A stretch of DNA of 64,000 nt, taken from Chloroflexota bacterium. Lineage in GTDB: Bacteria > Chloroflexota > Anaerolineae > Promineifilales > Promineifilaceae. A model generated the notes under the pieces. It worked only from the letters and a program-made list of their open reading frames with translations. It searched no databases and was not told the DNA's origin. The number at the start of each line of letters is the position of its first letter. Positions within the stretch are counted from its first letter, which is position 1. The translations under genes and the position numbers were made by a program. Location of the stretch: positions 1 to 64,000 of the forward strand of contig JAKEFB010000083.1 in assembly GCA_022616275.1 (NCBI GenBank). The letters are read 5' to 3'. This document shows positions 1-64,000 of the stretch, piece after piece.

Positions 1-144
1 CTCCTTCCGCTCGACCAGGGACGGCCGCCCGCGCGCTGGTATCAGTGGAACCGGCGCCTGGCACCCCCTACCGGCCGCAACTGGTCATTGATCTTCCCAA
101 GAGGGAGAATTGTACCGTCCATCCGGCCGATTCGCCAACAAAGA

Positions 145-174
145 TTGCGCCCATTTGCCGGGTGAGACTATAAT
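145..174 (+). promoter_or_regulatory. Sigma-70-like promoter of the two-component operon
   Basis: A perfect TATAAT lies at 169-174, and TTGCGC at 145-150 is a partial -35 with an 18-bp spacer. Transcription would start near 181, about 23 nt before the response-regulator ATG at 204; AGAGG at 194-198 is the ribosome site. In the first 140 bases no coding region can be supported. One short open frame enters from the left edge and stops near 174, but it shows no recognisable family. Confidence 0.55.
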
Positions 175-203
175 GAGCGGGTAGACTAAACGCAGAGGTA
201 CTC

Positions 204-881
204 ATGACAGCTAGAATTTTAGTCGTTGAAGATGAAGAACGGATACGCCAATTTCTCAAGCGCGGCCTGACTTACGAAAAGTACGCCGTGGAGACGGCCG
301 TAGACGGCAAAGAGGGCCTGGAAAAAGCGCGCGATAATCCGCCAGACCTGGTGTTGCTGGACGTGATGCTGCCTGGGATTGACGGGCTGGAGGTCTGCCG
401 GCGCTTACGGGCGGCCAGCGACGTGCCGATTTTAATGTTGACGGCCAAAGAAGCCATCGAAGACCGGGTGGCCGGCCTGGACGCCGGGGCAGACGATTAC
501 CTGGTCAAGCCCTTTTCTTTTGACGAACTGCTGGCCCGGGTGCGGGCCTTGCTGCGCCGCGCCCAACCGGCCCAACCCCAGGTTTATCGTTTTGCTGACC
601 TGGAACTGGACACCGGCACGCGCCAGGGCCGCCGCGCCGGCAAGACTTTTGACCTGACGGCCAAAGAGTATGAGCTGTTAGAGCTTTTCATGCGCAACCC
701 GCGCCAGGTCTTAACCCGTGACGTTATTTTCGACCGGGTCTGGGGCTACGATTTTGGCGGCGAGAGCAATATTATCGAGGTGTACGTCCGTTATTTACGC
801 CAGAAGACGGAGTTCGACGATCTACCTCGCCTGATTCATACCGTCCGAGGAGTCGGCTACGTCCTGCGTGAAGAGGAATAG
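204..881 (+). CDS. OmpR/PhoB-family response regulator
   Basis: A 225-residue DNA-binding response regulator. Residues 3-115 are a receiver domain with the full acidic set: E9/D10, phospho-acceptor D53, T80 and K102 (in VKPF). Residues about 128-222 form a winged-helix DNA-binding domain, with the family-typical [12 protein letters not shown] segment and a VRGVGYVL ending. The length is normal for the family. The next gene is a histidine kinase starting 3 nt after the stop, so the two are almost certainly co-transcribed and are a cognate pair. The target promoters and the stimulus cannot be read from the sequence. Confidence 0.95.
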
Positions 882-884
882 CCT

Positions 885-2336
885 TTGTCTATTAAAATCA
901 GGCTGGCTTTTCTCTACACCGTCATCTTGATGGGCGCCTTTTTCCTGTTTGGCCTGTCAGTCTACCTGATGACCAGGGCGGCCCTGGTGGATGACGTGGA
1001 TAAGGGCCTGCAGACGACGGCGCTGGAGATATACGACCAGACGACGGCTTTTGTCCTGGGAGACGTAGCTGTGTTTTCGGTACCAGTGAACCTGGACACT
1101 CTCCAACCGGCGCCCACTTACTTTGTCATTGCCAACGCCCGTGGCGACGTTATGACGCACTCGCCTGTGCTGGGCGAACCAGAGGCGTTGCTGGACCCGC
1201 TGGGGCTGAAGGCCGATAATCACTTTAGCACCGTCATTCACCAGGGAAAGCCGCTGCGGGTTTTGACCATGCCGCTCCATATTGGCCAGGGGACGGACGG
1301 GCGGCTGGTTGGCTATTTGCAGGTGGCCCGCGTCTTGGAGAGCTACCCCGTCCTCGAAGACCTGAAGCTGATCCTCATCTTTACCGGCTTTGCCGCCGTC
1401 TCCCTGTCCCTCTTTTTGGGCGCGCTGACCACCCACCGGCTGCTCAAGCCGCTGGACGACATTGCCGCCGTGGCCATGCAGATTAACAAGGCCGACGACC
1501 TCAGCCGGCGGTTGCCGGATAGCGGCCGGCGAGACGAGATCGGCCGGCTGACGATGGTCCTGAACAAGACGCTGGAGCGCCTGGAGCGGCTCTTTCATGC
1601 CCGGCAGCGCTTCCTGGCCGACGTGTCCCATGAACTGCGCACGCCGCTCACCACCATACGAGGCAACCTGGACCTGATGCGCCGCATGGGGGAGGCCGAC
1701 CCGGAAATCCTGGACGTCATCCAGGAAGAAGTAGAGCGTATGGCCCGCCTGGTTGGCGATCTGATGCTGCTGGCCCGGGCCGACAGCGGTGGTTTGCCGA
1801 TCCAGCGCCAGCCGGTGGAGCTGGATAATCTCTTTTTAGACGTTTACCGGCAGGTTCGCTCGATTGAGCCACCGGTGGAGCTGGTGTTGCAAGAAGTGGA
1901 CCAGGTATGTGTGCTGGGCGATGCCGACCGGTTGAAGCAACTGATCCTGAACCTGGTGGATAACGCCGTCAAGTACACCCCGGCCGGTGGGACCGTAACC
2001 TTGAGCCTGTCCCAGGAGAACGGCACGGCCAGAGTCGTCGTCGCCGACACTGGCATCGGCATCCCACCCGAGGATTTACCCCGCATCTTTGACCGCTTTT
2101 ACCGGGTGGATAAGGCCCGCAGCCGGGCCCACGGCGGTTCCGGCCTGGGACTGTCTATTGCCAAGTGGATTGCCCAGGCGCATGGCGGCGACATTGACGT
2201 AACCAGCGCCATCGGCCGGGGCAGTACTTTTACGATCACACTGCCGATCTATACCGACCGGCAGCAGCGTCCGGGGGCTAACGGGGCAGACAACCGGCGT
2301 ACCCGGCCGGTACGCGCGGTGGACACCACACCTTAG
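885..2336 (+). CDS. HAMP-containing sensor histidine kinase
   Basis: A 483-residue membrane sensor kinase, partner of the preceding regulator. It has a first membrane segment at about 7-29, an extracytoplasmic sensor of about 130 residues without a recognised fold, a second membrane segment near 160-182, and a HAMP linker. The dimerisation domain carries phospho-acceptor H249 (DVSHELRTPL). The ATPase domain has an N box (LNLVDNAVKYTP), G1 (DTGIGIP), F box and G2 (GGSGLGLSI). The start is TTG, with AGAGG about 9 nt upstream inside the end of the regulator gene. The 3' end overlaps the convergent PspC gene by 4 bp. Confidence 0.94.
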   Translation: MSIKIRLAFLYTVILMGAFFLFGLSVYLMTRAALVDDVDKGLQTTALEIYDQTTAFVLGDVAVFSVPVNLDTLQPAPTYFVIANARGDVMTHSPVLGEPEALLDPLGLKADNHFSTVIHQGKPLRVLTMPLHIGQGTDGRLVGYLQVARVLESYPVLEDLKLILIFTGFAAVSLSLFLGALTTHRLLKPLDDIAAVAMQINKADDLSRRLPDSGRRDEIGRLTMVLNKTLERLERLFHARQRFLADVSHELRTPLTTIRGNLDLMRRMGEADPEILDVIQEEVERMARLVGDLMLLARADSGGLPIQRQPVELDNLFLDVYRQVRSIEPPVELVLQEVDQVCVLGDADRLKQLILNLVDNAVKYTPAGGTVTLSLSQENGTARVVVADTGIGIPPEDLPRIFDRFYRVDKARSRAHGGSGLGLSIAKWIAQAHGGDIDVTSAIGRGSTFTITLPIYTDRQQRPGANGADNRRTRPVRAVDTTP

Positions 2337-2767
2337 CGGCTGCGCCGGTAAAGCAGGTACGCCCCCAGGCCGATCAAGATCAGCGGCAGGCACAGGCCGG
2401 GGTCAAACCAGGCAAACCAGCCCAGGTTTTGCATCAAGAAATAGAGACCCAGGGCAATCAGCAGGCCGGCGGCGATGGTCGGCCCCTGCGGGTGTTGCCC
2501 CACCTTCTGGACCCCGGCCGAAATGTCGTTGCCCAATTTGCCCAGGTTGTCTTCTATCACCTCGCCGGTCGGCTTATCCAGGCCGCCTTCTCCGGGCATG
2601 AGGACCATCAGGGCCAGGTAAAGGATCAGGCCGATTCCGCTGGCAAAAGTCAGTACAATAAAAGCCAGGCGTACCAGAACGGAATCAATGCCCAGGTAAG
2701 CGGCCAGCCCGCCACATACACCGGCAAACATCCTATCTGTTTCGCTGCGGACTAAACGTGGTTGCAT
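2333..2767 (-). CDS. PspC-domain membrane protein
   Basis: A 144-residue protein. Residues 1-62 form a PspC domain (LVRSETDRMFAGVCGGLAAY, then a hydrophobic helix ending LMPGEG). A polar linker of about 35 residues follows, then two further hydrophobic helices (TIAAGLLIALGLYFLM; LPLILIGLGAYLLYRR). PspC proteins act in envelope-stress responses or as membrane-bound regulators; which applies here is not shown. The gene is convergent with the histidine kinase, and the two stop regions share 4 bp. The nearest strong Shine-Dalgarno (AAGGAGG on the minus strand) is about 18 nt from the ATG, farther than usual, so the start is a little uncertain. Confidence 0.88.
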   Translation of the reverse strand: MQPRLVRSETDRMFAGVCGGLAAYLGIDSVLVRLAFIVLTFASGIGLILYLALMVLMPGEGGLDKPTGEVIEDNLGKLGNDISAGVQKVGQHPQGPTIAAGLLIALGLYFLMQNLGWFAWFDPGLCLPLILIGLGAYLLYRRSR

Positions 2768-2805
2768 ATCGTTTTGCTGATACTCGCCTCCTTAGTAATA
2801 GTAAT

Positions 2806-2887
2806 CAGGACTGAGGACTGAGGACTGAGTGTGCAAGCTTGCAAGTCATTGGGCTTGTTTGCTACTTGCATACTTGCCACTTGCCTA
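2806..2887. repeat. Intergenic heptamer repeats (GACTGAG and ACTTGC words)
   Basis: Three tandem copies of the heptamer GACTGAG at about 2808-2830 are followed by repeated CTTGC/GCAAG words (GTGCAAGCTTGCAAGT, then ACTTGCATACTTGCCACTTGCC). The same GACTGAG word makes a hairpin at 63527-63574. No gene is supported between 2768 and 3024. Confidence 0.7.
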
Positions 2888-3024
2888 TACGCGTCTGTCC
2901 CGGAGAAAGTTGCGCGCCGAAGATGAGAGACACCTGAGAAGGGATGGCCCGGACTACCGGAGGCTGCCGGCCGGTTATAGACTAGCGGCTTCTTGTGCTA
3001 TACTTACCGATTGATCTGTTGCCA

Positions 3025-3558
3025 ATGGCTAATTTATCGCGGCCGTGGAAAGAAACAACTGCTCGCCTGGTGCAGGTGCCGCTGGTGCGGCGGCTGATGG
3101 GACTGGCGATTCGCCTCGTCGTGGCCCGGCATCCAATGGGTGTTGCCGTGATCGGGTTTAATGAGGGTGGACAAATCTTGATGTTGCGTCACGTTTTCCA
3201 TCCTCTGGCTCCCTGGGGCGTGCCCGGCGGCTGGCTCGACCGCCAGGAAGATCCGGCCGATTGCGCCCTGCGAGAGTTGAAGGAAGAAACCGGCCTGACC
3301 GCCCGGCTGGGGCCAGTGGTCCACCTGGCCCGCGAACGCCACCCCTCCCATGTGGGTATTGCTTATATCGCCCAAATCCGGCCAGGCCCTCTCTCGCTCA
3401 GCGGGGAAATTATCGAAGCCGGCTGGTTCCAGCCAGACGCTTTGCCGGGGCCATTGCTGCCTTTTGTCTCTGAAGCCATTCAGAGAGCCACCCGTTGTCA
3501 TCGCCTCTGGCTGGCGAGCCTGGTCGCGGCCGCACCTGGAGAAATGGTTTATGAATAG
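3025..3558 (+). CDS. Nudix hydrolase
   Basis: A 177-residue Nudix-fold pyrophosphohydrolase. The Nudix box is complete: G-x5-E-x7-RE-L-x-EE-x-G-L, in GGWLDRQEDPADCALRELKE plus ETGL, so metal-dependent hydrolysis of a nucleoside-diphosphate-like substrate is expected; the substrate is not predictable. The preferred start is ATG 3025 (MANLSRPWK) rather than an in-frame start 30 nt upstream. A possible -10 (TATACT at 2999-3004) would give a very short leader. The stop lies inside the first codons of the next gene (8-bp overlap), indicating translational coupling with the serine hydrolase. Confidence 0.9.
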   Translation: MANLSRPWKETTARLVQVPLVRRLMGLAIRLVVARHPMGVAVIGFNEGGQILMLRHVFHPLAPWGVPGGWLDRQEDPADCALRELKEETGLTARLGPVVHLARERHPSHVGIAYIAQIRPGPLSLSGEIIEAGWFQPDALPGPLLPFVSEAIQRATRCHRLWLASLVAAAPGEMVYE

Positions 3559-5029
3559 GAGTTCATCATCGCCTGGCCTGGGGCAATGGCTGGTCGTCAC
3601 CGTAATGGTGGCTGCGGTGCTTTTCCTGCTCTTTAAGCTGTACCAGTATGGCAGCTTTCGGCGCTTTTACCCGGCCGGCCTGACCATTGCCGGGGTACCG
3701 GTGGGCGGCATGACCCGCGAACAGGCGGCCGAACAACTGAATGCGCGCTATCTGGCGGCCGACATTATTATCTATCACGCCAGCGAGGCGGTAGCCGTTA
3801 ACCCGACCGACGCCGAGTTTACCCTGGACCTGGAGACGATGTTGAGCCAGGCTGATTTCCAGCGCCAGCAGCAAGATTTTTGGGCCGGCTTCTGGGGCTT
3901 CCTGTGGGGCCGGCCGGTGGAAGTGGAGCAAGTAGAATTATCTGCGACCAATAACCCCGAGGCGCTCCGTCGCGTCCTGGAGCAAATTGCTACCGTGTAC
4001 GACAAACCGGCCCAGCCGCCTCAGCCGGTGCCCACGACGTTGAGCTTCCAATATGGCGAGACTGGCGTTATTACGGATATTGACGCCAGTCTACCAGACG
4101 TGCAGGCCGCCCTATACCGGGCCACCGACCGCGAGGCGCACCTGGTGTTAAAGCCGGTAGACGCCCGCCGGCCGGACATAGACTTGCTGGCCCGCCTGAT
4201 CGTCAATCACCTGGAAGATTTTGAAGGGGTGGCCAGCATTTTTATCATGGACCTGGAGAGTGGCGAGGAAGTGGCCATTAATGCCGATGTGGCCATGTCC
4301 GGGATGAGCATCGTCAAGGTGCCGATTGCCCTGGAGATGTTCCGTATCCTGGATGGGCCGTTGACGCCGGAACAGAGCCGGCTGATTTCGGAAACGTTGG
4401 TGGTCCAGGCCGGCGACCTCAGCGCCAATCTCTTGCTGAACATTGTCGCCGGGCAGGATGACCCTTACCTGGGGGCAGACATTGTCACCGAGTCTATGCG
4501 CCGGCTGGGCCTGGCCAACACCTTCATCGCTGTCCCCTACGAAGAATCACCCCGGCCGGGCCGGGCTACTTACGAGACGGAGGCCAACTCGCGTGAGGAG
4601 TCGCCCACCGAGCCAGACCCGGCCATGCAAACGACGGCCGAGGACATGGGCACGCTGCTGGCCATGATCTATTACTGCGCCGAGCAAAATGGCGGTGCGT
4701 TGGTGGCCGCCTATCGTGACCAGGTGGCCCAGGAAGAGTGCCAACAGTTATTGGAGTTTATGAAGCTGAACCACATTGGCAGCCTGATTGAAGAAGGCGT
4801 GCCGCCCGATACGCCGGTGGCCCACCGCCATGGCTGGATTGGCGACACCCACGGCGACGCCGGCATCGTCTTTTCACCGGCCGGCAATTACGTGCTGGTG
4901 ATGGTGATGTACAAGGACGAGTGGCTGGAGTGGGAGATTAGCTCCCCGTTGCTGGCTGATATTGCCCAGGCGACTTACAATTACTTTAACTTCGACGCGC
5001 CCTATCTGAACGGCACGCGGTCGAATTAG
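3551..5029 (+). CDS. Membrane-anchored class A beta-lactamase-like serine hydrolase
   Basis: 492 residues. One N-terminal membrane helix (about 13-30) is followed by a PG_binding_4/VanW-N-type domain (PAGLTIAGVPVGGMTREQAA onward), then a class A beta-lactamase/PBP-fold domain from about residue 225. The nucleophile motif SxxK is S253-I-V-K256. The SxN position reads S-A-N, and the KTG position is replaced by H-R-H-G, so true beta-lactamase activity is doubtful. A cell-wall D,D-peptidase-like or regulatory role is as likely. The start at 3551 is chosen because it begins just before the membrane helix; longer in-frame forms would sit inside the Nudix gene. The next gene is its paralogue. Confidence 0.85.
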   Translation: MNRSSSSPGLGQWLVVTVMVAAVLFLLFKLYQYGSFRRFYPAGLTIAGVPVGGMTREQAAEQLNARYLAADIIIYHASEAVAVNPTDAEFTLDLETMLSQADFQRQQQDFWAGFWGFLWGRPVEVEQVELSATNNPEALRRVLEQIATVYDKPAQPPQPVPTTLSFQYGETGVITDIDASLPDVQAALYRATDREAHLVLKPVDARRPDIDLLARLIVNHLEDFEGVASIFIMDLESGEEVAINADVAMSGMSIVKVPIALEMFRILDGPLTPEQSRLISETLVVQAGDLSANLLLNIVAGQDDPYLGADIVTESMRRLGLANTFIAVPYEESPRPGRATYETEANSREESPTEPDPAMQTTAEDMGTLLAMIYYCAEQNGGALVAAYRDQVAQEECQQLLEFMKLNHIGSLIEEGVPPDTPVAHRHGWIGDTHGDAGIVFSPAGNYVLVMVMYKDEWLEWEISSPLLADIAQATYNYFNFDAPYLNGTRSN

Positions 5030-5030
5030 G

Positions 5031-5090
5031 GGGTAATTAAGTAATTAAGTAATTGGGTAAGTACCCAATTACACAATTACCCAATTACTT
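5031..5090. repeat. TAATTAAG/TAATTGGG repeat with an 11-bp hairpin
   Basis: Tandem 8-mers of TAATTAAG type lead into GTAATTGGGTA (5049-5059) and its exact inverse TACCCAATTAC (5062-5072), separated by 2 nt. Further TACCCAATTAC copies follow. It fills the whole gap between the two paralogous serine hydrolase genes. The same word family recurs at 22550-22575, 32761-32785, 52421-52500 and 60056-60105. Confidence 0.8.
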
Positions 5091-5097
5091 GAACCAG

Positions 5098-6678
5098 ATG
5101 CTGGCAAGCATACGCAAATTCCTTCTATTACTCATCCTGGTGGCCGGTTCCGGCTATATTGGTTTTCGTTACCTGCAATACCGCCAGGTGCGCCATTTGC
5201 TGCCGGCCGGGACGACGATAGCCGGGGTGGACGTTTCTGGCCTGGCGCTGGAAGAGGCCGGCGCGCGGGTGCAGGAGCGTTATGCCCGGCCGATTAGCAT
5301 TTACCATCGCCAGGAACGGGTGGAAATCCAGCCGCAAGACGTGGGTTTTACCCTGGACCTGAACGGTATGTTGCAGCAGGCGCAGCAACAAATGGCCGGC
5401 CAGGACGAGCGCACCCGTTTTGCCGGCTTTGTTCTGGAACGGCCGCTCCAACCGATCACCGTGGATTTACTGGCCATCCACGACGCCGGCGGCCTGCGGA
5501 GCATGGTGCAGACGATTGCCGGTTACCTGGACGAACCGGCCCGGCCACCGCAAATGCTGGCCACGGCCGAGACGTTCCAGCACGGCCAGCCGGGTTTTGT
5601 CACCGACGTAGAGGCCAGCCTGCCGGCCGTGGCCGAGGCGTTGTACAGCCTGGAAAACCGTTCGGCCTACCTGGTCGTCGTGGAGCAAGAAGAGCCGGAA
5701 TTGTCGCTGGACCTCCTGGCCGAAGTCATTAATAGCAAACTACAATCGTTTAACGGGATGGGCAGCATTTTTGTCATGGACTTGCAGACCGGCGAGGAGT
5801 TCGGCATTAACAGTGACGTGGCCCTCTCCGGGTTGAGCATTTTAAAGATTGCCATTTTTATCGAGGCTTACCGGGCGCTGGACAGGCCGTCCGACGAATT
5901 CCAGCAACAACTGTTCCTGGATACGGCCACCCGTTCCAGCAATTACGCCGCCAACCTGTTGCTGCACGTAGTGGCCGGCGAGGATAATACCTACCGGGGG
6001 GCGGACATTCTGACAGAGTCTATGCGCCACCTGGGGCTGGTCAACACCTTTATTGCCGTGCCCTACGACGCCACGCCGCCGGCTTACCGCCAGACGACGT
6101 ACGTCACCCCGGCCAACTCGCGCACCGATATTACCACGCAGCCCGACCCGACCATGCAGTCTACGGCCGAGGACATTGGCACGCTCCTCTCCATGATATA
6201 CTACTGCGCCCAGGGTGGTGGGGCGCTGCTGGCGGTCTACCCTGGCCAGATTACCCCCCAGGAGTGCCAGGCCATCATTGACCTGATGGTCCTCAACGAA
6301 GAGGGCAACCTGATTCGCTATGGCGTGCCGGCGGGCACGCCCGTATCCCACAAGCACGGCTGGGCCCTGGGCACGCATGCCGACGCCGGCATTGTCTTCT
6401 CGCCGGGTGGCGACTTCGTCATCGTCGAGTATTTGAATCAGCCTGGCGAATGGCTGCTGGCCGACGTCAGCTTTCCAATTTTGCGGGAAATAGCCCGCGC
6501 GGTCTACAACTACTTTAACTTTGACGACCCCTACCTGGGAGACGCGCTGGTAGACCAGGGACTGATTGACCCCAACGACCCGTTTTCAGAAAGCCAGGAG
6601 GCAGAGACCGCCCCGGAATTGGAAGGCGTGACGCCCACGCCAACCCCGGCCCCCCCGGCCGCCCAGGGCGGAACTTGA
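5098..6678 (+). CDS. Membrane-anchored class A beta-lactamase-like serine hydrolase, paralogue
   Basis: 526 residues, the same architecture as the preceding gene: membrane helix (about 5-22), PG_binding_4/VanW-N-like domain (LPAGTTIAGVDVSGLALEEA), and a serine hydrolase domain with SxxK at S247-I-L-K250, an A-A-N in the second motif, and H-K-H-G at the KTG position. Both paralogues share the block ADILTESMR/ADIVTESMR and the segment ending DPTMQSTAEDIGTLL. The C-terminus adds an acidic and Thr/Pro-rich tail (TPTPTPAPPAAQGG) missing from the first copy. ATG 5098 is preferred, because the upstream 15 codons are translated repeat DNA. Tandem duplication followed by divergence is the simplest origin. 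Confidence 0.85.
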   Translation: MLASIRKFLLLLILVAGSGYIGFRYLQYRQVRHLLPAGTTIAGVDVSGLALEEAGARVQERYARPISIYHRQERVEIQPQDVGFTLDLNGMLQQAQQQMAGQDERTRFAGFVLERPLQPITVDLLAIHDAGGLRSMVQTIAGYLDEPARPPQMLATAETFQHGQPGFVTDVEASLPAVAEALYSLENRSAYLVVVEQEEPELSLDLLAEVINSKLQSFNGMGSIFVMDLQTGEEFGINSDVALSGLSILKIAIFIEAYRALDRPSDEFQQQLFLDTATRSSNYAANLLLHVVAGEDNTYRGADILTESMRHLGLVNTFIAVPYDATPPAYRQTTYVTPANSRTDITTQPDPTMQSTAEDIGTLLSMIYYCAQGGGALLAVYPGQITPQECQAIIDLMVLNEEGNLIRYGVPAGTPVSHKHGWALGTHADAGIVFSPGGDFVIVEYLNQPGEWLLADVSFPILREIARAVYNYFNFDDPYLGDALVDQGLIDPNDPFSESQEAETAPELEGVTPTPTPAPPAAQGGT

Positions 6679-6689
6679 GTATTGCATCT

Positions 6690-6780
6690 TAAAAACGCGA
6701 ATACCGCGAATGGGCGAATGGCGCGAATTTTTAGAAGAAGTCATTCGCGTCATTCGGAAATTCGCGCGATTCGCGATTTC
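6690..6780. repeat. Intergenic GCGAAT/ATTCGC hairpin repeat
   Basis: Repeated CGCGAAT words (6697-6728) are answered by inverted ATTCGCG words (6743-6777), giving a long imperfect stem just ahead of the aldo/keto reductase ribosome site. Related TTCGCG words occur at 52952-52983. Confidence 0.65.
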
Positions 6781-6794
6781 TGAAGGAGCAGACG

Positions 6795-7769
6795 ATGGAG
6801 TATAGACGCCTGGGCCGCACTGGCCTGAAAGTTTCGACGATTTGCCTGGGGACGATGCAGTTCGGCTGGACGGCCGATGAAGCCACGTCGCACCAGATCA
6901 TGACCAGGGCCATGGAATTGGGCTGCAACTTCTTTGACACAGCCGACGTTTATTCCTCCTGGCACGGAGATAACAAGGGCGGGGAGAGCGAGACGATTAT
7001 CGGCAACTGGCTGGCCGAGAGTGGCGTGCGCCGCCAGGACATCATAATCGCTACCAAGGTGCGCGGCCGGATGGGGCCAGGCCCTAACGACCAGGGACTT
7101 TCCCGGCAGCATATTCTCAACGCCGTGGAAGACAGCCTGGAACGGCTGCAGACCGACTTCATTGACCTGTACCAGGTCCACCACCCGGACGAGGAGACGC
7201 CGCTGGAGGAAACGCTCCAGGCGCTGGACGACCTGGTACGGGCCGGCATGGTCCGCTACATTGGCTGCTCCAATTACCCAGCCTGGTTGTTGACCAAGTC
7301 GTTGTGGATCAGCGACGTGCGTGGCTTCAGCCGCTTTGATAGCCTTCAGCCGCACTACAACTACGTCCACCGGGCTGAATTTGAGCTGGAGCTACAAGAA
7401 CTGTGCCTGGACCAGGGCATTGGCGTCATTCCCTACAGCCCGCTGGGGGGAGGTTTTCTCACCGGTAAATACCGGCGCGGGGCGAACCTGCCCCAGTCTG
7501 ACAGGGCCAGCGGCGTACAGCGGCGTTACATGAATGAGCGTGGCTTTGCCGCCCTGGATAGGCTGGAGGAAATCGGCCGGCCGCACGGGGCCACCATTGC
7601 CCAGACGGCCATTGCCTGGGCGCTGGCCAACCCGGCAGTAGACTCAGCCATTATCGGGGCCAATTCGATTGAGCAGTTGGAAGAGACAATGAAGGGCGCT
7701 GAGGTCAAGTTGTCGGCCGAGGACAAGGCGGCCCTGGACGAGGCGACGGCCTGGGAAGAACGGAACTAA
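6795..7769 (+). CDS. Aldo/keto reductase
   Basis: 324 residues, a full-length (beta/alpha)8 NADPH-dependent aldo/keto reductase of the YghZ/voltage-channel-beta-like branch. The signatures visible are MEYRRLGRTGLKVS at the N-terminus, FFDTADVYS with the catalytic Asp and Tyr, the Lys in IIATKVRG, the QVHHPD histidine, and the C-terminal cofactor region (AIIGANSIEQLEE). A good ribosome site (AAGGAG, 6783-6788) lies 6 nt before the ATG. The substrate is unknown. Its last 25 codons are duplicated, with a frameshift, about 2 kb downstream at 9653-9729, after the beta-helix gene. Confidence 0.93.
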   Translation: MEYRRLGRTGLKVSTICLGTMQFGWTADEATSHQIMTRAMELGCNFFDTADVYSSWHGDNKGGESETIIGNWLAESGVRRQDIIIATKVRGRMGPGPNDQGLSRQHILNAVEDSLERLQTDFIDLYQVHHPDEETPLEETLQALDDLVRAGMVRYIGCSNYPAWLLTKSLWISDVRGFSRFDSLQPHYNYVHRAEFELELQELCLDQGIGVIPYSPLGGGFLTGKYRRGANLPQSDRASGVQRRYMNERGFAALDRLEEIGRPHGATIAQTAIAWALANPAVDSAIIGANSIEQLEETMKGAEVKLSAEDKAALDEATAWEERN

Positions 7770-7815
7770 GGGGAGGAGTGGGCGGCCGATTTGTAAGGCA
7801 ACGCCTCTAATTTTG

Positions 7816-7844
7816 CTGACTGATGTCTATCTGTATGCTATGAT
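7816..7844 (+). promoter_or_regulatory. Possible promoter of the beta-helix gene
   Basis: TATGAT (7839-7844) is a good -10. The -35 is weak (CTGACT, 7816-7821, spacer 17 bp). It lies in the 123-bp gap after the reductase gene and about 49 nt before the next ATG. Confidence 0.35.
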
Positions 7845-7892
7845 AGTAGACAGAGTTTTCGGCGTATGGCGTGTGGGGCAAAGGAGGCCGAA

Positions 7893-9650
7893 ATGTACTG
7901 GAAAAAGCGCTTACTGCCTGTTGTCATCGCTCTGCTGGCCCTGGCCGTCGCCGTGGGATGGACGGCCGGTTGGTCAGCCCCTACCACCACCTGTAATGTA
8001 CCCAGCGGCGACTACCCGACCATCCAGAGCGCGGTGGACGACCCGGCCTGCGACGTGGTCAATGTGGCCACCGGCATTTTCATTGCGAACGTGGTCATCA
8101 GCCGCACCATGACGGTCCAGGGGCAAGGTGCCGGCAACACTATCGTGGATGGTGATGGCGCCGGCTCGGTCTTCTCTATCCAAGCCGGCGGCTGGGACAT
8201 CACCTTAGCCGATATGACCATAACAGGCGGTGGCGGCGTGGCTTTTGGCGGCGGCATCTACAAAGGTGACGGCACGTTGACTTTGACTGACAGCACCGTC
8301 AGCGCCAACTCGGCCACATACGGCGGCGGGATCCACAACCTGGCTGGCCCGCTGACCGTCATCAATAGCACCGTCAGCAACAACTCGGCCGACTTCGGCG
8401 CCGGGATCGAGAACGGTGGCACGCTAACCGTGACCAACAGCACCCTCAGCGGCAACTCGGCCGGCCAACACGGCGGCGGGATAAGAACCACTTTAGGCTC
8501 GGTCACGGTGACCAACAGCACCCTCAGCGCCAACTCGGCCAACCACGGCGGCGGGATATACAACCATCATTGCCCGGTCACGGTGACCAACAGCACCCTC
8601 AGTGGTAACTCGGCCGCAAACAGCAGCGGCGGGATATTCAGCCTAAATGGCTCGCTGACAGTGGCCAACAGTATCATCACTGCCAACAATGCCGCCACCA
8701 ATCTTGGTGGTGGGATCAACAACCAGCTTGGCCCGCTAACCGTGACCAACAGCATCCTCAGTGGCAATTCGGCCGGCTGGGGCGGCGGGGTCTTCAACTT
8801 TGATGGCTCGGTAACGGTGACCAACAGCACCCTCAGCGGTAACTCGGCCGCAAACAGCGGCGGCGGGATATATCAAGACACTTATCAAAATACTAGCTCG
8901 TTCGCGGTAACTAACAGCACGCTCAGCACCAACTCGGCGCAATCCGTGGGCGGCGGGGTCTACAACCAGGCTGGCTCGCTAACCGTGACCAACAGCACTC
9001 TCCGCGACAACCTGGCTGAAGATGGCAGCGGGATCTACAACTCTGGCACGCTGGTGCTGACCAGCAGCACCCTGCGCGGCAACGCGGCTGAACTCAATGG
9101 CGGTGGGCTCAACAACGTCATCGGCAGCAGCCTGGTGGTGAACAGCACCTTCAGCGGCAACTCGGCCAGTTACGGCGGCGGCATCTACAACGGCGGCTCG
9201 CTGGCGCTGACCAACAGCACCCTGCGCGCCAACTCGGTCGTCTACGAGGGCGGCAGCATCTACAGCGAAATTGACATCGCCCAGACCCAGGTCCAGAGCA
9301 CCATCATCGCCAGCAGTGCGGGGAGCGACAATTGCGCCGGGGAAGCCAATCTCTCGCTAGGCTACAACATCGCCAGCGATGGGACGTGCAACCTGACCGG
9401 ACCGGGCGACCAGCCCAATACCGCTCCGCTGCTGGGGGCGCTGGCCAACAACGGCGGGCCGACGTGGACGCACCTGCCCGCGGAGGGCAGCCCGGCCATT
9501 GACCTGGGCCATCCCACCGGCTGCCCGGCCACCGACCAGCGTGGCGTCCTGCGGCCGCAAGATGGCGACGGCGACGGCACGGCCGTCTGCGACGTCGGAG
9601 CGGTGGAAGTGGTAATATGGACGCTCTATCTGCCCCTGGTGAGGAGGTAA
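7893..9650 (+). CDS. Secreted right-handed beta-helix repeat protein
   Basis: 585 residues. A signal peptide (YWKKRLLPVVIALLALAVAV) leads a parallel beta-helix of roughly 26-residue rungs built on LTVTNSTLSGNSAxxGGGIYN, about a dozen of them in residues 110-480, then a terminal domain of the 'choice-of-anchor Q' type (GYNIASDGTCNLTG, ALANNGGPTWTHLPA, SPAIDLG, TDQRGVLRPQDGDGDG). It ends in LYLPLVRR, a short tail also present in variant form on the protein at 58730-60040. ATG 7893 is chosen over an upstream start because AAAGGAGG (7880-7887) lies 5 nt before it. The function is probably surface-exposed adhesion or carbohydrate interaction; no catalytic residues were identified. The repeats are also near-identical at the DNA level. 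Confidence 0.85.
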   Translation: MYWKKRLLPVVIALLALAVAVGWTAGWSAPTTTCNVPSGDYPTIQSAVDDPACDVVNVATGIFIANVVISRTMTVQGQGAGNTIVDGDGAGSVFSIQAGGWDITLADMTITGGGGVAFGGGIYKGDGTLTLTDSTVSANSATYGGGIHNLAGPLTVINSTVSNNSADFGAGIENGGTLTVTNSTLSGNSAGQHGGGIRTTLGSVTVTNSTLSANSANHGGGIYNHHCPVTVTNSTLSGNSAANSSGGIFSLNGSLTVANSIITANNAATNLGGGINNQLGPLTVTNSILSGNSAGWGGGVFNFDGSVTVTNSTLSGNSAANSGGGIYQDTYQNTSSFAVTNSTLSTNSAQSVGGGVYNQAGSLTVTNSTLRDNLAEDGSGIYNSGTLVLTSSTLRGNAAELNGGGLNNVIGSSLVVNSTFSGNSASYGGGIYNGGSLALTNSTLRANSVVYEGGSIYSEIDIAQTQVQSTIIASSAGSDNCAGEANLSLGYNIASDGTCNLTGPGDQPNTAPLLGALANNGGPTWTHLPAEGSPAIDLGHPTGCPATDQRGVLRPQDGDGDGTAVCDVGAVEVVIWTLYLPLVRR

Positions 9651-9652
9651 TA

Positions 9653-9729
9653 GGGCCAATTCGATTGAGCAGTTGGAGGAGACCCAAAGGCGCTGAAGTC
9701 AAGCTGTCGGCCGAGGAGAAGGCGGCCCT
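9653..9729 (+). pseudogene. Aldo/keto reductase 3'-end remnant
   Basis: This 77-bp stretch matches the end of the intact reductase gene (7657-7735) with few substitutions and one 2-base deletion. It still encodes GAEVKLSAEEKAAL in one frame and IGPIRLSS-like sequence in another. It begins directly after the beta-helix stop codon. It is a broken copy, so either the beta-helix gene was inserted into a duplicated reductase, or a duplicated reductase was deleted down to its tail. Confidence 0.85.
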
Positions 9730-9745
9730 TCTGAGGCTCCGTTCA

Positions 9746-12700
9746 TTAAGGTGGCCCCCAAAACCGCACTGTACCATCTTCGCTGCTGGTGGCCAGCAGC
9801 GCGCCGTCCGGTGACCAGGCCAAGTTGAAGACCGGGCCCTGGTGGGCGATTAGAGTAGCCAGGGCTTCCCCGGTACCAGGATCCCAAACGACCACGTAAC
9901 CGCTCCAATAACCGGTGGCCAGCAACGCGCCGTCTGGCGACCAGGCCACGCTTTCCATAGACGAGCTGCCATCCCCCAGAGCGGCGACTTCCACCCAATC
10001 GGTTGTATCCCATAGACGGGTCCGGCCGTCGTTACTGGCCGAAGCCAGCAGCGCGCCGTCTGGCGACCAGGCCAACTGGACCACGGAATTCTCATGGCCC
10101 TCCAGGTAAGCAATTTCTTCACCGCTGGCCACGTCCCAAACGATGATCGCGTTTTCTTCGTTGGTGGTGGTCAGCCATTCTCCATTCGGCGACCAGGCCA
10201 CGGTATAGCCCAGCGTACCCTCCAGGGCGAGGTGCTCCCCGCCGCCGTCCAGGTGCCAAACATGAACGTAGTCGTCCCACCCGGCCGCAGCCACCAGGCT
10301 GCTATCCGGCGACCAGGCCACGCTGTTCAGGTACGATTCCAGGCCACCCAGGCTGATGATCTCTTCGCCGCTGAACGGGTCCCAGACAATGACGCTGCCG
10401 CCGTACGTCCCGGCCAGGTATTGGCCCTCTGGCGACCAGGCCAGCCCCTGGCGAGCGCTGCCGAACAGCGGCAAGACAGATACCACCGAATGGTCAGTGG
10501 CGTTCCAGACGCGGATGAGGCCATCGCCGTGCCCTGAAGCAATGAATTGCCCGTCCGGCGACCAGGCCAGCCCGGTCACCTGGCCGGTGTGTTCCTGGCT
10601 GGACAGCACCTCGCTTTCTGCGGCCACGTCCCAGATACGAATGGCATGATCGCTGAAAGTGATCACCAGGGCGCTGTCGGAAAGCCAGGCAACGCTGATG
10701 GGCGCGCTGTAATCAGCCCAGGTGTGCAGCGCTTCGCCGCTGGCCACGTCCCAGACCTGCACCAGGCCGTCGCCGCCAGTGGTGGCCAGTTGGGAACCAT
10801 CCGGCGAGAGGGCCAGCCCGATGAGGCCGTAGTCGTGGGCCTGCCATTCGTTGATTTCCTCGCCGCTAACCGTGTCCCACACCCGCACCGTGTCGTCGTC
10901 ACTGGCCGAATAGAGCAGTGCCCCATCAAGTGACCAGGCGATACTCTCGACCAACCCTTCATGTTCCTGAATACTGTAAATTTCCTCGCCACTGAGCGGA
11001 TGCCACAACCGGATGCTGCCATCTTCGCCGGCCGAAGCCAGCCAGGTGCTATCCGGTGACCAGGCGACGGAACGAATAGGTCCTTCGTGTCCTTCCAGGG
11101 TGGCCACTTCCAGGCCATCGGCCGCACTCCAAACCTGGGCAAAACCTTCATAGCCACCGGCGGCGATGTATTGGCCGTCGGGCGACCAGGCCACGCTGTA
11201 GACAAGGCTATGGGCGTCAAAGGCCTCGACGTACTGCCCGCTGGCCACATCCCATATTTTCACGTAGTTGTCGTAGCCTCCTGAAGCGAGCTGGCTGCCG
11301 TCCGGCGACCAGGAGACAGAGGTGACCAGGCCTTCGTGGCCAACCAACAGTTGGTAAGGCTCCAGCGTGGCCGGGTCGTAAAGCCAGATACCCACGCTGC
11401 CGGCGGCGGCTATGGTGTTGCCATCCGGACTTACGGCCAGTTGGGTGACCAGGCCGCGGCCCAGCCAGGCTCCTTCTTCATACTGGCCGGCACCATCGGC
11501 CGCTTCTTCGCCGGCTACAGCTTCCTCCGTAGGAGCTATAACACCCCCTCCCTCGGTGGATGGCTCGGTCAACGCCGCAGCCACTTCTTCGGCGGTTGCT
11601 TCTCTCGTCGCCTCGGCCACCGCGGCCGCTCCGCCCATAAGCAGGCGGCTGCCCAGGAGGGACGCGCCGCCACAAAGGACAAAGGCAAACAGCCCGACCA
11701 CTACCCAGCCCCAGCCCCAAACGGGGATACTCCGCCTGCGGCTCACTTGGGGGCCGGCTTCGCCAGGAGTGGCGGCGGCCGCAGCAGCGACTGCCGGGGC
11801 AGCCATCTCGGCCGGGGTTGCCAGTACGGTATCCGGTTTTGCTTCTTCAGCTCCGGCCGTGACTTCGGGAGGCATGACGGCCGTTAGTGACTCAGTCGGT
11901 TCGGTGGGGGTGGCCAGGCTGGCTACTGGGGGTGGCGGGGCCGGCGGTGGAGGCGCGCTGGGCCTGGTTGGCGAGGCCTGGGTAATGAGTTCCTGGGCCA
12001 TGGCCGTAGCGGTGGGGTACCGCAGCTCTGGCTCTTTGGCCAGGGCCTTTTCGATCATCGCTTCGCAGTCGTCGGGCAACTCCGGCTTGACGACGCGAAT
12101 GCGCGGCACCGGCTCCAGGATGTGCTTGAGCATTAGCTTGGCCGGCGTGTCGGCCTGGTAAGGCACTTCGCCGGTGAGCATTTCAAAAAGGATGACCCCC
12201 AGGGCGTAGATGTCGCTCCGGCCGTCAAGCGGCCGGTCGCCGTAGACCTGTTCCGGGCTCATATAGGCCGGCGTGCCAATCACGCCGCCGCCGGTCAGGG
12301 ACACGGTGGCTTCGGCCAGCCGGGCAATGCCAAAGTCGGACAGGTAGGCGTCGCCGTACTGGTCAAAGAGGATGTTGCCTGGCTTGAGGTCACGGTGGAT
12401 GATGCCCTGGGCGTGGGCCCGATCCAAAGCGCCGCCCAGGCGCTGCAGAATCGTCGCTGCCTCACCAACAGGGAGCGGTCCCTGGTGCAGCCGGTCGGCC
12501 AGTGAACCGCCGGGCATATAACGCATAACAATAAAAGGCTGGCCGGCGTGCTCGCCATAATCGTAAATGGGGACGATGGCCGGATGCTCAAGGGCGGCAA
12601 TAATTTCCGCCTCCCGCTGGAAGCGGGCCCGCAATTCTGGCGTGTCCGTGAATTGGACCGGCAGAACCTTAATGGCCACCTGGCGCTTGACGTAGGGGTC

Positions 12701-12781
12701 CCGGCCGAGGTAGACAACGGCCATCCCGCCGCGCCCCAGCAGCCGCTCGACTTTGTACCGGCCAATCTGGTCAGGACTCAT
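9746..12781 (-). CDS. Membrane Ser/Thr kinase with 14 extracytoplasmic WD40 repeats
   Basis: 1,011 residues. The Hanks-type kinase domain (about 8-268) is complete: GRGGMAVVY glycine loop, K38, HRDLKPGN with D131, DFG at 149, [10 protein letters not shown]. An Ala/Pro/Thr linker and one membrane helix (about 352-375, VWGWGWVVVGLFAFVLCGG) precede a C-terminal half made of 14 WD40 units of the form SVAWSPDGxxLASGGxDGxVRVWD, enough for two seven-bladed propellers. The predicted topology is kinase inside, propellers outside. The ATG overlaps the TGA of the upstream kinase gene (ATGA), so the two kinases are translationally coupled. The convergent remnant and beta-helix gene lie beyond its stop. 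Confidence 0.93.
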   Translation of the reverse strand: MSPDQIGRYKVERLLGRGGMAVVYLGRDPYVKRQVAIKVLPVQFTDTPELRARFQREAEIIAALEHPAIVPIYDYGEHAGQPFIVMRYMPGGSLADRLHQGPLPVGEAATILQRLGGALDRAHAQGIIHRDLKPGNILFDQYGDAYLSDFGIARLAEATVSLTGGGVIGTPAYMSPEQVYGDRPLDGRSDIYALGVILFEMLTGEVPYQADTPAKLMLKHILEPVPRIRVVKPELPDDCEAMIEKALAKEPELRYPTATAMAQELITQASPTRPSAPPPPAPPPPVASLATPTEPTESLTAVMPPEVTAGAEEAKPDTVLATPAEMAAPAVAAAAAATPGEAGPQVSRRRSIPVWGWGWVVVGLFAFVLCGGASLLGSRLLMGGAAAVAEATREATAEEVAAALTEPSTEGGGVIAPTEEAVAGEEAADGAGQYEEGAWLGRGLVTQLAVSPDGNTIAAAGSVGIWLYDPATLEPYQLLVGHEGLVTSVSWSPDGSQLASGGYDNYVKIWDVASGQYVEAFDAHSLVYSVAWSPDGQYIAAGGYEGFAQVWSAADGLEVATLEGHEGPIRSVAWSPDSTWLASAGEDGSIRLWHPLSGEEIYSIQEHEGLVESIAWSLDGALLYSASDDDTVRVWDTVSGEEINEWQAHDYGLIGLALSPDGSQLATTGGDGLVQVWDVASGEALHTWADYSAPISVAWLSDSALVITFSDHAIRIWDVAAESEVLSSQEHTGQVTGLAWSPDGQFIASGHGDGLIRVWNATDHSVVSVLPLFGSARQGLAWSPEGQYLAGTYGGSVIVWDPFSGEEIISLGGLESYLNSVAWSPDSSLVAAAGWDDYVHVWHLDGGGEHLALEGTLGYTVAWSPNGEWLTTTNEENAIIVWDVASGEEIAYLEGHENSVVQLAWSPDGALLASASNDGRTRLWDTTDWVEVAALGDGSSSMESVAWSPDGALLATGYWSGYVVVWDPGTGEALATLIAHQGPVFNLAWSPDGALLATSSEDGTVRFWGPP

Positions 12782-14994
12782 TCTATCGTGAAAATAAAGT
12801 TGCCGGTCGCCCCGGCAAAGCCACGCACCCGAATAACGTACAGATCGTCGGTTGGGAAGCTGTAGGTCAGCTCTTCCGCATCGCCCGACAGGCCGACGTC
12901 GGCCGCCACCAGGGTATTCAGCAGATCGTCGGCGTCATACACTTCAATCAGAATATCCAGCGCGTCTTCAGGGTCGGCCGATATAACCAGGGTTTCGCCA
13001 GCCTCAGCCCGGTAGTAATAATCTATCTGGCCGGTCGCGTCAAAGCGGCCATCAATCACGTCGCCGGAGGCCAGGACAAGGGTTATGTCTGGTGGAGCGT
13101 TAATGGTGATGGTATAGCGGCCACTGCTGCTGCCAAAGCCGGTGACGCGGAAGTAGTAATTGCCGGCCGCGGGGACGGCAAAATCCAACTCCTCCTCCGT
13201 GAAGGAAATGTCTACTTCCTCTATCAATTGGTCGCTATCGTCGTCGTAAATACCCAGTACCACGTCCAGGCTGGTGTCTTGAGAAGTTACCAGGGCTGTT
13301 ACTCTGGATCCACTGTTGGCGGCGTTGAACGGGAAATTATGGCCCTCGCCGCTAGGCAAGTCGGCCGAAGCCACCAGTTGGCTGCCGGCCCCTTGCGTGG
13401 TCTGGCCGCCGGCGTCAACGCGCAGTTCAAAATCGCCGCCGGTGTCGGCGTAGCCTTCGACAGCCACGTAATAGGTCCCCTGGGCGGGGATGGCCAGGTT
13501 CAAGATCTGTTCCGTGCTAAAGGAATTATCCACCGGGCCACCGTCCAGGATGGAAGCGCCAGACTCATCCAGCACGTCCACCACCAGGTCAAAACCGCTG
13601 CTGATGGGCACGACGGTGATGTCCACCAGGTCGCTCGGCGTGCCAACAAAGCTCCAGGCCGCCTGGCTGCCGCTGCTGACATTGCCCTGAACGGGCTGGC
13701 CAAAGGCGACCGGGCCAAGCACAGTGGGGAACTCCGGCCCGGCGGCTGTGGTCGAGGTGGCCGCCGGCGAGGTGGCGGTGGGAGAGGCATCAATGGGGGA
13801 AGTGGCGCTCGGTGTCAGCCCGGCGACGACCTGGGTTGCCTCACTCGTCGGTGTATTTTGAACCTGGGAAGTAGGCGTCGCGTTGCTCAGGAGCGCCCCC
13901 AGCGCCCCCAGGCCACCCAGGCTAATGACAACCCCACCACAAACCAGGACGCCCAGGCAACCCACGGCCCACATCCAGCCGGGCACGCCACGCCTTTTGG
14001 CGGCCGGCTCAGGTTGGGGCGTCTCTACCGGTGGGGGCGTTGGTCGCCCGGTGGGTGGCACGGTCTTGGGCCGGGGCGGAGCGACCGGCGATTCAATCAC
14101 TGTGCCTGGCAGCGGTGAGCCGCTGATCGGCAGATCTGTTTCAATGACAGTAGCGTCGTGTGTGGGCACCCTCGTCGGGTCGGCCGTTGCACTGATCAGG
14201 GCCTTGGCCAGCCCGCTGGCCGTCTGGAAGCGCTCATCCGGGTTCTTGGCCATAGCCTGGGAGACCACTGCCGCCGAACGAGGCGGCAAATCCGGCCTAG
14301 CTTCCAGCACGTTGGGCACAGGCTCAAGGATGTGCTTCATGACCATGCCCATTGGCGTGTCCGACTCGTACGGTAGCCGGCCGGTCAACATCTCGTAGGC
14401 AATAGCTCCCAGGGAGTAGACGTCGCTCCGGCCGTCAATTTCGTGGTCTCCCCGGGCCTGTTCGGGGCTCATATAACCAGGCGTGCCGATAATGGCATTG
14501 CCGGTGTATTGGACGGTGGCCTCCGACATCTTGACGATGCCGAAGTCGCCGACGAAAGCGTCGCTCCGGTCGTCGAAGAGGATGTTGCCGGGTTTCAAAT
14601 CGCGGTGGACGATCCCTTTCTGGTGAGCTTCGTCCAGGGCTGAGCCGATGCGCTGCAGGATGCGGCCAGCCTCGACGACGGGCAGCGGCCCCTGGCTCTT
14701 CAAACGGTCGGCCAGGGAGCCACCGCCCATAAAGCGCATGACGATGTAAGGTTGTTCTTCGTGTTCGCCAAAATCGTAAACGGGCACAATCGCCGGGTGG
14801 TCCAGGGAAGCGATCACCTGGGCTTCTCGTTGGAAGCGCGCCCGGAATTGAGGGTCGAAGGTAAATTGCCGGGGCAAGACCTTAACTGCCACCTTGCGGC
14901 CGACGAGCGGATCGCGGGCCAGGTAGACGACGGCCATACCGCCCCGGCCGAGTTCACCTTCAATGATGTAACGGCCGATCTTCTCTGGAATCAT
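12778..14994 (-). CDS. Membrane Ser/Thr kinase with three PPC-like outer domains
   Basis: 738 residues from ATG 14994 (MIPEKIGRY); a TTG 36 nt upstream is possible but adds no conserved sequence. All kinase motifs are present (GRGGMAVVY, K38, HRDLKPGN near 132, DFG, GTPGYMSPEQ), and the membrane helix is at about 335-365. The outer part has a Thr/Ser/Pro spacer and three successive beta-rich modules resembling the bacterial pre-peptidase C-terminal (PPC) domain: from VQGNVSSGSQAAWSF, from ADLPSGEGHNFPF, and from VIDGRFDATGQIDYYY. Each carries the D-x-L/I-V...YY-x-V pattern. PPC-like modules usually bind partners or act as spacers; the ligand here is unknown. It is the first gene of a two-kinase operon. 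Confidence 0.9.
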   Translation of the reverse strand: MIPEKIGRYIIEGELGRGGMAVVYLARDPLVGRKVAVKVLPRQFTFDPQFRARFQREAQVIASLDHPAIVPVYDFGEHEEQPYIVMRFMGGGSLADRLKSQGPLPVVEAGRILQRIGSALDEAHQKGIVHRDLKPGNILFDDRSDAFVGDFGIVKMSEATVQYTGNAIIGTPGYMSPEQARGDHEIDGRSDVYSLGAIAYEMLTGRLPYESDTPMGMVMKHILEPVPNVLEARPDLPPRSAAVVSQAMAKNPDERFQTASGLAKALISATADPTRVPTHDATVIETDLPISGSPLPGTVIESPVAPPRPKTVPPTGRPTPPPVETPQPEPAAKRRGVPGWMWAVGCLGVLVCGGVVISLGGLGALGALLSNATPTSQVQNTPTSEATQVVAGLTPSATSPIDASPTATSPAATSTTAAGPEFPTVLGPVAFGQPVQGNVSSGSQAAWSFVGTPSDLVDITVVPISSGFDLVVDVLDESGASILDGGPVDNSFSTEQILNLAIPAQGTYYVAVEGYADTGGDFELRVDAGGQTTQGAGSQLVASADLPSGEGHNFPFNAANSGSRVTALVTSQDTSLDVVLGIYDDDSDQLIEEVDISFTEEELDFAVPAAGNYYFRVTGFGSSSGRYTITINAPPDITLVLASGDVIDGRFDATGQIDYYYRAEAGETLVISADPEDALDILIEVYDADDLLNTLVAADVGLSGDAEELTYSFPTDDLYVIRVRGFAGATGNFIFTIE

Positions 14995-15067
14995 GAGGTT
15001 GAATTGTACTGATATGAGCCGAATGGGCAAGGCAGCCGGCGCCGGTTGCTAAACATAACCAGCGCAT

Positions 15068-15096
15068 TTGACAAATTTGCCTGCCATTGGGATGAT
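15068..15096 (+). promoter_or_regulatory. Sigma-70-like promoter
   Basis: A consensus -35 TTGACA (15068-15073) is followed, after a 17-bp spacer, by GATGAT (15091-15096). It points towards the lipoprotein gene starting at 15232, with a leader of about 130 nt. The same 237-bp gap must also hold the promoter of the divergent kinase operon, for which no convincing match was found. Confidence 0.5.
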
Positions 15097-15231
15097 ACCC
15101 TGAGTCGCAAACCATCACTGTTAACAAGTTGACCGTCCCAGTGTGACAACTTTACAGGCCGTTTCTTAAAAATCGAGTAGCCTGTGTATGGTTTGCAACC
15201 GATCTTCGGTAACTGTAAACAGGAGATGAGC

Positions 15232-15642
15232 GTGAGATACTTTCTTTTTTTCCTGCTGATTTTAGCTCTGGCCGGTCTGGCCTGCGGCACCGGGTCGCCG
15301 ACCCCTGTTCCCACACTGCCGCCGGTGGAAAACACGGCTACCGCCACGGCGACGGCCACCGCCACGGCCGGCACGGTCGAGCCGGCGCCTGTTCAGACGG
15401 TAACCCCCACCCCAGGCGACACGGCTACGACTACGGCGACAGCCACGGCGACGGCCACGGCAACCGTAACGGGCACGCCAACATCTACCAGGCAGCAGAT
15501 TGTCGCCACGGCTACTCCGCTGGTCATTCCCTCCTCCATTGCCACCTTCGTGCCGACTATCCCGCCCATTCCGTCCATCCCTGGCTTCCCCACACTCCCC
15601 TTTATTCCAACCATTCCAGGCCTCCCATCCATCCCGGATTAG
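15232..15642 (+). CDS. Small Thr/Ala- and Pro-rich lipoprotein
   Basis: 136 residues. The signal peptide MRYFLFFLLILALAGLAC ends in an LAGLAC lipobox, so lipid attachment at the Cys is expected. The mature part is low complexity: a VPTLPPVENTATATATATA run, a second TAT run, and a C-terminal block of PxIPxIPGFPTLPFIP-type repeats. GTG 15232 is chosen because AGGAG (15221-15225) lies 6 nt before it; ATG 15226 would have no ribosome site. No family is recognised. It is divergent from the PPC kinase and ends at a shared hairpin with the next convergent kinase. Confidence 0.7.
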   Translation: MRYFLFFLLILALAGLACGTGSPTPVPTLPPVENTATATATATATAGTVEPAPVQTVTPTPGDTATTTATATATATATVTGTPTSTRQQIVATATPLVIPSSIATFVPTIPPIPSIPGFPTLPFIPTIPGLPSIPD

Positions 15643-15652
15643 GGAAGTAATG

Positions 15653-15680
15653 ACTGATACTGGCAACGGCCAGTATCAGT
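15653..15680. terminator. Bidirectional hairpin between convergent genes
   Basis: Perfect 12-bp arms, ACTGATACTGGC (15653-15664) and GCCAGTATCAGT (15669-15680), with a 4-nt AACG loop sit between the lipoprotein stop (15642) and the convergent kinase stop (15687). There is no long T-run on either side, so factor-independent termination is plausible but not certain. Confidence 0.65.
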
Positions 15681-15686
15681 ACCTCC

Positions 15687-17441
15687 CTAACCCGGTAGAT
15701 CAACGCAGTTGCCGGTCTCCAACTGGATCGTGTGATCGGTGTTGGCTACCAGGGAACACATCTGGGTGGCTGCGGCCGGCCGGTCGTTGACGGTATAGCC
15801 GGTGAACGGGTTAGGGCCGCCGTAGACGAACCACGTTTCCTGGGTGGGACCAACGCCGGCGTTTTCCGGGGGGATGGTGTTGAAGAAAAAGTGGATATGC
15901 ATGCCTGGCAGGACTGGATTGTAGCCAAAGGTCTCATAGGTCACGACGTAGTTGCTGCCGTCCAGGGTAATGTTGGTAATGCGCACAAAGGGGCCGGCCG
16001 GGTTGGTGGGTGTGGGGGTGTTAGTCGGCCGGGGCGTGGGCGAGGGTGGGGCGGTGTTGGTCGGCCGGGGCGTGCTGGTGGCCGTGGGCTGAGTCGTGGC
16101 AATGGGCTGGATGGTGGGGGTGGCCACGGCCGTACGGCCTTCGCCTACAGCCTGAGCGGCCTGAGTTTCCAGAAATGCGGTTGTCGCCTGAACGTCAGCC
16201 GTGCCATTAGCCCCGGCTATGGGCGTTTCTTCCGTTCCATCACCGCCAAATAGGCTACCGTTGGCCAGCAAAGCGCCACCAATAATCACGCACAACAGCA
16301 GGAGCAACAGCACAGCCCCGCCTCCAATGAGGAGCAAATTGCGCGAGCGGCCCCCGGCGGCCGGCCGGCTGGCCGGGGCGGACACCGGCACAACCTCCGG
16401 CCGGCCGGCCCCCATAGCAGTCCCGGTAGGCGCACCACCCGTAAAGGGCGGCGCAGTTGGCTGGCTCCCGGTGGGCGGGCGGGCAGCCTCGGCTGCCGGG
16501 ACTCTGGTCGGCGGGGGAGGCGGCGGCAGAATAGTCGTTTTTTCCGGCGTGCGGGCGGTGGCTGGCATTTCCAGTATGGTCGCCTCGGCCGGCGGCAGCT
16601 CCAGGCGCGCGGCGCGCAGGGCGGCGGCCATCTCTGCCGCCGTCTGGTAACGGTCGCTGCGCTCCTTGGCCAGCGCCTTGTTGACGACGGCAACCACGTC
16701 CAACGGAATGTCCGGCCGGAGCTGGCGCAGGTCCGGCACCGGGTCGTTGACGTGCATCATCATTAGCGTCATGGCCGAATCGGCTTTAAACGGCGGCCGG
16801 CCGCCCAGCGCCTCGAACAGCATAACGCCCATCGAGTAAATGTCGCTCCGGGCGTCTACCTGTTGGCCCTTAATTTGCTCCGGCGACATGTAGCGGGCCG
16901 TGCCCAGGACAGCCCCGGTAGCCGTGTGCGAGTCGCCGCCCATGATCTTGACGATGCCAAAGTCCATCAGGATAGCCTGGCCGTGTACGTCCAGCATGAC
17001 GTTGGCCGGCTTAATGTCCCGGTGAATCAAGCCCCGACTGTGGGCGTAATCCAGGGCCTCGCTAACGTTGATGCCAAGGCCGACGGCGTCTTTGACCGGC
17101 ATGAAGCGGTTGTCGTCGTTCAGGCGCTTCAATCGGCTTTGCAGGGTTTCGCCAGGTACAAATTCAAAGACGATAAAGTAGAGGGGGCCATCGTGGTTGA
17201 AGTCGTAGACTTGGATGATGTTGGGGTGGCGCAACTTGGCCACGGCCGCCGCTTCTTCTTCAAAGCGGCGGACGAATTCCGGGTCGCTAGACAGGTGGGC
17301 GTGTATCAGCTTGATGGCTACGACGCGGCGCAGGTTGGGGTCGGTGGCCTTGTAGACGGCCGACATGCCGCCCTGGCCCAGTAATTCCGTGATTTGATAC
17401 CGGCCTCCCAACGTCTGGCCGATCCAGGTGGGTTGACTCAT
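15687..17441 (-). CDS. Membrane Ser/Thr kinase with a short outer domain
   Basis: 584 residues. The kinase domain (about 14-280) differs in sequence from the other kinases here: GQGGMSAVY loop, K44, HRDIKPANV near 140, MDFG, GTARYMSPEQIKGQ. It has a Pro/Ala-rich linker, a membrane helix at about 367-390 (LLLIGGGAVLLLLLLC), then a long TPT-type stalk and a terminal domain of about 110 residues (ITNITLDGSNYVVTYETFGY onward). Two Cys in this domain (in ATQMCSL and TGNCVDL) could form a disulfide. The outer domain is not a family I can name. The ribosome site is GGAGA on the minus strand just before ATG 17441. Confidence 0.9.
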   Translation of the reverse strand: MSQPTWIGQTLGGRYQITELLGQGGMSAVYKATDPNLRRVVAIKLIHAHLSSDPEFVRRFEEEAAAVAKLRHPNIIQVYDFNHDGPLYFIVFEFVPGETLQSRLKRLNDDNRFMPVKDAVGLGINVSEALDYAHSRGLIHRDIKPANVMLDVHGQAILMDFGIVKIMGGDSHTATGAVLGTARYMSPEQIKGQQVDARSDIYSMGVMLFEALGGRPPFKADSAMTLMMMHVNDPVPDLRQLRPDIPLDVVAVVNKALAKERSDRYQTAAEMAAALRAARLELPPAEATILEMPATARTPEKTTILPPPPPPTRVPAAEAARPPTGSQPTAPPFTGGAPTGTAMGAGRPEVVPVSAPASRPAAGGRSRNLLLIGGGAVLLLLLLCVIIGGALLANGSLFGGDGTEETPIAGANGTADVQATTAFLETQAAQAVGEGRTAVATPTIQPIATTQPTATSTPRPTNTAPPSPTPRPTNTPTPTNPAGPFVRITNITLDGSNYVVTYETFGYNPVLPGMHIHFFFNTIPPENAGVGPTQETWFVYGGPNPFTGYTVNDRPAAATQMCSLVANTDHTIQLETGNCVDLPG

Positions 17442-17463
17442 GGGTGTTCTCCAGTAAGTTAGA

Positions 17464-17533
17464 AGAGATTAGAGATTGGAGATTACGAGCAACGTTTGTT
17501 GCCAATCTCCAGTCTCCAATCTCCAATCTCCTA
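17464..17533. repeat. AGATTGG heptamer hairpin repeat
   Basis: Tandem AGATTAG/AGATTGG heptamers run into GCAACGTTTGTTGC (a small GCAAC/GTTGC tip) and then into inverted CCAATCT copies. It occupies the gap between two minus-strand genes and reaches the stop codon of the lipoprotein gene at 17531. The same design occurs at 18429, 32636, 39907 and 41897. Confidence 0.85.
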
Positions 17534-18409
17534 ATTTAATAGCCACAACCAGGCGTTATTATACTGGCAGGTGGTGTCGCCTGATTCGTTGAGGGCGACG
17601 AAGGCGATGAAGCCCCGGTCAAAGGCCACGGAAGGCGTCACGTCGCCGAGTTTGGTGCCGTTGGTATAAATACTAAACGTGTTGCCCCGGCCGACGACCA
17701 CCAGGCGGTTGGTGGTGTCGTTCTGCCACTCGAAGAGCGGGTCAATCCCGGTGGCGTAAAAGTCGGTAATTTCGTCGTCTAATACTTCACCATTTTGCAT
17801 GATGATAAAACCGACGTGCCCCTGGGCGCCACGGGTGGCAATAACCATGTATTGGTTGAACGCCTCTTCGTTGCCATCGGTGCGGATGACAAAGCCGCAG
17901 CCGGTCGTGCCGAAACGGGTATTCCAGGTAATGTCGGCCGCCAGAACAAAATCGCGGGCCACCGTGGACAGGAACTCGCCGGCATAGTTATATTGTTGGA
18001 AGCCCTCGGTGAAGATAGTCGCAGGGGGATGAATCCAGCCCAACCGGCCCTGGTTGGGATCTGCCCCATAAGCAGGTAACTCGGCTTTAATCGGGGCCAG
18101 GGCTGCTTCGGTGGCGGCCACGTCGCCGGCGACCGTGGTCGCCTGGGCCACTTCGGTCGCTTCAATAGCCTGGCTTTGTTCCGTCGCCTGGGCCGCCACC
18201 GTGGCTACGGCCACGCCTGGGGTCGGGGTTGTGGTTGGCGGGATTTCGGATGTGTTAGTCGGCAGTGCCCTGGCTGTTTCGGTGGCGGCGATGGACTGGC
18301 TCAAGGCGGTAACAGTCGCTGCCTGGCTACCCCCTGAGCCCACGCCGCAAGCCAGGGTAACGGCCGCCAGGCCAACGAGGAAGAAGATGGGAAACGAAGC
18401 ACGTTTCAT
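17531..18409 (-). CDS. Lipoprotein with a LamG/DUF1080-like domain
   Basis: 292 residues. The signal peptide ends with VTLAC (lipobox), so the protein is probably membrane-anchored outside the cell. A Thr/Ala/Gln-rich stalk of about 90 residues (repeated ATVAAQATEQSQAIEATEVA-like words) is followed by a jelly-roll-like domain from residue 125 (FVLAADITWNTRFGTTGCGF, ...YMVIATRGAQGHVGF, ...NRLVVVGRGNTFSIYTNG). This resembles the concanavalin-type domain on the kinase at 37934-39892, suggesting shared ancestry of the outer sensor modules. No catalytic residues are evident. Repeat elements flank it on both sides. Confidence 0.75.
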   Translation of the reverse strand: MKRASFPIFFLVGLAAVTLACGVGSGGSQAATVTALSQSIAATETARALPTNTSEIPPTTTPTPGVAVATVAAQATEQSQAIEATEVAQATTVAGDVAATEAALAPIKAELPAYGADPNQGRLGWIHPPATIFTEGFQQYNYAGEFLSTVARDFVLAADITWNTRFGTTGCGFVIRTDGNEEAFNQYMVIATRGAQGHVGFIIMQNGEVLDDEITDFYATGIDPLFEWQNDTTNRLVVVGRGNTFSIYTNGTKLGDVTPSVAFDRGFIAFVALNESGDTTCQYNNAWLWLLN

Positions 18410-18428
18410 TGCTGAGACAACTCCATTT

Positions 18429-18505
18429 GGGAGATTGGAGATTAGAGATTGGAGATTGGCAACCAGGGGTTGCTCATAATCTCTAATCTCCGATCTCTAA
18501 TCTCT
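18429..18505. repeat. AGATTGG heptamer hairpin repeat
   Basis: The same family as 17464-17533. Three AGATTGG/AGATTAG units precede GCAACC-AGG-GGTTGC, followed by inverted AATCTCT units up to the stop of the FHA transporter gene (18507). Its tip sequence matches that of the copy at 32636-32702. Confidence 0.85.
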
Positions 18506-18506
18506 C

Positions 18507-21500
18507 TTAGGTCACATCCTTCCGTTTTTGCAGGATCAAAATGCTAACGAACAGGATGAAGCTAATCACTAATTGAGCGACCCAGGTGGTTAACAGTGTG
18601 CCCCAATAGGCGACGGGGTTGGTTTTGTCCACAAACGTCCAGCCAAAGTCCCGAGTGAAGCCACGAATCATAGCCTCGGCCGGGACGACGGCGGCCTGAA
18701 TGGCCGCTTGCTGCTCCCCTTCCCATTGGGCCAGCTCAGCCTGGTATTCAAACAGGGCTTCCTGGTATGCCTGGACCTGGGCCTGGTAGTCGGCTACCTC
18801 GGCCTGATAGACGTCAAGGGCGGCCCGGTATTGGGCCAACTGGTTGTCGTAGGCGTCTTGAATTTGCTGGACCTGGGCGTCCCATACTTCCAGGGCGTCC
18901 AGGTACTCGGCCACGGCCACCTGGTCGGTATCGTCGGCCGGGCGCGTTGGTTGGGGTGGCAGCTCCGGCCGGGGCGGTTCCTGGGGCGGATCACCCGGTT
19001 CAGGCGGCAACGTGTTCGCCGGCTCTTCCGGCCGGGGCGTGCTTACCTCGGCCGTAACAAACTGGCCCACGCTGGGGAAATTGCAAGAGGCCGGGTTGAG
19101 CGCATTTTGCCCCATACAATTGCAGTTCGCATTTTTGTAATCCAGGTCCAGGGCCTCACGTTGTTCCGAGGGTAGTAGCCAGCAGGCGTCCCTGCCCACG
19201 TCGGAGCCGGCGCCGCTGATAGCCATGAAAGCCTGGAAGGCCCAACGGGTGGAAATAGGGGCACTGACGAAGCTGGGTACTGGGACCAGAGCCCCGCCAA
19301 GGACGATTTGCGGCACCATGAACAGGATGACGATGAGCGGGGCCGAGTTGGCGTTGGGGGCCAGGGCCGAGGAAAACAACCCTAACATCATGCCGCCCAT
19401 CGTGGCCAGAACCAGGGAAATGTACATCAGCCCAAACTCTAGATAACCCCCCGGCATGTCAAAGGCCAGGTAATGGACGACCACGTAGCAGGCGGTCTGG
19501 TAGAGAGCCAACAGGCCGGCTACCCAGATCTTGGACATGATGTAGGGCAGGATCTTCAGGTTGACCAGCCGTTCCCGCCTGTAAATATCCTGTTCTTTGA
19601 CAATTTCGCGCATTTGGGCCAGGCCGCCAACCAGCACGCCATAAACGGTCGGCAAGAAGAGAATAATGAGCACCACCGGGAAGTTGCCGCTGGTAAAGTC
19701 AAAGGGGTTGCTGCCCAGGACGAACGCCAGGAGAACTTGCAGCAAGGCAACCAGCGGCGCGGCAGCCAGCATCAGGGCCAGGCTGAAGCGGTCGCGGGTG
19801 AGAATCTTGATGTTGCGGGCCGAGAGGATGAGAAATTGGCGCAGCGACGACACTTGCCGGCGGCGCCGGGGCTTGGGCGCCGGGGCGGCCGCCGCGACCG
19901 CCTGAAGCTGGGCCTTTTCGTCCTCTTCCAGCGGCTGGGTCACGTACTTCTGGTACGCCGGGTGGCTGCGGAACCGCTCGCCCCAATCGGCCGGCTTACC
20001 TTTGCTGGGGTCGTCCAGGATAGCGTAAATCTCGTCAAACTCTATTTCTCGGGCACGGCGGTCGCGTTCGGAGCGGTATTGGTCAAAATATTGCAGGGCC
20101 TCGTCCGGCGGGCCAAACCAGGCCAGGTGGCCACCACGGGCCAGGAAGACGACCTTATCGGCCAGCATGACGTTTTTGGTGGCGTGAGTAATGAGAACAA
20201 TGGTCCGGCCCTGGTCGGCCAGCCGGCGCATCAATTGCATCAACGCCGTTTCTGTGCCGGGGTCCAGGCCGGAAGTAGGCTCGTCCAGGAAGAAGAGTCC
20301 CGGCTTGGTCAGCAACTCCACGCCGATGGAGACGCGTTTTTGCTGGCCGCCGCTCAGGCCGCTAATTTGCACGTCCTTGCGGTGGGAGAGGTCCAGGTCT
20401 TCCAGCACTTCTTCAATGCGCTTGTGCCGCTCGGCCCTGGTTGTGTCGGAGGGCATGCGCAATTGGGCGGCATAGTCCAGGGCCTGGAAGACGGTCAACT
20501 CCATGTGGATGATGTCTTTCTGGGGGACGTAGCCGATGTCGTTGCGAATAACGTCGAAGTTTTTGTAAACGTCTACGTTGTTGACGTAGACTTTGCCGTG
20601 GGTGGCCGGCCGGTAACCGGCGATAGCGTCCACCAGCGTAGATTTGCCGCCGCCGCTCTGGCCGACGACGACGATGAATTCACGCGGCTGGAAAACCAGC
20701 GAGATATTCTGCAAAATATTCAGGTTCTTGCGCACCCACTTGTTTAGACCAACGGACTCCACGCGCAGGCCGCCCGTTTCGTCGAATTGGGCCAGTTGGT
20801 CCTGGCCCATGACAAAACGGTAAGGGCCAATACGGATGGCGTCCTCTGACTTGAGCCAGACGTCTCCTTCAATGCGCTGGTCGTTGACGAAAGTGCCGTT
20901 GGCGCTGCGCAGGTCGCTGATGCGGTAGCGTTGGCCTACCCGCTCGATCTGGGCGTGGAAGCGGGAGACGACGGGGATGTCCAGGACCACGTCGTTGGTT
21001 GCGTCCCGGCCGATGGTAATCACCGACTTTTCGCCAAACTTGACCAGGTCGGCCGGCGCGCCGGCTATCGCCTCGCTCGGTGAGAGATAAGTCATAGTGA
21101 CCAGCAGGCCGGGGTCCGCCCCGCCAATCCGGAACTTATCTTCATGCTGCAGGCGACGGGAGAAGTTCAGCGGCCGGCCTTCGTGGTAAATGGGGTTGCC
21201 GGCGTCGGGGAAGGGCACCAGTTGGTAACCGTCCCCCACCCGCTCCAGCCGGGCGTGGTGGCGGGAAACGATCTTGGAGTTAACGACGATGTCATTGTCC
21301 TCGGCCCGGCCGATGGTGACGCGATCCTTGGTCAGGGTGTAGGTGAGTAGCGGATTACCGGCAATAGCTATTTCGAGGTGGGGCGGGGTCGTCATCGCCG
21401 GCATGACGAAATCGCGGTCAAGCATCGTCTGGCTGCCGACCGGTGGCGCGGCCATGGCGGGTGCGGCCGGCGCCGCGACGGCTGTCCTGGGCGCGCCAGA

Positions 21501-22277
21501 CGGGGCGGCAATAGCCGTGGCCGACTCATCGGCCGCCGCCGGGAGACGATAAGTGAGAATGACGACGGCGTCGGAATCAAGCTGGCCAATGCGCAGCTCG
21601 TCGCCATTTTCCAGGCGGCGCGGGCCGTTGAGGGGCTGGTCGGCAAACAGCACCGGGTTGCCCGCCGTGGGCGAGGGCACAAGTTCGTAGCCGTTACCAA
21701 CCCGCTCCAGCCGGGCGTGCTGGCGGGAAACAATTCGGGAGTCCAGGACGATGTCGCTGCTTTCGGCCCGGCCGATTGTCAGGCTGGGGCGTTCCAGGCG
21801 AAACGTCTGTGGTGGGCCGCCGCCTATCCTGACAATGAGTTCCGGGGGCTCGGCCTGAGCCGGGGGGCGGGGCGGGGGCCGGAGAGCCGTTGGGAGCGCC
21901 TCCTCAATCATTGTTGGCGGCACGAACTCCTTATCCATCTCCGGGACGTAGATGGCGGTCGCATCGGACGCCGGCCCTTCAAAGCGCAGCACAATGCCCA
22001 ATCCGAGCCGGATCAGGTCGCCGGAGCTAAGCACTTCCCGGGTGGTCAGGCGCTGCTCATTTAGAAAAGTCCCATTACTACTACCCAGGTCTTCCAGGTA
22101 ATATAACCCATCCTGCCGGGTGACGCGCGCGTGGCGGCGTGACACGGCCGAGGACGCAATCACCAGGTCTACCTCAGGATCCCGGCCGATGATAACTGTG
22201 GTTTCGGCCAGCTCAAATTCCTGGCCCGGCGAAGGTCCTTCCTGAATGACCAACTTCGCTTTTACTTCAGATCTCAC
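18507..22277 (-). CDS. Four-FHA-domain ABC-2 transporter (ATPase and permease fused)
   Basis: 1,256 residues. Four FHA phosphothreonine-binding domains lie at about 10-105, 146-240, 300-395 and 408-495 (GRDPEVDL...SRRHARV; GRAESSDI...SRQHARL; GRAEDNDI...SRHHARL; GRDATNDV...SRFHAQI). The ABC ATPase has Walker A GQSGGGKST near 540, signature LSGGQQKRVS and Walker B FFLDEPTSG. The ABC-2 permease starts near 840. The layout resembles mycobacterial Rv1747, but with more FHA domains and a Pro-rich plus coiled-coil insertion (about 1075-1200, VYQAEVADYQAQVQAYQEAL) before the last membrane helix. GTG start with AGGAGG 5 nt upstream. It is divergent from the megasynthase, so it may export that product; kinase control through the FHA domains is inferred. 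Confidence 0.92.
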   Translation of the reverse strand: MRSEVKAKLVIQEGPSPGQEFELAETTVIIGRDPEVDLVIASSAVSRRHARVTRQDGLYYLEDLGSSNGTFLNEQRLTTREVLSSGDLIRLGLGIVLRFEGPASDATAIYVPEMDKEFVPPTMIEEALPTALRPPPRPPAQAEPPELIVRIGGGPPQTFRLERPSLTIGRAESSDIVLDSRIVSRQHARLERVGNGYELVPSPTAGNPVLFADQPLNGPRRLENGDELRIGQLDSDAVVILTYRLPAAADESATAIAAPSGAPRTAVAAPAAPAMAAPPVGSQTMLDRDFVMPAMTTPPHLEIAIAGNPLLTYTLTKDRVTIGRAEDNDIVVNSKIVSRHHARLERVGDGYQLVPFPDAGNPIYHEGRPLNFSRRLQHEDKFRIGGADPGLLVTMTYLSPSEAIAGAPADLVKFGEKSVITIGRDATNDVVLDIPVVSRFHAQIERVGQRYRISDLRSANGTFVNDQRIEGDVWLKSEDAIRIGPYRFVMGQDQLAQFDETGGLRVESVGLNKWVRKNLNILQNISLVFQPREFIVVVGQSGGGKSTLVDAIAGYRPATHGKVYVNNVDVYKNFDVIRNDIGYVPQKDIIHMELTVFQALDYAAQLRMPSDTTRAERHKRIEEVLEDLDLSHRKDVQISGLSGGQQKRVSIGVELLTKPGLFFLDEPTSGLDPGTETALMQLMRRLADQGRTIVLITHATKNVMLADKVVFLARGGHLAWFGPPDEALQYFDQYRSERDRRAREIEFDEIYAILDDPSKGKPADWGERFRSHPAYQKYVTQPLEEDEKAQLQAVAAAAPAPKPRRRRQVSSLRQFLILSARNIKILTRDRFSLALMLAAAPLVALLQVLLAFVLGSNPFDFTSGNFPVVLIILFLPTVYGVLVGGLAQMREIVKEQDIYRRERLVNLKILPYIMSKIWVAGLLALYQTACYVVVHYLAFDMPGGYLEFGLMYISLVLATMGGMMLGLFSSALAPNANSAPLIVILFMVPQIVLGGALVPVPSFVSAPISTRWAFQAFMAISGAGSDVGRDACWLLPSEQREALDLDYKNANCNCMGQNALNPASCNFPSVGQFVTAEVSTPRPEEPANTLPPEPGDPPQEPPRPELPPQPTRPADDTDQVAVAEYLDALEVWDAQVQQIQDAYDNQLAQYRAALDVYQAEVADYQAQVQAYQEALFEYQAELAQWEGEQQAAIQAAVVPAEAMIRGFTRDFGWTFVDKTNPVAYWGTLLTTWVAQLVISFILFVSILILQKRKDVT

Positions 22278-22310
22278 ACAATCCTCCTAACGTGGGCAAA
22301 CCGGAGCCAG

Positions 22311-22373
22311 CTTTCTGTCACGAATGGCTCAGGCCGATCTCTGGATCCAGCCTGAGCCATTCGCGACAGAAAG
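22311..22373. promoter_or_regulatory. 23-bp inverted repeat in the transporter leader
   Basis: Arms at 22311-22333 and 22351-22373 (CTTTCTGTCACGAATGGCTC plus AGG, and its inverse) differ at one position and enclose a 17-nt loop. On the minus-strand RNA the mismatch becomes a G-U pair, so the hairpin would be stronger in the transporter transcript. It lies about 35 bp upstream of the GTG start. A TATAAT-like -10 on the minus strand (22414-22419) would place it in the leader. It could be an attenuator, an operator, or a relic of a small mobile element. Confidence 0.55.
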
Positions 22374-22574
22374 TCGCCGGCCGACGCCAAGGGTAACTTG
22401 AATCTAGTGGTTGATTATAAACGATACACCTGGAAGAGGTGCGTACGCGCAAGAGAGTTTATCAAAGTTTACTGTTTTGTGGTATAAGTGGTTACGTCAA
22501 ACACAGGGGGCGTCCGGCGATAATGACATTGTGGTTAATAGATCTTGGTTATTAGTTATTGGTAATTGAGTAAT

Positions 22575-22631
22575 TGTCCATAAATAACTTGCCGTGCTTT
22601 CCGTCAAAAGTTAGGAAGTTATTTCTGGACA
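22575..22631 (+). promoter_or_regulatory. 16-bp inverted repeat in the megasynthase leader
   Basis: Arms TGTCCATAAATAACTT (22575-22590) and AAGTTATTTCTGGACA (22616-22631) pair with one mismatch across a 25-nt loop. The right arm ends about 6 nt before the ribosome site of the megasynthase. The position fits a repressor operator or a leader structure controlling translation. Confidence 0.5.
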
Positions 22632-22651
22632 GGTCCTAAGGGAAACTAATC

Positions 22652-25600
22652 ATGGCTTTGAACCCACGTGTAGTGGATTCCTTCCAGCCGGAGACGCTTG
22701 TTGAACTCCTACGCTGGCGCGCCCAGCGCCAGCCCGACAATTTAGCTTATACGTTCCTGGTTGATGGTGAAACCGAAGAGATCAGCCTGACTTACGCCGA
22801 ACTGGACCAGCGGGCCCGCTCGATTGCTGCCTGGCTGCAGCGCAAGAGTGCGGTCGGGGAACGGGTCTTGTTGCTCTACCCCTCAGGGCTGGATTATATT
22901 GCCGCCTTTTTCGGCTGCCTGTACGCCGGGGTGGTGGCCGTGCCCGCTTACCCGCCCCGGCTCAACCGGCCCTCAGCTCGTATCCAGGGCATTGTCGCCG
23001 ACGCCGAAGCGACCGTAGCCCTGACGACGACCCAAATCCTGGACAACCTGGAGCGCCGCTTTGAACACGCCCCGGACTTGGCCGCGCTACGCTGGCTGGA
23101 TACCGAGGAAATCCCGGCCGGCCTGGAAGCAGAGTGGCGGGAACCAACTGTAATCCCCGAGACCCTGGCCTTTCTGCAGTATACTTCCGGCTCGACCAGC
23201 GCCCCCAAGGGTGTCATGCTGAGCCACGGCAACCTGATCCACAACCTGGCCGTGATTCGCCACGGTTTCCAAATAGATACTGCCAGCCAGGGGGTCTTGG
23301 GGGTCTTTTGGTTGCCCAGCTACCACGATATGGGCCTGATCGGCGGCATCCTGGAGCCGATGTACGTCGGCGGGTCGTCTTTACTGATGTCGCCGGCCGC
23401 TTTCTTACAGCGCCCAGCCCGCTGGCTGGAGGCCATCACCCGCTACCAGGGTGCGATCAGCGGCGCGCCCAACTTCGCCTACCAGTTGTGCGTGGAGAAG
23501 ATCACCCCCGAACAACGCGCCGGCCTGGATCTGAGTAGCTGGCACACCGCTTTTTGTGGCGCTGAACCGATCCGGCCAAGCACGCTGGTCCAATTTGCCG
23601 AGGCCTTTGTCCCTTGTGGCTTCAACCCCCGCGCGTTTTACCCCTGCTATGGTCTAGCGGAAGGCAGCTTGCTGGTCTCCGGCGGTGATGGCCCGGCCGA
23701 GCCAACTATTTACACCATCCGGGCCAGCGCCCTGGGCCAGAACCGGGCCACTCCGGCTGGGGAAACGGAGCAAGACGCCCAGAAAATGGTCAGTTGCGGC
23801 CATGCCCTCCTGGATCAGCAAATCGTCATTGCCAATCCGGAAACGATGAGCCGCTGCGCGGCCGGCGAGGTGGGCGAAATCTGGATGGCCGGGCCGAGTG
23901 TGGCCCAGGGGTATTGGGGCCGGCCGGAGCAGACGGCGGCCACCTTCCAGGCTTACCTGGCCGACAGCGGCGAGGGACCGTTTTTGCGTACCGGCGACCT
24001 GGGCTTCCTGCACGAGGGCGAACTGTACGTGACCGGCCGGCTAAAAGACCTGATTATCATTCGCGGCCGCAACCATTACCCCCAGGACCTGGAATTGGCG
24101 GCCGAGCAAAGCCACGAGGCCCTGGAGCCGCATATGGGCGCGGCTTTCTCCGTAGAAGTGAACGGCGAGGAGCGGCTGGTCATCGTTCACGAAGTCACTC
24201 GCCGCCATCGCAAGGTGGACGTCCGGGAAGTGGCAGCGGCCGTGCGCCAGGCCCTGGCCGAACAGCACGAAATACAGCTTTACGCCCTGACGCTGATTAA
24301 ACCATTGAGCATCCCCAAGACTTCCAGCGGCAAAATCAAGCGTCACGCTTGCAAGCTCTGCTTCCTTGACGGCACGCTCGAAATCATCGGCCAGTGGCGC
24401 CTGGACGAGCCGAAGGAAGCAGCGCCGCAACCAGCCCAAACCGGCGAGACACTTGAAAAGCTCATAATCGGCGGTCAATCCAAAATCCAAAATCAAAAAT
24501 CTAAAATCGAATCCTGGCTAGTCGAACAACTGGCGACGCGAGTGAACCTCTCGCCGGCCGGGATAGACATTCGCCAGCCCTTTGCCGCCTATGGCCTGGA
24601 CTCGGTCCAGGCCGTCAGCCTGGCCGGGGAGCTGGAAAGCTGGCTCGGCCGCAGCCTGCCGCCGACGCTGGCCTGGGATTACCCGACTATTGCCGAGCTG
24701 GCCGCCCACCTGGCCGGGGACGAAACGCCCACTGAGACGGACAGCAGACAGCCGGCCGGCCGACATGTCTCCACCCACGAACCCATCGCCGTCATTGGCC
24801 TGGGTTGCCGTTTTCCCGGCGCGCCAGACCCCGACGCCTTCTGGCAACTGCTGCACGACGGCGTAGACGCCATCCGCGAAGTGCCGCCGGACCGTTGGGA
24901 CGTGGACGCCTTTTACGCCGCCAAAGATGGTGTCCGGGGCAAAATGAACACCCGTTGGGGTGGTTTCCTGGACCAGATTGACCACTTTGACCCCCGCTTT
25001 TTTGGCATTGCCCCCCGCGAGGCCAGCCGCATGGACCCCCAGCAGCGGCTGTTGCTGGAAGTGGCCTGGGAAGCGCTGGAAAACGCCGGTCTGATCCCTG
25101 GCGACCTGGCCGAAAGCGCCACCGGCGTCTTTGTTGGCATCAGCAGCTACGACTACTCTCGCTTGCAGTTCAGCGACCCCGGCCAGATTGACGCTTACGC
25201 CGGCACGGGCAACGCCCACAGTATTGCCGCCAACCGCCTCTCTTACCTGCTGGACCTGCGCGGCCCCAGCCTGGCCGTGGACACGGCCTGTTCCTCGTCC
25301 CTGGTGGCCATGCACCTGGCCATACAGAGCCTGCGTAACGGCGAATCGGACCTGGCCCTGGCTGGCGGGGTCAATCTGCTGCTGGCTCCCGAATTGACCA
25401 TTACCTTTTCCCAGGCGCGGATGATGGCCGCCGACGGCCGGTGCAAAACCTTTGACGCCCGGGCCGACGGTTACGTGCGCGGCGAAGGCTGCGGCCTGGT
25501 GGTTCTCAAGCGGCTGTCCGACGCGCTGCACGACGGCGACAACGTCCTGGCCGTGCTCCGTGGCTCGGCCGTCAACCAGGACGGCCGCAGCAACGGCCTG

Positions 25601-28600
25601 ACTGCCCCCAACGGGCCGGCTCAGCAGGCCGTCATTCGCCAGGCCCTGGCCGACGCCGAGGCTGACCCAGCGGCCATCAGTTATATAGAGGCCCACGGCA
25701 CGGGAACGCCCCTCGGCGACCCCATCGAGATCCAGTCATTGCGCGCCGTTCTGGAGGATGGCCGGCCGGATGGCCAGAGCTGCCTCGTCGGTTCAGTCAA
25801 GACCAACGTCGGACACCTGGAGGCCGCGGCCGGTGTGGCCGGGCTGATCAAGGTCGTCCTGGCCTTGCAGCACGGCGAGATCCCGCCGCACCTGCACTTC
25901 CGGGAATTAAACCCGTACATTTCCCTGGATGGGTCGCCGCTGGCTATCGCCACCGGCCGTTGCGCCTGGCCGGCTGGGGCCACGCCGCGCCTGGCCGGGG
26001 TCAGCTCCTTTGGCTTTGGCGGCACCAACGCCCACATCGTCGTCTCTGATTTCCAGCCCCAGGCGGGTGGCGGCCGGCCGGCGCCTGGCCTGGAACGCCC
26101 TTTACATCTGCTGGCCCTCTCGGCCCGGAGCGACCAGGCGCTGCAGGCGCTGGCCCGGCGTTATGAACGCTATCTGGCCGAAGCCAACCGGCCGGAACTC
26201 GCCCTGGCCGATGTGTGTTTCACGGCCAATACCGGCCGGACCTACTTTGACCACCGCCTGGCGCTGGCGGCCGGTTCGGCCGAGGCGCTGCAAGAGCGAC
26301 TGGCTGCTTTCCTGGCTGCGCCTCGGCCAGGAGTTACTCCTAAAGATCGGCGGGTAGCCTTTTTATTCACCGGCCAGGGGTCGCAATACACGGGCATGAG
26401 CCGCCGGCTGTATGAAACCCAGCCCACTTTCCGCGCCGCCCTGGACCGCTGCGCCGAGATTTTACAGCCTTATCTGGAACGGCCGCTTTTGTCAGCTCTT
26501 TTTGAGGCAGGCACGACAAGCCTGGACCAGACAATCTACACCCAACCGGCCCTCTTTGCCCTGGAGTACGCCCTGGCCGAGCTATGGCGTTCCTGGGGCG
26601 TTGAGCCGGCTGTGCTTATGGGTCACAGCGTCGGCGAGTACGTCGCCGCTTGCCAGGCCGGCGTGTTTAGCCTGGAAGACGGCCTGAAGCTGATTGCCGC
26701 CCGCGGCCGGCTAATGCAGACCCTGCCGCCGGGTGGAGAGATGGCGGCCGTTTTTGCCGGGCAGGATCAGGTGGCCGCGGCCATAGTCTCCTACGCCGGC
26801 CAACTCTCCATTGCCGCCGTGAATGGGCCGGAGAACGTCGTTGTGGCCGGCGAGGCCGCCGCCGTACGGGCTGTGCTGGCCGGGCTGGCGGCCGATGGTG
26901 TTGAGGCCCGGCCGCTAACCGTCTCTCACGCCTTCCACTCGCCGCTGATGGAGCCAATGCTGGATGAATTTGAAGCGGTGGCGCGCGAAATCGCTTTCCG
27001 GCCGCCGCAGCGGCCGCTCATCTCCAACCTCACCGGCCGGCTATGGGCGGCCGGTGAAACGCCTGACGCCGCTTACTGGCGGGCCCACGTTCGCCAGCCG
27101 GTCCACTTTGCCGCCGGCATGGAAGCGCTGTTTGCCGAAGGGCTGGCCATTTTCCTGGAGATTGGCCCCCAACCCCACCTGCTGGGCCTGGGCCGCCGCT
27201 GCCTGCCCGCTGGCCAGGCGGCCGGGACGATGTTGTGGCTGCCCTCGCTGCGAGAGAAGCAGGACGACTGGGCGGTGCTGTTGGAGAGCCTGGCGGCGCT
27301 CTACACTGCCGGCGTGGCCGTAGACTGGACTGGCTTTGACCGGGATTATATCCGCCGGAAAGTAACTCTGCCGACGTACCCCTTTGAACGGGAACGTTAT
27401 TGGTTGGAGGTTGCGCCCGGCCACCACGCCGGCCCAGGACGGGCCGGCCTGAGCGCCAGACAACCAGAAGCGCCGGCCGATTTGCATCCGTTGCTGGGCC
27501 AGCGCTTACGGGCGGCTGTGCCCATCTTTGAGGCCCGTTTTGACCCGGCCGGGCTGGTAGACCTGCCAACGACTTTTGGCGAGATGGCCCTGGCTGCGGC
27601 ATTTGAGCTTTTTGGACCAGGCCCGCACCGGTTGGAAGGGGTGACAGTGGCCGAAATGCGACTGGAAAGCGGCCCGGTGACCTGGCAGACGCTCCTGGCC
27701 CTTGACGGCGACCAGGCCATGACCTTCCAGATTTTTGCCTGGAAGGCCGGGGCGGAAGCCTGGCAGTTGCAAGCCAGCGGTCGTGTGTGGCGCGGCGCGG
27801 TGGCTGGCACGATGATTGAGCGGCAGCCAGAGGTAGAGCCGGCCGGCACAACCGGGCTAACCGGCCGGCCGGAAATTGAAGCGTTTCTTCGCCAGCGCGC
27901 GGCGCAGGTCCTGGGGCTACCGCCGGCTCAAGTTGGCCTGGACCAGCCGTTAGATGCGCTGGGGCTGGATTCATTGATGGCCATCGAGCTACGCAACGCG
28001 CTGGAAAATAGCCTGGGCGTTACCTTGCCGGTCGTCAATTTCTTGCAAGGCCCGACGATTACCGCCCTGGTCGGGCAGTTGTTGGAACTCCTGGCTGCGC
28101 CGCAAACGGCCGGGCCGGCCATCCGGCCGGTGGCGGCCGGGGGTCTGGCGCCGCTCTCTTACGGCCAGCAGGCGATGTGGTTCCTGCACCAGTTGCTGCC
28201 CGAAGACGTCTCCTTTAACGTGGCTGGAGCGGTGCGCCTGCACGGGCGGCTGGATGTGGCTGCTCTCCGCCGGGCCTGGCAGCGGTTGGTAGAGCGCCAC
28301 GCAGCGCTACGGACCACTTTCCACGTAGTGGCTGGGCAGCCGGTGCAGCAGGTCCGGCCGGACCTGGCCGCGCCGCTGGACGAGGTGGACGCCACGACCT
28401 GGGACGAAACAGCCCTGCGCCACTTTCTGGAAGGGGAGGCCTACCGGTCGTTTGACCTAGAGCAGGGGCCGCTACTACGGTTGGTGCTGTTAGCCCGGTT
28501 GGCCGAAGAACACGTTTTACTGCTGTCGCTCCATCACATTGTGACCGATTTCTGGTCTATGTCGCTCCTCGTTCAAGAACTGCATTTACTGTATGCTGCC

Positions 28601-31600
28601 GAAACAGGAATGGAGGAAGCGACCCTGCCTCCATTAGAGTTGCAGTACGGCGACTACGTTTACTGGCAAAAAGAGCTGCTGGATGGGCCTGAGGGGGAGC
28701 GGGTACGGTCCTATTGGCTGAAGAAGTTATCTGGCGAGCTGCCTGCGTTAAATCTGCCTACCGACCGGCCGCGGCCAGCCGGCCAGACCTTTAAGGGCGC
28801 GCTCGCCAGCCGTCGCCTGAACCCGGCGCTGGCCCACCAGTTGAAAGCGGTCGGCCAGGCGCACGGAGCCACGCTGTACGTGACCTTGTTGGCTGCCTTC
28901 CAGGCGCTGTTGCACCGCTACACCGGCCAGGAGGAGTTGCTGGTCGGCTCGGTGGTCGCCGGCCGGGAGCGGCCGGAGCTGGCCGGGTTGATGGGCTACT
29001 TTATTAACCCGGTGGCTATCCGGGCTGATTTTTCTGGCAACCCGACCTTCGGCGATTTCCTTAAGCAAGCTCGCCAGACCGTCCTGGAGGCGTTTGCCCA
29101 CCAGGAATATCCGCTGCCGCTGCTGGCCGAGCGGCTGGCCTTTGAACGTGACCCCAGCCGGCCGCCGCTGTTTGAGACGATGTTCATCATGCAGAAAGCC
29201 CAGGTGTTGGAGGAGCAGGGGTTGAGCGCCTTTGCCCTGGGGCTGCCCGGAGCGCGGCTAACCCTGGGCGAACTGAGCGTCGAGTCTCTGGCCCTCGACG
29301 GGTTGCCGGCCCAGTTTGACCTGACGCTGATGATGGCCGAGCTGGACGGTGGCCTGGCCGCTACGCTGCACTATAACGCCGATCTCTTTGACCCGGCCAC
29401 GATGGAACGAATGCTGGCCCATCTGGAGAGCCTGTTAGCTGGCATTGCTGTTATGCCGGACACGCCGGTGGCGGCCTTACCGTTGCTGGCCCCAACCGAG
29501 CGCCAGCAATTATTGGAGACGTGGAACCAGACGGCGGCCGACTACCCCCGCCACCTCTGCCTCCACCAACTGGTGGAAGCCCAGGCCGAACGGACGCCGG
29601 ACGCGGTGGCCGTCTCTTATGATGATACTCACCTGACTTATGACGTGCTTAACCGGCGGGCCAACCAACTGGCCCGGGTTTTGCAGCAGGCGGGCGTCGG
29701 GCCAGAGTCGCTGGTAGCCATTGCCCTGGAGCGCTCGGCCGGCATCCTGGTTGGCCTGTTAGGGATTCTAAAGGCCGGTGGGGCTTACGTGCCCCTCGAT
29801 CCCGCTTTCCCGCCGGCCCGGCTGGCTATGATGCTGGCCGACGCCCGGCCGGTAGTTCTCCTCACCAGCCGTGGCCTGGCTGAGACGGCCGTGGAAGGGT
29901 GGTTGGCTGAGGGTGAGCATCGGCCGGAGATCATTTACCTGGACGAACTCTATAGGGCGCATTTGAATGTGCCACCCGTTGGAGCGGGCGCTACAAACTT
30001 GAAGAGCGGCGTCCAGCCAGAGAACCTGGCTTACGTCATCTATACTTCCGGCTCGACCGGCCGGCCGAAGGGAGTGCAAATTCCCCACCGGGCTGTCGTT
30101 AACTTTCTGGCCAGCATGGCCCGGCAGCCCGGACTATCCAGTGCAGACGTGCTGTTGGCGGTGACGACCCTATCCTTTGACATCGCCGGGCTGGAGCTGT
30201 TCTTGCCGCTGACGGTGGGGGCGCGGGTGGTCATTGCCAGCCGGGAGATGGCCGTCGATGGGACGCAGTTACAGGCGCTCATCAGGGCCTCGGGGGCAAC
30301 GGTGATGCAGGCCACGCCGGCCACCTGGCGGATGTTGCTGGAGGCGGGCTGGGACGGCCAGCCGGGGCTCAAAATTCTCTGCGGCGGCGAGGCGCTGCCC
30401 CGCGACCTGGCCGACCGGCTCCTGGCCGGGGGCGCCGCCGTCTGGAATATGTATGGCCCAACGGAGACGACCATCTGGTCTACACTCTACCAGGTCCAGC
30501 CCGGCTGTGGGCTGGTCTCCATCGGCCGGCCGGTTGCCAACACCCAGGTCTACGTCCTGGACCAGGCCCTACAGCCGGTCCCGATCGGCGTGCCAGGCGA
30601 CCTGTACATTGGCGGCGACGGGGTGGCGCGGGGCTACCTCAACCGGCCGGGACTGACGGCCGAGCGCTTCGTCCCCAATCCCTTTCTGGCCGGCGCGCCG
30701 GGCCAGCCCACGCCGATGCTCTACAAAACGGGCGACCTGGCCCGCTACCTGCCGGACGGCAACATTCTCTTCCTCGGCCGGGGCGACCACCAGGTGAAGG
30801 TCCGGGGCTATCGCATTGAGTTGGGCGAGGTTGAAGCGGCCCTGGCCCGGCACCCGGCCGTGCAGCAGAACGTGGTCGTGGCCCGGGAAGATCGGCCAGG
30901 AGAGCGGCGGCTGGTGGCTTACCTGGTGTTGAAGCCAGAGCCGGAAACGCCGCAAGCCGGCGAGTGGCGCGCTTTCTTGCGGGAGCGGCTGCCGGATTAT
31001 ATGGTCCCGGCTGCCTTTGTTATCCTGGAGGCGCTGCCCCTGACGCCCAACGGCAAGGTCAACCGGCGCGCCCTGCCGGCCCCGGCCGGCGTCCAGGCCC
31101 GGGGCACGGATTACGTCGCGCCGCGCACGCCCCTGGAAGAGCAACTGGTAACCCTCTGCGCCAGCGTCCTGGGCCAGGCCCAGGACGGCGACCGGCCGCC
31201 GTTGGGTGTCAACGACAATTTCTTTGACCTGGGCGGGAACTCTCTGCTGGCTACCCGCCTGATCTTCCAGGTGCGGGAAACGTTCCAGGCCCAGGTGCCG
31301 CTGCGCTACCTCTTTGCCGAACCGACGGTAGCCGGCCTGGCCAAAGCCGTGGAAGTGGGGCGGGAGATAGGCCAACGGCCGGTCAGCGGCTCCCCAACCA
31401 GCAATGGCTCGTCGGCCAATGGTCATTCTCGGCTGTCTTTGTTTGAGACTGTAACGGTGGCCGAGTTAAACGCCGAAGCAAAGCTGGACCCGGCTATTAC
31501 CGCGAGCGAATTGCCTGGCAATCCGCCTTTTATCTTCCCGGCCCGGCCGGCGCACATCTTCCTGACCGGGGCTACCGGCTTCGTGGGCGCTTTCTTGCTG

Positions 31601-32635
31601 CACGATCTGCTACAACAGACCCGGGCCACCCTCCATTGCCTGGTGCGGGCCGATGACCCCTCCGCCGGCCGGCGCCGGCTGCAGCAGAACCTGGAAGTCT
31701 ATGGCTTATGGGATGAGCGTTTTGCGGAACGGATTGAGCCGGTGACTGGCGACCTGGGCCGGCCGCGTTTTGGCCTGTCTGAAGCGGTGTTCCGGCGACT
31801 GGCCGATACCGTTGAGGTAATCTACCACAACGGGGCGCTGGTCAACTTCATCTACCCCTATACCGCCCATAAGGCAGCCAACGTCCTCGGCACCCAGGAA
31901 GCGCTGCGACTGGCCGTCCAGGGGCGGTTGAAGCCGCTCCACTTTGTCTCGACCCTGTCTGTCTTTCACACCGGCGGCCATGACGACGGCGTCGTCTATT
32001 CCGAAGCGGAAGACCTGGACAGGGTAGGCGCGCCGTTTGGCGGCTACGCCCAGAGCAAGTGGGTGGCCGAAAAGCTGGTCATGGCGGCTCGTGAGCGGGG
32101 CATTCCGGTAGCCATATACCGGCCGGGGCTGGTCTCCGGCCATAGCCAGACCGGCGCCTGGAACACCGACGACATGATGTCTACCCTGGCCCGGGCCAGC
32201 TTCCTGGCCGGCGTGCTGCCCGACCTGGACGTGATGGTGGACGTGGTCCCGGTGGATTACGTCAGCGGGGCCATTGTTCGCCTGTCACAACAGCCGGGCT
32301 CGCTGGGCCGAGTTTTCCACCTGACCAACCCCCGGCCGATGGCCTACCGGGAGTTGGTCGGGTGGGTGCGCTCGCTGGGGCTGGACGTGCAGCCGTTGCC
32401 CTTCGTCGAGTGGCGGCAGCGCCTGGCCGACCTGGCCCGCCAATTTGGCGGCAACGCCTTTCTGCCGCTCCTGGAAGAGGTCACGGCCGACCAGGTGTTT
32501 ATGCCGGCTTTTGACTGCAGCAACACCCTGGCCGGGCTGGCCGGCAGCGATCTGCATTGCTCGCCGGTTGGCCCGGAATTACTGGCTACCTACCTGGCTT
32601 ACTTTACTGAAAAGGGGCTGATTGTAGGAGATTAG
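22652..32635 (+). CDS. Hybrid FAAL-PKS-NRPS megasynthase with reductive release
   Basis: 3,327 residues on one chain. FAAL (1-590, [11 protein letters not shown] near 176) should load a fatty acid as acyl-AMP; ACP1 (GLDSVQA near 649); KS (710-1135) with C880 in [16 protein letters not shown] and [10 protein letters not shown] (1235-1540) with S1326 in GHSVGEY and HAFH 1426-1429, the malonyl-CoA signature. A DH-like remnant (about 1612-1720) lacks the catalytic His, and no KR or ER is present. ACP2 (GLDSLMA near 1771); C domain (1836-2290) with HHIVTDF at 1961; A domain (2318-2810) with specificity residues DILQLGMIWK, one change from the glycine code; PCP (GGNSLLA near 2862); TR (2965-3327) with TGATGFVG and YAQSKW. 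Predicted product: beta-ketoacyl-glycinal or a derivative. ATG with AAGGGA upstream. Confidence 0.95.
24476..24514 (+). repeat. In-frame AAAATCC/AAAATCT repeat in the megasynthase
   Basis: An A-rich tandem array of AATCCAAAATC and AAAATCTAAAATC words is translated as [11 protein letters not shown] between the FAAL and ACP1 domains. The surrounding DNA is GC-rich, so it stands out. The same words form the intergenic hairpin at 52905-52945. Confidence 0.8.
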
Positions 32636-32702
32636 AGATCGGGGATTGGAGACTGAGAGCAACCTCTGGTTGCCAATCTCTACTCTCTAATCTCCAATCT
32701 CA
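32636..32702. repeat. AGATTGG heptamer hairpin repeat after the megasynthase
   Basis: Starting at the stop codon, GATTGG/GAGACTGAG words are followed by GCAACC-TCT-GGTTGC (32659-32673) and inverted CCAATCTC units. It probably folds in the 3' part of the megasynthase transcript. After it, at 32703-32792, there are only TATTGGGTAATT-type words and the next ribosome site. Confidence 0.8.
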
Positions 32703-32792
32703 AAAGTAAAATGACTGCACGAAACGATTTCAGCCCGGCTTGACGGCCGGCAATAAAAATAATTAAGGTATTGGGTAATTTAAGGATTGACT

Positions 32793-33473
32793 ATGACTGC
32801 AACAAGACCTTTGTCGCGTACCTGGCACTACGGCCTGCTCTGGCTGCTTGCCCTCCTTTCTCTTTTATTCAACGCTGTTCTGATCATTACTTTGTTGAGC
32901 CTGCGGGCCCAGGCTCGCGAGGAGGTCAACCAGGCCATTGAAATCCTCAACGAAGCTACACTGGAAAATTTCGACTTGCCCGTTCACGTAGACGAGACGC
33001 TGGCCATCTCTATGACCGTTCCCTACAGCGACACCTTTGTCGTGCCAATCAGCGCCACCGTGCCGGTGTCTACCTCGGTCTTGTTTAAGGACAACATTCA
33101 GGTACCGATTGATACCATTATCCCGGTGAACACGACGGTTCACGTGCCGGTAGACATCCCGGTGGCCGGCCGGGTGACGATACCGATTCCTATTTTCACC
33201 AATATCCCTGTGAGCCTGACGGTAGAAGTACCGATCAGCCGGACCATCCCGGTGCGAACTGACATCCCCGTAGACTTGATGGTGACGATTCCGGTGCAAA
33301 GTGAGATACCGATCCAAACCGACGTGCCGGTGCTCCTGGACTTTCCGGTGACCATCCCCCTCAGTGAATTGGGCTTTCAGGCTTTAGTAGAGCAGTTGCA
33401 GGAGGCACTGGCCGCCATGGCCGAAATGTTGGGCGGCCCACCGCCGGCGCCAGCACCGGCGCCAGGCTCGTAG
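32793..33473 (+). CDS. Membrane-anchored VPI-repeat protein, unknown function
   Basis: 226 residues; no family recognised. A Ser/Thr/Arg-rich N-terminus leads to one membrane helix (about 13-40, LLWLLALLSLLFNAVLIITL), a short helical neck (REEVNQAIEILNEA), and then some 120 residues of alternating hydrophobic beta-like repeats with a 10-14-residue period built on xVPIxxxIPVxT (VPISATVPVS, VPIDTIIPVN, VPVDIPV, VPISRTIPV). A short helix and a Pro/Ala tail close it. The strand pattern suggests a rod- or barrel-like surface structure. ATG 32793 has AAGGA 6 nt upstream. It follows the megasynthase on the same strand and may be part of that locus. Confidence 0.75.
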   Translation: MTATRPLSRTWHYGLLWLLALLSLLFNAVLIITLLSLRAQAREEVNQAIEILNEATLENFDLPVHVDETLAISMTVPYSDTFVVPISATVPVSTSVLFKDNIQVPIDTIIPVNTTVHVPVDIPVAGRVTIPIPIFTNIPVSLTVEVPISRTIPVRTDIPVDLMVTIPVQSEIPIQTDVPVLLDFPVTIPLSELGFQALVEQLQEALAAMAEMLGGPPPAPAPAPGS

Positions 33474-33476
33474 CGC

Positions 33477-33544
33477 GCTGGCGTACACGCAACCAATCTC
33501 TTGCGCCAGCTTTGGTCCCGCCAAAGCCTTTGGCCCCGCCGAAG
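33477..33544. terminator. Hairpin cluster between convergent genes
   Basis: GCTGGCG (33477-33483) pairs with CGCCAGC (33504-33510). Two adjacent small hairpins follow: CTTTGG-TCCCG-CCAAAG (33510-33526) and CTTTGG-CCCCG-CCGAAG (33528-33544). They lie between the VPI-repeat gene and the convergent glycosyltransferase gene; a terminator role is inferred from position. Confidence 0.5.
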
Positions 33545-33578
33545 CTCGCGTCTTTGCCTCAGATTTTCATCCGTCGGC

Positions 33579-34859
33579 TTAAACCCCCACGTAGCTGTGG
33601 AAAAGCTCGACGGCCAGGGCGACGCCGTTTTCGGCCGCGACTTGCCGGCCGATGGCGGCGGCGCGCTGGCGCATAGTGAGGTTGTAGACCGCCTCGCGGA
33701 TGGCCTCGGCCAGCCGGCCGGCGGTCAATGCCGGGCGGGGGATAGGCGGCGGCCCGGCCCCCAGGGCGGCCACGCGCCGGCCCCAGAAATATTGATCGGC
33801 AAAGTGGGGCACGACGATATTGGGCACACCGGCCCGCAAGCCGGCCCCGGTGGTGCCTACCCCGCCGTGGTGGACGATGGCCGCCATCCGGGGCAGCAGC
33901 CAGCCGTGGGGGGCGCTTTCCAGGACAAAGACGTTGTCCGGCACGGGTGAATTTGTGCCCAGCCCGCTCCAGCCGGAGGCCAGCAGGCCGCGCTGGCCGG
34001 ATAAAGCCAGCGCCTCCAGAATGAGGGCGTCCGTTTCCTGGGCCTTGCGCGGGTTGCCCATACTGCCAAAGCCGACGTAGACCGGCGGCGGGCCAGCCTG
34101 GAGAAAAGCGACCAGGGCCGCATCGGGCTGCCATTCCCCTGGCGGTTCCAGGAACCAGTAGCCGGTGACGTGAACGTGATCCGGCAAATCTGATGGGGTT
34201 GGCAGCACGGTCGGGCTGTAGCAGCAGAGAATCGGCCGGCGCTCCCGGAGCAGTTGCCAGTAAGGGCTGGTGAAGCCTACCCGGCCGGCGCCTTGCCCGG
34301 CGACCTGGCCCCGGCCGTTGACCAGCGCCTGGGCCGACGGCCGGTATAGTTGCCAGCTAAACTGTTCCAGGACCAGGTGAGAGAGCAGGTTGAAGGCCCG
34401 GCCGGGGCTGCGCTCTATGTTGAGCGGTAGGCAGGGGTGGGCTCTTGTTGGCAACGGATACATGCTGGCCGGCAGGCAGGGAAGGCCCAGTTGCTGGCCG
34501 ATAGTGTAAGCCGCCGGCAGGGTAAAGGTGTGGTAGACGATAGCTTCACTCCCCTGGCAGGCGGCCCAGGCGTCCTGCAACAATGGCTTAAGCGTCGGCC
34601 GGATGGCCCGGACGGTGTTAAGGGCCAGCTTGAGCGGATTGTTTGATTCCAGCCAGGCCTGCCCTTGCTGTTGCTGGACGAAGGCCAGCGAATCTACCTG
34701 GAGGGGGAAAAACTCCAGCCCGTAACCGGCTACCAGGGTGCTAAAATTGGCGTTGGCGGCAAAACGAACGGTGTGGCCGGCCTTGTGCAGGGCTACGGCC
34801 AGGGCCAGGTACGGTTGGATGTCGCCGCGTGAGCCGGCCGCCAGGACGGTAATTTTCAT
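33579..34859 (-). CDS. GT1-family (MGT/sterol-type) glycosyltransferase
   Basis: 426 residues, GT-B fold. The N-terminal acceptor domain starts MKITVLAAGSRGDIQPYLAL, a classic start for macrolide/sterol-type UDP-sugar glycosyltransferases. The C-terminal donor domain has YVGFGSMGN, the HHGGVGTTGAGLRAGVP nucleotide-sugar motif and the PHFADQYFWGRRV region with the DQ pair. It would transfer a sugar to a lipophilic small molecule or lipid. It lies between the megasynthase and the phosphopantetheinyl transferase, but on the opposite strand. Decoration of the megasynthase product is a reasonable inference, not a demonstrated link. Confidence 0.88.
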   Translation of the reverse strand: MKITVLAAGSRGDIQPYLALAVALHKAGHTVRFAANANFSTLVAGYGLEFFPLQVDSLAFVQQQQGQAWLESNNPLKLALNTVRAIRPTLKPLLQDAWAACQGSEAIVYHTFTLPAAYTIGQQLGLPCLPASMYPLPTRAHPCLPLNIERSPGRAFNLLSHLVLEQFSWQLYRPSAQALVNGRGQVAGQGAGRVGFTSPYWQLLRERRPILCCYSPTVLPTPSDLPDHVHVTGYWFLEPPGEWQPDAALVAFLQAGPPPVYVGFGSMGNPRKAQETDALILEALALSGQRGLLASGWSGLGTNSPVPDNVFVLESAPHGWLLPRMAAIVHHGGVGTTGAGLRAGVPNIVVPHFADQYFWGRRVAALGAGPPPIPRPALTAGRLAEAIREAVYNLTMRQRAAAIGRQVAAENGVALAVELFHSYVGV

Positions 34860-34897
34860 GGGACGATCATAGCCTGCGGGGCGGGAAAGGGCTACTA

Positions 34898-34990
34898 TTG
34901 TTGGAGATTAGAGATCGGAGGCTTCGTCCTGAGGCTCAGCCCGAAGGATTAGAGACTTCGTCCTGAGACTCAGTCCGAAGGATTGGAGAT
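34898..34990. repeat. Composite repeat: GAGATT words plus two CTTCGTCCTGAG hairpins
   Basis: A 34-bp unit is present twice: CTTCGTCCTGAG with its inverse CTCAGCCCGAAG at 34922-34946, and again with two base changes at 34956-34980. GAGATTAGAGAT words stand before and between the units. The last word, GATTGGAGATTGG, supplies the GGAG that probably serves as ribosome site for the next gene. Confidence 0.75.
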
Positions 34991-34993
34991 TGG

Positions 34994-35725
34994 TTGGTGG
35001 AGTGGCTTGTAGCGCCGGTTGAGCTGGTCTTGGGGCCGGCCGAGGTTCATGTCTGGCGGGCCTGGCTGGAGCAGCCGGATAACCTCTTTGACCAACTGGC
35101 CCGGACGTTGTCCGAGGACGAACGGGCCAGGGCAGCGCGCTTTAAGTTTGAGAAAGACCGGCGGGCGTACACCATTGCCCGGGGCGTCCTGCGCGCGCTG
35201 CTCGGCCGCTACCTGGGCCGCCGGCCGGAAGAGGTTGGCTTTATCTACACCCCTCACAACAAGCCGCTCCTGGCCGAGGCGTCACCTCTCTCCTTCAATC
35301 TCTCCCACTCCCACCAACTGGCCTTGCTGGCCTTTACCCTGGACCGGCTCGTCGGCGTGGACGTGGAATACGTGCGGGCCATGCCGGACGCGGCCGGGCT
35401 GGCCGAACGGTTTTTCTCACCTGCCGAGTACGCCGCCTGGCGGGCCGTCCCGGCCGAACAACAGCCACTGGCCTTCTTTAATTGCTGGACGCGCAAAGAA
35501 GCCTTTGTCAAGGCCCTGGGGGAGGGCCTGACTCACCCGCTGGACCAGTTCGACGTTTCACTGGCCCCGGGAGAAGCAGCTCGCCTGCTGGCCGTTGCCG
35601 GTAGCCGGGCCGAAGCCGCTCGCTGGTCGTTGGCGGCCTTCACGCCCGCCTTCCACTACGCCGCCGCTGTGGCCGTCCAGGAACGCGGGCCATTGCTCAT
35701 TCGAGGCTTTGAATGGCCGGGTTAA
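34994..35725 (+). CDS. Sfp-type 4'-phosphopantetheinyl transferase
   Basis: 243 residues. It transfers the phosphopantetheine arm of CoA to the conserved Ser of carrier proteins. Visible are the Sfp-type central motif LVGVDVEYV (Mg-binding D and E) and CWTRKEAFVKALGEGL, matching WxxKEAxxK, as well as the upstream RGVLRALLGRYL and the FNLSHSH segment. The two-domain length is typical of enzymes acting on PKS/NRPS carriers, and the megasynthase nearby has three carrier sites. The start is TTG 34994 or GTG 34997; GGAG at 34985-34988 comes from the flanking repeat. The last 29 bp overlap the convergent kinase gene. Confidence 0.92.
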   Translation: MVEWLVAPVELVLGPAEVHVWRAWLEQPDNLFDQLARTLSEDERARAARFKFEKDRRAYTIARGVLRALLGRYLGRRPEEVGFIYTPHNKPLLAEASPLSFNLSHSHQLALLAFTLDRLVGVDVEYVRAMPDAAGLAERFFSPAEYAAWRAVPAEQQPLAFFNCWTRKEAFVKALGEGLTHPLDQFDVSLAPGEAARLLAVAGSRAEAARWSLAAFTPAFHYAAAVAVQERGPLLIRGFEWPG

Positions 35726-37850
35726 GAATGTCCAGGGACTCGTTGACGGCCGTTCGCGCCGGTCCCCACTGGCTGAAGGGAATAGTGCCGCTGCCGGTGC
35801 CCAAAATCGTGCGGCAATTTTCGGCTAGGTCGCGCACTCCGTTAGTGAACCGGGCTACGGACTGGCGGTATTGCTCGTGGGCGGACTGCACGTCAGCCCC
35901 ACTGCCGGCCACGTTAAAGCTGGGGGCATTGGCCACCCGGTCGTAAACGGTCACAACGTCCGAACAGTCAATGAAACCGCTGTTGACGGCGCTGTCAATC
36001 ATGCCGCCCATGTTCTCCATGTCGCCGCGGGTGCTTCTCATCTGGGTCAGCAGGCTGTTACGAACGTTGGGCGGGATGGGTGTGGGGCTGGCGGCCGGCG
36101 GCTGGGTCGGCACGGCCGTGGGCGGGTTAACCACGACCGGCGCTTCCACGGTAAAGGTGTCCAGGGCGCGGGCCAGGACTTCGCCGTCCTCTTCCGACAG
36201 GACGTAAGCTTCCAGCCAGAGTGCGTAAACCGGGTTTTCGGGGTCGTAAGCCAGGAGGAGGGTGTACTCCCCCTGGTCACAAGGCGCGGCGAGGATAACG
36301 CCGACAAAAAGGCCATCGTCATAATCGTTCTGGTTGTTAATATCTCCCTGGCAGTTGTCCGGCCAGGTGTAACTTTCCAGGAACGTGTCAATAAAGGCTC
36401 CATCAACGCTCTGGCCGTCTTCCAAATCCTCGAAGACGAACAGGAACAGGCCGGGTACAGTCACGCTGCCTTCTCGTTCACCGGCAAAACCTTCCAGCCA
36501 GACAGTCACATTTGGTGAGCCCAGCACGACCAGTTCTTCCGTTTCGTTCTGCCATTGTTCCGGCAGCTCCAGGCCCAGCCGGCCGCTCCGGTCTTCCACC
36601 CGGGAAAAATTGAGCACGACCCTGGTGGGGACGGGCGTATCCGTGGGCGTGGCGGTGGGCGTGGCGGTCGGCGGTGGCGGGGTATTCGTTGGTGGTTCGG
36701 CCGTGTTGGTCGGTGGGGCCGTGGTGGCCGTCGCCGTAGAAACCTGGGCCAGCGTAGTAGTCGTAGCCTGCGGGGTTTCCCTGTCGTTGCCGGTCAGGAA
36801 AACGCCGCCTGCAATCGCTCCGCTTATCCCCAGGGCCAGGCAGAGCAATAGCAGTAGACCACCGCCAATCCAGGCCCAAATGGGAACCCCGCGCCGCCGG
36901 GGCGCGGCGGCCGGCGGGGCGGCGATTTCGGTGGCGGGCCGGGCCGGGGCCGGGGTGGGGGATTCAATCACCGTGGCTGTGACTGGCCGGTGCTGCTCAA
37001 TGATCGTGCCTTCCAGCGCTGCCGGTTTGGCCAGCACGCCGGTGGCGGCCTGAGCCAGCTCTTCAGACAACGACGTGGCCGTGTGGTAACGTTCTTCCCG
37101 GTTCTTGGCCAGAGCCTTAGACACGACCATATCGTAAGCCGGAGGGATGTCTGGCTTCATCTGGCGGAGCTGCGGCACCGGGTTGAGCACGTGGGCCATC
37201 ATCAACCGGGCCGGGGTATCGGCTTTGAAAGGACTTTGCCCGGTCAGCATTTCAAAGAGGATGATACCCAGGGCATAAATGTCGCTCCGGCCGTCCAGGT
37301 CCTTTTCACCGTGGATCTGCTCCGGGCTCATATACGCCGGTGTACCAATGATGGCGCTGCCGGTGAAAGTCGAGCTGGACTCGGCCAGCTTGGCAATGCC
37401 GAAGTCGGTCAGAAAAGCGTTGCCCTGGTTGTCAAAGAGGATATTGCCCGGTTTCAGGTCGCGGTGGATGATGCGCTGGCGGTGGGCGTAATCCAGGGCC
37501 GAACTGATGCGACTTAAAACTTCCAGCACGTCGCTGGTGGGCAGGGGGCCGGCTCGCATCCGGTCTAGCAAGGAGCCGCCAGGCATGTGGCGCATCACCA
37601 GGAACGGTTGCTCGCCCTCATAGCCAAAGTCGTACACCGGTACAATGGCTGCATGCTCCAGTGCGGCAATAGTTTTCGCTTCGCGCTCAAACCGGCCGCG
37701 AAACGAGGGATCATGTAGAAACTGCCGGGACAGGACCTTGAGGGCCACGTTCCGGCCGAAGCTGGGGTCGTGAGCCAGGTAAACGGTAGCCATGCCACCC
37801 CGGCCGAGTTCCGATTTAATCTCATAGCGCCCAATCTTTTGGCCGTTCAT
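35697..37850 (-). CDS. Membrane Ser/Thr kinase with a large unknown outer region
   Basis: 717 residues. The kinase domain (about 7-265) keeps every motif ([36 protein letters not shown]). A membrane helix is at about 322-350. Outside, a TPTATPTDTPVPT stalk leads to a domain of about 150 residues (LGLELPEQWQNE..., with C in PDNCQGD and APCDQGE) that looks like a PsbP-type alpha/beta fold, followed by a helical domain of about 125 residues with two further Cys (FIDCSDVV, ENCRTIL). Neither outer domain can be named with certainty. Its 3' end overlaps the phosphopantetheinyl transferase gene by 29 bp, tail to tail. Confidence 0.9.
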   Translation of the reverse strand: MNGQKIGRYEIKSELGRGGMATVYLAHDPSFGRNVALKVLSRQFLHDPSFRGRFEREAKTIAALEHAAIVPVYDFGYEGEQPFLVMRHMPGGSLLDRMRAGPLPTSDVLEVLSRISSALDYAHRQRIIHRDLKPGNILFDNQGNAFLTDFGIAKLAESSSTFTGSAIIGTPAYMSPEQIHGEKDLDGRSDIYALGIILFEMLTGQSPFKADTPARLMMAHVLNPVPQLRQMKPDIPPAYDMVVSKALAKNREERYHTATSLSEELAQAATGVLAKPAALEGTIIEQHRPVTATVIESPTPAPARPATEIAAPPAAAPRRRGVPIWAWIGGGLLLLLCLALGISGAIAGGVFLTGNDRETPQATTTTLAQVSTATATTAPPTNTAEPPTNTPPPPTATPTATPTDTPVPTRVVLNFSRVEDRSGRLGLELPEQWQNETEELVVLGSPNVTVWLEGFAGEREGSVTVPGLFLFVFEDLEDGQSVDGAFIDTFLESYTWPDNCQGDINNQNDYDDGLFVGVILAAPCDQGEYTLLLAYDPENPVYALWLEAYVLSEEDGEVLARALDTFTVEAPVVVNPPTAVPTQPPAASPTPIPPNVRNSLLTQMRSTRGDMENMGGMIDSAVNSGFIDCSDVVTVYDRVANAPSFNVAGSGADVQSAHEQYRQSVARFTNGVRDLAENCRTILGTGSGTIPFSQWGPARTAVNESLDILNPAIQSLE

Positions 37851-37897
37851 CGCTCTTTACCACCTTCCCTATTCATACACTCTAACTCTCACTCTAG

Positions 37898-37924
37898 CCG
37901 GGTTTTGGCCTTACCAAAACCTGG
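37898..37924. terminator. Hairpin between two kinase genes
   Basis: CCGGGTTTTGG (37898-37908) and CCAAAACCTGG (37914-37924) form an 11-bp stem with one wobble position and a 5-nt loop, just after the stop of the 37934-39892 kinase gene on the minus strand. No T-run follows. ACTCTAACTCTCACTCTAG words stand beside it. Confidence 0.5.
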
Positions 37925-37933
37925 CCCTAGCTC

Positions 37934-39892
37934 CTACGGATAACGTAGCTCCAGGTTATCAAATTCAAATGTGCCCAGGTCGCCCGTCTCGGCCAGGGAG
38001 ACGGCTACGCCCAACTGGCCGGCCGCCAATGTATCGTCCGTGTAGTCGCCGACGTACTGGCTGTTGATATAGAAATAATAGCGGGAATTCACGGCGACGA
38101 CAGTCAACTGGTTAACGGCGCGAGGCTGAATGGCCGGGCTGGTTGTCCAATCAATCAAGGTTACCCATTCGCCGTCTAATTGCAAGGAAAAGCGGAAACG
38201 GCCGCTGTCCTCCACCCGGAAAATGTAGAAATTATTGACGTCTACGTAGCGGAAAATAAGGCCGTAAGAAGCGTCGGCGGGGCCACTGATCAACTGGGCT
38301 TCGGCCGAGAAGTAAAAGTCGCTGTCGTTCTCAAGCTGTTCGTTGACGCACCACCAGATAAAATCGCCCAGGGCTTCGGCGTCCCAACGGTATTTGCCAC
38401 CGCTAATATTGTTTTCGCCCTCAACCCGGCTGTCGTTCTGAACCCCACTGCACCACTCGTTTTGGTTGAGGCTAAAGCTATCCTGTAAAAAGAGGGGCCA
38501 ACCAGACGCTTCCAGGCGCACCGATTCGGCTTCGACGACTACGGCCGTGGCCGAGGCGGCCGCCGTAGCTGAGGCGGCGGCGCGGGCGGTGAGCGTCGCC
38601 CCGATAATGGCGGTAGCCGTAGCCTGGCTGGCAGCCGCGGCCGTGGCCCGGGCCTGCGCCGTGGCCGTCACCTGGCTATCGGCCGTGGCCTGGGCGTTGG
38701 CTGTGGCGACCGCTATCTCCTGGGCGACGGCCGTGGCCGTAGCGGCCGCGGCCTGGGTAGCTACCACCTGGGCGGTAGCTGTCTTTTCCTCGGCCACGCG
38801 GGTGCCACGGGCCAGGCTGGCCGCCAGCAGCCCGCCGCCGCCCAGCGCCAGCGCCACCAGGCTGCTGACCACCAGGCAGCCTAGCAGAAAGATCCAGGGC
38901 ATGCGCCGGGCCGGCGCCGGGGCCGGCTCAGCAACCGGTGCTGGTGGCTGGGCTATGTCGCGCCGGGGAGGCGCCGGAGGGGCAGCCACCGGCTGCTGGT
39001 CCCGAATCGTTGGCCGGTTGGTGGGTACCGGTTCAATCACCGTGGCCGCGTGGCGGGATGGAGGTGAGGGTCTGGCTGGTTGTTGGGTGGCGACCTTCAA
39101 AGCAGCGGCCATGGCCCCGGCCGTGGTAAAACGTTTACCGCGATCTTTAGCCATCGCCTGTTCAACTACCTGCTGGCAGGCCGGCGGTAAGTCTTGCTTT
39201 ACCTGGCGCACATCCGGCACCGGGTTGAGGACGTGGGCCATCATCACCTGGGCCGGCGTATCGGCGTCATAAGGAACCCGGCCGGTGAGCATTTCGAAGA
39301 CGATAACGCCCAGGGAATAGATGTCGCTGCGGCCGTCCAGCTCCTTTTCGCCGTGGATCTGCTCCGGGCTCATGTAGGTGGGCGTACCGATAATGGCGTT
39401 GCCGGTGAAGGTGGCCGTAGACTCGGCCAGCTTGACAATGCCGAAGTCAGAGAGGAAGGCGTTGCCGTGCTGGTCGAAGAGGATATTGCCCGGCTTCAAG
39501 TCGCGATGAATGATACCCTGGCTATGAGCGTAGTCGAGGGCTGAGCCAATGCGGCGAATGATTTCAGCCACTTCTTCGACTGGCACGGGGCCGGCCTGCA
39601 TCCGTTCCAGCAGCGTGCCACCCTGCATGTAGCGCATCACCAGGAATGGCTGGCCATTGTCTTCGCCAAAATCATATACCGGGGCAATAGCCGGGTGCTC
39701 CAGCCGGGCAATTGTCCGGGCCTCCCGTTCAAAGCGGCCGCGGAAGGTCGGGTCGTGCAGGAATTGTTCCGGCAGAACTTTCAGGGCTACGCTCCGGCCG
39801 AAAACAGGGTCGTGGGCCAGGTACACCGCAGCCATGCCACCCCGCCCCAACAGCGATTTAATTTCGTAGCGACCAATTTTTTGCGAAACCAT
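37934..39892 (-). CDS. Membrane Ser/Thr kinase with a concanavalin-like outer domain
   Basis: 652 residues from ATG 39892 (a TTG one codon earlier is less likely). The kinase motifs are intact ([36 protein letters not shown]). A membrane helix at about 329-360 is followed by an unusual 110-residue Ala/Thr/Val-rich stalk (TATAVAQEIAVATANAQATA-like), probably a long helix. It ends with a LamG/DUF1080-like jelly roll (LFLQDSFSLNQNEWCSG, ...GLIFRYVDVNNFYIF, ...YFYINSQYVGDY). Such domains often bind sugars; here the module may sense an extracellular polymer. The outer domain resembles that of the lipoprotein at 17531-18409. Confidence 0.9.
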   Translation of the reverse strand: MVSQKIGRYEIKSLLGRGGMAAVYLAHDPVFGRSVALKVLPEQFLHDPTFRGRFEREARTIARLEHPAIAPVYDFGEDNGQPFLVMRYMQGGTLLERMQAGPVPVEEVAEIIRRIGSALDYAHSQGIIHRDLKPGNILFDQHGNAFLSDFGIVKLAESTATFTGNAIIGTPTYMSPEQIHGEKELDGRSDIYSLGVIVFEMLTGRVPYDADTPAQVMMAHVLNPVPDVRQVKQDLPPACQQVVEQAMAKDRGKRFTTAGAMAAALKVATQQPARPSPPSRHAATVIEPVPTNRPTIRDQQPVAAPPAPPRRDIAQPPAPVAEPAPAPARRMPWIFLLGCLVVSSLVALALGGGGLLAASLARGTRVAEEKTATAQVVATQAAAATATAVAQEIAVATANAQATADSQVTATAQARATAAAASQATATAIIGATLTARAAASATAAASATAVVVEAESVRLEASGWPLFLQDSFSLNQNEWCSGVQNDSRVEGENNISGGKYRWDAEALGDFIWWCVNEQLENDSDFYFSAEAQLISGPADASYGLIFRYVDVNNFYIFRVEDSGRFRFSLQLDGEWVTLIDWTTSPAIQPRAVNQLTVVAVNSRYYFYINSQYVGDYTDDTLAAGQLGVAVSLAETGDLGTFEFDNLELRYP

Positions 39893-39906
39893 CAAACTGA
39901 CACTGT

Positions 39907-39975
39907 AAGAGATTGGAGATTGGAGAATAGAGATTAGAGATTGACCTAATCTCCAATCTCTAATCTCTAATCTCC
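39907..39975. repeat. AGATTGG heptamer hairpin repeat
   Basis: GAGATTGGAGATTGGAGA and AGATTAGAGATTG words face inverted AATCTCCAATCTCTAATC copies across a short TGACC centre. It fills the gap between two kinase genes and ends at the stop codon of the upstream one. Confidence 0.85.
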
Positions 39976-39978
39976 CAT

Positions 39979-41889
39979 TTAACGCAAGGTAAGAGTACCC
40001 CAGGATGCCGGGTTGGTCAACGTCCGGCCGGCAACGTTCGACATCATCACTTCTTGAACGGCCTCGCCCGGCCGGTCGTTGTCGTTGGCGTTCAGGGCCA
40101 GCCCCAGCGCCAGACCGGGGACCGCCGTAACCCGCAAGTCGGCCCAGGGAATGGCTGCCTCCAGGATGTAACCCTGGCCGGCCGGTTGGGCGGCCAGGAC
40201 AATGTTGTGGTCGGGTGCATCCACGATCTGGCCGTCAGCATTGGCGGTAAAACGGAAGACGGAAGGCGGCAAAGCGCCAAAATCGCCTGGCGAGAAGATG
40301 ATCTGGAAGTCGTCCGGGCTGAGGCCGGTGCCGTAATCGCCGGTCAGGTCGGTGTCAATTTGCATATCCAGGCTGTCCCCCCGGAAGATCAGATCGCCGC
40401 TTTGGGTCTGGACGTGCCTATCGTCGCCGACTTCCACGGCCACGTAAAGATAATCATTATCCCAACCCAGCCGCCAGACGGCTGTCAAGTCTTCGCTGCC
40501 ATTCCAATTACTGTCGCTGTGAACGAAGAAGGAGGACGCGACGGCGGGATAACCATCCCATTCCGCCAGAATGCCGTCTATCACCGGCTGGCTGTCTCGC
40601 CGGCGCGCTTCGACAGTGCCGAGGCCGGCCGGACCGGCGGTCGCGGTTGGCGTCGTTGCCGCAGGCGTGTCTGTGGCCGCTGCCGTTTCTGTTACTGTGA
40701 CGATATTGCCGGCAACTACCGCGGTGGCCGGCGGGCCGGTCGCGGCCGTTGTTGGGATGCCGCTAGGTAGGGCGACGGAGGTGGGTTGATCAGGCCGCCA
40801 AAAGAGATACAGGCCAAACAGGCCGGCGGCCGCTAAAAAGAGCAGCGCCACAGCGGCGACGCCCCAGACCCACAGCGGCGCTCGCCGGCCGGCCGAGCCC
40901 GGACGCTCGGCCAGGGGTTCGGCCGGCAGCGGCCAGCCAAACTCATCTACCGCATCGTGGCCCGATTTGCCAGAGCGCGATACAGGAAGTTCGGCCGCAT
41001 CGTGGCCCGAGGCGAAACCGGAGTTCGGCCGCCGAACTCTTTTCGCTCTGCCAAATCGCGATACAGGAGGTTCGGCGGCTACAGCGGCCAGGGCGGCGCT
41101 CATGGCCCCGGCCGTGGCATAGCGCTGCTCCCGGTTTTTGGCCATCGCCGTTTGGATCACGCTGTCGCAGCCGGGCGGGAGATCCGGCCTGGTGTCCCAC
41201 AGGCGGGGCGTCGGCTCAGTGATCTGTTTGACCACCAGGCCCATTGGTGTATCAGCCTGGTACGGCGGTTCGCCGGTCAGCATCTCAAAGAGAATAGCCC
41301 CCAGGGCGTAAACGTCGCTCCGGCCGTCCAGGCTGGCCTCGCCTTGAGCCTGCTCCGGGCTCATGTAAGCCGGCGTGCCGACGATGTGGCTACCCGTCAG
41401 AGCGGTTGGCGCTTCGGTGACCTTGACAATACCAAAATCGGATAAAAAGGCGTTGCCGTCCTGGTCAAAGAGGATATTGGCCGGCTTTAAGTCACGATGG
41501 ACGATACCCCTGGCGTGGGCCTTGTCCAGGGCCGGGCCAATCCGTTCCAGGATGGCCGTGGCCCCCTGGAGCGAAAGCGGCCCGTGGCGCAGGCGGTCGG
41601 CCAGGGTACCGCCGGCCATCAGGCGCATGACCAGGTAGGGCTGATCCTCGTGCTCGCCAAAGTCGTAAACCGGGACGATGGCGGCGTGTTCCAGGGCGGC
41701 GATAGTGCGGGCCTCGCGCTCGAAACGGGCCCGGAAAGTGGGCCGGTGCAGAAAGGCGGCCGGCAAGAGCTTGACGGCTACGTCCCGGCCGAAGCGAGGA
41801 TCGTGCGCCCGGTAGACGGTAGACATACCACCCTGGCCCAGCTCGGCAATAACCTGGTAGCGGCCGATGGTGCGGGGGAGAACGCTCAT
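39979..41889 (-). CDS. Membrane Ser/Thr kinase with a CBM9/DOMON-like outer domain
   Basis: 636 residues. The kinase motifs are complete ([36 protein letters not shown]), and the membrane helix is at about 334-362. The outer domain (about 430-636) begins with the hallmark DGILAEWDGYPAV and continues WRLGWDNDYLYVAVEVGDD and DSLDMQIDTDL, matching the family 9 carbohydrate-binding/DOMON-like fold found on xylanases and sugar sensors. A cell-wall or polysaccharide ligand is therefore a fair guess. The juxtamembrane linker contains an inserted repeat (40955-41078) that gives the segment two similar PVSRxGxxxxxxH/R stretches. Confidence 0.9.
   Translation of the reverse strand: MSVLPRTIGRYQVIAELGQGGMSTVYRAHDPRFGRDVAVKLLPAAFLHRPTFRARFEREARTIAALEHAAIVPVYDFGEHEDQPYLVMRLMAGGTLADRLRHGPLSLQGATAILERIGPALDKAHARGIVHRDLKPANILFDQDGNAFLSDFGIVKVTEAPTALTGSHIVGTPAYMSPEQAQGEASLDGRSDVYALGAILFEMLTGEPPYQADTPMGLVVKQITEPTPRLWDTRPDLPPGCDSVIQTAMAKNREQRYATAGAMSAALAAVAAEPPVSRFGRAKRVRRPNSGFASGHDAAELPVSRSGKSGHDAVDEFGWPLPAEPLAERPGSAGRRAPLWVWGVAAVALLFLAAAGLFGLYLFWRPDQPTSVALPSGIPTTAATGPPATAVVAGNIVTVTETAAATDTPAATTPTATAGPAGLGTVEARRRDSQPVIDGILAEWDGYPAVASSFFVHSDSNWNGSEDLTAVWRLGWDNDYLYVAVEVGDDRHVQTQSGDLIFRGDSLDMQIDTDLTGDYGTGLSPDDFQIIFSPGDFGALPPSVFRFTANADGQIVDAPDHNIVLAAQPAGQGYILEAAIPWADLRVTAVPGLALGLALNANDNDRPGEAVQEVMMSNVAGRTLTNPASWGTLTLR
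40955..41078 (-). repeat. In-frame repeat inserted in a kinase linker
   Basis: The segment holds two copies of CGCATCGTGGCCCGA (near 40956 and 40999), two copies of CGCGATACAGGA (near 40976 and 41057), and a near-perfect palindrome AGTTCGGC-n-GCCGAACT. It encodes the RFGRAKRVRRPNSGF to SGKSGHDAVDE linker between kinase and membrane helix. No other kinase here has it, which suggests a tolerated insertion of a small repeated element. Confidence 0.6.
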
Positions 41890-41896
41890 GAGTTAA

Positions 41897-41957
41897 GGGA
41901 TTGGAGATTAGAGATTGGAGATTGGTTAATCTCCAATCTCCAATCTCTAATCTCTAC
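41897..41957. repeat. AGATTGG heptamer hairpin repeat
   Basis: GATTGGAGATTAGAGATTGG on the left is mirrored by AATCTCCAATCTCTAATC on the right. It fills the gap between the kinase start (41889) and the peptidase stop (41962). Confidence 0.85.
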
Positions 41958-41961
41958 TAGA

Positions 41962-43443
41962 CTAACAGCCTATGCTACACAACGAATGAAAGAGGGCCAG
42001 CTCGCTGCCGGCCTGGTCTAACTGGCCACGGTTGGCGGCCAGGCGGGCCTGGTTCAAATGCAGGTACGCTTCCCAGTTGGCGTGAACGCCGTTGGCCGAA
42101 GCGGCTACGTACCCTTCGTAGGCCAGGGCAACTTCGTTGACGAGGCTGGCAAAGGCGGCCGGGTCCACGGTGACGTTGATGGTGGCCAGGTGGACCTGCC
42201 ATTCGGCGTCCAGGTCGTCCAGGCTGCGGCCGTACACGCCCACGTAATCGCCGCTGGCATAGACCTGGTTCAGACTATCCAGACCGTACATTTCGGCCAG
42301 GTAGCCGACGAAACAGCCACTTAAATTATAGTGGATAAAGGTGCGAATGTGTCCCCCAAAGCCGGTTGGGCTGTAAGTCAATTGGGAAAGCTGGCCGGCC
42401 GACTTGAAATCGGGCGTCGCCAGGGCGGCCGCGCAAATCTCTTCATAAGGCAGGTAACCCGCTTCCTCGATCAGATACTTCTGGGGTAGATAGAGAGCCA
42501 GCCCCTCGTGCAGCATGACGGAAGCCGGCGGGCCAAAGGCGTAGGTGGCCACGATGTGGGCCAGTTCGTGGGCCAGAATGTACTTGGTCTCCCCGGTATG
42601 GAACGCGCCGTTGACCAGGATGAAGCTCTGGTATTGGCCGGATTGCGTATAGCCCTGCAAAGCCGGGTTGATGGCAAACAGCGTACCGGCCAGGTATACG
42701 TGTACCTGCTGGCCAAGCTGGTAGCCCAGGTCGGCCTGCAGCTCGGCCAGGATGGTGTCTATGGCCGGGGCCAGCCAGGTCATATTGGCGGCCGGGTAGG
42801 CGCCGGGCTGGTAATGCAATTGCAGCGCGCCGGAGGCGGTCACCTGGGTCATAGGGTAATTGCCGGCCAGGTCGCCGGAAATCAGCGAGGGCGGCCAGTT
42901 AGCCGGCAACAACTGGTTGGCGGCCGGCGTGGCCGGACTGTTAGTCGTGGCCGCTGGTGTGGGTGTTACCCCGGCCAGGACCGGCCGGGGGATGACCAGC
43001 ACCTGGCCGGCGACGATCAGGTTTTCGTCGGCAATGTTGTTGGCGGCGGCAATGTCGGCCACGCTGACGCCGTAGAGCAGCGAGATTTGCAGCAGGGTCT
43101 CGCCTGTGGCCACGGTGTGCTGGGCAGCGGCCGGTTCGGCCGGCGCCGCTAGGGTGGGCGTGGGCAAGGGTGTGGGTGTGCGGTTGTCTGGAGGTGTAAG
43201 TGTGTAAATATGTGCTTGTGTGGCTGTGGCCAGAGGGGTGATGGTAACTTCTGGAGAGGCAGTAAGACCGGCGTTGGCCAGGGGAGTGGCTGGCGGGCGG
43301 TCCTGGTTCCAGAAAAATAGAAAGCCCAGGAGCAGCAGCAGGCCAACGGCGAAGGCGGCCGCTGGACCCAGGATGATGATGCTGCCTGGCAGCGGGGCGC
43401 TGGCGGGCAACGGCCGCCGGCCGTTTTCCTGGTAATTGGGCAT
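41962..43443 (-). CDS. Membrane-anchored LysM and MA-clan metallopeptidase-like protein
   Basis: 493 residues. A membrane helix at about 20-45 is followed by a Thr/Pro stalk, a LysM domain (about 109-152, HTVATGETLLQISLLYGVSV...VAGQVLVIP) that should bind peptidoglycan or chitin-like glycans, a second stalk, and a gluzincin-type domain with HELAH (near residue 290) and the downstream glutamate motif LHEGLALYLP. This fits the peptidase MA-like family: Zn-dependent, outside the cell and tethered to the wall. Its ATG overlaps the stop of the PD40 kinase by one base (TAATG), which ties their expression together. The substrate is unknown. Confidence 0.88.
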   Translation of the reverse strand: MPNYQENGRRPLPASAPLPGSIIILGPAAAFAVGLLLLLGFLFFWNQDRPPATPLANAGLTASPEVTITPLATATQAHIYTLTPPDNRTPTPLPTPTLAAPAEPAAAQHTVATGETLLQISLLYGVSVADIAAANNIADENLIVAGQVLVIPRPVLAGVTPTPAATTNSPATPAANQLLPANWPPSLISGDLAGNYPMTQVTASGALQLHYQPGAYPAANMTWLAPAIDTILAELQADLGYQLGQQVHVYLAGTLFAINPALQGYTQSGQYQSFILVNGAFHTGETKYILAHELAHIVATYAFGPPASVMLHEGLALYLPQKYLIEEAGYLPYEEICAAALATPDFKSAGQLSQLTYSPTGFGGHIRTFIHYNLSGCFVGYLAEMYGLDSLNQVYASGDYVGVYGRSLDDLDAEWQVHLATINVTVDPAAFASLVNEVALAYEGYVAASANGVHANWEAYLHLNQARLAANRGQLDQAGSELALFHSLCSIGC

Positions 43444-45464
43444 TAAGCTCCCCAGTCCGGCCGCTGGTCGTTCCCAATGGTTGTCAACGGCGCCGGGTCA
43501 GAGCCATCCGGGTGAATGCGATAGATCAGCCAGGGGCCGTCGCGGTCGCTGTTAAACAGGATAAAACGGCCATCCGGCGCCCAGGCTGGCCGGCCGCTGT
43601 GGCCGCTGGTCGTCACCTGGCGGGGATTTTCGCCGTTCACGCCAATCAGCCACACGTCGCCTGGATTGGCCCCATCCTCATCCAGAGTGTTGTAAGCAAT
43701 GAGGCTGCCATCTGGCGACCAGGCCGGGAAGCGTTTGTCGTCCGGGCCGTTGGTAATCACCTGCTGCTCGCCGGTCGTTGCCTCAATGACGACCAGTTGC
43801 CAGACGTCGTCTATCTCGGCCATGGCCACCAACTGGCGGCCGTCGGGTGACCAGGAAGGCGTACGGTTGGAGTGGGTATCGTCGGTAAGCTGGCGTAGTT
43901 CGCCGGTGGCGACTTCGACGACGACAATTTGCTGGTTGCTGGTCGTCTCGAAGGCAATGAAGCGGCCGTCGGGTGACCAGGCCGGCTGGCGGCCGGGTGT
44001 CAACTCGCGCAGTTCGCTGCCGTCGCTGCGCATCACCATAATCTTCCAGACACCATCTTCCCCCCGCGTCTCGTAGGCGATCCACTCGCCGTCGGCCGAA
44101 AGGTCCGGCTCGTCGTCCTGGAAGTCGTTGTTGGTCAGGCGCGTCTGGTTAGAACCGTCGGGGTCCATAATATAAATTTCGGCGGCAATGTCGCCGCGCG
44201 TGGAGTCAAAGACGATCCGGCCGTTGGTCGCCCCTGGCACGACGACGCTAATGGTGGGCGTGGCTTCTTCGGCTGTGGGCGAAGCCGTGACTCCTTCTGA
44301 GGTAACGTTACCGCCCGCGTCTGTGATCGTCGCCGTGGCTTGCGCAACGCCTGGTGGCGTGGGCAGCAGCGTCGGCGTGGTTCCGCCCGGTTGGCCGTTC
44401 AGGAACAGGAAAACACCGCCAACCACTACCCCGGCCAGCAGGCCCAGAAGCAGCAGGCCCCCGGCCAGGATAGCCAGGGTCGCCCACGGGGAGCGGCGTT
44501 GTTGCGGTTGCCACAAGGGCTTATTCCAGGCGTCTTCCCAATCACTCTCGGGCGCGCTCTCTCCTTGCCGGGGGGGCAAGGTGGCGGACCAGTCGTCGTA
44601 GTGGGCTGTCGGCTCTTCGCGGCCGGGGCCGCCACGGGCGGTGGGCTGGACGAAATGGCGGCCGGTGGCCGTGGCCATTAGCGCTGAGGCCATGGCCCCG
44701 GGTGTGGCAAAGCGCTTCTCCGGCCGCTTGGCCATCGCCGTGGCAATAATACCTTCCATCTCGAAGGGCAGGTCCGGCCGCACTTCCAGGATGCTGGGCA
44801 CTGGCTCGGTGATGTGCTTAACGACAATACCCATCGGAGTGTCAGCCTGATAGGGCAACCGGCCGGTCAACATCTGAAACAGAATGGCCCCCAGGGCGTA
44901 AGTGTCGCTCCGGCCGTCCAGGTGGGTGTCCCCTTGCGCCTGCTCCGGGCTCATGTAAGCCGGCGTGCCGACGATTTTATCCCCGGTCACGGCCGCCGTG
45001 GACTGGGTGAGCTTGGCAATGCCAAAATCAGACAGGTAGGCGTTGCCATCTTGATCGAAGAGGATGTTTCCCGGTTTCAGGTCGCGGTGGATAATCCCCT
45101 GGGCGTGGGCTTTATCCAGGGCTGAAGCAATACGCTGGAGGATAACGGCCGCTTCGTCTACCGGGATGGAGCCGCGCTCCAGGTGGTCGCCCAGGGTGCC
45201 GCCGGTCATGAGACGCATCACCAGGTAAGGCTGGCCCTCGTGTTCGCCGAAATCATAGACCGGGACGATGGCGGAATGTTCCAGGGCGGCGATAGTGCGG
45301 GCTTCGCGTTCGAAACGGGTGCGGAAGGTGGGATCGTGCATAAAGGCGGCCGGCAACACCTTCAAGGCCACGTCCCGGCCGAAGCGAGGGTCGTGGGCCA
45401 GGTAAACGGTCGCCATGCCGCCCCGCCCAAGCTCAGATTTAATCTGGTAGCGGCCAATCAACAC
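43443..45464 (-). CDS. Membrane Ser/Thr kinase with a six-repeat PD40 propeller
   Basis: 673 residues. The kinase domain (about 4-262) has [22 protein letters not shown] and [15 protein letters not shown] membrane helix is at about 325-357. The outer part carries six TolB/PD40-type units ([47 protein letters not shown]), which should close a six-bladed propeller. The start is GTG, three nt after the stop of the PP2C phosphatase gene; no clear ribosome site is visible, which fits translational coupling. Kinase and phosphatase as direct neighbours suggest they act on the same targets. Confidence 0.92.
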
Positions 45465-45467
45465 GGC

Positions 45468-46301
45468 TTAAGTTGCTTCTTGTAATTCGACGACGACGGC
45501 GCCGATATTGTCTGCCCCCCCATAGGCGTTGGCGGCGTCAATTAACTCCTGGATGGCGGTCGGCAAATCGGCCGCGCCCAGCATTTGGGCCAGTTCTTCC
45601 TGGCTGCGGATCATTTCCCAAACGCCGTCACTGCACAGCAACAGGCGGTCTCCGGACCTCAGCGGCCGGGTCCATACGTCCACCTGGACTTCCGGCTTGT
45701 TGCCCAGGGCGCGGGTGATGACGTGGCGCTGGTCGTGATCATAAACGTCCTCAGGCTGTAAAAACCCTTCACGGACCAACTGGCCCACGTAGGAATGGTC
45801 GTCCGTCAGTTGGCTGAGCCCCTCCTGGCTGAGCAAATAGGTGCGGCTGTCGCCGACGTTGGCAATGGTGGCCTTGTTGCCGTAGACGATAGCGCAGGTC
45901 ACCGTACAGCCCAGGTTGCCGGCCTCGACCGGGTTGTCCTTCGCATAATCATGAATGGCTTGATTGGCTTCTCCGATGGCCAGCTCCAGCCGTTTTTCCA
46001 GCGGCGAGGCCGTCTCGTCTTCGCCGGTGGCCGGCCCGTTTGACAGCGGGATCGGCTGGGTAGCATCGTTATCGTCCTGGTCTAACATCCAGGAGAGCGA
46101 GTGGCGGATAGTTTCCACGGCCATCCGGCTGGCGACCTCGCCGGCCTGGTGGCCGCCCATGCCGTCGGCGACGATGAACAGCCCCAGCGCGTCTCCCATT
46201 TCTAGAGGGCGCACATAGGCCAGAACGCTGTCCTGGTTGACTTCGCGGGAACGGCCGGGATGACTCCCGGCGGCCGCTTTAAGGATGTATCGTGATGCCA
46301 T
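45468..46301 (-). CDS. PP2C-family Ser/Thr phosphatase
   Basis: 277 residues, soluble, no membrane helix. Metal-binding and signature motifs are present in order: GRSREVNQDS, FIVADGMGGHQAGEVAS, GCTVTCAIV, NVGDSRTYLL, LLLCSDGVWEMI, and GGADNIGAVVVEL. The layout matches bacterial PstP/PrpC enzymes that reverse Hanks-kinase phosphorylation. It is the only PstP/PrpC-like phosphatase among seven kinases in this window, so it may serve several of them. It lies between a lipoprotein serine hydrolase (1-nt gap) and the PD40 kinase (3-nt gap) in one operon. Confidence 0.94.
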   Translation of the reverse strand: MASRYILKAAAGSHPGRSREVNQDSVLAYVRPLEMGDALGLFIVADGMGGHQAGEVASRMAVETIRHSLSWMLDQDDNDATQPIPLSNGPATGEDETASPLEKRLELAIGEANQAIHDYAKDNPVEAGNLGCTVTCAIVYGNKATIANVGDSRTYLLSQEGLSQLTDDHSYVGQLVREGFLQPEDVYDHDQRHVITRALGNKPEVQVDVWTRPLRSGDRLLLCSDGVWEMIRSQEELAQMLGAADLPTAIQELIDAANAYGGADNIGAVVVELQEAT

Positions 46302-46302
46302 A

Positions 46303-47748
46303 TCAGTCCCCTATGAGAGAGTGTTGTCGCTTGCTTGAACCCACGCCCATTGTACTATTCAATGAAGGGGTGGACAATAGTTCCCGAAGGGCAGGAATGG
46401 CCGTCGGGTCAGCCAGTAGCCAACGGGCCAGTTCGTCGTGGGGCAACGCGTTCCGCCAATAGCGGTAGGTGGCCAGGGGCAGGTGGCGGTAGAACAGAGC
46501 CACCACGACCACGGCCCCATCTTCAAGGCGCTGGGCGTAATAGACGGTGGTCAGAATGCCCGGCAGAGAGCCATTCTTGTAACCAATGGTCGTAAAGAGC
46601 GCCTGGTTATCCGGGAAGGCCATTGGCCACTCCAGGGCCCGGCGCACCAGGATGTTGACGTACGGGACGCTGAGCTGGTTTTGCACAATGCGGGCCATCA
46701 AGTGGGCGTAGTCGAGGGCGCTGGCCTGGGCATTAAGATTTTCGCTAAAGAGCGCCTGGGTTTCAGGTGGCGGGCCATTCCACCGCCCGGCCACCTCGGC
46801 CCGGTGGAATGATTCGTCGCCGGTGTACAAGGCAGCCAGGTACATCACTTCCCGGCCGTAGGCGGCCGGATCGGTCAGGTAACTCTCCAGGGTAGCTGAA
46901 TAGTTGCCGGCCAGAGTGTGGTTGCCCATCGCCAGGAACTGGCCGACAAAGGGGCAGGGAGCGGTGTGGCTGGCCAGCCCCAGGTTCAGGACGGTGGTCT
47001 CGATGGTTTCCTGGCCCAGGGTGAGATGAAGGTAGTCGCTGGCGGCGTTGGAGCTGTGGCGGATCATCATCCAGGGAATTTCTTCCAGCGGCGTGGCCGG
47101 CGGATTGAAGGCGACCAGGTCCCGTTCACGCAATTCCTGGACGGCCCGGTTGTGCGCCCCCAGGTCGGAACCGGGCAGATAGTACTGCTCCAGATCGTCC
47201 AGGGGGATCCAGGCCGCCGGGTCCAACCGGCCGGCGTTGGCCGCCTCGGCGTAGGCCACCAGGGTGATGATCTTGGTCACTGAAGCCAGGGGCATAGGGG
47301 TATCGGCGTTGAGGTAGACTCCCTCGGCCTCACGACCGACCACGTAGGCGGCCAGTCCAACGGCCTCCGGCGCACTCAAAAGACGCTGCAGCGCCGGCCG
47401 GGCGGTGGGCGGGACCAGGTCGTCGGGAATCTCGGCCTCGAGCCGGGTGACGGCCGGGCCGGCGCTGGCCGGCTGGAGGGGGAGCAGCAGGCCGCAGGGG
47501 GTGTCGTTGTGTGGTTGTGTGGTTGTGTGGTTGTGGAGGGGTGTAGGGGTGGAGGGGTGTGGAGGGGTGAGGGTGTGGAGGGGTAGGGGTATAGGGGTGT
47601 GGAAGGGTGCAGAGGTGGAGGTGACGGGGGCGGCGGGCGCGGGTGCGACTGCGGCCGGGGTTGATCGGCAGTTGGCCAGCAACAGAGATAATGCCAGTAG
47701 CGCCAGGCCGGTCACTCTAACTCTGATTTTATTCGGCAACTTCCTCAT
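46303..47748 (-). CDS. Lipoprotein class A beta-lactamase-like serine hydrolase
   Basis: 481 residues from ATG 47748, which overlaps the TGA of the LOG gene (ATGA). The signal peptide ends LLLANC, a lipobox, so the enzyme is lipid-anchored outside. A His/Pro/Thr-rich stalk encoded by repeat DNA follows. The catalytic domain has S156-V-T-K159 as SxxK, HSSN as the SxN equivalent, and YKNGS in the KTG position. Unlike the pair at 3551-6678, this keeps the usual K-x-G, so peptidase or beta-lactamase activity is more credible. The operon context with a kinase and phosphatase suggests a cell-wall role. Confidence 0.85.
   Translation of the reverse strand: MRKLPNKIRVRVTGLALLALSLLLANCRSTPAAVAPAPAAPVTSTSAPFHTPIPLPLHTLTPPHPSTPTPLHNHTTTQPHNDTPCGLLLPLQPASAGPAVTRLEAEIPDDLVPPTARPALQRLLSAPEAVGLAAYVVGREAEGVYLNADTPMPLASVTKIITLVAYAEAANAGRLDPAAWIPLDDLEQYYLPGSDLGAHNRAVQELRERDLVAFNPPATPLEEIPWMMIRHSSNAASDYLHLTLGQETIETTVLNLGLASHTAPCPFVGQFLAMGNHTLAGNYSATLESYLTDPAAYGREVMYLAALYTGDESFHRAEVAGRWNGPPPETQALFSENLNAQASALDYAHLMARIVQNQLSVPYVNILVRRALEWPMAFPDNQALFTTIGYKNGSLPGILTTVYYAQRLEDGAVVVVALFYRHLPLATYRYWRNALPHDELARWLLADPTAIPALRELLSTPSLNSTMGVGSSKRQHSLIGD
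47503..47614 (-). repeat. In-frame GTGTGGTT/GGAGGGGTGT repeats in the lipoprotein stalk
   Basis: GTGTGGTT octamers (47512-47540) run into GGAGGGGTGT-type units (47536-47612). On the minus strand they encode the stalk with words such as LPLHTLTPPHPSTPTPLHNH. A shorter relative of this repeat encodes the HIYTLTPPDNRTPTPLPTP stalk of the LysM protein at 43150-43215. Confidence 0.75.
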
Positions 47749-48572
47749 GACCGGCCCAGCACTGCCCGTGTGGTGCTGCGCGCCTCTTCTTCTTGCTCGC
47801 GCCGCCACGCTCCTTCCCGGTAAGCACTAACGATCACGTCCCGGACCTCCTGGGGCGAATCGGTCAACAGGATTAACTCCAGGTCGGCCGGGGCAATCTT
47901 GCCTTCGGCCAGCATCGTGTTTTTCAGCCACTCCAGTAGTCCCTGCCAGTAAGCGGCGCCAAACAGGACCACCGGGAAATTCTTGACTTTCCCGGTTTGA
48001 ATCAGGACGAGGGACTCAAACAGCTCGTCCATGGTGCCGAAGCCGCCGGGAAAGATGACAAAAGCCTGGGCATACTTGACAAACATCGTCTTGCGGACGA
48101 AGAAGTAGTGGAACTCGACAGGCAGGTCCACGTAGTCGTTGATACCCTGTTCGAAGGGCAATTCAATGTTCAGCCCCACCGATTGGGTCCCGGCCTCCTT
48201 AGCGCCCCGGTTGCCGGCTTCCATAGTACCCGGCCCGCCACCGGTAATCACCGTAAAACCGGCTTCACCCAGCAGCCGGCCGACCTCCACCGCCGCCTCG
48301 TACTGGGGGTGGCCGGGCCTCACCCGCGCCGAGCCAAAGATGGTCACGGCCGGTCCCAGGGTGGCCAGGCTTTCAAAACCTTCAATAAATTCCCCCATGA
48401 TCCGCAGCACCCGCCAGGGCTCACTTTCAAGGAAGGCGGCCGCCGGCGGCGGCCCTTTTGGAAGAGTGTCTAACAGTTGTTCGTCTTGCGTCCGGGCGTT
48501 CAGGCGGGCGGCCAGGTTCAGTTGGCTTTGGGCCGCCCGCTTTTCTGTATTCCGCGCTTTGCTTTTAGCCAT
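47745..48572 (-). CDS. LOG-family (TIGR00730-like) protein
   Basis: 275 residues. The Rossmann-like LOG fold carries the defining motifs GGGPGTMEAGNRGAKEAG and PGGFGTMDELFE (PGGxGTxxE), the nucleotide-binding and catalytic parts of cytokinin riboside 5'-monophosphate phosphoribohydrolases and related nucleotide hydrolases. Older annotations call this family 'lysine decarboxylase', which is wrong. A Lys/Arg-rich N-terminus of about 45 residues precedes the core. It is the first gene of the operon that continues with the serine hydrolase, PP2C phosphatase, kinase and LysM peptidase. The gap before it (48573-48630) has only GAGTTAGAGCG-type repeat words. Confidence 0.9.
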   Translation of the reverse strand: MAKSKARNTEKRAAQSQLNLAARLNARTQDEQLLDTLPKGPPPAAAFLESEPWRVLRIMGEFIEGFESLATLGPAVTIFGSARVRPGHPQYEAAVEVGRLLGEAGFTVITGGGPGTMEAGNRGAKEAGTQSVGLNIELPFEQGINDYVDLPVEFHYFFVRKTMFVKYAQAFVIFPGGFGTMDELFESLVLIQTGKVKNFPVVLFGAAYWQGLLEWLKNTMLAEGKIAPADLELILLTDSPQEVRDVIVSAYREGAWRREQEEEARSTTRAVLGRS

Positions 48573-48630
48573 GCTTTACTCCACGCGAGTTAGAGCGTGC
48601 GCTCCAACTCTGGCTCTAAACTCCAAACTC

Positions 48631-51552
48631 TTAAGGAAGCGTTTTTACAACGACCAGGGTAACGTCGTCAAATTGGGAGGCGTCGCCGGCATGGTCCTGG
48701 ACGGCGTTGGTAATGGCCGCGACAATACCGGCCGCGTCCTGGTCCCGGGCCTTTTGGGCAATGAGGCACAAGCGGTCCAGGCCAAATTCATCCAGATCTT
48801 CGTTGACAGCCTCGGTCACGCCGTCGGTGTAGAAAACGACGATGTCCCCCGGCCGGAGGCGAGTTTCTTTTTGCTGGATGCGCACTTCTTCCAGGACACC
48901 CAGGGCAATTCCGTCCGATTGCAGCAACGAGGTCTGGCCGTTGCTGCGCAACAGCAGGGCCGGGTTGTGACCACCGCTGGCGTAGGTCAGCATTTCTGTT
49001 TCCGGGTTCCAGATGGCATAGAAGACAGTCACGAACAGGTCGGACTGGCTGTCGTTGAAAATAATCTGGTTGGCCCGCTCCAGGACTTCGGCCGGCCTGT
49101 CACGGCTGATAGCCACGGTCCGCAGGATGGTGCGGCTGAGAGCCATGAACAGGGCCGCCGGCACACCCTTGTCGGCCACGTCGGCCACGGCAATACCCCA
49201 GGCGCCGTTGGCCAGAGGCATAAAGTCGTAAAAGTCGCCGCTTACCATCCGGGCTGCTTCCCAAAAGCCGGCCACGTCGCAGCCGGGAATCTCCGGCCGG
49301 CCGGCCGGGATCAGGCTGGCCTGGATGGAGCGGGCCACGTTCAACTCCTGTTCAATCCGGCTGCGCTCGGCCGACTCCTTGTACAGTTGATCGTTGACCA
49401 CGGCGATGGCCGCCTGCTGGGCGATACCGTTGATGATGTTCAACCGCCGGCCGGAAAGGGGCCGGCCGTTGAGGGGCGGGCCAACGATCAGCGCCCCCAC
49501 CAGGCGGGCCCGGGCGTGGAGCGGAAAGGTATCGGCTTTAGCTGCGCCAACCATGGCGCGCATCCACTGTGGCAACTGGATCGTGTAGTAGACGGTGTCC
49601 GGCCCGGCCTGTTCCACGTCCTGTGTTTCCACCAGGGGAAATTCCGAAAGGTCCATTTCAAAACTGCGCAGCAATCCTTCTTCCATTTCGCTGAGGCCAA
49701 AACTGGGGCCGGCCCGGAAGAGTTGTTCCCGTTCATCCCAGAAAAGGATGATGCAGACCCGGACGCCGACCAGCAAGGGGACCATACGCGCAATCGTATC
49801 CAGGATTTCGTTTAAATTGGTCAGGCGATTGACCGCCTCGGCCACTTGCAGCAGGGCGGTGTTGACCCAGGCCTCTTCCTGTTGGGCTGTTTGTAGTTGC
49901 AGGCTCTCAATGGCCTGGGCTGCCTGGCCGGCGATGCTACGCAGCACCTCTTCCCGGCCGTTGGTCATAGTCTCCGGCCGGTCTCCGGCCGGTTCGCCAT
50001 GCACAACCAGCACGCCCAGGTTGCGCCCCTTGGCGACCAGGGGCCAGAGGGTGTAGGCGCCAGCCACATTGGTAGCCGGCCGGCGTGCCTTGGCCCTGGT
50101 TCTGGTTAGCCACGGCGGCCGCTGCTGGGTCGCCAGTTTCTGGTGGCCGACGTGGACGGCGTCCAGCGCCGGCCAGCGGCCGATGGCCAGGCGCGTCTGC
50201 TTGAAGCGCGCAACCGCCGGGCCGGTCAGGCCGAAGATGGCCATACCCTGGTAAACGCCGCTATCTTCATCCCACAAAAGAATGGCGCACTGGTCCACCC
50301 CGACCAGCAGCGCAGTGAGCCGGACCAGGGTTTCCACCAGCTCTTCCAGGCTGGCGCTCTGGCTGGTGGCCTCGGCCACCTGGAGCTGGGCTGTGGTCAG
50401 CCAGGCCTGTTCGCGCTGGAGGGCAAATTGGTGGGCTTTGTGGATGGCAATAGCCACCTGGGCGGCCAGAGCTTCCAGCACCGTTTGCTCGCGGCTGGTA
50501 AAGGCCTCCAACTCCTGGCTTTGCACGTCCAGTACCCCCAGCAACTCTTCGTCCACAATGAGGGGGATGGCAATTTCGGATCGGGTTCCGGCCGAAACGG
50601 GGCCAATCAAGAAGCGTTCGTCGGTCAGCGTGTTGTTAGATAGGGTGGACTGGCCGGTGGCTACGGCCGTGCCGATGAGTCCCTGGCCGGGCGCCAGACG
50701 CACACTGCCCGGCCGGAGTTGGGGAGCACTGCTGGCCCGGGCCACGGCCTCGCCCGTTTGGGAGTCAATGCCGAAGATGTTGACCGAGCTAAAACCAAAA
50801 GTTTGCTGGGTGAGCACCACCACCTGGCTAAACAGTTCGTCCAGGTCGTTGATGGCATTGACCTGGCGAGCAATCTGGCTGACCAACGCCAGGTGGGCGG
50901 CCCGGGTCCGTTCCTGTTCGTACAGTTGGGCGTTGGCGATGGCTGCTGCCGCCTGGTTGGCCAGGATGGTCAACCGGTCCATGTCTCGCTGGCCGAAGCG
51001 GTCCGGCTGGGTGTTTTGGGCGGCCATGACGCCCAGGACCAGGTCACCGCTAATCAGGGGAATGAAAATAGCCGAGCGGGGCGGGCTACTGCTGATGTAG
51101 CGCGGCCGGGCCGGGAGGCTGTCCATCTCTCGCAAAAAGTCGTGGACCAGCAGGGGGCTTTTGCTTTCCCGGATCCAGCCGACGACGCCGCCGTTTTCGC
51201 TCAGATTGAAGGTTTGGGGGGTTGGCTGCCGGACGTCGCCGATGGTCCAGAAGAGGATGTGATACAGGTTGGCCTCAAATAGCCCAATCTGGAAGGTGCT
51301 GTTCTCAATCACCTGGCCGGCCTGGCCGGCAATCAACTCACACAGGGCGTCCAGGTCCAGTTGGGCGGCGACGATGGCCCGGCCGGCGGCGCTGAGGGCT
51401 TCCAGTTCGGCCACCCGGTGTACCAGCCGCTGCCGCGAGCGGTAACGGCCGTACAGAACAAAGGCGGCCGTCGCCAGCGCCAGGATCAAAATCACAAATA
51501 AAACGGACGGCCCCACGAGACCGTCCGCTTGCAACAGTGAGAGTTGAGCCAT
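48631..51552 (-). CDS. Membrane GAF-domain SpoIIE/RsbU-type phosphatase
   Basis: 973 residues. One N-terminal membrane helix (about 14-34) is followed by four consecutive GAF-like sensor domains (roughly 55-205, 220-375, 395-555, 565-725) joined by helical linkers, then a SpoIIE-type PP2C domain (about 740-973) with SGDFYDF, ADVADKGVPAALFM, FYTDGVTEA and DDVTLVVVK. Such enzymes dephosphorylate a STAS anti-sigma-factor antagonist when their sensor is engaged. It is the last gene of the partner-switching operon, and the likely substrates are the two STAS proteins just upstream. The ligands of the GAF domains are unknown. Confidence 0.92.
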   Translation of the reverse strand: MAQLSLLQADGLVGPSVLFVILILALATAAFVLYGRYRSRQRLVHRVAELEALSAAGRAIVAAQLDLDALCELIAGQAGQVIENSTFQIGLFEANLYHILFWTIGDVRQPTPQTFNLSENGGVVGWIRESKSPLLVHDFLREMDSLPARPRYISSSPPRSAIFIPLISGDLVLGVMAAQNTQPDRFGQRDMDRLTILANQAAAAIANAQLYEQERTRAAHLALVSQIARQVNAINDLDELFSQVVVLTQQTFGFSSVNIFGIDSQTGEAVARASSAPQLRPGSVRLAPGQGLIGTAVATGQSTLSNNTLTDERFLIGPVSAGTRSEIAIPLIVDEELLGVLDVQSQELEAFTSREQTVLEALAAQVAIAIHKAHQFALQREQAWLTTAQLQVAEATSQSASLEELVETLVRLTALLVGVDQCAILLWDEDSGVYQGMAIFGLTGPAVARFKQTRLAIGRWPALDAVHVGHQKLATQQRPPWLTRTRAKARRPATNVAGAYTLWPLVAKGRNLGVLVVHGEPAGDRPETMTNGREEVLRSIAGQAAQAIESLQLQTAQQEEAWVNTALLQVAEAVNRLTNLNEILDTIARMVPLLVGVRVCIILFWDEREQLFRAGPSFGLSEMEEGLLRSFEMDLSEFPLVETQDVEQAGPDTVYYTIQLPQWMRAMVGAAKADTFPLHARARLVGALIVGPPLNGRPLSGRRLNIINGIAQQAAIAVVNDQLYKESAERSRIEQELNVARSIQASLIPAGRPEIPGCDVAGFWEAARMVSGDFYDFMPLANGAWGIAVADVADKGVPAALFMALSRTILRTVAISRDRPAEVLERANQIIFNDSQSDLFVTVFYAIWNPETEMLTYASGGHNPALLLRSNGQTSLLQSDGIALGVLEEVRIQQKETRLRPGDIVVFYTDGVTEAVNEDLDEFGLDRLCLIAQKARDQDAAGIVAAITNAVQDHAGDASQFDDVTLVVVKTLP

Positions 51553-51571
51553 AGAAATACGGCGTGGCCTG

Positions 51572-51612
51572 TAGTAACCGCTTTAGCGGTTTAACAACTA
51601 AAGCCGTTACTA
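51572..51612. repeat. 15-bp hairpin AGTAACC-CTTTAG
   Basis: TAGTAACCGCTTTAG (51572-51586) and CTAAAGCCGTTACTA (51598-51612) form a stem with one mismatch and an 11-nt loop in the 78-bp gap between the STAS and phosphatase genes. It may lower or separate expression of the downstream phosphatase. Confidence 0.7.
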
Positions 51613-51630
51613 TGAACTATCCTCTACGGG

Positions 51631-51975
51631 CTAAGCTGCCTTTAGCGCCTTTTGGGCTGCTTCAGGCGTTGGATAAATTTGGAAGACCTTGTCGAAACCG
51701 ACCATGGTAAAAATTTCTTTCAAACGCGAATTCAGGCCGCTCAGGACCAGGTTGCCGCCTTTCTCACGGGCCTGCCGCCAGGCAGTGACCAGGCAGCGCA
51801 GGCCACCGCTGTTAATATACTCTGCCCCGGCCAGGTCCACGACCAGGTAATAGTGGCCCTCCTCGATCAGGCTGAGCAATTCGGCTTCCAGGGTAGGGGT
51901 CAATTCCTGGTCCAGCCGGCCGCGCACGCCCACCAGGTGAATGTCGTCGGATAGTTGTTTTTGCCAGACATTCAT
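51631..51975 (-). CDS. STAS-domain anti-sigma-factor antagonist
   Basis: 114 residues, a single STAS domain. The loop around the phosphorylation site reads YLVVDLAGAEYINSGGLRCL; the Ser of INSGGL aligns with the Ser phosphorylated by RsbW-type kinases. The C-terminal helix (TMVGFDKVFQIYPTPEAAQK) is typical. The ATG overlaps the TGA of the HATPase gene by 4 bp (ATGA), so both partners are made together, as in spoIIAA-spoIIAB-like operons. Confidence 0.92.
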   Translation of the reverse strand: MNVWQKQLSDDIHLVGVRGRLDQELTPTLEAELLSLIEEGHYYLVVDLAGAEYINSGGLRCLVTAWRQAREKGGNLVLSGLNSRLKEIFTMVGFDKVFQIYPTPEAAQKALKAA

Positions 51976-52415
51976 GGTTTGTTCCTCCGAGGGAGGCGTT
52001 TGATCATAACCAGCGTGTTGCCCCTGTTGTCGTCAAAAGAGAAGTAAACTTCATCCATCAAGCTGCGCATGAAATGGATACCCAGCCCACCAATCTTGAG
52101 GTTGTCCATGTCGTTAGCGTCGGTCGGCACGATGGGTTGCGGCACCTCGTCGGGGTCGAACGGCTCGCCGTGGTCATGAATGGTAATGGTAAATACGTCT
52201 TTACTGTACTGCCAGATTACCTCGATCTCTCCTTTGTTCTCAGCCCCATAGGCGTGCTCAATGATATTGGTACAGGCTTCGTCGCAGGCCAGTTGAACCC
52301 GGAAAACGTCGTCAGGCTCCAGCCCGGCCTCTTCGGCGCCGGCGGCAACGAAGTCACAGACTTCGCCAATGCGGTCATAGCGGCCGGGGATGGTGAATTC
52401 GTGTTGCTTGCCCAT
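51972..52415 (-). CDS. RsbW-type anti-sigma regulatory ATPase
   Basis: 147 residues, a GHKL-fold serine kinase of the HATPase_c_2 class. The N box is ACDEACTNIIEHAYG, the G1-like region is HDHGEPFDP, and the final box is GLGIHFMRSLMDEVYF. It should phosphorylate the STAS partners and, when free, hold a sigma factor or another target. No sigma-factor gene is next to it. No good ribosome site precedes the ATG; the leader consists of repeat DNA. Confidence 0.92.
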   Translation of the reverse strand: MGKQHEFTIPGRYDRIGEVCDFVAAGAEEAGLEPDDVFRVQLACDEACTNIIEHAYGAENKGEIEVIWQYSKDVFTITIHDHGEPFDPDEVPQPIVPTDANDMDNLKIGGLGIHFMRSLMDEVYFSFDDNRGNTLVMIKRLPRRNKP

Positions 52416-52420
52416 GAGAG

Positions 52421-52500
52421 GGGGTAATTGGGCAATTGGAGTAATTACTTAATTACCAATTACTTAATTACCAATTACCTAATTACCAATTACTATCAAC
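52421..52500. repeat. CAATTACTTAATTAC tandem repeat
   Basis: About eight AATTAC(C/T) words with 7-9 bp periods (52441-52493), preceded by inverted GTAATTGGGCAATTGG words (52424-52440). It separates the first STAS gene from the HATPase gene. The words match those of the 5031-5090 and 60056-60105 elements. Confidence 0.85.
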
Positions 52501-52517
52501 CAACAACTACCTGCACC

Positions 52518-52850
52518 CTAAAAACTCCCCACGGCCGAAACGGCATCATCATAAATCTCAAAGACGCTGGTCAGGCCGGCCAGCTCCAGAACTTCGGCGA
52601 CGCGCTGGGAAGGGGCAGCGATGCGCAGGTCGCCGTTGTGCTTTTTGCATTCGCGCAGGGCGGCCACCATGGCCCGCAGGCCGGCGCTGCTGATATACTC
52701 CACCCCCGATAGATCGAGGACGTATTCGTGACGGCCGTTTTCGGCCAGCTTCTTCAGCCCGGCATCCAGTTCCGGGGCGTTGCTGCTATCCACGCGGCCG
52801 GTTACTTTCACCAAGTCCACTCGTTTCAATGAGTCAACCGTAATGTTCAT
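52518..52850 (-). CDS. STAS-domain anti-sigma-factor antagonist
   Basis: 110 residues from ATG 52850 (MNITVDSLKR), chosen because AGGAGG ends 7 nt upstream; a TTG two codons earlier would be too close. A single STAS domain with the phospho-site region LDLSGVEYISSAGLRAMV; the second Ser of ISSAGL is the expected acceptor. It is the first gene of the Rsb operon. Two STAS proteins with one HATPase suggest either redundant or competing antagonists. Confidence 0.92.
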   Translation of the reverse strand: MNITVDSLKRVDLVKVTGRVDSSNAPELDAGLKKLAENGRHEYVLDLSGVEYISSAGLRAMVAALRECKKHNGDLRIAAPSQRVAEVLELAGLTSVFEIYDDAVSAVGSF

Positions 52851-52904
52851 CGTCAAGCCTCCTGGATTCGATAGTCATTGGCAGTGGCGGCATTATATCA
52901 CGGA

Positions 52905-52945
52905 TTTTAGATTTTGGATTCAACACCCTAATCCAAAATCTAAAA
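52905..52945. repeat. 16-bp perfect hairpin of AAAATCT words
   Basis: TTTTAGATTTTGGATT (52905-52920) and its exact inverse (52930-52945) flank a 9-nt loop between the divergent Rsb operon and queG. The same AATCCAAAATCT word is found in frame inside the megasynthase at 24476-24514. TTCGCGTGATTGG words follow at 52951-52983. Confidence 0.85.
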
Positions 52946-52995
52946 CCCCTTCGCGTGATTGGCTTATTCGCGTGATTCGCGATAAAAACTGGGCG

Positions 52996-54054
52996 ATGAT
53001 TGAGGATCTGACCCGGCGGTTAAAGGAAGAGGCGTGCCGGCTGGGGTTTAGTATGGTCGGCGTGACGGCGGCCCGGCCGGGGCAGCGGCTGGCGGCTTAC
53101 CGGCGCTGGCTGGCCAACGAGTACCACGGCCAGATGGCCTACCTGGCCCGGCCGGACCGGATCGCCCGGCGAGAGGACTTGAACGTCATTTTGCCCGGCG
53201 TGCGCAGCCTGGTTTGCGTCGGGTTGGACTACCAGGCGCTGCAACTGCCGGCCGGGATTGCTGGAGACCCCAGCCGCGGCCGGATTTCCAACTACGCCTG
53301 GGGAGCGGACTACCACGACGTCATGACGCCGCGCCTGGAGGAGCTGGCCGCCTGGCTGGGCCGGGCGGCCGGCGAAGCGGCGCGCTGCAAAGTGTACGTG
53401 GACACCGGGGCCATCCTGGAACGGGACCACGCCGAGGCGGCCGGCCTGGGCTTTACCGGCAAGAACACCATGCTCATTGGTCCCCGCCGGGGCTCCTGGT
53501 TTTTCCTGGGCGAGCTGCTGACCACGGCCGCCCTCGTCCCGGACGCGCCCCGGCCGATGCCCGGCTGCGGCTCCTGCCGGCGCTGCCTGGCGGCCTGCCC
53601 GACCAACGCCTTCCCCGAGCCGTACGTCCTGGACGCCCGGCGCTGTATCTCTTACCTGACGATTGAGCTGAAGGGCGCGATTCCGGTCGAGCTGCGGCCG
53701 CTGATGGGCAACTGGGTCTACGGCTGCGACGTCTGCCAGGCGGTCTGCCCCTTTAACCGCTTCGCCCCGGAGAGCGTTGAGCCGGCTTTCCGGCCGGCCA
53801 ACTGGGACGCGGCCGCCCCCCCGTTGTTAGAGTTGCTGGCCCTGGACGAAGCGGGCTTTCAGCGCCGCTTTGCCGGCAGCCCCATTTTGCGCATCAAGCG
53901 GCGCGGGCTGCTACGCAACGCCTGCGTCGCCGCCGGCAACTGGGCCAGCCCGGCCGCCGTCCCCGCCCTCACCAGGCTGCTGGCCGACCCCGAGCCGATA
54001 GTTCGGGAACATGCGGCCTGGGCGTTGGAAAGGGTGATGAGGGCTGAGCAATGA
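52996..54054 (+). CDS. queG: Epoxyqueuosine reductase
   Basis: 352 residues. It performs the last step of queuosine synthesis, reducing epoxyqueuosine on tRNA with cobalamin and two 4Fe-4S clusters. The N-terminal cobalamin domain includes GFSMVGVTAARPG and RISNYAWGADYHDV; the cluster motifs are CGSCRRCLAACP and CDVCQAVCPFNRF. A short HEAT-like C-terminus (AVPALTRLLADPEPIVREHA) is usual. ATG 52996 begins exactly where the family starts; longer readings run through repeat DNA. It stands alone, divergent from the Rsb operon. Confidence 0.95.
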   Translation: MIEDLTRRLKEEACRLGFSMVGVTAARPGQRLAAYRRWLANEYHGQMAYLARPDRIARREDLNVILPGVRSLVCVGLDYQALQLPAGIAGDPSRGRISNYAWGADYHDVMTPRLEELAAWLGRAAGEAARCKVYVDTGAILERDHAEAAGLGFTGKNTMLIGPRRGSWFFLGELLTTAALVPDAPRPMPGCGSCRRCLAACPTNAFPEPYVLDARRCISYLTIELKGAIPVELRPLMGNWVYGCDVCQAVCPFNRFAPESVEPAFRPANWDAAAPPLLELLALDEAGFQRRFAGSPILRIKRRGLLRNACVAAGNWASPAAVPALTRLLADPEPIVREHAAWALERVMRAEQ

Positions 54055-54069
54055 GGCTTTGTGGGACAC

Positions 54070-54142
54070 CGGCAACGGATAGACAACAGATAAGCGGATA
54101 GCCTCAGCAACGCATCCGTTTATCAGCTTTCATCCGCTGCCG
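54070..54142. repeat. Imperfect hairpin of CGGATA/TATCCG-like words
   Basis: GGCAACGGAT and GATAAGCGGAT words (54070-54090) are answered by ATCCGTTTATC and ATCCGCTGCC (54115-54142). It is part of the 164-bp gap between queG and the convergent secreted-protein gene. Confidence 0.6.
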
Positions 54143-54163
54143 GGCACAACTCATAAAATGGGG

Positions 54164-54215
54164 AAAGACGCAAAGACGCAAAGAAAATAATTAATCTTTG
54201 CGTCTTTGCGTCTTT
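54164..54215. terminator. 20-bp hairpin of AAAGACGC repeats between convergent genes
   Basis: AAAGACGCAAAGACGCAAAG (54164-54183) pairs perfectly with 54196-54215 across an AT-rich 12-nt loop. It ends 4 bp before the stop codon of the minus-strand gene at 54219. It is built from an 8-bp tandem word and probably serves as a bidirectional terminator. Confidence 0.7.
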
Positions 54216-54218
54216 GCG

Positions 54219-54788
54219 TCAGTTATTGTTTCCGTTGCCGTTGCCATTGCCCTGGCCGTTGCCGTTGCCGCCGGCCCAGGGAGGTGGGCCGCCCTGGCCG
54301 TTACCGTTCCCGGGGCCATTGCCCTGGCCATTGCCGCCGCCGGCCCAGGGGGGCGGGCCGGGCGGCAGGCCGAGCTGGTCGCGGATTTCGCCCCAGCCCA
54401 TGCCCTGCTGCATCATGGCAATGACCTCGTCAAAGGTCGCGCCCAGGTCGGCCCCGGCGATGAAGGCCGCCTGGCGGATCCGGCCCCAGCCCAGGCCGGA
54501 ATTCTTCAGGTCCAGGAATTCCTGCGGCGTCAGGCCCAGCTCGTCAAACTCCTCGGAGAAGTCAATGGCCTTCTTGATTTCGCCCAGCCCCAGGCCGTTG
54601 GCCTGCATGTCCAGGACCGCCTGGCAATCCACGCCCAACTGGTCGGCCAGGCTTTGGGCCACCGGGTTGCAGTTGGGGGTCTGGTTGTCGGGGCTGCCCA
54701 GGTCTACCGCCTGGGCGATGCCGGTTGCCGCCAGCGCCAGGGCGATGACGGGCATGATCAGTTTTAGCAAGATTCTTCCATTACTCAT
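54219..54788 (-). CDS. Secreted protein with LGxGWGxI repeats and a Gly/Asn tail
   Basis: 189 residues; no family recognised. A signal peptide (LIMPVIALALAATGIAQA) precedes a helical region with three related motifs about 35-40 residues apart: ANGLGLGEIKKAIDF, NSGLGWGRIRQAAF and QQGMGWGEIRDQLG. The last third is low-complexity Gly/Asn/Gln with two PPPWAGG blocks and ends GNGNNN. The motif resembles a short helix that could bind to another repeat or to a filament; this is a guess. It is the last gene of the minus-strand surface-protein set. Its start is preceded by a hairpin repeat. Confidence 0.7.
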   Translation of the reverse strand: MSNGRILLKLIMPVIALALAATGIAQAVDLGSPDNQTPNCNPVAQSLADQLGVDCQAVLDMQANGLGLGEIKKAIDFSEEFDELGLTPQEFLDLKNSGLGWGRIRQAAFIAGADLGATFDEVIAMMQQGMGWGEIRDQLGLPPGPPPWAGGGNGQGNGPGNGNGQGGPPPWAGGNGNGQGNGNGNGNNN

Positions 54789-54801
54789 GTTGTCCTTCCT
54801 T

Positions 54802-54840
54802 GGCTGTTGGCTGTCAGCTTTTAGCTATCAGCCAACAGCC
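54802..54840. repeat. GGCTGTTGGCTG hairpin
   Basis: GGCTGTTGGCTG (54802-54813) and CAGCCAACAGCC (54829-54840) form a perfect 12-bp stem, with AGCT-TTT-AGCT inside the loop. GTCCTCAGTCCTCA words of the GACTGAG family follow at 54870-54888. Confidence 0.75.
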
Positions 54841-54890
54841 TACTCACTCCCTGCGGTTGCCCAGGCAACCGGCGTCCTCAGTCCTCATCA

Positions 54891-56621
54891 CTACCTTGTC
54901 AGGAACGGCCGGCCGGCGGTGATGTTGATGAGCCAGGTGTGGGCGTCGCGGTAAGGTGTGTAATTCGCCTCCAGGGTGCCGCCGACGAAGATGCCGGTCG
55001 GGATGCCAACTTTATACTGGGGGTATAGCCACCAGTTGTCGCAATCTAGGGGATTGTCCAGCGGGTCGGCCGGGTCATCGCAGTTGGCTTCCCAGTCTGG
55101 TGGATTGGGGTCTGGGACGGTGCTGACGATATTGAACGGCACGCGGAAGTCGCCCCAGCCCAGGGTGTCAATGGTCATGGTGATATTCTCGGAGGGCAAG
55201 CCGGTGTCGTAGTCAAAGAGCGTGGCGTAGATGGTGCCGCCGGCCTGGCGCGAATTGATGTTGGCCAGCGGGAGTTTCACTTCAAGCGTGTTATAGAAAT
55301 TTTGAACTGATATCCGCCCCAGGGCATAGACCCGCACGCCGTTGGTGGCGTCGGCCGCGGGCGAGTTGGCCAGGGCCAGGTTGCGCACGTTAATGTCGGA
55401 CGGCATCGTGAAACTGTAGTAACCGGAGGGCAGGCCGGCCCAGATGTCCCAGCCGTTCTTGGAGTTGCCGATGGCCGTCACGTCCAGGTGGATGTACCTG
55501 GCTCCCAGAGCATCGGCCGGTAGAGGCGTAATATCTACCTCAAAACTGCCAGAGGCGGTGGGGACGCCGGCAGTTACGCCCGGAGAGACCCATTTCATGT
55601 CGGTGCTGTTATAGTAGGCGTTGTTGTCCACGTACTTGGCCAGCGGGACCTTGTTGCCCGAAGTATTGTAGTAAAACAGGTCGAACGTCGTCACCGTGTT
55701 GCCAAAGGGGTCACTCGTCAGTGGATTGCAACTGCTATCGTAATTTTCGTCTAATCGCCAGAACCAGAAGGGGTTTTGGTTGCCGGTGAAGAAGCTCTCG
55801 CCGGTCTCGACAAAGCACATCTGGCCGTCGCCGGCGCCGCAGTTGGCTGAACCACCGCCGCCCCCGTAGGCAAGCGTGTGGGTAAAAGCGACAGTGCTAC
55901 CGGTTACGTTATTGATGGAATCAGGATCAAGAAGTTCAACGCGAACAATATTGGTCTGGGTATAGGTAGACGGGACACGGATCCGGTAGTGGTAGATACC
56001 CCCGGTGATGGGAAACTCTAAATTGAGGTTGTCCCCGCCGGCCACTGAGTTCCTGGGCGAGACAGGATCGCCGTACTTGGTGCAGGCCCCCTGGCCAAAG
56101 ATGAACTGCGAGGCCTGGCTGACGACGCCGCGCCGGTACTGGCTGGCCGTGTAGATTTCAGCCTGGGCGAAGAAAGCGGCCGTGGCCGAGCGGGTAATGG
56201 GAATGTCGCTAAAACCGAGCAGCCGCAGGAAGAAGGTCTCTACCGGCCAGGTAATGGTCAGCGAATACTGGGGGATCCCCTCGCCGGTCAGGGAGCGGCC
56301 GCTGGTAAAGACGTCGAACGTGTCGGTCGGCCAGCCGTTGGCCGTCAGGAACTGTTCGGCCCGCAAATCGGCCGCCGCCGTACCCTGGGGGTCGGTGATC
56401 GGGTTGAAAGACGGGGGCAGGTCCACGACGCCGGCCAGAGTGGCCGAGTCCACGGCCGCGGCAAATTGCGAGCTGCGGACAAAGACGAAGCCGACATCTA
56501 CGGCGATGCCGACGAAAGCCAGCAAGGCCAGAAAGACCAACACGACGAGGACAATACTTTGCCCGGCCTCGCCGGGCGGTAACTGGTCGGTTGCCTGGGT
56601 GGGTGGGTGGTGATCGTTCAT
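54891..56621 (-). CDS. TadG/TadE-like secreted protein with a pilin-type N-terminus
   Basis: 576 residues from ATG 56621 (AAAGGA 6 nt upstream; a TTG two codons earlier is rejected). An N-terminal hydrophobic helix (QSIVLVVLVFLALLAFVGIA) is followed by DVGFVFVRSSQFAAAVDSAT, typical of TadG/Flp-pilus assembly proteins. The large remainder (about 520 residues) is beta-rich, with Cys at several points and a clear surface-protein look, but no domain I can name. It lies downstream of a TadE-like gene on the same strand. No tadA ATPase, tadB/C or prepilin peptidase gene is visible in the window. Confidence 0.8.
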   Translation of the reverse strand: MNDHHPPTQATDQLPPGEAGQSIVLVVLVFLALLAFVGIAVDVGFVFVRSSQFAAAVDSATLAGVVDLPPSFNPITDPQGTAAADLRAEQFLTANGWPTDTFDVFTSGRSLTGEGIPQYSLTITWPVETFFLRLLGFSDIPITRSATAAFFAQAEIYTASQYRRGVVSQASQFIFGQGACTKYGDPVSPRNSVAGGDNLNLEFPITGGIYHYRIRVPSTYTQTNIVRVELLDPDSINNVTGSTVAFTHTLAYGGGGGSANCGAGDGQMCFVETGESFFTGNQNPFWFWRLDENYDSSCNPLTSDPFGNTVTTFDLFYYNTSGNKVPLAKYVDNNAYYNSTDMKWVSPGVTAGVPTASGSFEVDITPLPADALGARYIHLDVTAIGNSKNGWDIWAGLPSGYYSFTMPSDINVRNLALANSPAADATNGVRVYALGRISVQNFYNTLEVKLPLANINSRQAGGTIYATLFDYDTGLPSENITMTIDTLGWGDFRVPFNIVSTVPDPNPPDWEANCDDPADPLDNPLDCDNWWLYPQYKVGIPTGIFVGGTLEANYTPYRDAHTWLINITAGRPFLTR

Positions 56622-56665
56622 AAGCAATCCTTTGGTAGTTTCCCGGCTACACTTTGGTCAAAGGG

Positions 56666-56694
56666 CAAAGGAGCGCTTGGACTGCGCTCCTTTG
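56666..56694. terminator. Perfect 11-bp hairpin between TadE- and TadG-like genes
   Basis: CAAAGGAGCGC (56666-56676) and GCGCTCCTTTG (56684-56694) with a 7-nt loop. It follows the stop of the 56713-58038 gene on the minus strand. No T-run is present, so it may limit rather than stop read-through, or protect the upstream message. Confidence 0.6.
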
Positions 56695-56712
56695 CTCGTT
56701 AACCTTGATGGG

Positions 56713-58038
56713 TTACTCCTCAAAAATGCAGGGAGCACCCCAACTGACAAATTCAAAAATGATCCATTTCTCGTTGCCCTGGAAGCTGAAGCCGATCAAT
56801 TTGACGACGACAAAATCCCATAGCCGGTAGAGGGCGTTGGCGCCCCCGGAATCTACGGCATCGAATACAACGAGCGTGATTGGCTGTTGTGGGTTAGTAG
56901 CGTACTCTTCCATATAGTTGTCTAGCGAGGCTACGTTACCAGTCATGCTCTCGACCCATTCGCCTCTCTCCAGGGCGCCGTCGCTATTGCCGGAGATATC
57001 ATTGTAAGGCGGACCAATCGTGTAGGCGCCAATGTCGGCCGGGCTACCGGGATACATCTGAAGGAAATCGCCCGGGAAATCCAGGCTGGCGCCTGCGTCA
57101 TTGGCATCACAGGACGGCCGCCAGCAAAGCCAGCCAAAGTTGCCGGAGGTCGTGTCTTCACGGGCCCAGAAGATGTAACCAGGCTGGGCGTATCTGAGTT
57201 CGATACCAGGGACGTTATACTGGAAGCGATTTGTATTCAACTGAGGTGGCGTTGCATTGTTCAAATAACTGACCTGGCTGGCTGGATCCGGGAATTCAAA
57301 TTCCTGGGGCCCATTGACGGCTTCCGGGTAGATGTTGGCGGTCGTGGCCGGCGATCCTGATACATAAGCCATACCCGGTGGCCATAGATATGGATAGACG
57401 GAATCCTGGTTCACCCGGACGCTGATCGGTAGCAGCGAGCAGCCGATAAAGGGCGCCGGGCCGTCCACCCGCATCACCGTCAGGTCGTGCAGCCGGTACA
57501 GCCCCGACCACTGCCAGACCGGCAGCCCCAGAACGTCGTCTGTGTTGTAGTAGGCCAGCGAAGCGACGACCTCGATGCTCTTGGCGTTGTCCTGCCCGGT
57601 GGACAGCAGGTCGGCCAGCATGTCGGCCTCGGCTTGAGCCAGAATGGCCGGCTCGTCAGCCGTGGCTACCACCGCGCCATCGTTGGTATGGACGTACTGG
57701 AACCACTCGAAGCCCGTACCGGTCTCGTTGGTCCGGGCGCGGATGGACCAGACGTCCCAGAGCGTGGGGTTCAGGTCCAGCGTTTCGGTCACGGTGTTAA
57801 ACACCACCTGGCCCATGCCGTCGGCCGTGCCGGCCCAGTCGTTGGGGTCGTAATTGGCCGCGCCAAAGCCGGCCCCGGTCCGGGCGGCGGTGGTGACCCG
57901 GTTCTGGGTGATCAGCACGTTGCTGACTTCGACCACGCCAGCCAGGACAAGAATCAAGATGGGCAGGAGAATGGCAACCTCGACCAGGCTTTGCCCTCTC
58001 TCTCTGCTTTTGTTGATAAATAATTGCCAGCGGTTCAT
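56713..58038 (-). CDS. TadE-like pseudopilin-type secreted protein
   Basis: 441 residues. The N-terminus has RERGQSLVEVAILLPILILV, the TadE signature G-Q-S-x-V-E with the conserved Glu at the start of a membrane helix, then VEVSNVLITQNRVTTAARTG. The rest is a long exported region of about 380 residues with no assigned domain, including two Cys-containing loops (FIGCSLLP, LCWRPSCDAND). TadE proteins are usually about 150-200 residues, so this one carries an extra domain. It is probably inserted in the membrane with the C-terminal part outside. Confidence 0.82.
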   Translation of the reverse strand: MNRWQLFINKSRERGQSLVEVAILLPILILVLAGVVEVSNVLITQNRVTTAARTGAGFGAANYDPNDWAGTADGMGQVVFNTVTETLDLNPTLWDVWSIRARTNETGTGFEWFQYVHTNDGAVVATADEPAILAQAEADMLADLLSTGQDNAKSIEVVASLAYYNTDDVLGLPVWQWSGLYRLHDLTVMRVDGPAPFIGCSLLPISVRVNQDSVYPYLWPPGMAYVSGSPATTANIYPEAVNGPQEFEFPDPASQVSYLNNATPPQLNTNRFQYNVPGIELRYAQPGYIFWAREDTTSGNFGWLCWRPSCDANDAGASLDFPGDFLQMYPGSPADIGAYTIGPPYNDISGNSDGALERGEWVESMTGNVASLDNYMEEYATNPQQPITLVVFDAVDSGGANALYRLWDFVVVKLIGFSFQGNEKWIIFEFVSWGAPCIFEE

Positions 58039-58072
58039 AGATGTGAAACCTCCTTTGATATAGCTTGCGAAC

Positions 58073-58669
58073 TTACTCTGATTGAATGACTTCTAATAAT
58101 TCACCGTTACGGGCGTCTAGCCGCAACTGCAAGGTGCGGCGTGATTGTTCGTTAATAAAGGTCCCGGTCCAGACCGGTTGGTCGTTAAGATTCAGCGCCA
58201 ACACCAGCGTGGCGCTGCCCTGTTCGTCTACAAACGACTGGCCGCCGTTGGCCAGCAGCGTTTCCACGGCCGCCGGGCTGTCTACAACCCACTCTTCCGG
58301 TGCGCCGGGCTCCAGGACCCGGCTGGCCGGCTGGCTCCTGATAAGCGTCGCCTGGTCGCCGGTGACTGAGATCAGGGCCGTGGCCATGGCCGCCGGCGAA
58401 TAGAAGGTAAAACTCCAGCTTGCCACTTCCGGGTCAAAGCCGCTGGCCGACTGCCAGGTGGCCCGGGCACTGACGAATTGAGCGTCGCCCGCCCACTGGC
58501 GGGCCAGCGGTTCGGCCAATTCGTAAGCCCCCATCGCCGTTGGGTTCATTGGGTTGTTAACTGCGTCGGCCGGCTGGTCTCTAAAAAACCAAAAAATTAA
58601 CACCGCCGCCGCGACGACCAGGACCAGGAGGGCCAGAACGCCGCCTAATATCCACTCGGTACGACTCAT
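58073..58669 (-). CDS. Small membrane-anchored protein, unknown
   Basis: 198 residues from ATG 58669 (MSRTEWILGG). One N-terminal membrane helix (about 9-30, LLVLVVAAAVLIFWFF) leads to an exported domain of about 160 residues with strands such as VASWSFTFYSPAAMATALIS and ATLVLALNLNDQPVWTGTF, and LRLDARNGELLEV at the end. The last part resembles a PepSY-like strand pattern, but the match is too weak to name. It lies between a TadE-like gene and a BNR-type surface protein in the same direction. Confidence 0.75.
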   Translation of the reverse strand: MSRTEWILGGVLALLVLVVAAAVLIFWFFRDQPADAVNNPMNPTAMGAYELAEPLARQWAGDAQFVSARATWQSASGFDPEVASWSFTFYSPAAMATALISVTGDQATLIRSQPASRVLEPGAPEEWVVDSPAAVETLLANGGQSFVDEQGSATLVLALNLNDQPVWTGTFINEQSRRTLQLRLDARNGELLEVIQSE

Positions 58670-58682
58670 ACTATTCTCACCC

Positions 58683-58717
58683 CCCGAGGTCAAGCGATGA
58701 AATCGCCAACCTCCGGG
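58683..58717. repeat. Two-part hairpin between surface-protein genes
   Basis: An outer stem CCCGAGGT/ACCTCCGGG with one bulged base surrounds an inner GCGAT-GAA-ATCGC stem. It lies after the stop of the 58730-60040 gene on the minus strand; a terminator or attenuator role is possible. Confidence 0.5.
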
Positions 58718-58729
58718 AGGGTCTACTCA

Positions 58730-60040
58730 CTACGGTCGCCGGATAACTGGTAAATACGCCGTGTTGGCCTGGCCCTGGACCAGGTAGATCTGGTTGGGTT
58801 GGGCGGGCACCAGCCGCTCAAAGGCCAGGTACAGCTTGCCGCTGGAGCAGGCCATAGACGGATAGTAGTCCCGGTTGACGGCATCGGTGACTTCGTCACG
58901 CGGCGTCCAATTATCGGCGTTGTTTGACCCCACGATCTGTTCTTTGGCGTTGGGGTCGTTGGGCGCCAGCGCTCCGTGGTAGTAAATGTAAAGGGCGTTG
59001 TTGCAGTAAGCGCTGGTAGTAATCAGGAAAAACGGGTCCTGGGTGTTGACATCAACCGGGTTATTTAAGGTCGTATCAAACGGCGTGCTCCAGCCGCTGC
59101 CGGGCGTGTACTTGGTGTAATAGGCGTACTGGTTCACCGTAGTGGGGTCCACCTCTACCTGGCGGGCGAAAGAGACGTGCAAGATGTTGCCCTGAGTGAC
59201 GATGTTGGGGGCGTGGGCGTAGCCGGCCGCCGGGCTAAGATTGGAAATAACGGTTGGCGAGCCATCCCAGGTGATAGCGCTGCCGCTGACATCACCCTTC
59301 TTGTAATAGATGTGGTAGCAGAAGTTGCCGCCGCAGCCAAAATCGGCCACCCGCTCTTCCCAGACCACGTGCAGGTCGCCGTTCTGGTCCACGGCAATAT
59401 CCGGCTCAATCGAGTGCTGGAACGCGGTGTCCAGGGGTGGCCAAATAGTCCAGTTCGTGCCGTTGTTGGTCGAGCGGGCGTAGTAAATCCGGTGCAGGTT
59501 GTCGCTCTGGGCCCAGACGACGTGGAGGCTATCGTTGGCGGCGATGGTGATGGCCGGGTCTTCAATGACCTGCGTCGTCACGGTGATGGGGCTGAGGCCA
59601 CTGGGCCACTGGGTGCGGCGGGCGTGGTACAGGCTGCTGCCGGCCACCTCCTCTTCGACCCAGACGGCATTGGCGCCGCCGGTGTTATTATAGGTGAAAT
59701 CATATTCCGGCACGTCCTCGGCCGTGGTTCGCATCGGGGCGGGCGCGCTCCAGGTCGAGCCGTCATTGGTGGATTCGCGATAGTAGGGGTTGCGGATGGC
59801 CCCGATCTTATGGCTGTAAATAACCATCACGTCGCCGTTGGGCGCCGAGCGGACGAGCGGTAGGGAAGCGCCGCTGGTCGAACTGGTCGAGATAAGTTGC
59901 GGCGCGCTCCAGCGCGGCAACGCCAGCGGCGCCAGGGGAGCGGGATCGGCCGCCACCGGCCGGCGCAACCACAGCGCCAGGCCCAGGAAAAGAGCCAGGA
60001 GCAACAGCCACGAAAGTCTGAAACGGTTGTTTCGTAACAT
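58730..60040 (-). CDS. Secreted BNR/sialidase-like repeat protein
   Basis: 436 residues. The signal peptide (LSWLLLLALFLGLALWL) is followed by a beta-propeller-like body with repeated sialidase-type words: YYRESTNDGSTWSAP, YYARSTNNGTNWTIWP, YAYYTKYTPGSGWSTP, and intervening HVVWAQSD/HVVWEER strands. The Asp-box pattern S-x-N-x-G-x-x-W is present at least twice. The catalytic Arg triad and Tyr-Glu pair of true sialidases were not identified, so it is more likely a binding or structural protein. The end, TAYLPVIRRP, is a variant of the tail LYLPLVRR on the beta-helix protein at 7893-9650. Confidence 0.8.
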   Translation of the reverse strand: MLRNNRFRLSWLLLLALFLGLALWLRRPVAADPAPLAPLALPRWSAPQLISTSSTSGASLPLVRSAPNGDVMVIYSHKIGAIRNPYYRESTNDGSTWSAPAPMRTTAEDVPEYDFTYNNTGGANAVWVEEEVAGSSLYHARRTQWPSGLSPITVTTQVIEDPAITIAANDSLHVVWAQSDNLHRIYYARSTNNGTNWTIWPPLDTAFQHSIEPDIAVDQNGDLHVVWEERVADFGCGGNFCYHIYYKKGDVSGSAITWDGSPTVISNLSPAAGYAHAPNIVTQGNILHVSFARQVEVDPTTVNQYAYYTKYTPGSGWSTPFDTTLNNPVDVNTQDPFFLITTSAYCNNALYIYYHGALAPNDPNAKEQIVGSNNADNWTPRDEVTDAVNRDYYPSMACSSGKLYLAFERLVPAQPNQIYLVQGQANTAYLPVIRRP

Positions 60041-60055
60041 ACTTACCTGTAAGAA

Positions 60056-60097
60056 GGTAATTAAGTCATTGAGTCATGACTCAATGACTTAATTACC
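60056..60097. repeat. Perfect 42-bp palindrome
   Basis: The sequence reads identically on both strands from GGTAATTAAGTCATTGAGTC through its exact inverse with no spacer; the centre lies between 60076 and 60077. A further CAATTACC word follows. It occupies the gap between the DUF11 fusion gene and the BNR gene and belongs to the TAATTAAG word family. Confidence 0.95.
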
Positions 60098-60108
60098 CAA
60101 TTACCTCG

Positions 60109-63100
60109 TCAGGAACAAACGTCCTGGGTCAGGAACAGGTTCAACTGGATTACGGTGCCTGCTGGCAAGACCTGGCCGGAGACCGAGTAGAAGTAATCCT
60201 CGTTCTCAATGGTGATGCAGCCAGTGATGGTGTAGGTGCCAGGCGGTATACCGGCAAAGAAGTACTCGCCGTTGCTGTCGCTGAACGTGAACTGGTCCGG
60301 GTAACCTGGATCGGTTTCGCTGCTCAACGTCACCCATACATTGGCCTGCGGCAGTGAGCCGCCACTGGCCGAGGTGACGAAGGTCTGGCCGACGAAGCCA
60401 CCCGGCATTGGCGTGGCCGTGGGGGTGGGCGACGGGCCGCCAGTAGGCGTCAGCGAGGGTGTTGGCGTTAGACCAATCGTCGGCGTAGCCGACGCCGACG
60501 GCGTCGGCTGCGGCGTCAACGGTGGAACGACAGTGACCTGGGTCACGTCTATGTTGTCCGTCTCGTTTAGTTCGCTGACGTTGCCGGGCGCGGTGCCTGG
60601 CGGGGTGCCGGTGTCCGCCCAGGCGTAGACGTCATGTGTTCCGGCCGGGCCGAGGCCACCGGGCAGAGTAAAGAGGACCAGCTTGGTCTGGCCCACCGCC
60701 AGGTCGGTGAGGCCCACCAGTTTCACCAGGCTGGACGTGTCGGCGATGGTGGTGCTGGTGCCAACCTGTGGCGCCGGGTCAGGATTGACGTAAAGGCCGA
60801 CGAAGAACTGGCCGGCAACGGCGACCTGGCCGTCGTTGGTCACGAAGACCTGGATGGTCGTCGGTAGGCCGGCCTGGGCCGGCGGGTTCAGCACGACCGG
60901 CGCGGTGACCCAGATATTGGGTGACGGGCAGGGCACCTGGAAGGTAGCCGAGACCGTTGGGCCGGGGTTCTGCCGGACGGCATAAACCGTATATGTCCCA
61001 TTAGCTACTGGGGAGGGAATTGTAATCGTTGTAGACCAGGTCGCCGGGTTGTTAGTAATGGTAGCCAAAATGGTCCCTGTGGTGCTGTTCCAACGAATAT
61101 CAATGTCTTTGTTGCCACTCGTCGGCCAGTTGTAACCGTTGACTGTCACCGTATAACCGGCCGGGCCACAAGAAGGCGTCAGAGTGATAAAGGCGTTGGT
61201 CGCCGGCGTCACCGTCGTCGTTTCCGAGTCGGAGTTGTTGGCCGTGTTAGGATCAAAAGTGCTGCTGGTAACGCTGGCCTGGTTGAAAATTGAGCCTTGC
61301 GCCGTGGGGATCACGTTGAGCGTGATCGTCGCCGAAGCGCCGTTGGCCAGGGTGCCCAACTGGCAGGTCACGATGCCGCTGGAGAGCGAGCAGCTACCCT
61401 GGGTCGTGCTGTAGCCGGCGAAATTAACCGTAGGCGGCAGGGTGTCGGTCACTTGAACTGAGTTAGCCTGGGTCGGACCGGCATTATTGACTACCAGGGT
61501 GTAGGCCAGCGCGCCGCCGGCAAAAATTGGGTCGGCCGAGTCGGCCTTGGTTATAGAAAGATTAGCCGTAGTCTGGATAGACGTAGTAGCCACGGCCGTG
61601 TTGTTGGCCACTACCGGGTCAGTCTGCCCGCCGCTGTTGGAGACCACTGCCTGGTTGCTGATGGTTCCTACCTGGTTGGGCGTGACCACGATGGTCACTG
61701 TAGCCGGGCTAAGCGGCGGAACTGTGCCCAGATTGCAGGTGACCACGCCGGCCGCCTGGCTACAACTGCCCTGGGTGGGCGTGGCCGAGACGTAGGTCAC
61801 GCTGGCCGGCAGCGTATCTACCACCGTTACCCCGGTGGCCGCGGCCGGGCCGTTGTTGCCCACCGTCAGCACGTAGTTCAGTTGCTGGCCGACCGGCAGT
61901 GGGTCCGGCGAGTCCGATTTTTGGACATACAGGTCGGACTCCGGCGGGGCGACGATCGTCGTTTCGGTCTTGCTGTTATTAGTCGGGACTGGGTCGCCTT
62001 GCGGGCCACTGTTAGACACAGTGGCCGTGTTACTAATGCTTTGCGGCGCGCCTGGGGCGGTAGCGCTAATCGTCACCGTGGCCGTGTCATTGACGGCCAT
62101 GTTACCGATGTTGCAGGTGACGGTCACGCCGCTCACGCTGCAACTCCCCGAGCCAGAGGGCGAGGTCCAGGTACCCGAGACGCCGCTCAGGCCGCCGGGT
62201 AAGGTATCCACCACCGTCGCCCCGGTCGCGGCCACCACCCCATTATTTTTCACCAGGATGGTATAAACCAGCGGATTGCTGATAGTCACCGGGTCCGGCG
62301 AGTCTTGCTTTGAAACCAGTTCCAGGTCGGCCTGGTTAGGGTTGATAATAGTCACCACCACCGAATCAGTGTTGTTGCCCAGGTTAGGATCGGTCGTGCT
62401 GCCGCCGGCCCCGACGGTGGCCGTGTTGGTAATGGGGCCGGTCACCAGAGGGGCGGTGACGTTAATCGTCACCGAGGCTGAGCTGCCGGCGCCGCCGCCG
62501 TTCAGGTTGGGCAGTTGGCAGGTGAGCACGCTGCCGGAGAGAGAGCAACTGCCTAACGGCGAAACAGTCGAGTTGACATAGGTCACGCCGTTCACACCGC
62601 TGGGCAAAGTATCGCTCACGACGACGAATTCGGCGTCGAAGGGGCCGCTGTTTTGGACGTTGATGGTGTAATTGAAGCTGCCGCCGACGACCACCACCGA
62701 GGAGGAGGCCGTCTTGGTGAGCGACAGGTCGGCGTAGGACGGTCCACCGCCACCGCCACCCCCGCCGCCACCTCCGGTGGCGGGTGGATCATTATCAGTC
62801 TGAGTGCTGGTTACCTGTAAGAAATCCTCATTGTTGAGCAACACGTGCCCGGTCAGCCGCACCGAGTCGGCGATCGGCCGGAGCAGCGGGGTAATAACCG
62901 GCATCTCAAACTGCACCCGGACTTCTACCGCCAGACCTGGGCCACCAGCATAATCGGGCAGCAAGGGGCCATCCTTTTCCGCCTGGCCCTGGACCTGCAC
63001 CAGGTGGTAGCCAGGCTCGCCAAAGGCAGCGTTGGGATCAATGTCCAGGCCGGCCGAGCTTTCTCGAGCGACATCCTTAATGCTTTCCACTCGAGCGTCC

Positions 63101-63315
63101 AGGCAGGGTGGAAACTGCGTCAGGCACTCTTCCTCGAAGGCGCCGGTAATGGCGTAACGGCCGCCGGCGCGGGCAGCGTTTTGCACCGTTAACCAGCCCT
63201 GGAAGAGCCGGCCGCTCTCGATGATGATAAAAATGAAGAACAAGAGAACAACCAGGATTAAAGCAAATTCGACCATCGCCTGGCCGTGAGCAAGGATTTT
63301 CTTTTTCTGAAACAT
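60109..63315 (-). CDS. TadE-DUF11-CARDB fusion surface protein
   Basis: 1,068 residues from ATG 63315 (MFQKKKILAHGQ); an upstream in-frame start would add 18 non-conserved residues. The N-terminus is TadE-like: GQAMVEFALILVVLLFFIFI, then NAARAGGRYA. After about 150 residues comes a poly-Gly hinge, four DUF11 repeats of about 115 residues (each with ADLxxxKxxSxDP, VxDTLP, CxLGxL and NxxSxxTTV words), an Ig-like module with GYTVTVNGYNWP, a CARDB module, a TPTPSLTPTGGPSPTPT stalk and a final Cna-B/carboxypeptidase-regulatory-like domain (SDSNGEYFFAGIPPGTYTIT). It combines a pilin-type membrane anchor with an adhesin rod; probably a cell-surface adhesin. Confidence 0.87.
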   Translation of the reverse strand: MFQKKKILAHGQAMVEFALILVVLLFFIFIIIESGRLFQGWLTVQNAARAGGRYAITGAFEEECLTQFPPCLDARVESIKDVARESSAGLDIDPNAAFGEPGYHLVQVQGQAEKDGPLLPDYAGGPGLAVEVRVQFEMPVITPLLRPIADSVRLTGHVLLNNEDFLQVTSTQTDNDPPATGGGGGGGGGGGPSYADLSLTKTASSSVVVVGGSFNYTINVQNSGPFDAEFVVVSDTLPSGVNGVTYVNSTVSPLGSCSLSGSVLTCQLPNLNGGGAGSSASVTINVTAPLVTGPITNTATVGAGGSTTDPNLGNNTDSVVVTIINPNQADLELVSKQDSPDPVTISNPLVYTILVKNNGVVAATGATVVDTLPGGLSGVSGTWTSPSGSGSCSVSGVTVTCNIGNMAVNDTATVTISATAPGAPQSISNTATVSNSGPQGDPVPTNNSKTETTIVAPPESDLYVQKSDSPDPLPVGQQLNYVLTVGNNGPAAATGVTVVDTLPASVTYVSATPTQGSCSQAAGVVTCNLGTVPPLSPATVTIVVTPNQVGTISNQAVVSNSGGQTDPVVANNTAVATTSIQTTANLSITKADSADPIFAGGALAYTLVVNNAGPTQANSVQVTDTLPPTVNFAGYSTTQGSCSLSSGIVTCQLGTLANGASATITLNVIPTAQGSIFNQASVTSSTFDPNTANNSDSETTTVTPATNAFITLTPSCGPAGYTVTVNGYNWPTSGNKDIDIRWNSTTGTILATITNNPATWSTTITIPSPVANGTYTVYAVRQNPGPTVSATFQVPCPSPNIWVTAPVVLNPPAQAGLPTTIQVFVTNDGQVAVAGQFFVGLYVNPDPAPQVGTSTTIADTSSLVKLVGLTDLAVGQTKLVLFTLPGGLGPAGTHDVYAWADTGTPPGTAPGNVSELNETDNIDVTQVTVVPPLTPQPTPSASATPTIGLTPTPSLTPTGGPSPTPTATPMPGGFVGQTFVTSASGGSLPQANVWVTLSSETDPGYPDQFTFSDSNGEYFFAGIPPGTYTITGCITIENEDYFYSVSGQVLPAGTVIQLNLFLTQDVCS

Positions 63316-63393
63316 CTTCTTGTGTGCCCCGTTTTTGTTGCGTGCCGTTATAAAATCGCGATAAAACAATAAAATGGAGATTTGCTTCAGAAA

Positions 63394-63402
63394 ATTATAA
63401 CA
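63394..63402 (-). promoter_or_regulatory. Extended -10 promoter of the surface-protein set
   Basis: On the minus strand the sequence reads TGTTATAAT: a perfect TATAAT (63399 to 63394) with the TGn extension. A -35 is not evident, as is common for extended -10 promoters. The start would be near 63387, giving a leader of about 70 nt before ATG 63315. Confidence 0.55.
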
Positions 63403-63476
63403 TACATTTTGCCCCGGATGGTGTAAGTAGGGCTATTTTCCTAGCCTATCTGTCTATACAGAGCAAAAAGCTATCT

Positions 63477-63505
63477 TTGGTGATACGTGAGTAGTACTCT
63501 ATACT
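63477..63505 (+). promoter_or_regulatory. Promoter of the E1 dehydrogenase gene
   Basis: TTGGTG (63477-63482) and TATACT (63500-63505) are separated by 17 bp. Transcription would start near 63512, so the GACTGAG hairpin at 63527-63574 would lie in the 5' leader. Confidence 0.45.
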
Positions 63506-63526
63506 CATATGAAGTGCTGAGTGATG

Positions 63527-63574
63527 AGGACTGAGGACTGAGTAAAAGGGCTATTACACTCAGTCCTCAGTCCT
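63527..63574 (+). repeat. 17-bp GACTGAG hairpin in the E1 leader
   Basis: AGGACTGAGGACTGAGT (63527-63543) and its exact inverse (63558-63574) flank a 14-nt loop, about 17 nt before the ribosome site GGAGG (63592-63596). It has the same heptamer as 2808-2830. Confidence 0.85.
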
Positions 63575-63603
63575 CAGTCCTAATTTCTTATGGAGGACCA
63601 GAA

Positions 63604-64000
63604 TTGACTGTTTTGCACCCTGCTTTCGACTGGCGCGAGGTGGCCCGGCTGGTGTTGGCGTCGCGGGCGGTGGACTTGCTGCAGGAGGAGGAGCTGGCCC
63701 CACGCGGGCTGGTCACCTACCAGTTTTCGGCGCGGGGACACGAGCTGGGCCAGGTATTGCTCAGCCAGTTGTTGGACCGGCCGTTTGACGCCGCCGGCGT
63801 CTATTACCGCTCCCGGCCGTTTCTGCTCGGCGTGGGACTGACGGTGGAGGAAGCGATGGCCTCGGATATGGCCCGGCCGGGTGGGGTAAGCGCCGGCCGG
63901 GACGTGGGCGTGGTCTTCAACCTGCCCCGCCGCCAGCGGGCCACCGTGTTGCCGATGGGCGGCGACGTTGGCTCCCAATTTACGCCGGCCGCCGGCTGGG
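63604..64000 (+). CDS. Thiamine-dependent 2-oxoacid dehydrogenase E1, partial
   Basis: The first 132 codons of a gene that runs off the window. The start is TTG 63604 with GGAGG 7 nt upstream. The translation begins TVLHPAFDWREVARLVLASR and continues AVDLLQEEELAPRG, VTYQFSARGHELGQVLL, GVYYRSRPFLLGVGLTVEEA and MGGDVGSQFTPAAGW. This matches the N-terminal part of E1 alpha (or fused alpha/beta) of branched-chain 2-oxoacid dehydrogenases, including the RGHE and YYRxRP substrate-channel motifs; the diphosphate-binding GDG motif would lie beyond the window. An antisense open frame over the same DNA is not a gene. Confidence 0.85.
   Translation, partial: MTVLHPAFDWREVARLVLASRAVDLLQEEELAPRGLVTYQFSARGHELGQVLLSQLLDRPFDAAGVYYRSRPFLLGVGLTVEEAMASDMARPGGVSAGRDVGVVFNLPRRQRATVLPMGGDVGSQFTPAAGW

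What the first reader, a model, noticed from the sequence alone, without database searches (positions are those of the whole stretch)
22652..32635. Single-chain FAAL-PKS-NRPS-reductase predicted to make acyl-glycinal or acyl-pyrrolinone lipids
The domain order FAAL-ACP-KS-AT-ACP-C-A-PCP-TR is read directly from motifs. The AT has the malonyl HAFH motif, no KR/ER is present, and the TR keeps TGATGFVG and YAQSKW. A fatty acid extended once by malonate, joined to an amino acid and released as an aldehyde can undergo intramolecular Knoevenagel closure to a 3-acyl-pyrrolin-2-one, as known for fungal PKS-NRPS products. Whether this happens here, and which fatty acid is loaded, is inference.
Basis: partly seen in the sequence, partly recalled or inferred. 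Interest (0 to 1): 0.85.

Follow-up and report, generated by a model that had tools for sequence, protein, structure and literature searches.

The report
Glycine-lipid assembly-line genes in Chloroflexota
One very large enzyme, shared with its neighbour genes by a number of Chloroflexota genomes, is built to join a fatty acid, malonate and glycine and to release the product by reduction, probably as an undescribed surface lipid that then receives a sugar and is exported.

Summary
Window 22652-32635 (+) is one intact 3327-aa ORF, FAAL-ACP-KS-AT-(DH remnant)-ACP-C-A-PCP-TR, with catalytic motifs present. The A-domain code DILQLGMIWK means glycine; glycine-type codes occur in all 25 related rows flagged. 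The architecture appears in 23 of the best 80 loci of a genome scan, all Chloroflexota.

It sits in a conserved, apparently undescribed cluster: kinase, lipoprotein and FHA-ABC exporter upstream; thioesterase, phosphopantetheinyl transferase and sometimes FabF downstream. Of 31 loci, 26 carry exactly one of two glycosyltransferase types (7 GT1, 19 TMEM260-like, none both); one other has a PMT-type protein, one a sulfotransferase, three neither.

No KR, and no hydroxylase noticed by eye. The TR is closest to alcohol-forming MxaA. I favour an N-(3-oxoacyl)glycinol lipid, glycosylated and exported (0.45). Sequence cannot decide the electron count; no product has been seen.

The parts
22652..32635 (+). 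FAAL-ACP-KS-AT-(DH remnant)-ACP-C-A-PCP-TR synthase, 3327 aa
22694..24400 (+). Fatty acyl-AMP ligase domain with a 27-residue FAAL-type insertion
24503..24721 (+). First ACP (approximate bounds)
   Evidence: (one of three PP-binding stretches)
24779..25900 (+). Ketosynthase, Cys and both His motifs present
26360..27319 (+). Acyltransferase, HAFH (malonyl-type) motif
27485..27739 (+).
27884..28075 (+). Second ACP
28148..29515 (+). Condensation domain, HHIVTDF (second His kept, G replaced by F)
29576..31057 (+). Adenylation domain, code DILQLGMIWK (glycine)
31127..31336 (+). PCP (approximate bounds)
31553..32623 (+). Thioester reductase (TIGR01746), TGATGFVG and YAQSK
18507..22277 (-). Four FHA domains fused to an ABC/ABC-2 (ABCG-type) half transporter; a homologue lies divergent to the synthase in 19 of 21 loci with at least 1.5 kb upstream
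17531..18409 (-). Putative lipoprotein, conserved beside the FHA-ABC gene where fetched stretches reach it
15687..17441 (-). Ser/Thr protein kinase; homologue in the same neighbourhood in L019, L048/L059 and L050/L073
32787..33473 (+). Membrane-anchored protein of VPV/IPV repeats (ATG at 32793); near the synthase also in L019, L022, L124, L085, L088
33579..34859 (-). GT1/EryCIII-like glycosyltransferase; its best non-self match in the eight genomes searched is the GT of G372's cluster (54%)
34994..35725 (+). 4'-phosphopantetheinyl transferase (PF01648; best NCBIfam hit HetI, below that model's cut-off)

Best explanation
The protein is a complete lipid assembly line. The FAAL loads a free fatty acid on the first ACP. 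KS and AT extend it with malonate, most simply once, leaving the 3-keto group because there is no KR and the DH is a remnant. C, A and PCP join it to glycine. The TR releases it with NADPH. I commit to four-electron release, giving an N-(3-oxoacyl)glycinol (a 3-oxo-N-acylethanolamine). The resulting hydroxyl then receives a polar head group, here from the GT1 glycosyltransferase at 33579-34859, in relatives from a TMEM260-like transferase or, in one small lineage, a sulfotransferase. The FHA-ABC exporter, perhaps gated by the neighbouring Ser/Thr kinase, moves it out. Shown by sequence: domains, motifs, glycine code, conserved cluster, alternation of transferases. Inferred: single extension, electron count, which hydroxyl is modified, export substrate, kinase link. 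I give about 0.8 to 'reductively released N-(3-oxoacyl)glycine lipid' (alcohol or cyclised aldehyde) and 0.45 to the full alcohol-and-head-group version.
For: Domains and motifs. Glycine code in 8 of 8 synthases compared, window included, and in 25 of 25 flagged rows of the scan. Closest solved TR is MxaA, 340.2 bits, against 278.7 for 8v1x, 120.9 for mycobacterial Nrp and 59.6 for AusA; myxalamid and glycopeptidolipids are named as four-electron cases in PMC12304814 (passage). Of 31 loci with at least 2.4 kb downstream, 7 have GT1, 19 TMEM260-like, none both; L060 has a PMT_2 protein and L124 a sulfotransferase, with like sulfotransferases at 61-62% in L085 and L088. In G254 and G315 the only PF11028 match of the genome lies in the cluster. 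The synthase has no KR; no hydroxylase was noticed among neighbour ORFs read by eye. In hgl islands PKS, thioester reductase, ABC transporter and PPTase are listed together and HglT adds the sugar last (PMC11804610, passages).
Against: A 3-oxoacyl-glycinal could cyclise before a second hydride arrives: in the biomimetic synthesis for BurF the aldehyde closed at once (PMC12304814). Absence of a KR in every synthase with this architecture seen here is unexplained if the product is a simple alcohol, but is needed for ring closure. TR similarity is not a tested predictor of electron count; 8v1x is also a good match and its product was not looked up; MxaA lies outside the clade on a long stem. The transferases could act on a hydroxyl of the loaded fatty acid, on an enol, or on something unrelated. 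L017, L019 and L100 have none beside the synthase (G031, the genome of L017, has a TMEM260-like gene on another contig, 66% identical to that of L022). PF11028 is common in family f1 (7 to 9 matches in each of four genomes), so its linkage is specific only in f29. The GT1 cases amount to perhaps two independent gains.
Confidence: 0.45

Rival explanations
1. One reading: the TR stops at the aldehyde, and the N-(3-oxoacyl)glycinal closes by Knoevenagel condensation to a 3-acyl-pyrrolin-2-one, possibly trapped as a glycosylated or methylated tautomer.
For: The parts needed, and little more, are present and conserved: 3-keto, glycine, intact TR. BurF: aldehydes trapped from substrate mimics, and butenolide formation (PMC12304814, passages). 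Mutanoclumpin: FAAL-primed PKS-NRPS, proposed two-electron release and aldol closure to a five-membered lactam, with isotope feeding (PMC12403116, passages). Methyltransferases in several clusters could fix an enol form.
Against: Closest solved TR is MxaA, named as alcohol-forming. A plain 3-acyl-pyrrolinone has no ordinary hydroxyl for the glycosyl- or sulfotransferases.
Confidence: 0.35
2. The TR domain acts as a Dieckmann cyclase without redox and releases a 3-acyl tetramic acid, whose enol is glycosylated or methylated.
For: Fungal R* domains do this (stated in PMC12304814, passage), and glycine plus a 3-keto acyl chain is the right substrate. An enol would suit the tailoring enzymes.
Against: The NADPH-binding TGATGF(V/L)G and the Tyr-Lys pair are kept in 25 of 25 flagged rows; the fungal PKS-NRPS psoA is a distant match at 73 bits.
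Confidence: 0.07
3. The KS-AT module works several times, or the chain receives further trans-acting steps, so that the product is longer or differently oxidised than one ketide plus glycine; the FabF-like gene of many clusters would take part.
For: A FabF-type synthase is in at least 13 of 31 clusters, with Cys and first His motifs in the ten sequences checked.
Against: The window has no FabF in its cluster; a non-reducing iterative module would make poly-keto chains, and no cyclase was noticed. FabF more simply supplies the fatty acid.
Confidence: 0.08

Closest known systems
MxaA (myxalamid terminal C-A-PCP-TR)
   Same: Closest solved TR (4u7w, 340.2 bits); myxalamid is named as a four-electron release (PMC12304814, passage).
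   Different: Recalled, not tested: MxaA is a separate protein that loads alanine after a reduced polyene chain, without a FAAL. Its TR lies outside this clade.
Mutanoclumpin synthetase (mcg, Streptococcus mutans)
   Same: FAAL-primed fatty acid, ketide extension, amino acid, terminal R domain, proposed aldehyde and five-membered lactam (PMC12403116, passages).
   Different: Several proteins and modules, Ser at the end, peptide units; product carries a pyrrolidone, in part macrocyclic; no glycosyltransferase in the passages read.
BurF (malleicyprol)
   Same: PKS-NRPS hybrid with terminal Red domain, aldehyde and Knoevenagel-type closure (PMC12304814, passages).
   Different: Terminal module described as C-T-Red; joins an alpha-hydroxy acid as an ester and gives a butenolide. 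Sequence not fetched.
Heterocyst glycolipid (hgl) islands
   Same: PKS, thioester reductase, PPTase, ABC transporter, glycosyltransferase; replacement of the head-group enzyme is discussed (PMC11804610, passages). The window PPTase's best NCBIfam hit is HetI, 231.9 bits against a cut-off of 370.
   Different: From the passages and recall: a PKS product without glycine; sugar on a long-chain aglycone.
Mycobacterial Rv1747/PknF
   Same: FHA domains fused to a G-subfamily ABC half transporter beside a Ser/Thr kinase (PMC3908365, passages).
   Different: Two FHA domains, not four; its substrate is stated as unknown in that paper.

Membership tests
Fatty acyl-AMP ligase (FAAL) | FAAL-specific insertion in the N-terminal domain | tested here: met
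   27 extra residues against the protein's own A domain; alignment to a solved FAAL domain over residues 15-583 with few gaps
Fatty acyl-AMP ligase (FAAL) | Makes acyl-AMP and transfers to ACP, not CoA | not testable with these tools
   needs biochemistry
Thioester reductase (TIGR01746) | Score above curated cut-off; NADPH motif; Tyr-Lys pair | tested here: met
   357.9 bits against 213.35; motifs in window and 25 of 25 flagged rows
Alcohol-releasing (four-electron) TR | Reduces the released aldehyde again | tested here: inconclusive
   closest solved relative is MxaA, but it lies outside the clade; no assay
Acyl-pyrrolinone-forming PKS-NRPS-R | 3-keto chain, amino acid, R domain with redox motifs | tested here: met
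   no KR found, DH remnant, glycine code, intact TR motifs
Acyl-pyrrolinone-forming PKS-NRPS-R | Aldehyde release and ring closure | not testable with these tools
   needs product analysis
Active PKS dehydratase | HxxxGxxxxP catalytic His | tested here: not met
   motif absent in the window and the five relatives with the insert; present in DH domains of L134 and L137 aligned by eye
hgl-type glycolipid island | HglT orthologue and Hgl PKS proteins | not tested
   only the logic is compared

The most novel reading that the evidence does not exclude
A new class of bacterial surface lipid: a fatty acid, malonate and glycine assembled on one polypeptide and reduced to an N-(3-oxoacyl)glycinol, then capped with interchangeable head groups (sugar by unrelated enzyme types, or sulfate) and exported by a kinase-gated FHA-ABC transporter, kept across a broad set of Anaerolineae as a structural lipid rather than a sporadic antibiotic.
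Probability: 0.3. Interest if true: 0.8.

Novelty: new variant of a known kind. Interest (0 to 1): 0.55.

Why it matters
Anaerolineae are widespread and mostly uncultured, and their surface lipids are little known (general knowledge, not tested here). A one-protein synthase with a fixed glycine code makes a short, testable prediction: three masses separate alcohol, pyrrolinone and tetramate. It would show whether bacteria use NRPS chemistry for a conserved surface lipid with exchangeable head groups, and what decides between two- and four-electron release when a 3-keto amide waits beside the aldehyde.

Tried and rejected
A full commitment to the pyrrolinone was set aside because of the transferases and the MxaA similarity. 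Active DH: rejected. Relatives outside the phylum: 44 of the 80 scan loci are not Chloroflexota and none of those shows the full architecture, though several are cut by contig ends; the scan kept the best 80 of 240 candidates found by two TR peptide patterns, so weaker relatives were not seen. PDB search with the DH remnant: nothing at E up to 1. TR tree: I gave the 'full' label also to truncated loci presumed to be of the same kind; the label then needs three changes because L085, L088 and L097 were left unlabelled; 8v1x and L129 are long branches that meet, and the bootstrap had not fully settled. Literature: no description of this cluster among the listed results of searches (open-licence PMC; capped lists, one search was swamped by general terms). 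PMC10681181 (passages) tabulates one NRPS and one NRPS/PKS hybrid in an Anaerolineales sludge bin without more in those passages. Structure prediction of the DH remnant could not be run, so no fold search was made.

Rows left out of the 31-locus count: L061, L062, L063, L071, L073 (same contigs as L019, L017, L022, L049, L050 by length and genes), L069 (near-copy of L048), L096 and L102 (under 2.4 kb downstream), and L085, L088, L097, L106 (too little of the synthase seen). L019 was counted with L020. Some of the 31 have a truncated or split synthase (for example L022, L067, L070, L074, L089, L091, L095, L100).
Full report
OBSERVATION. Window 22652-32635 (+) is a single uninterrupted ORF of 3327 aa. 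The window is part of contig C285 of an unnamed 8.5-Mb genome in 309 contigs. The scan loci with the same architecture come from records titled Chloroflexi, Chloroflexota, Anaerolineae or Anaerolineales. Pfam and NCBIfam find FAAL/AMP-binding, three PP-binding stretches, KS, AT, C, A and thioester reductase. The motif HxxxGxxxxP is absent, and next to intact DH domains found in L134 and L137 the window keeps the leading HPLLG element and the EMALAAA element but not the segment with the catalytic His between them (compared by eye). L017, L019, L021, L091 and, more loosely, L124 have an insert of the same kind, also without the motif. Of 27 scan rows measured, 23 have AT-ACP linkers of 76 to 117 residues and four (L061, L062, L091, L124) of 169 to 184; the four f29 orthologues have only a short linker. 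No ketoreductase was found, so the 3-keto group should remain.

CATALYTIC PARTS. The FAAL carries 27 more residues than the in-cis A domain between equivalent motifs, as expected for the FAAL-specific insertion described in PMC8460268 (passages), and is closest to the solved domain 7r7f. In one search, 25 scan rows were flagged (the 23, of which L095 and L139 have a shortened FAAL, plus L091 and L102, cut by contig ends before the FAAL). Among them the A code is DILQ[LI]G[MLV][IV]WK in 25 of 25; the TR keeps its NADPH motif and Tyr-Lys pair in 25 of 25; the AT reads HAFH in 23 of 25 (exceptions L091, L124); the C motif reads xHxxxDF in 24 of 25 (L124 has DL); the KS cysteine is present in the 24 where it can be read. 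The window code DILQLGMIWK is reported for glycine-activating domains in PMC12283262 (passage). The same code pattern holds in the eight synthases, window included, one of them split over two contigs.

DISTRIBUTION. In a search of 80 genomes, own included, orthologues at 59 to 63% identity were found in G009, G031 and G016 (the last split over two contigs). In 397 genomes drawn from the class, own included, G254, G315, G372 and G377 were added (only the two best candidates per genome were scored). The scan of the named collection, with two TR peptide patterns, found 240 relatives and kept the best 80. Of these, 23 show the full architecture in one ORF, all Chloroflexota; several more are cut by contig ends; none of the 44 loci from other phyla shows it. 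Four of the 23 (L061, L062, L071, L073) and the truncated L063 are contigs already seen under G handles. In the TR tree of 83 rows the window and all rows given the label fall in one branch of 36 rows, all Chloroflexota (100/99), which also holds L085, L088 and L097; MxaA and two myxobacterial relatives lie outside it.

CLUSTER. Neighbours are constant. Upstream and divergent lies a homologue of the FHA-ABC protein in 19 of the 21 loci with at least 1.5 kb upstream; its ABC part is within the fetched stretch in 16 of these 19, and in L065, L093 and L124 only FHA sequence is seen. Exceptions: L050, where it lies on the other side (L073), and G016 (L021), where a kinase gene stands there instead. 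Behind it come a putative lipoprotein and a Ser/Thr kinase in several of the loci that reach far enough. Downstream, among 31 loci with at least 2.4 kb: type II thioesterase in 26, PPTase in 25, FabF-like synthase in 13 (contig ends make these lower bounds). The window has kinase, lipoprotein, FHA-ABC, repeat protein, GT1 and a PPTase (47% identical to that of L048), but no thioesterase or FabF in the cluster. Its genome has 13 PF00975 matches, four covering most of the model, two of those in stand-alone ORFs of about 250 aa.

HEAD-GROUP ENZYMES. In the downstream flank, on the opposite strand, 7 of 31 loci have a GT1/EryCIII-like glycosyltransferase (the window among them), 19 a TMEM260-like (PF11028) membrane transferase, and none both. 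L060 has a PMT_2 membrane protein and L124 a sulfotransferase; L017, L019 and L100 have none of these nearby. L085 and L088, outside the 31, hold sulfotransferases 62% and 61% identical to that of L124. G031, the genome of L017, has the TMEM260-like gene with the repeat protein on another contig, 66% identical to that of L022. G254 and G315 have a single PF11028 match each, and it is the cluster's; but four f1 genomes have 7 to 9 each, so there the linkage says less. The window's GT1 has its best match among the eight genomes, apart from itself, in the GT1 of G372's cluster, at 54%; the next is a paralogue in its own genome at 48%. The alternation is not 26 independent events: the GT1 cases are the window and one group of related loci, so perhaps two gains (reading the tree). 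Several clusters also carry unrelated SAM methyltransferases.

MECHANISM. FAAL loading, malonate extension, glycine addition and reductive release follow from established domain chemistry. The open point is the number of electrons. For an alcohol: glycosyl- and sulfotransferases need a hydroxyl; the synthase makes none without four-electron release; no hydroxylase was noticed among the neighbour ORFs, which I read by eye from their first residues, only some being scanned with Pfam; the closest solved TR is MxaA, 340.2 bits against 278.7 (8v1x), 120.9 (mycobacterial Nrp) and 59.6 (AusA). Heterocyst glycolipid islands combine PKS, thioester reductase, PPTase, ABC transporter and a glycosyltransferase (PMC11804610, passages). 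For an aldehyde that cyclises: no KR is seen in any synthase of this architecture here; in the BurF work a biomimetic aldehyde closed at once and aldehydes were trapped from substrate mimics (PMC12304814, passages); mutanoclumpins are proposed, with isotope feeding, to arise by two-electron release and aldol closure to a five-membered lactam (PMC12403116, passages). A Dieckmann-type release is disfavoured by the intact NADPH and Tyr-Lys motifs. I weigh these as 0.45, 0.35 and 0.07, with 0.08 for iterative or trans-acting variants.

KNOWN OR NEW. Each domain and each reaction type is known. The single-chain combination with glycine, its conserved cluster and the alternating head-group enzymes were not found in the listed results of literature searches, which cover open-licence papers only. 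I file it as a new variant of a known kind (FAAL-primed PKS-NRPS with reductive release). Taxon names are those of the record titles; a placement of f1 or f29 in a named family was not tested.

Noticed in passing
window 22311-22373: A 24-nt inverted repeat (96% complementary, 15 nt between the arms) in the divergent intergenic region between exporter and synthase; the only matches in the genome are this place itself, on both strands.
   Followed up: partly
window 35697-46301: Ser/Thr kinases joined to different C-terminal parts (CBM9-like, PD40) with a LysM protein and a PP2C phosphatase among them; seven kinase genes were recognised among the window proteins scanned.
   Followed up: no
window 32787-33473 and L052, L053, L054, L055, L124, L085: A membrane-anchored protein made of VPV/IPV repeats; 19 of 53 family genomes hold a relative, seven of them close (E 1e-50 or lower), and four close ones lie on stretches without a synthase. 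A lipid-carrying role is a guess.
   Followed up: partly
window 3350-5029, 5053-6678, 46303-47808: Three proteins with a Beta-lactamase2 (PF13354) domain.
   Followed up: no
L109 5096-11464 (Nostoc sp. NMS4): A cyanobacterial FAAL-PCP-C-A-PCP-TR protein whose last A domain reads DILQLGLIWK: similar logic without the ketide step.
   Followed up: no
L085, L088, L124: A sub-lineage with a methyltransferase, the repeat protein and a sulfotransferase directly after the synthase; in L088 repeat-protein and sulfotransferase sequence lie in one 484-aa ORF.
   Followed up: partly
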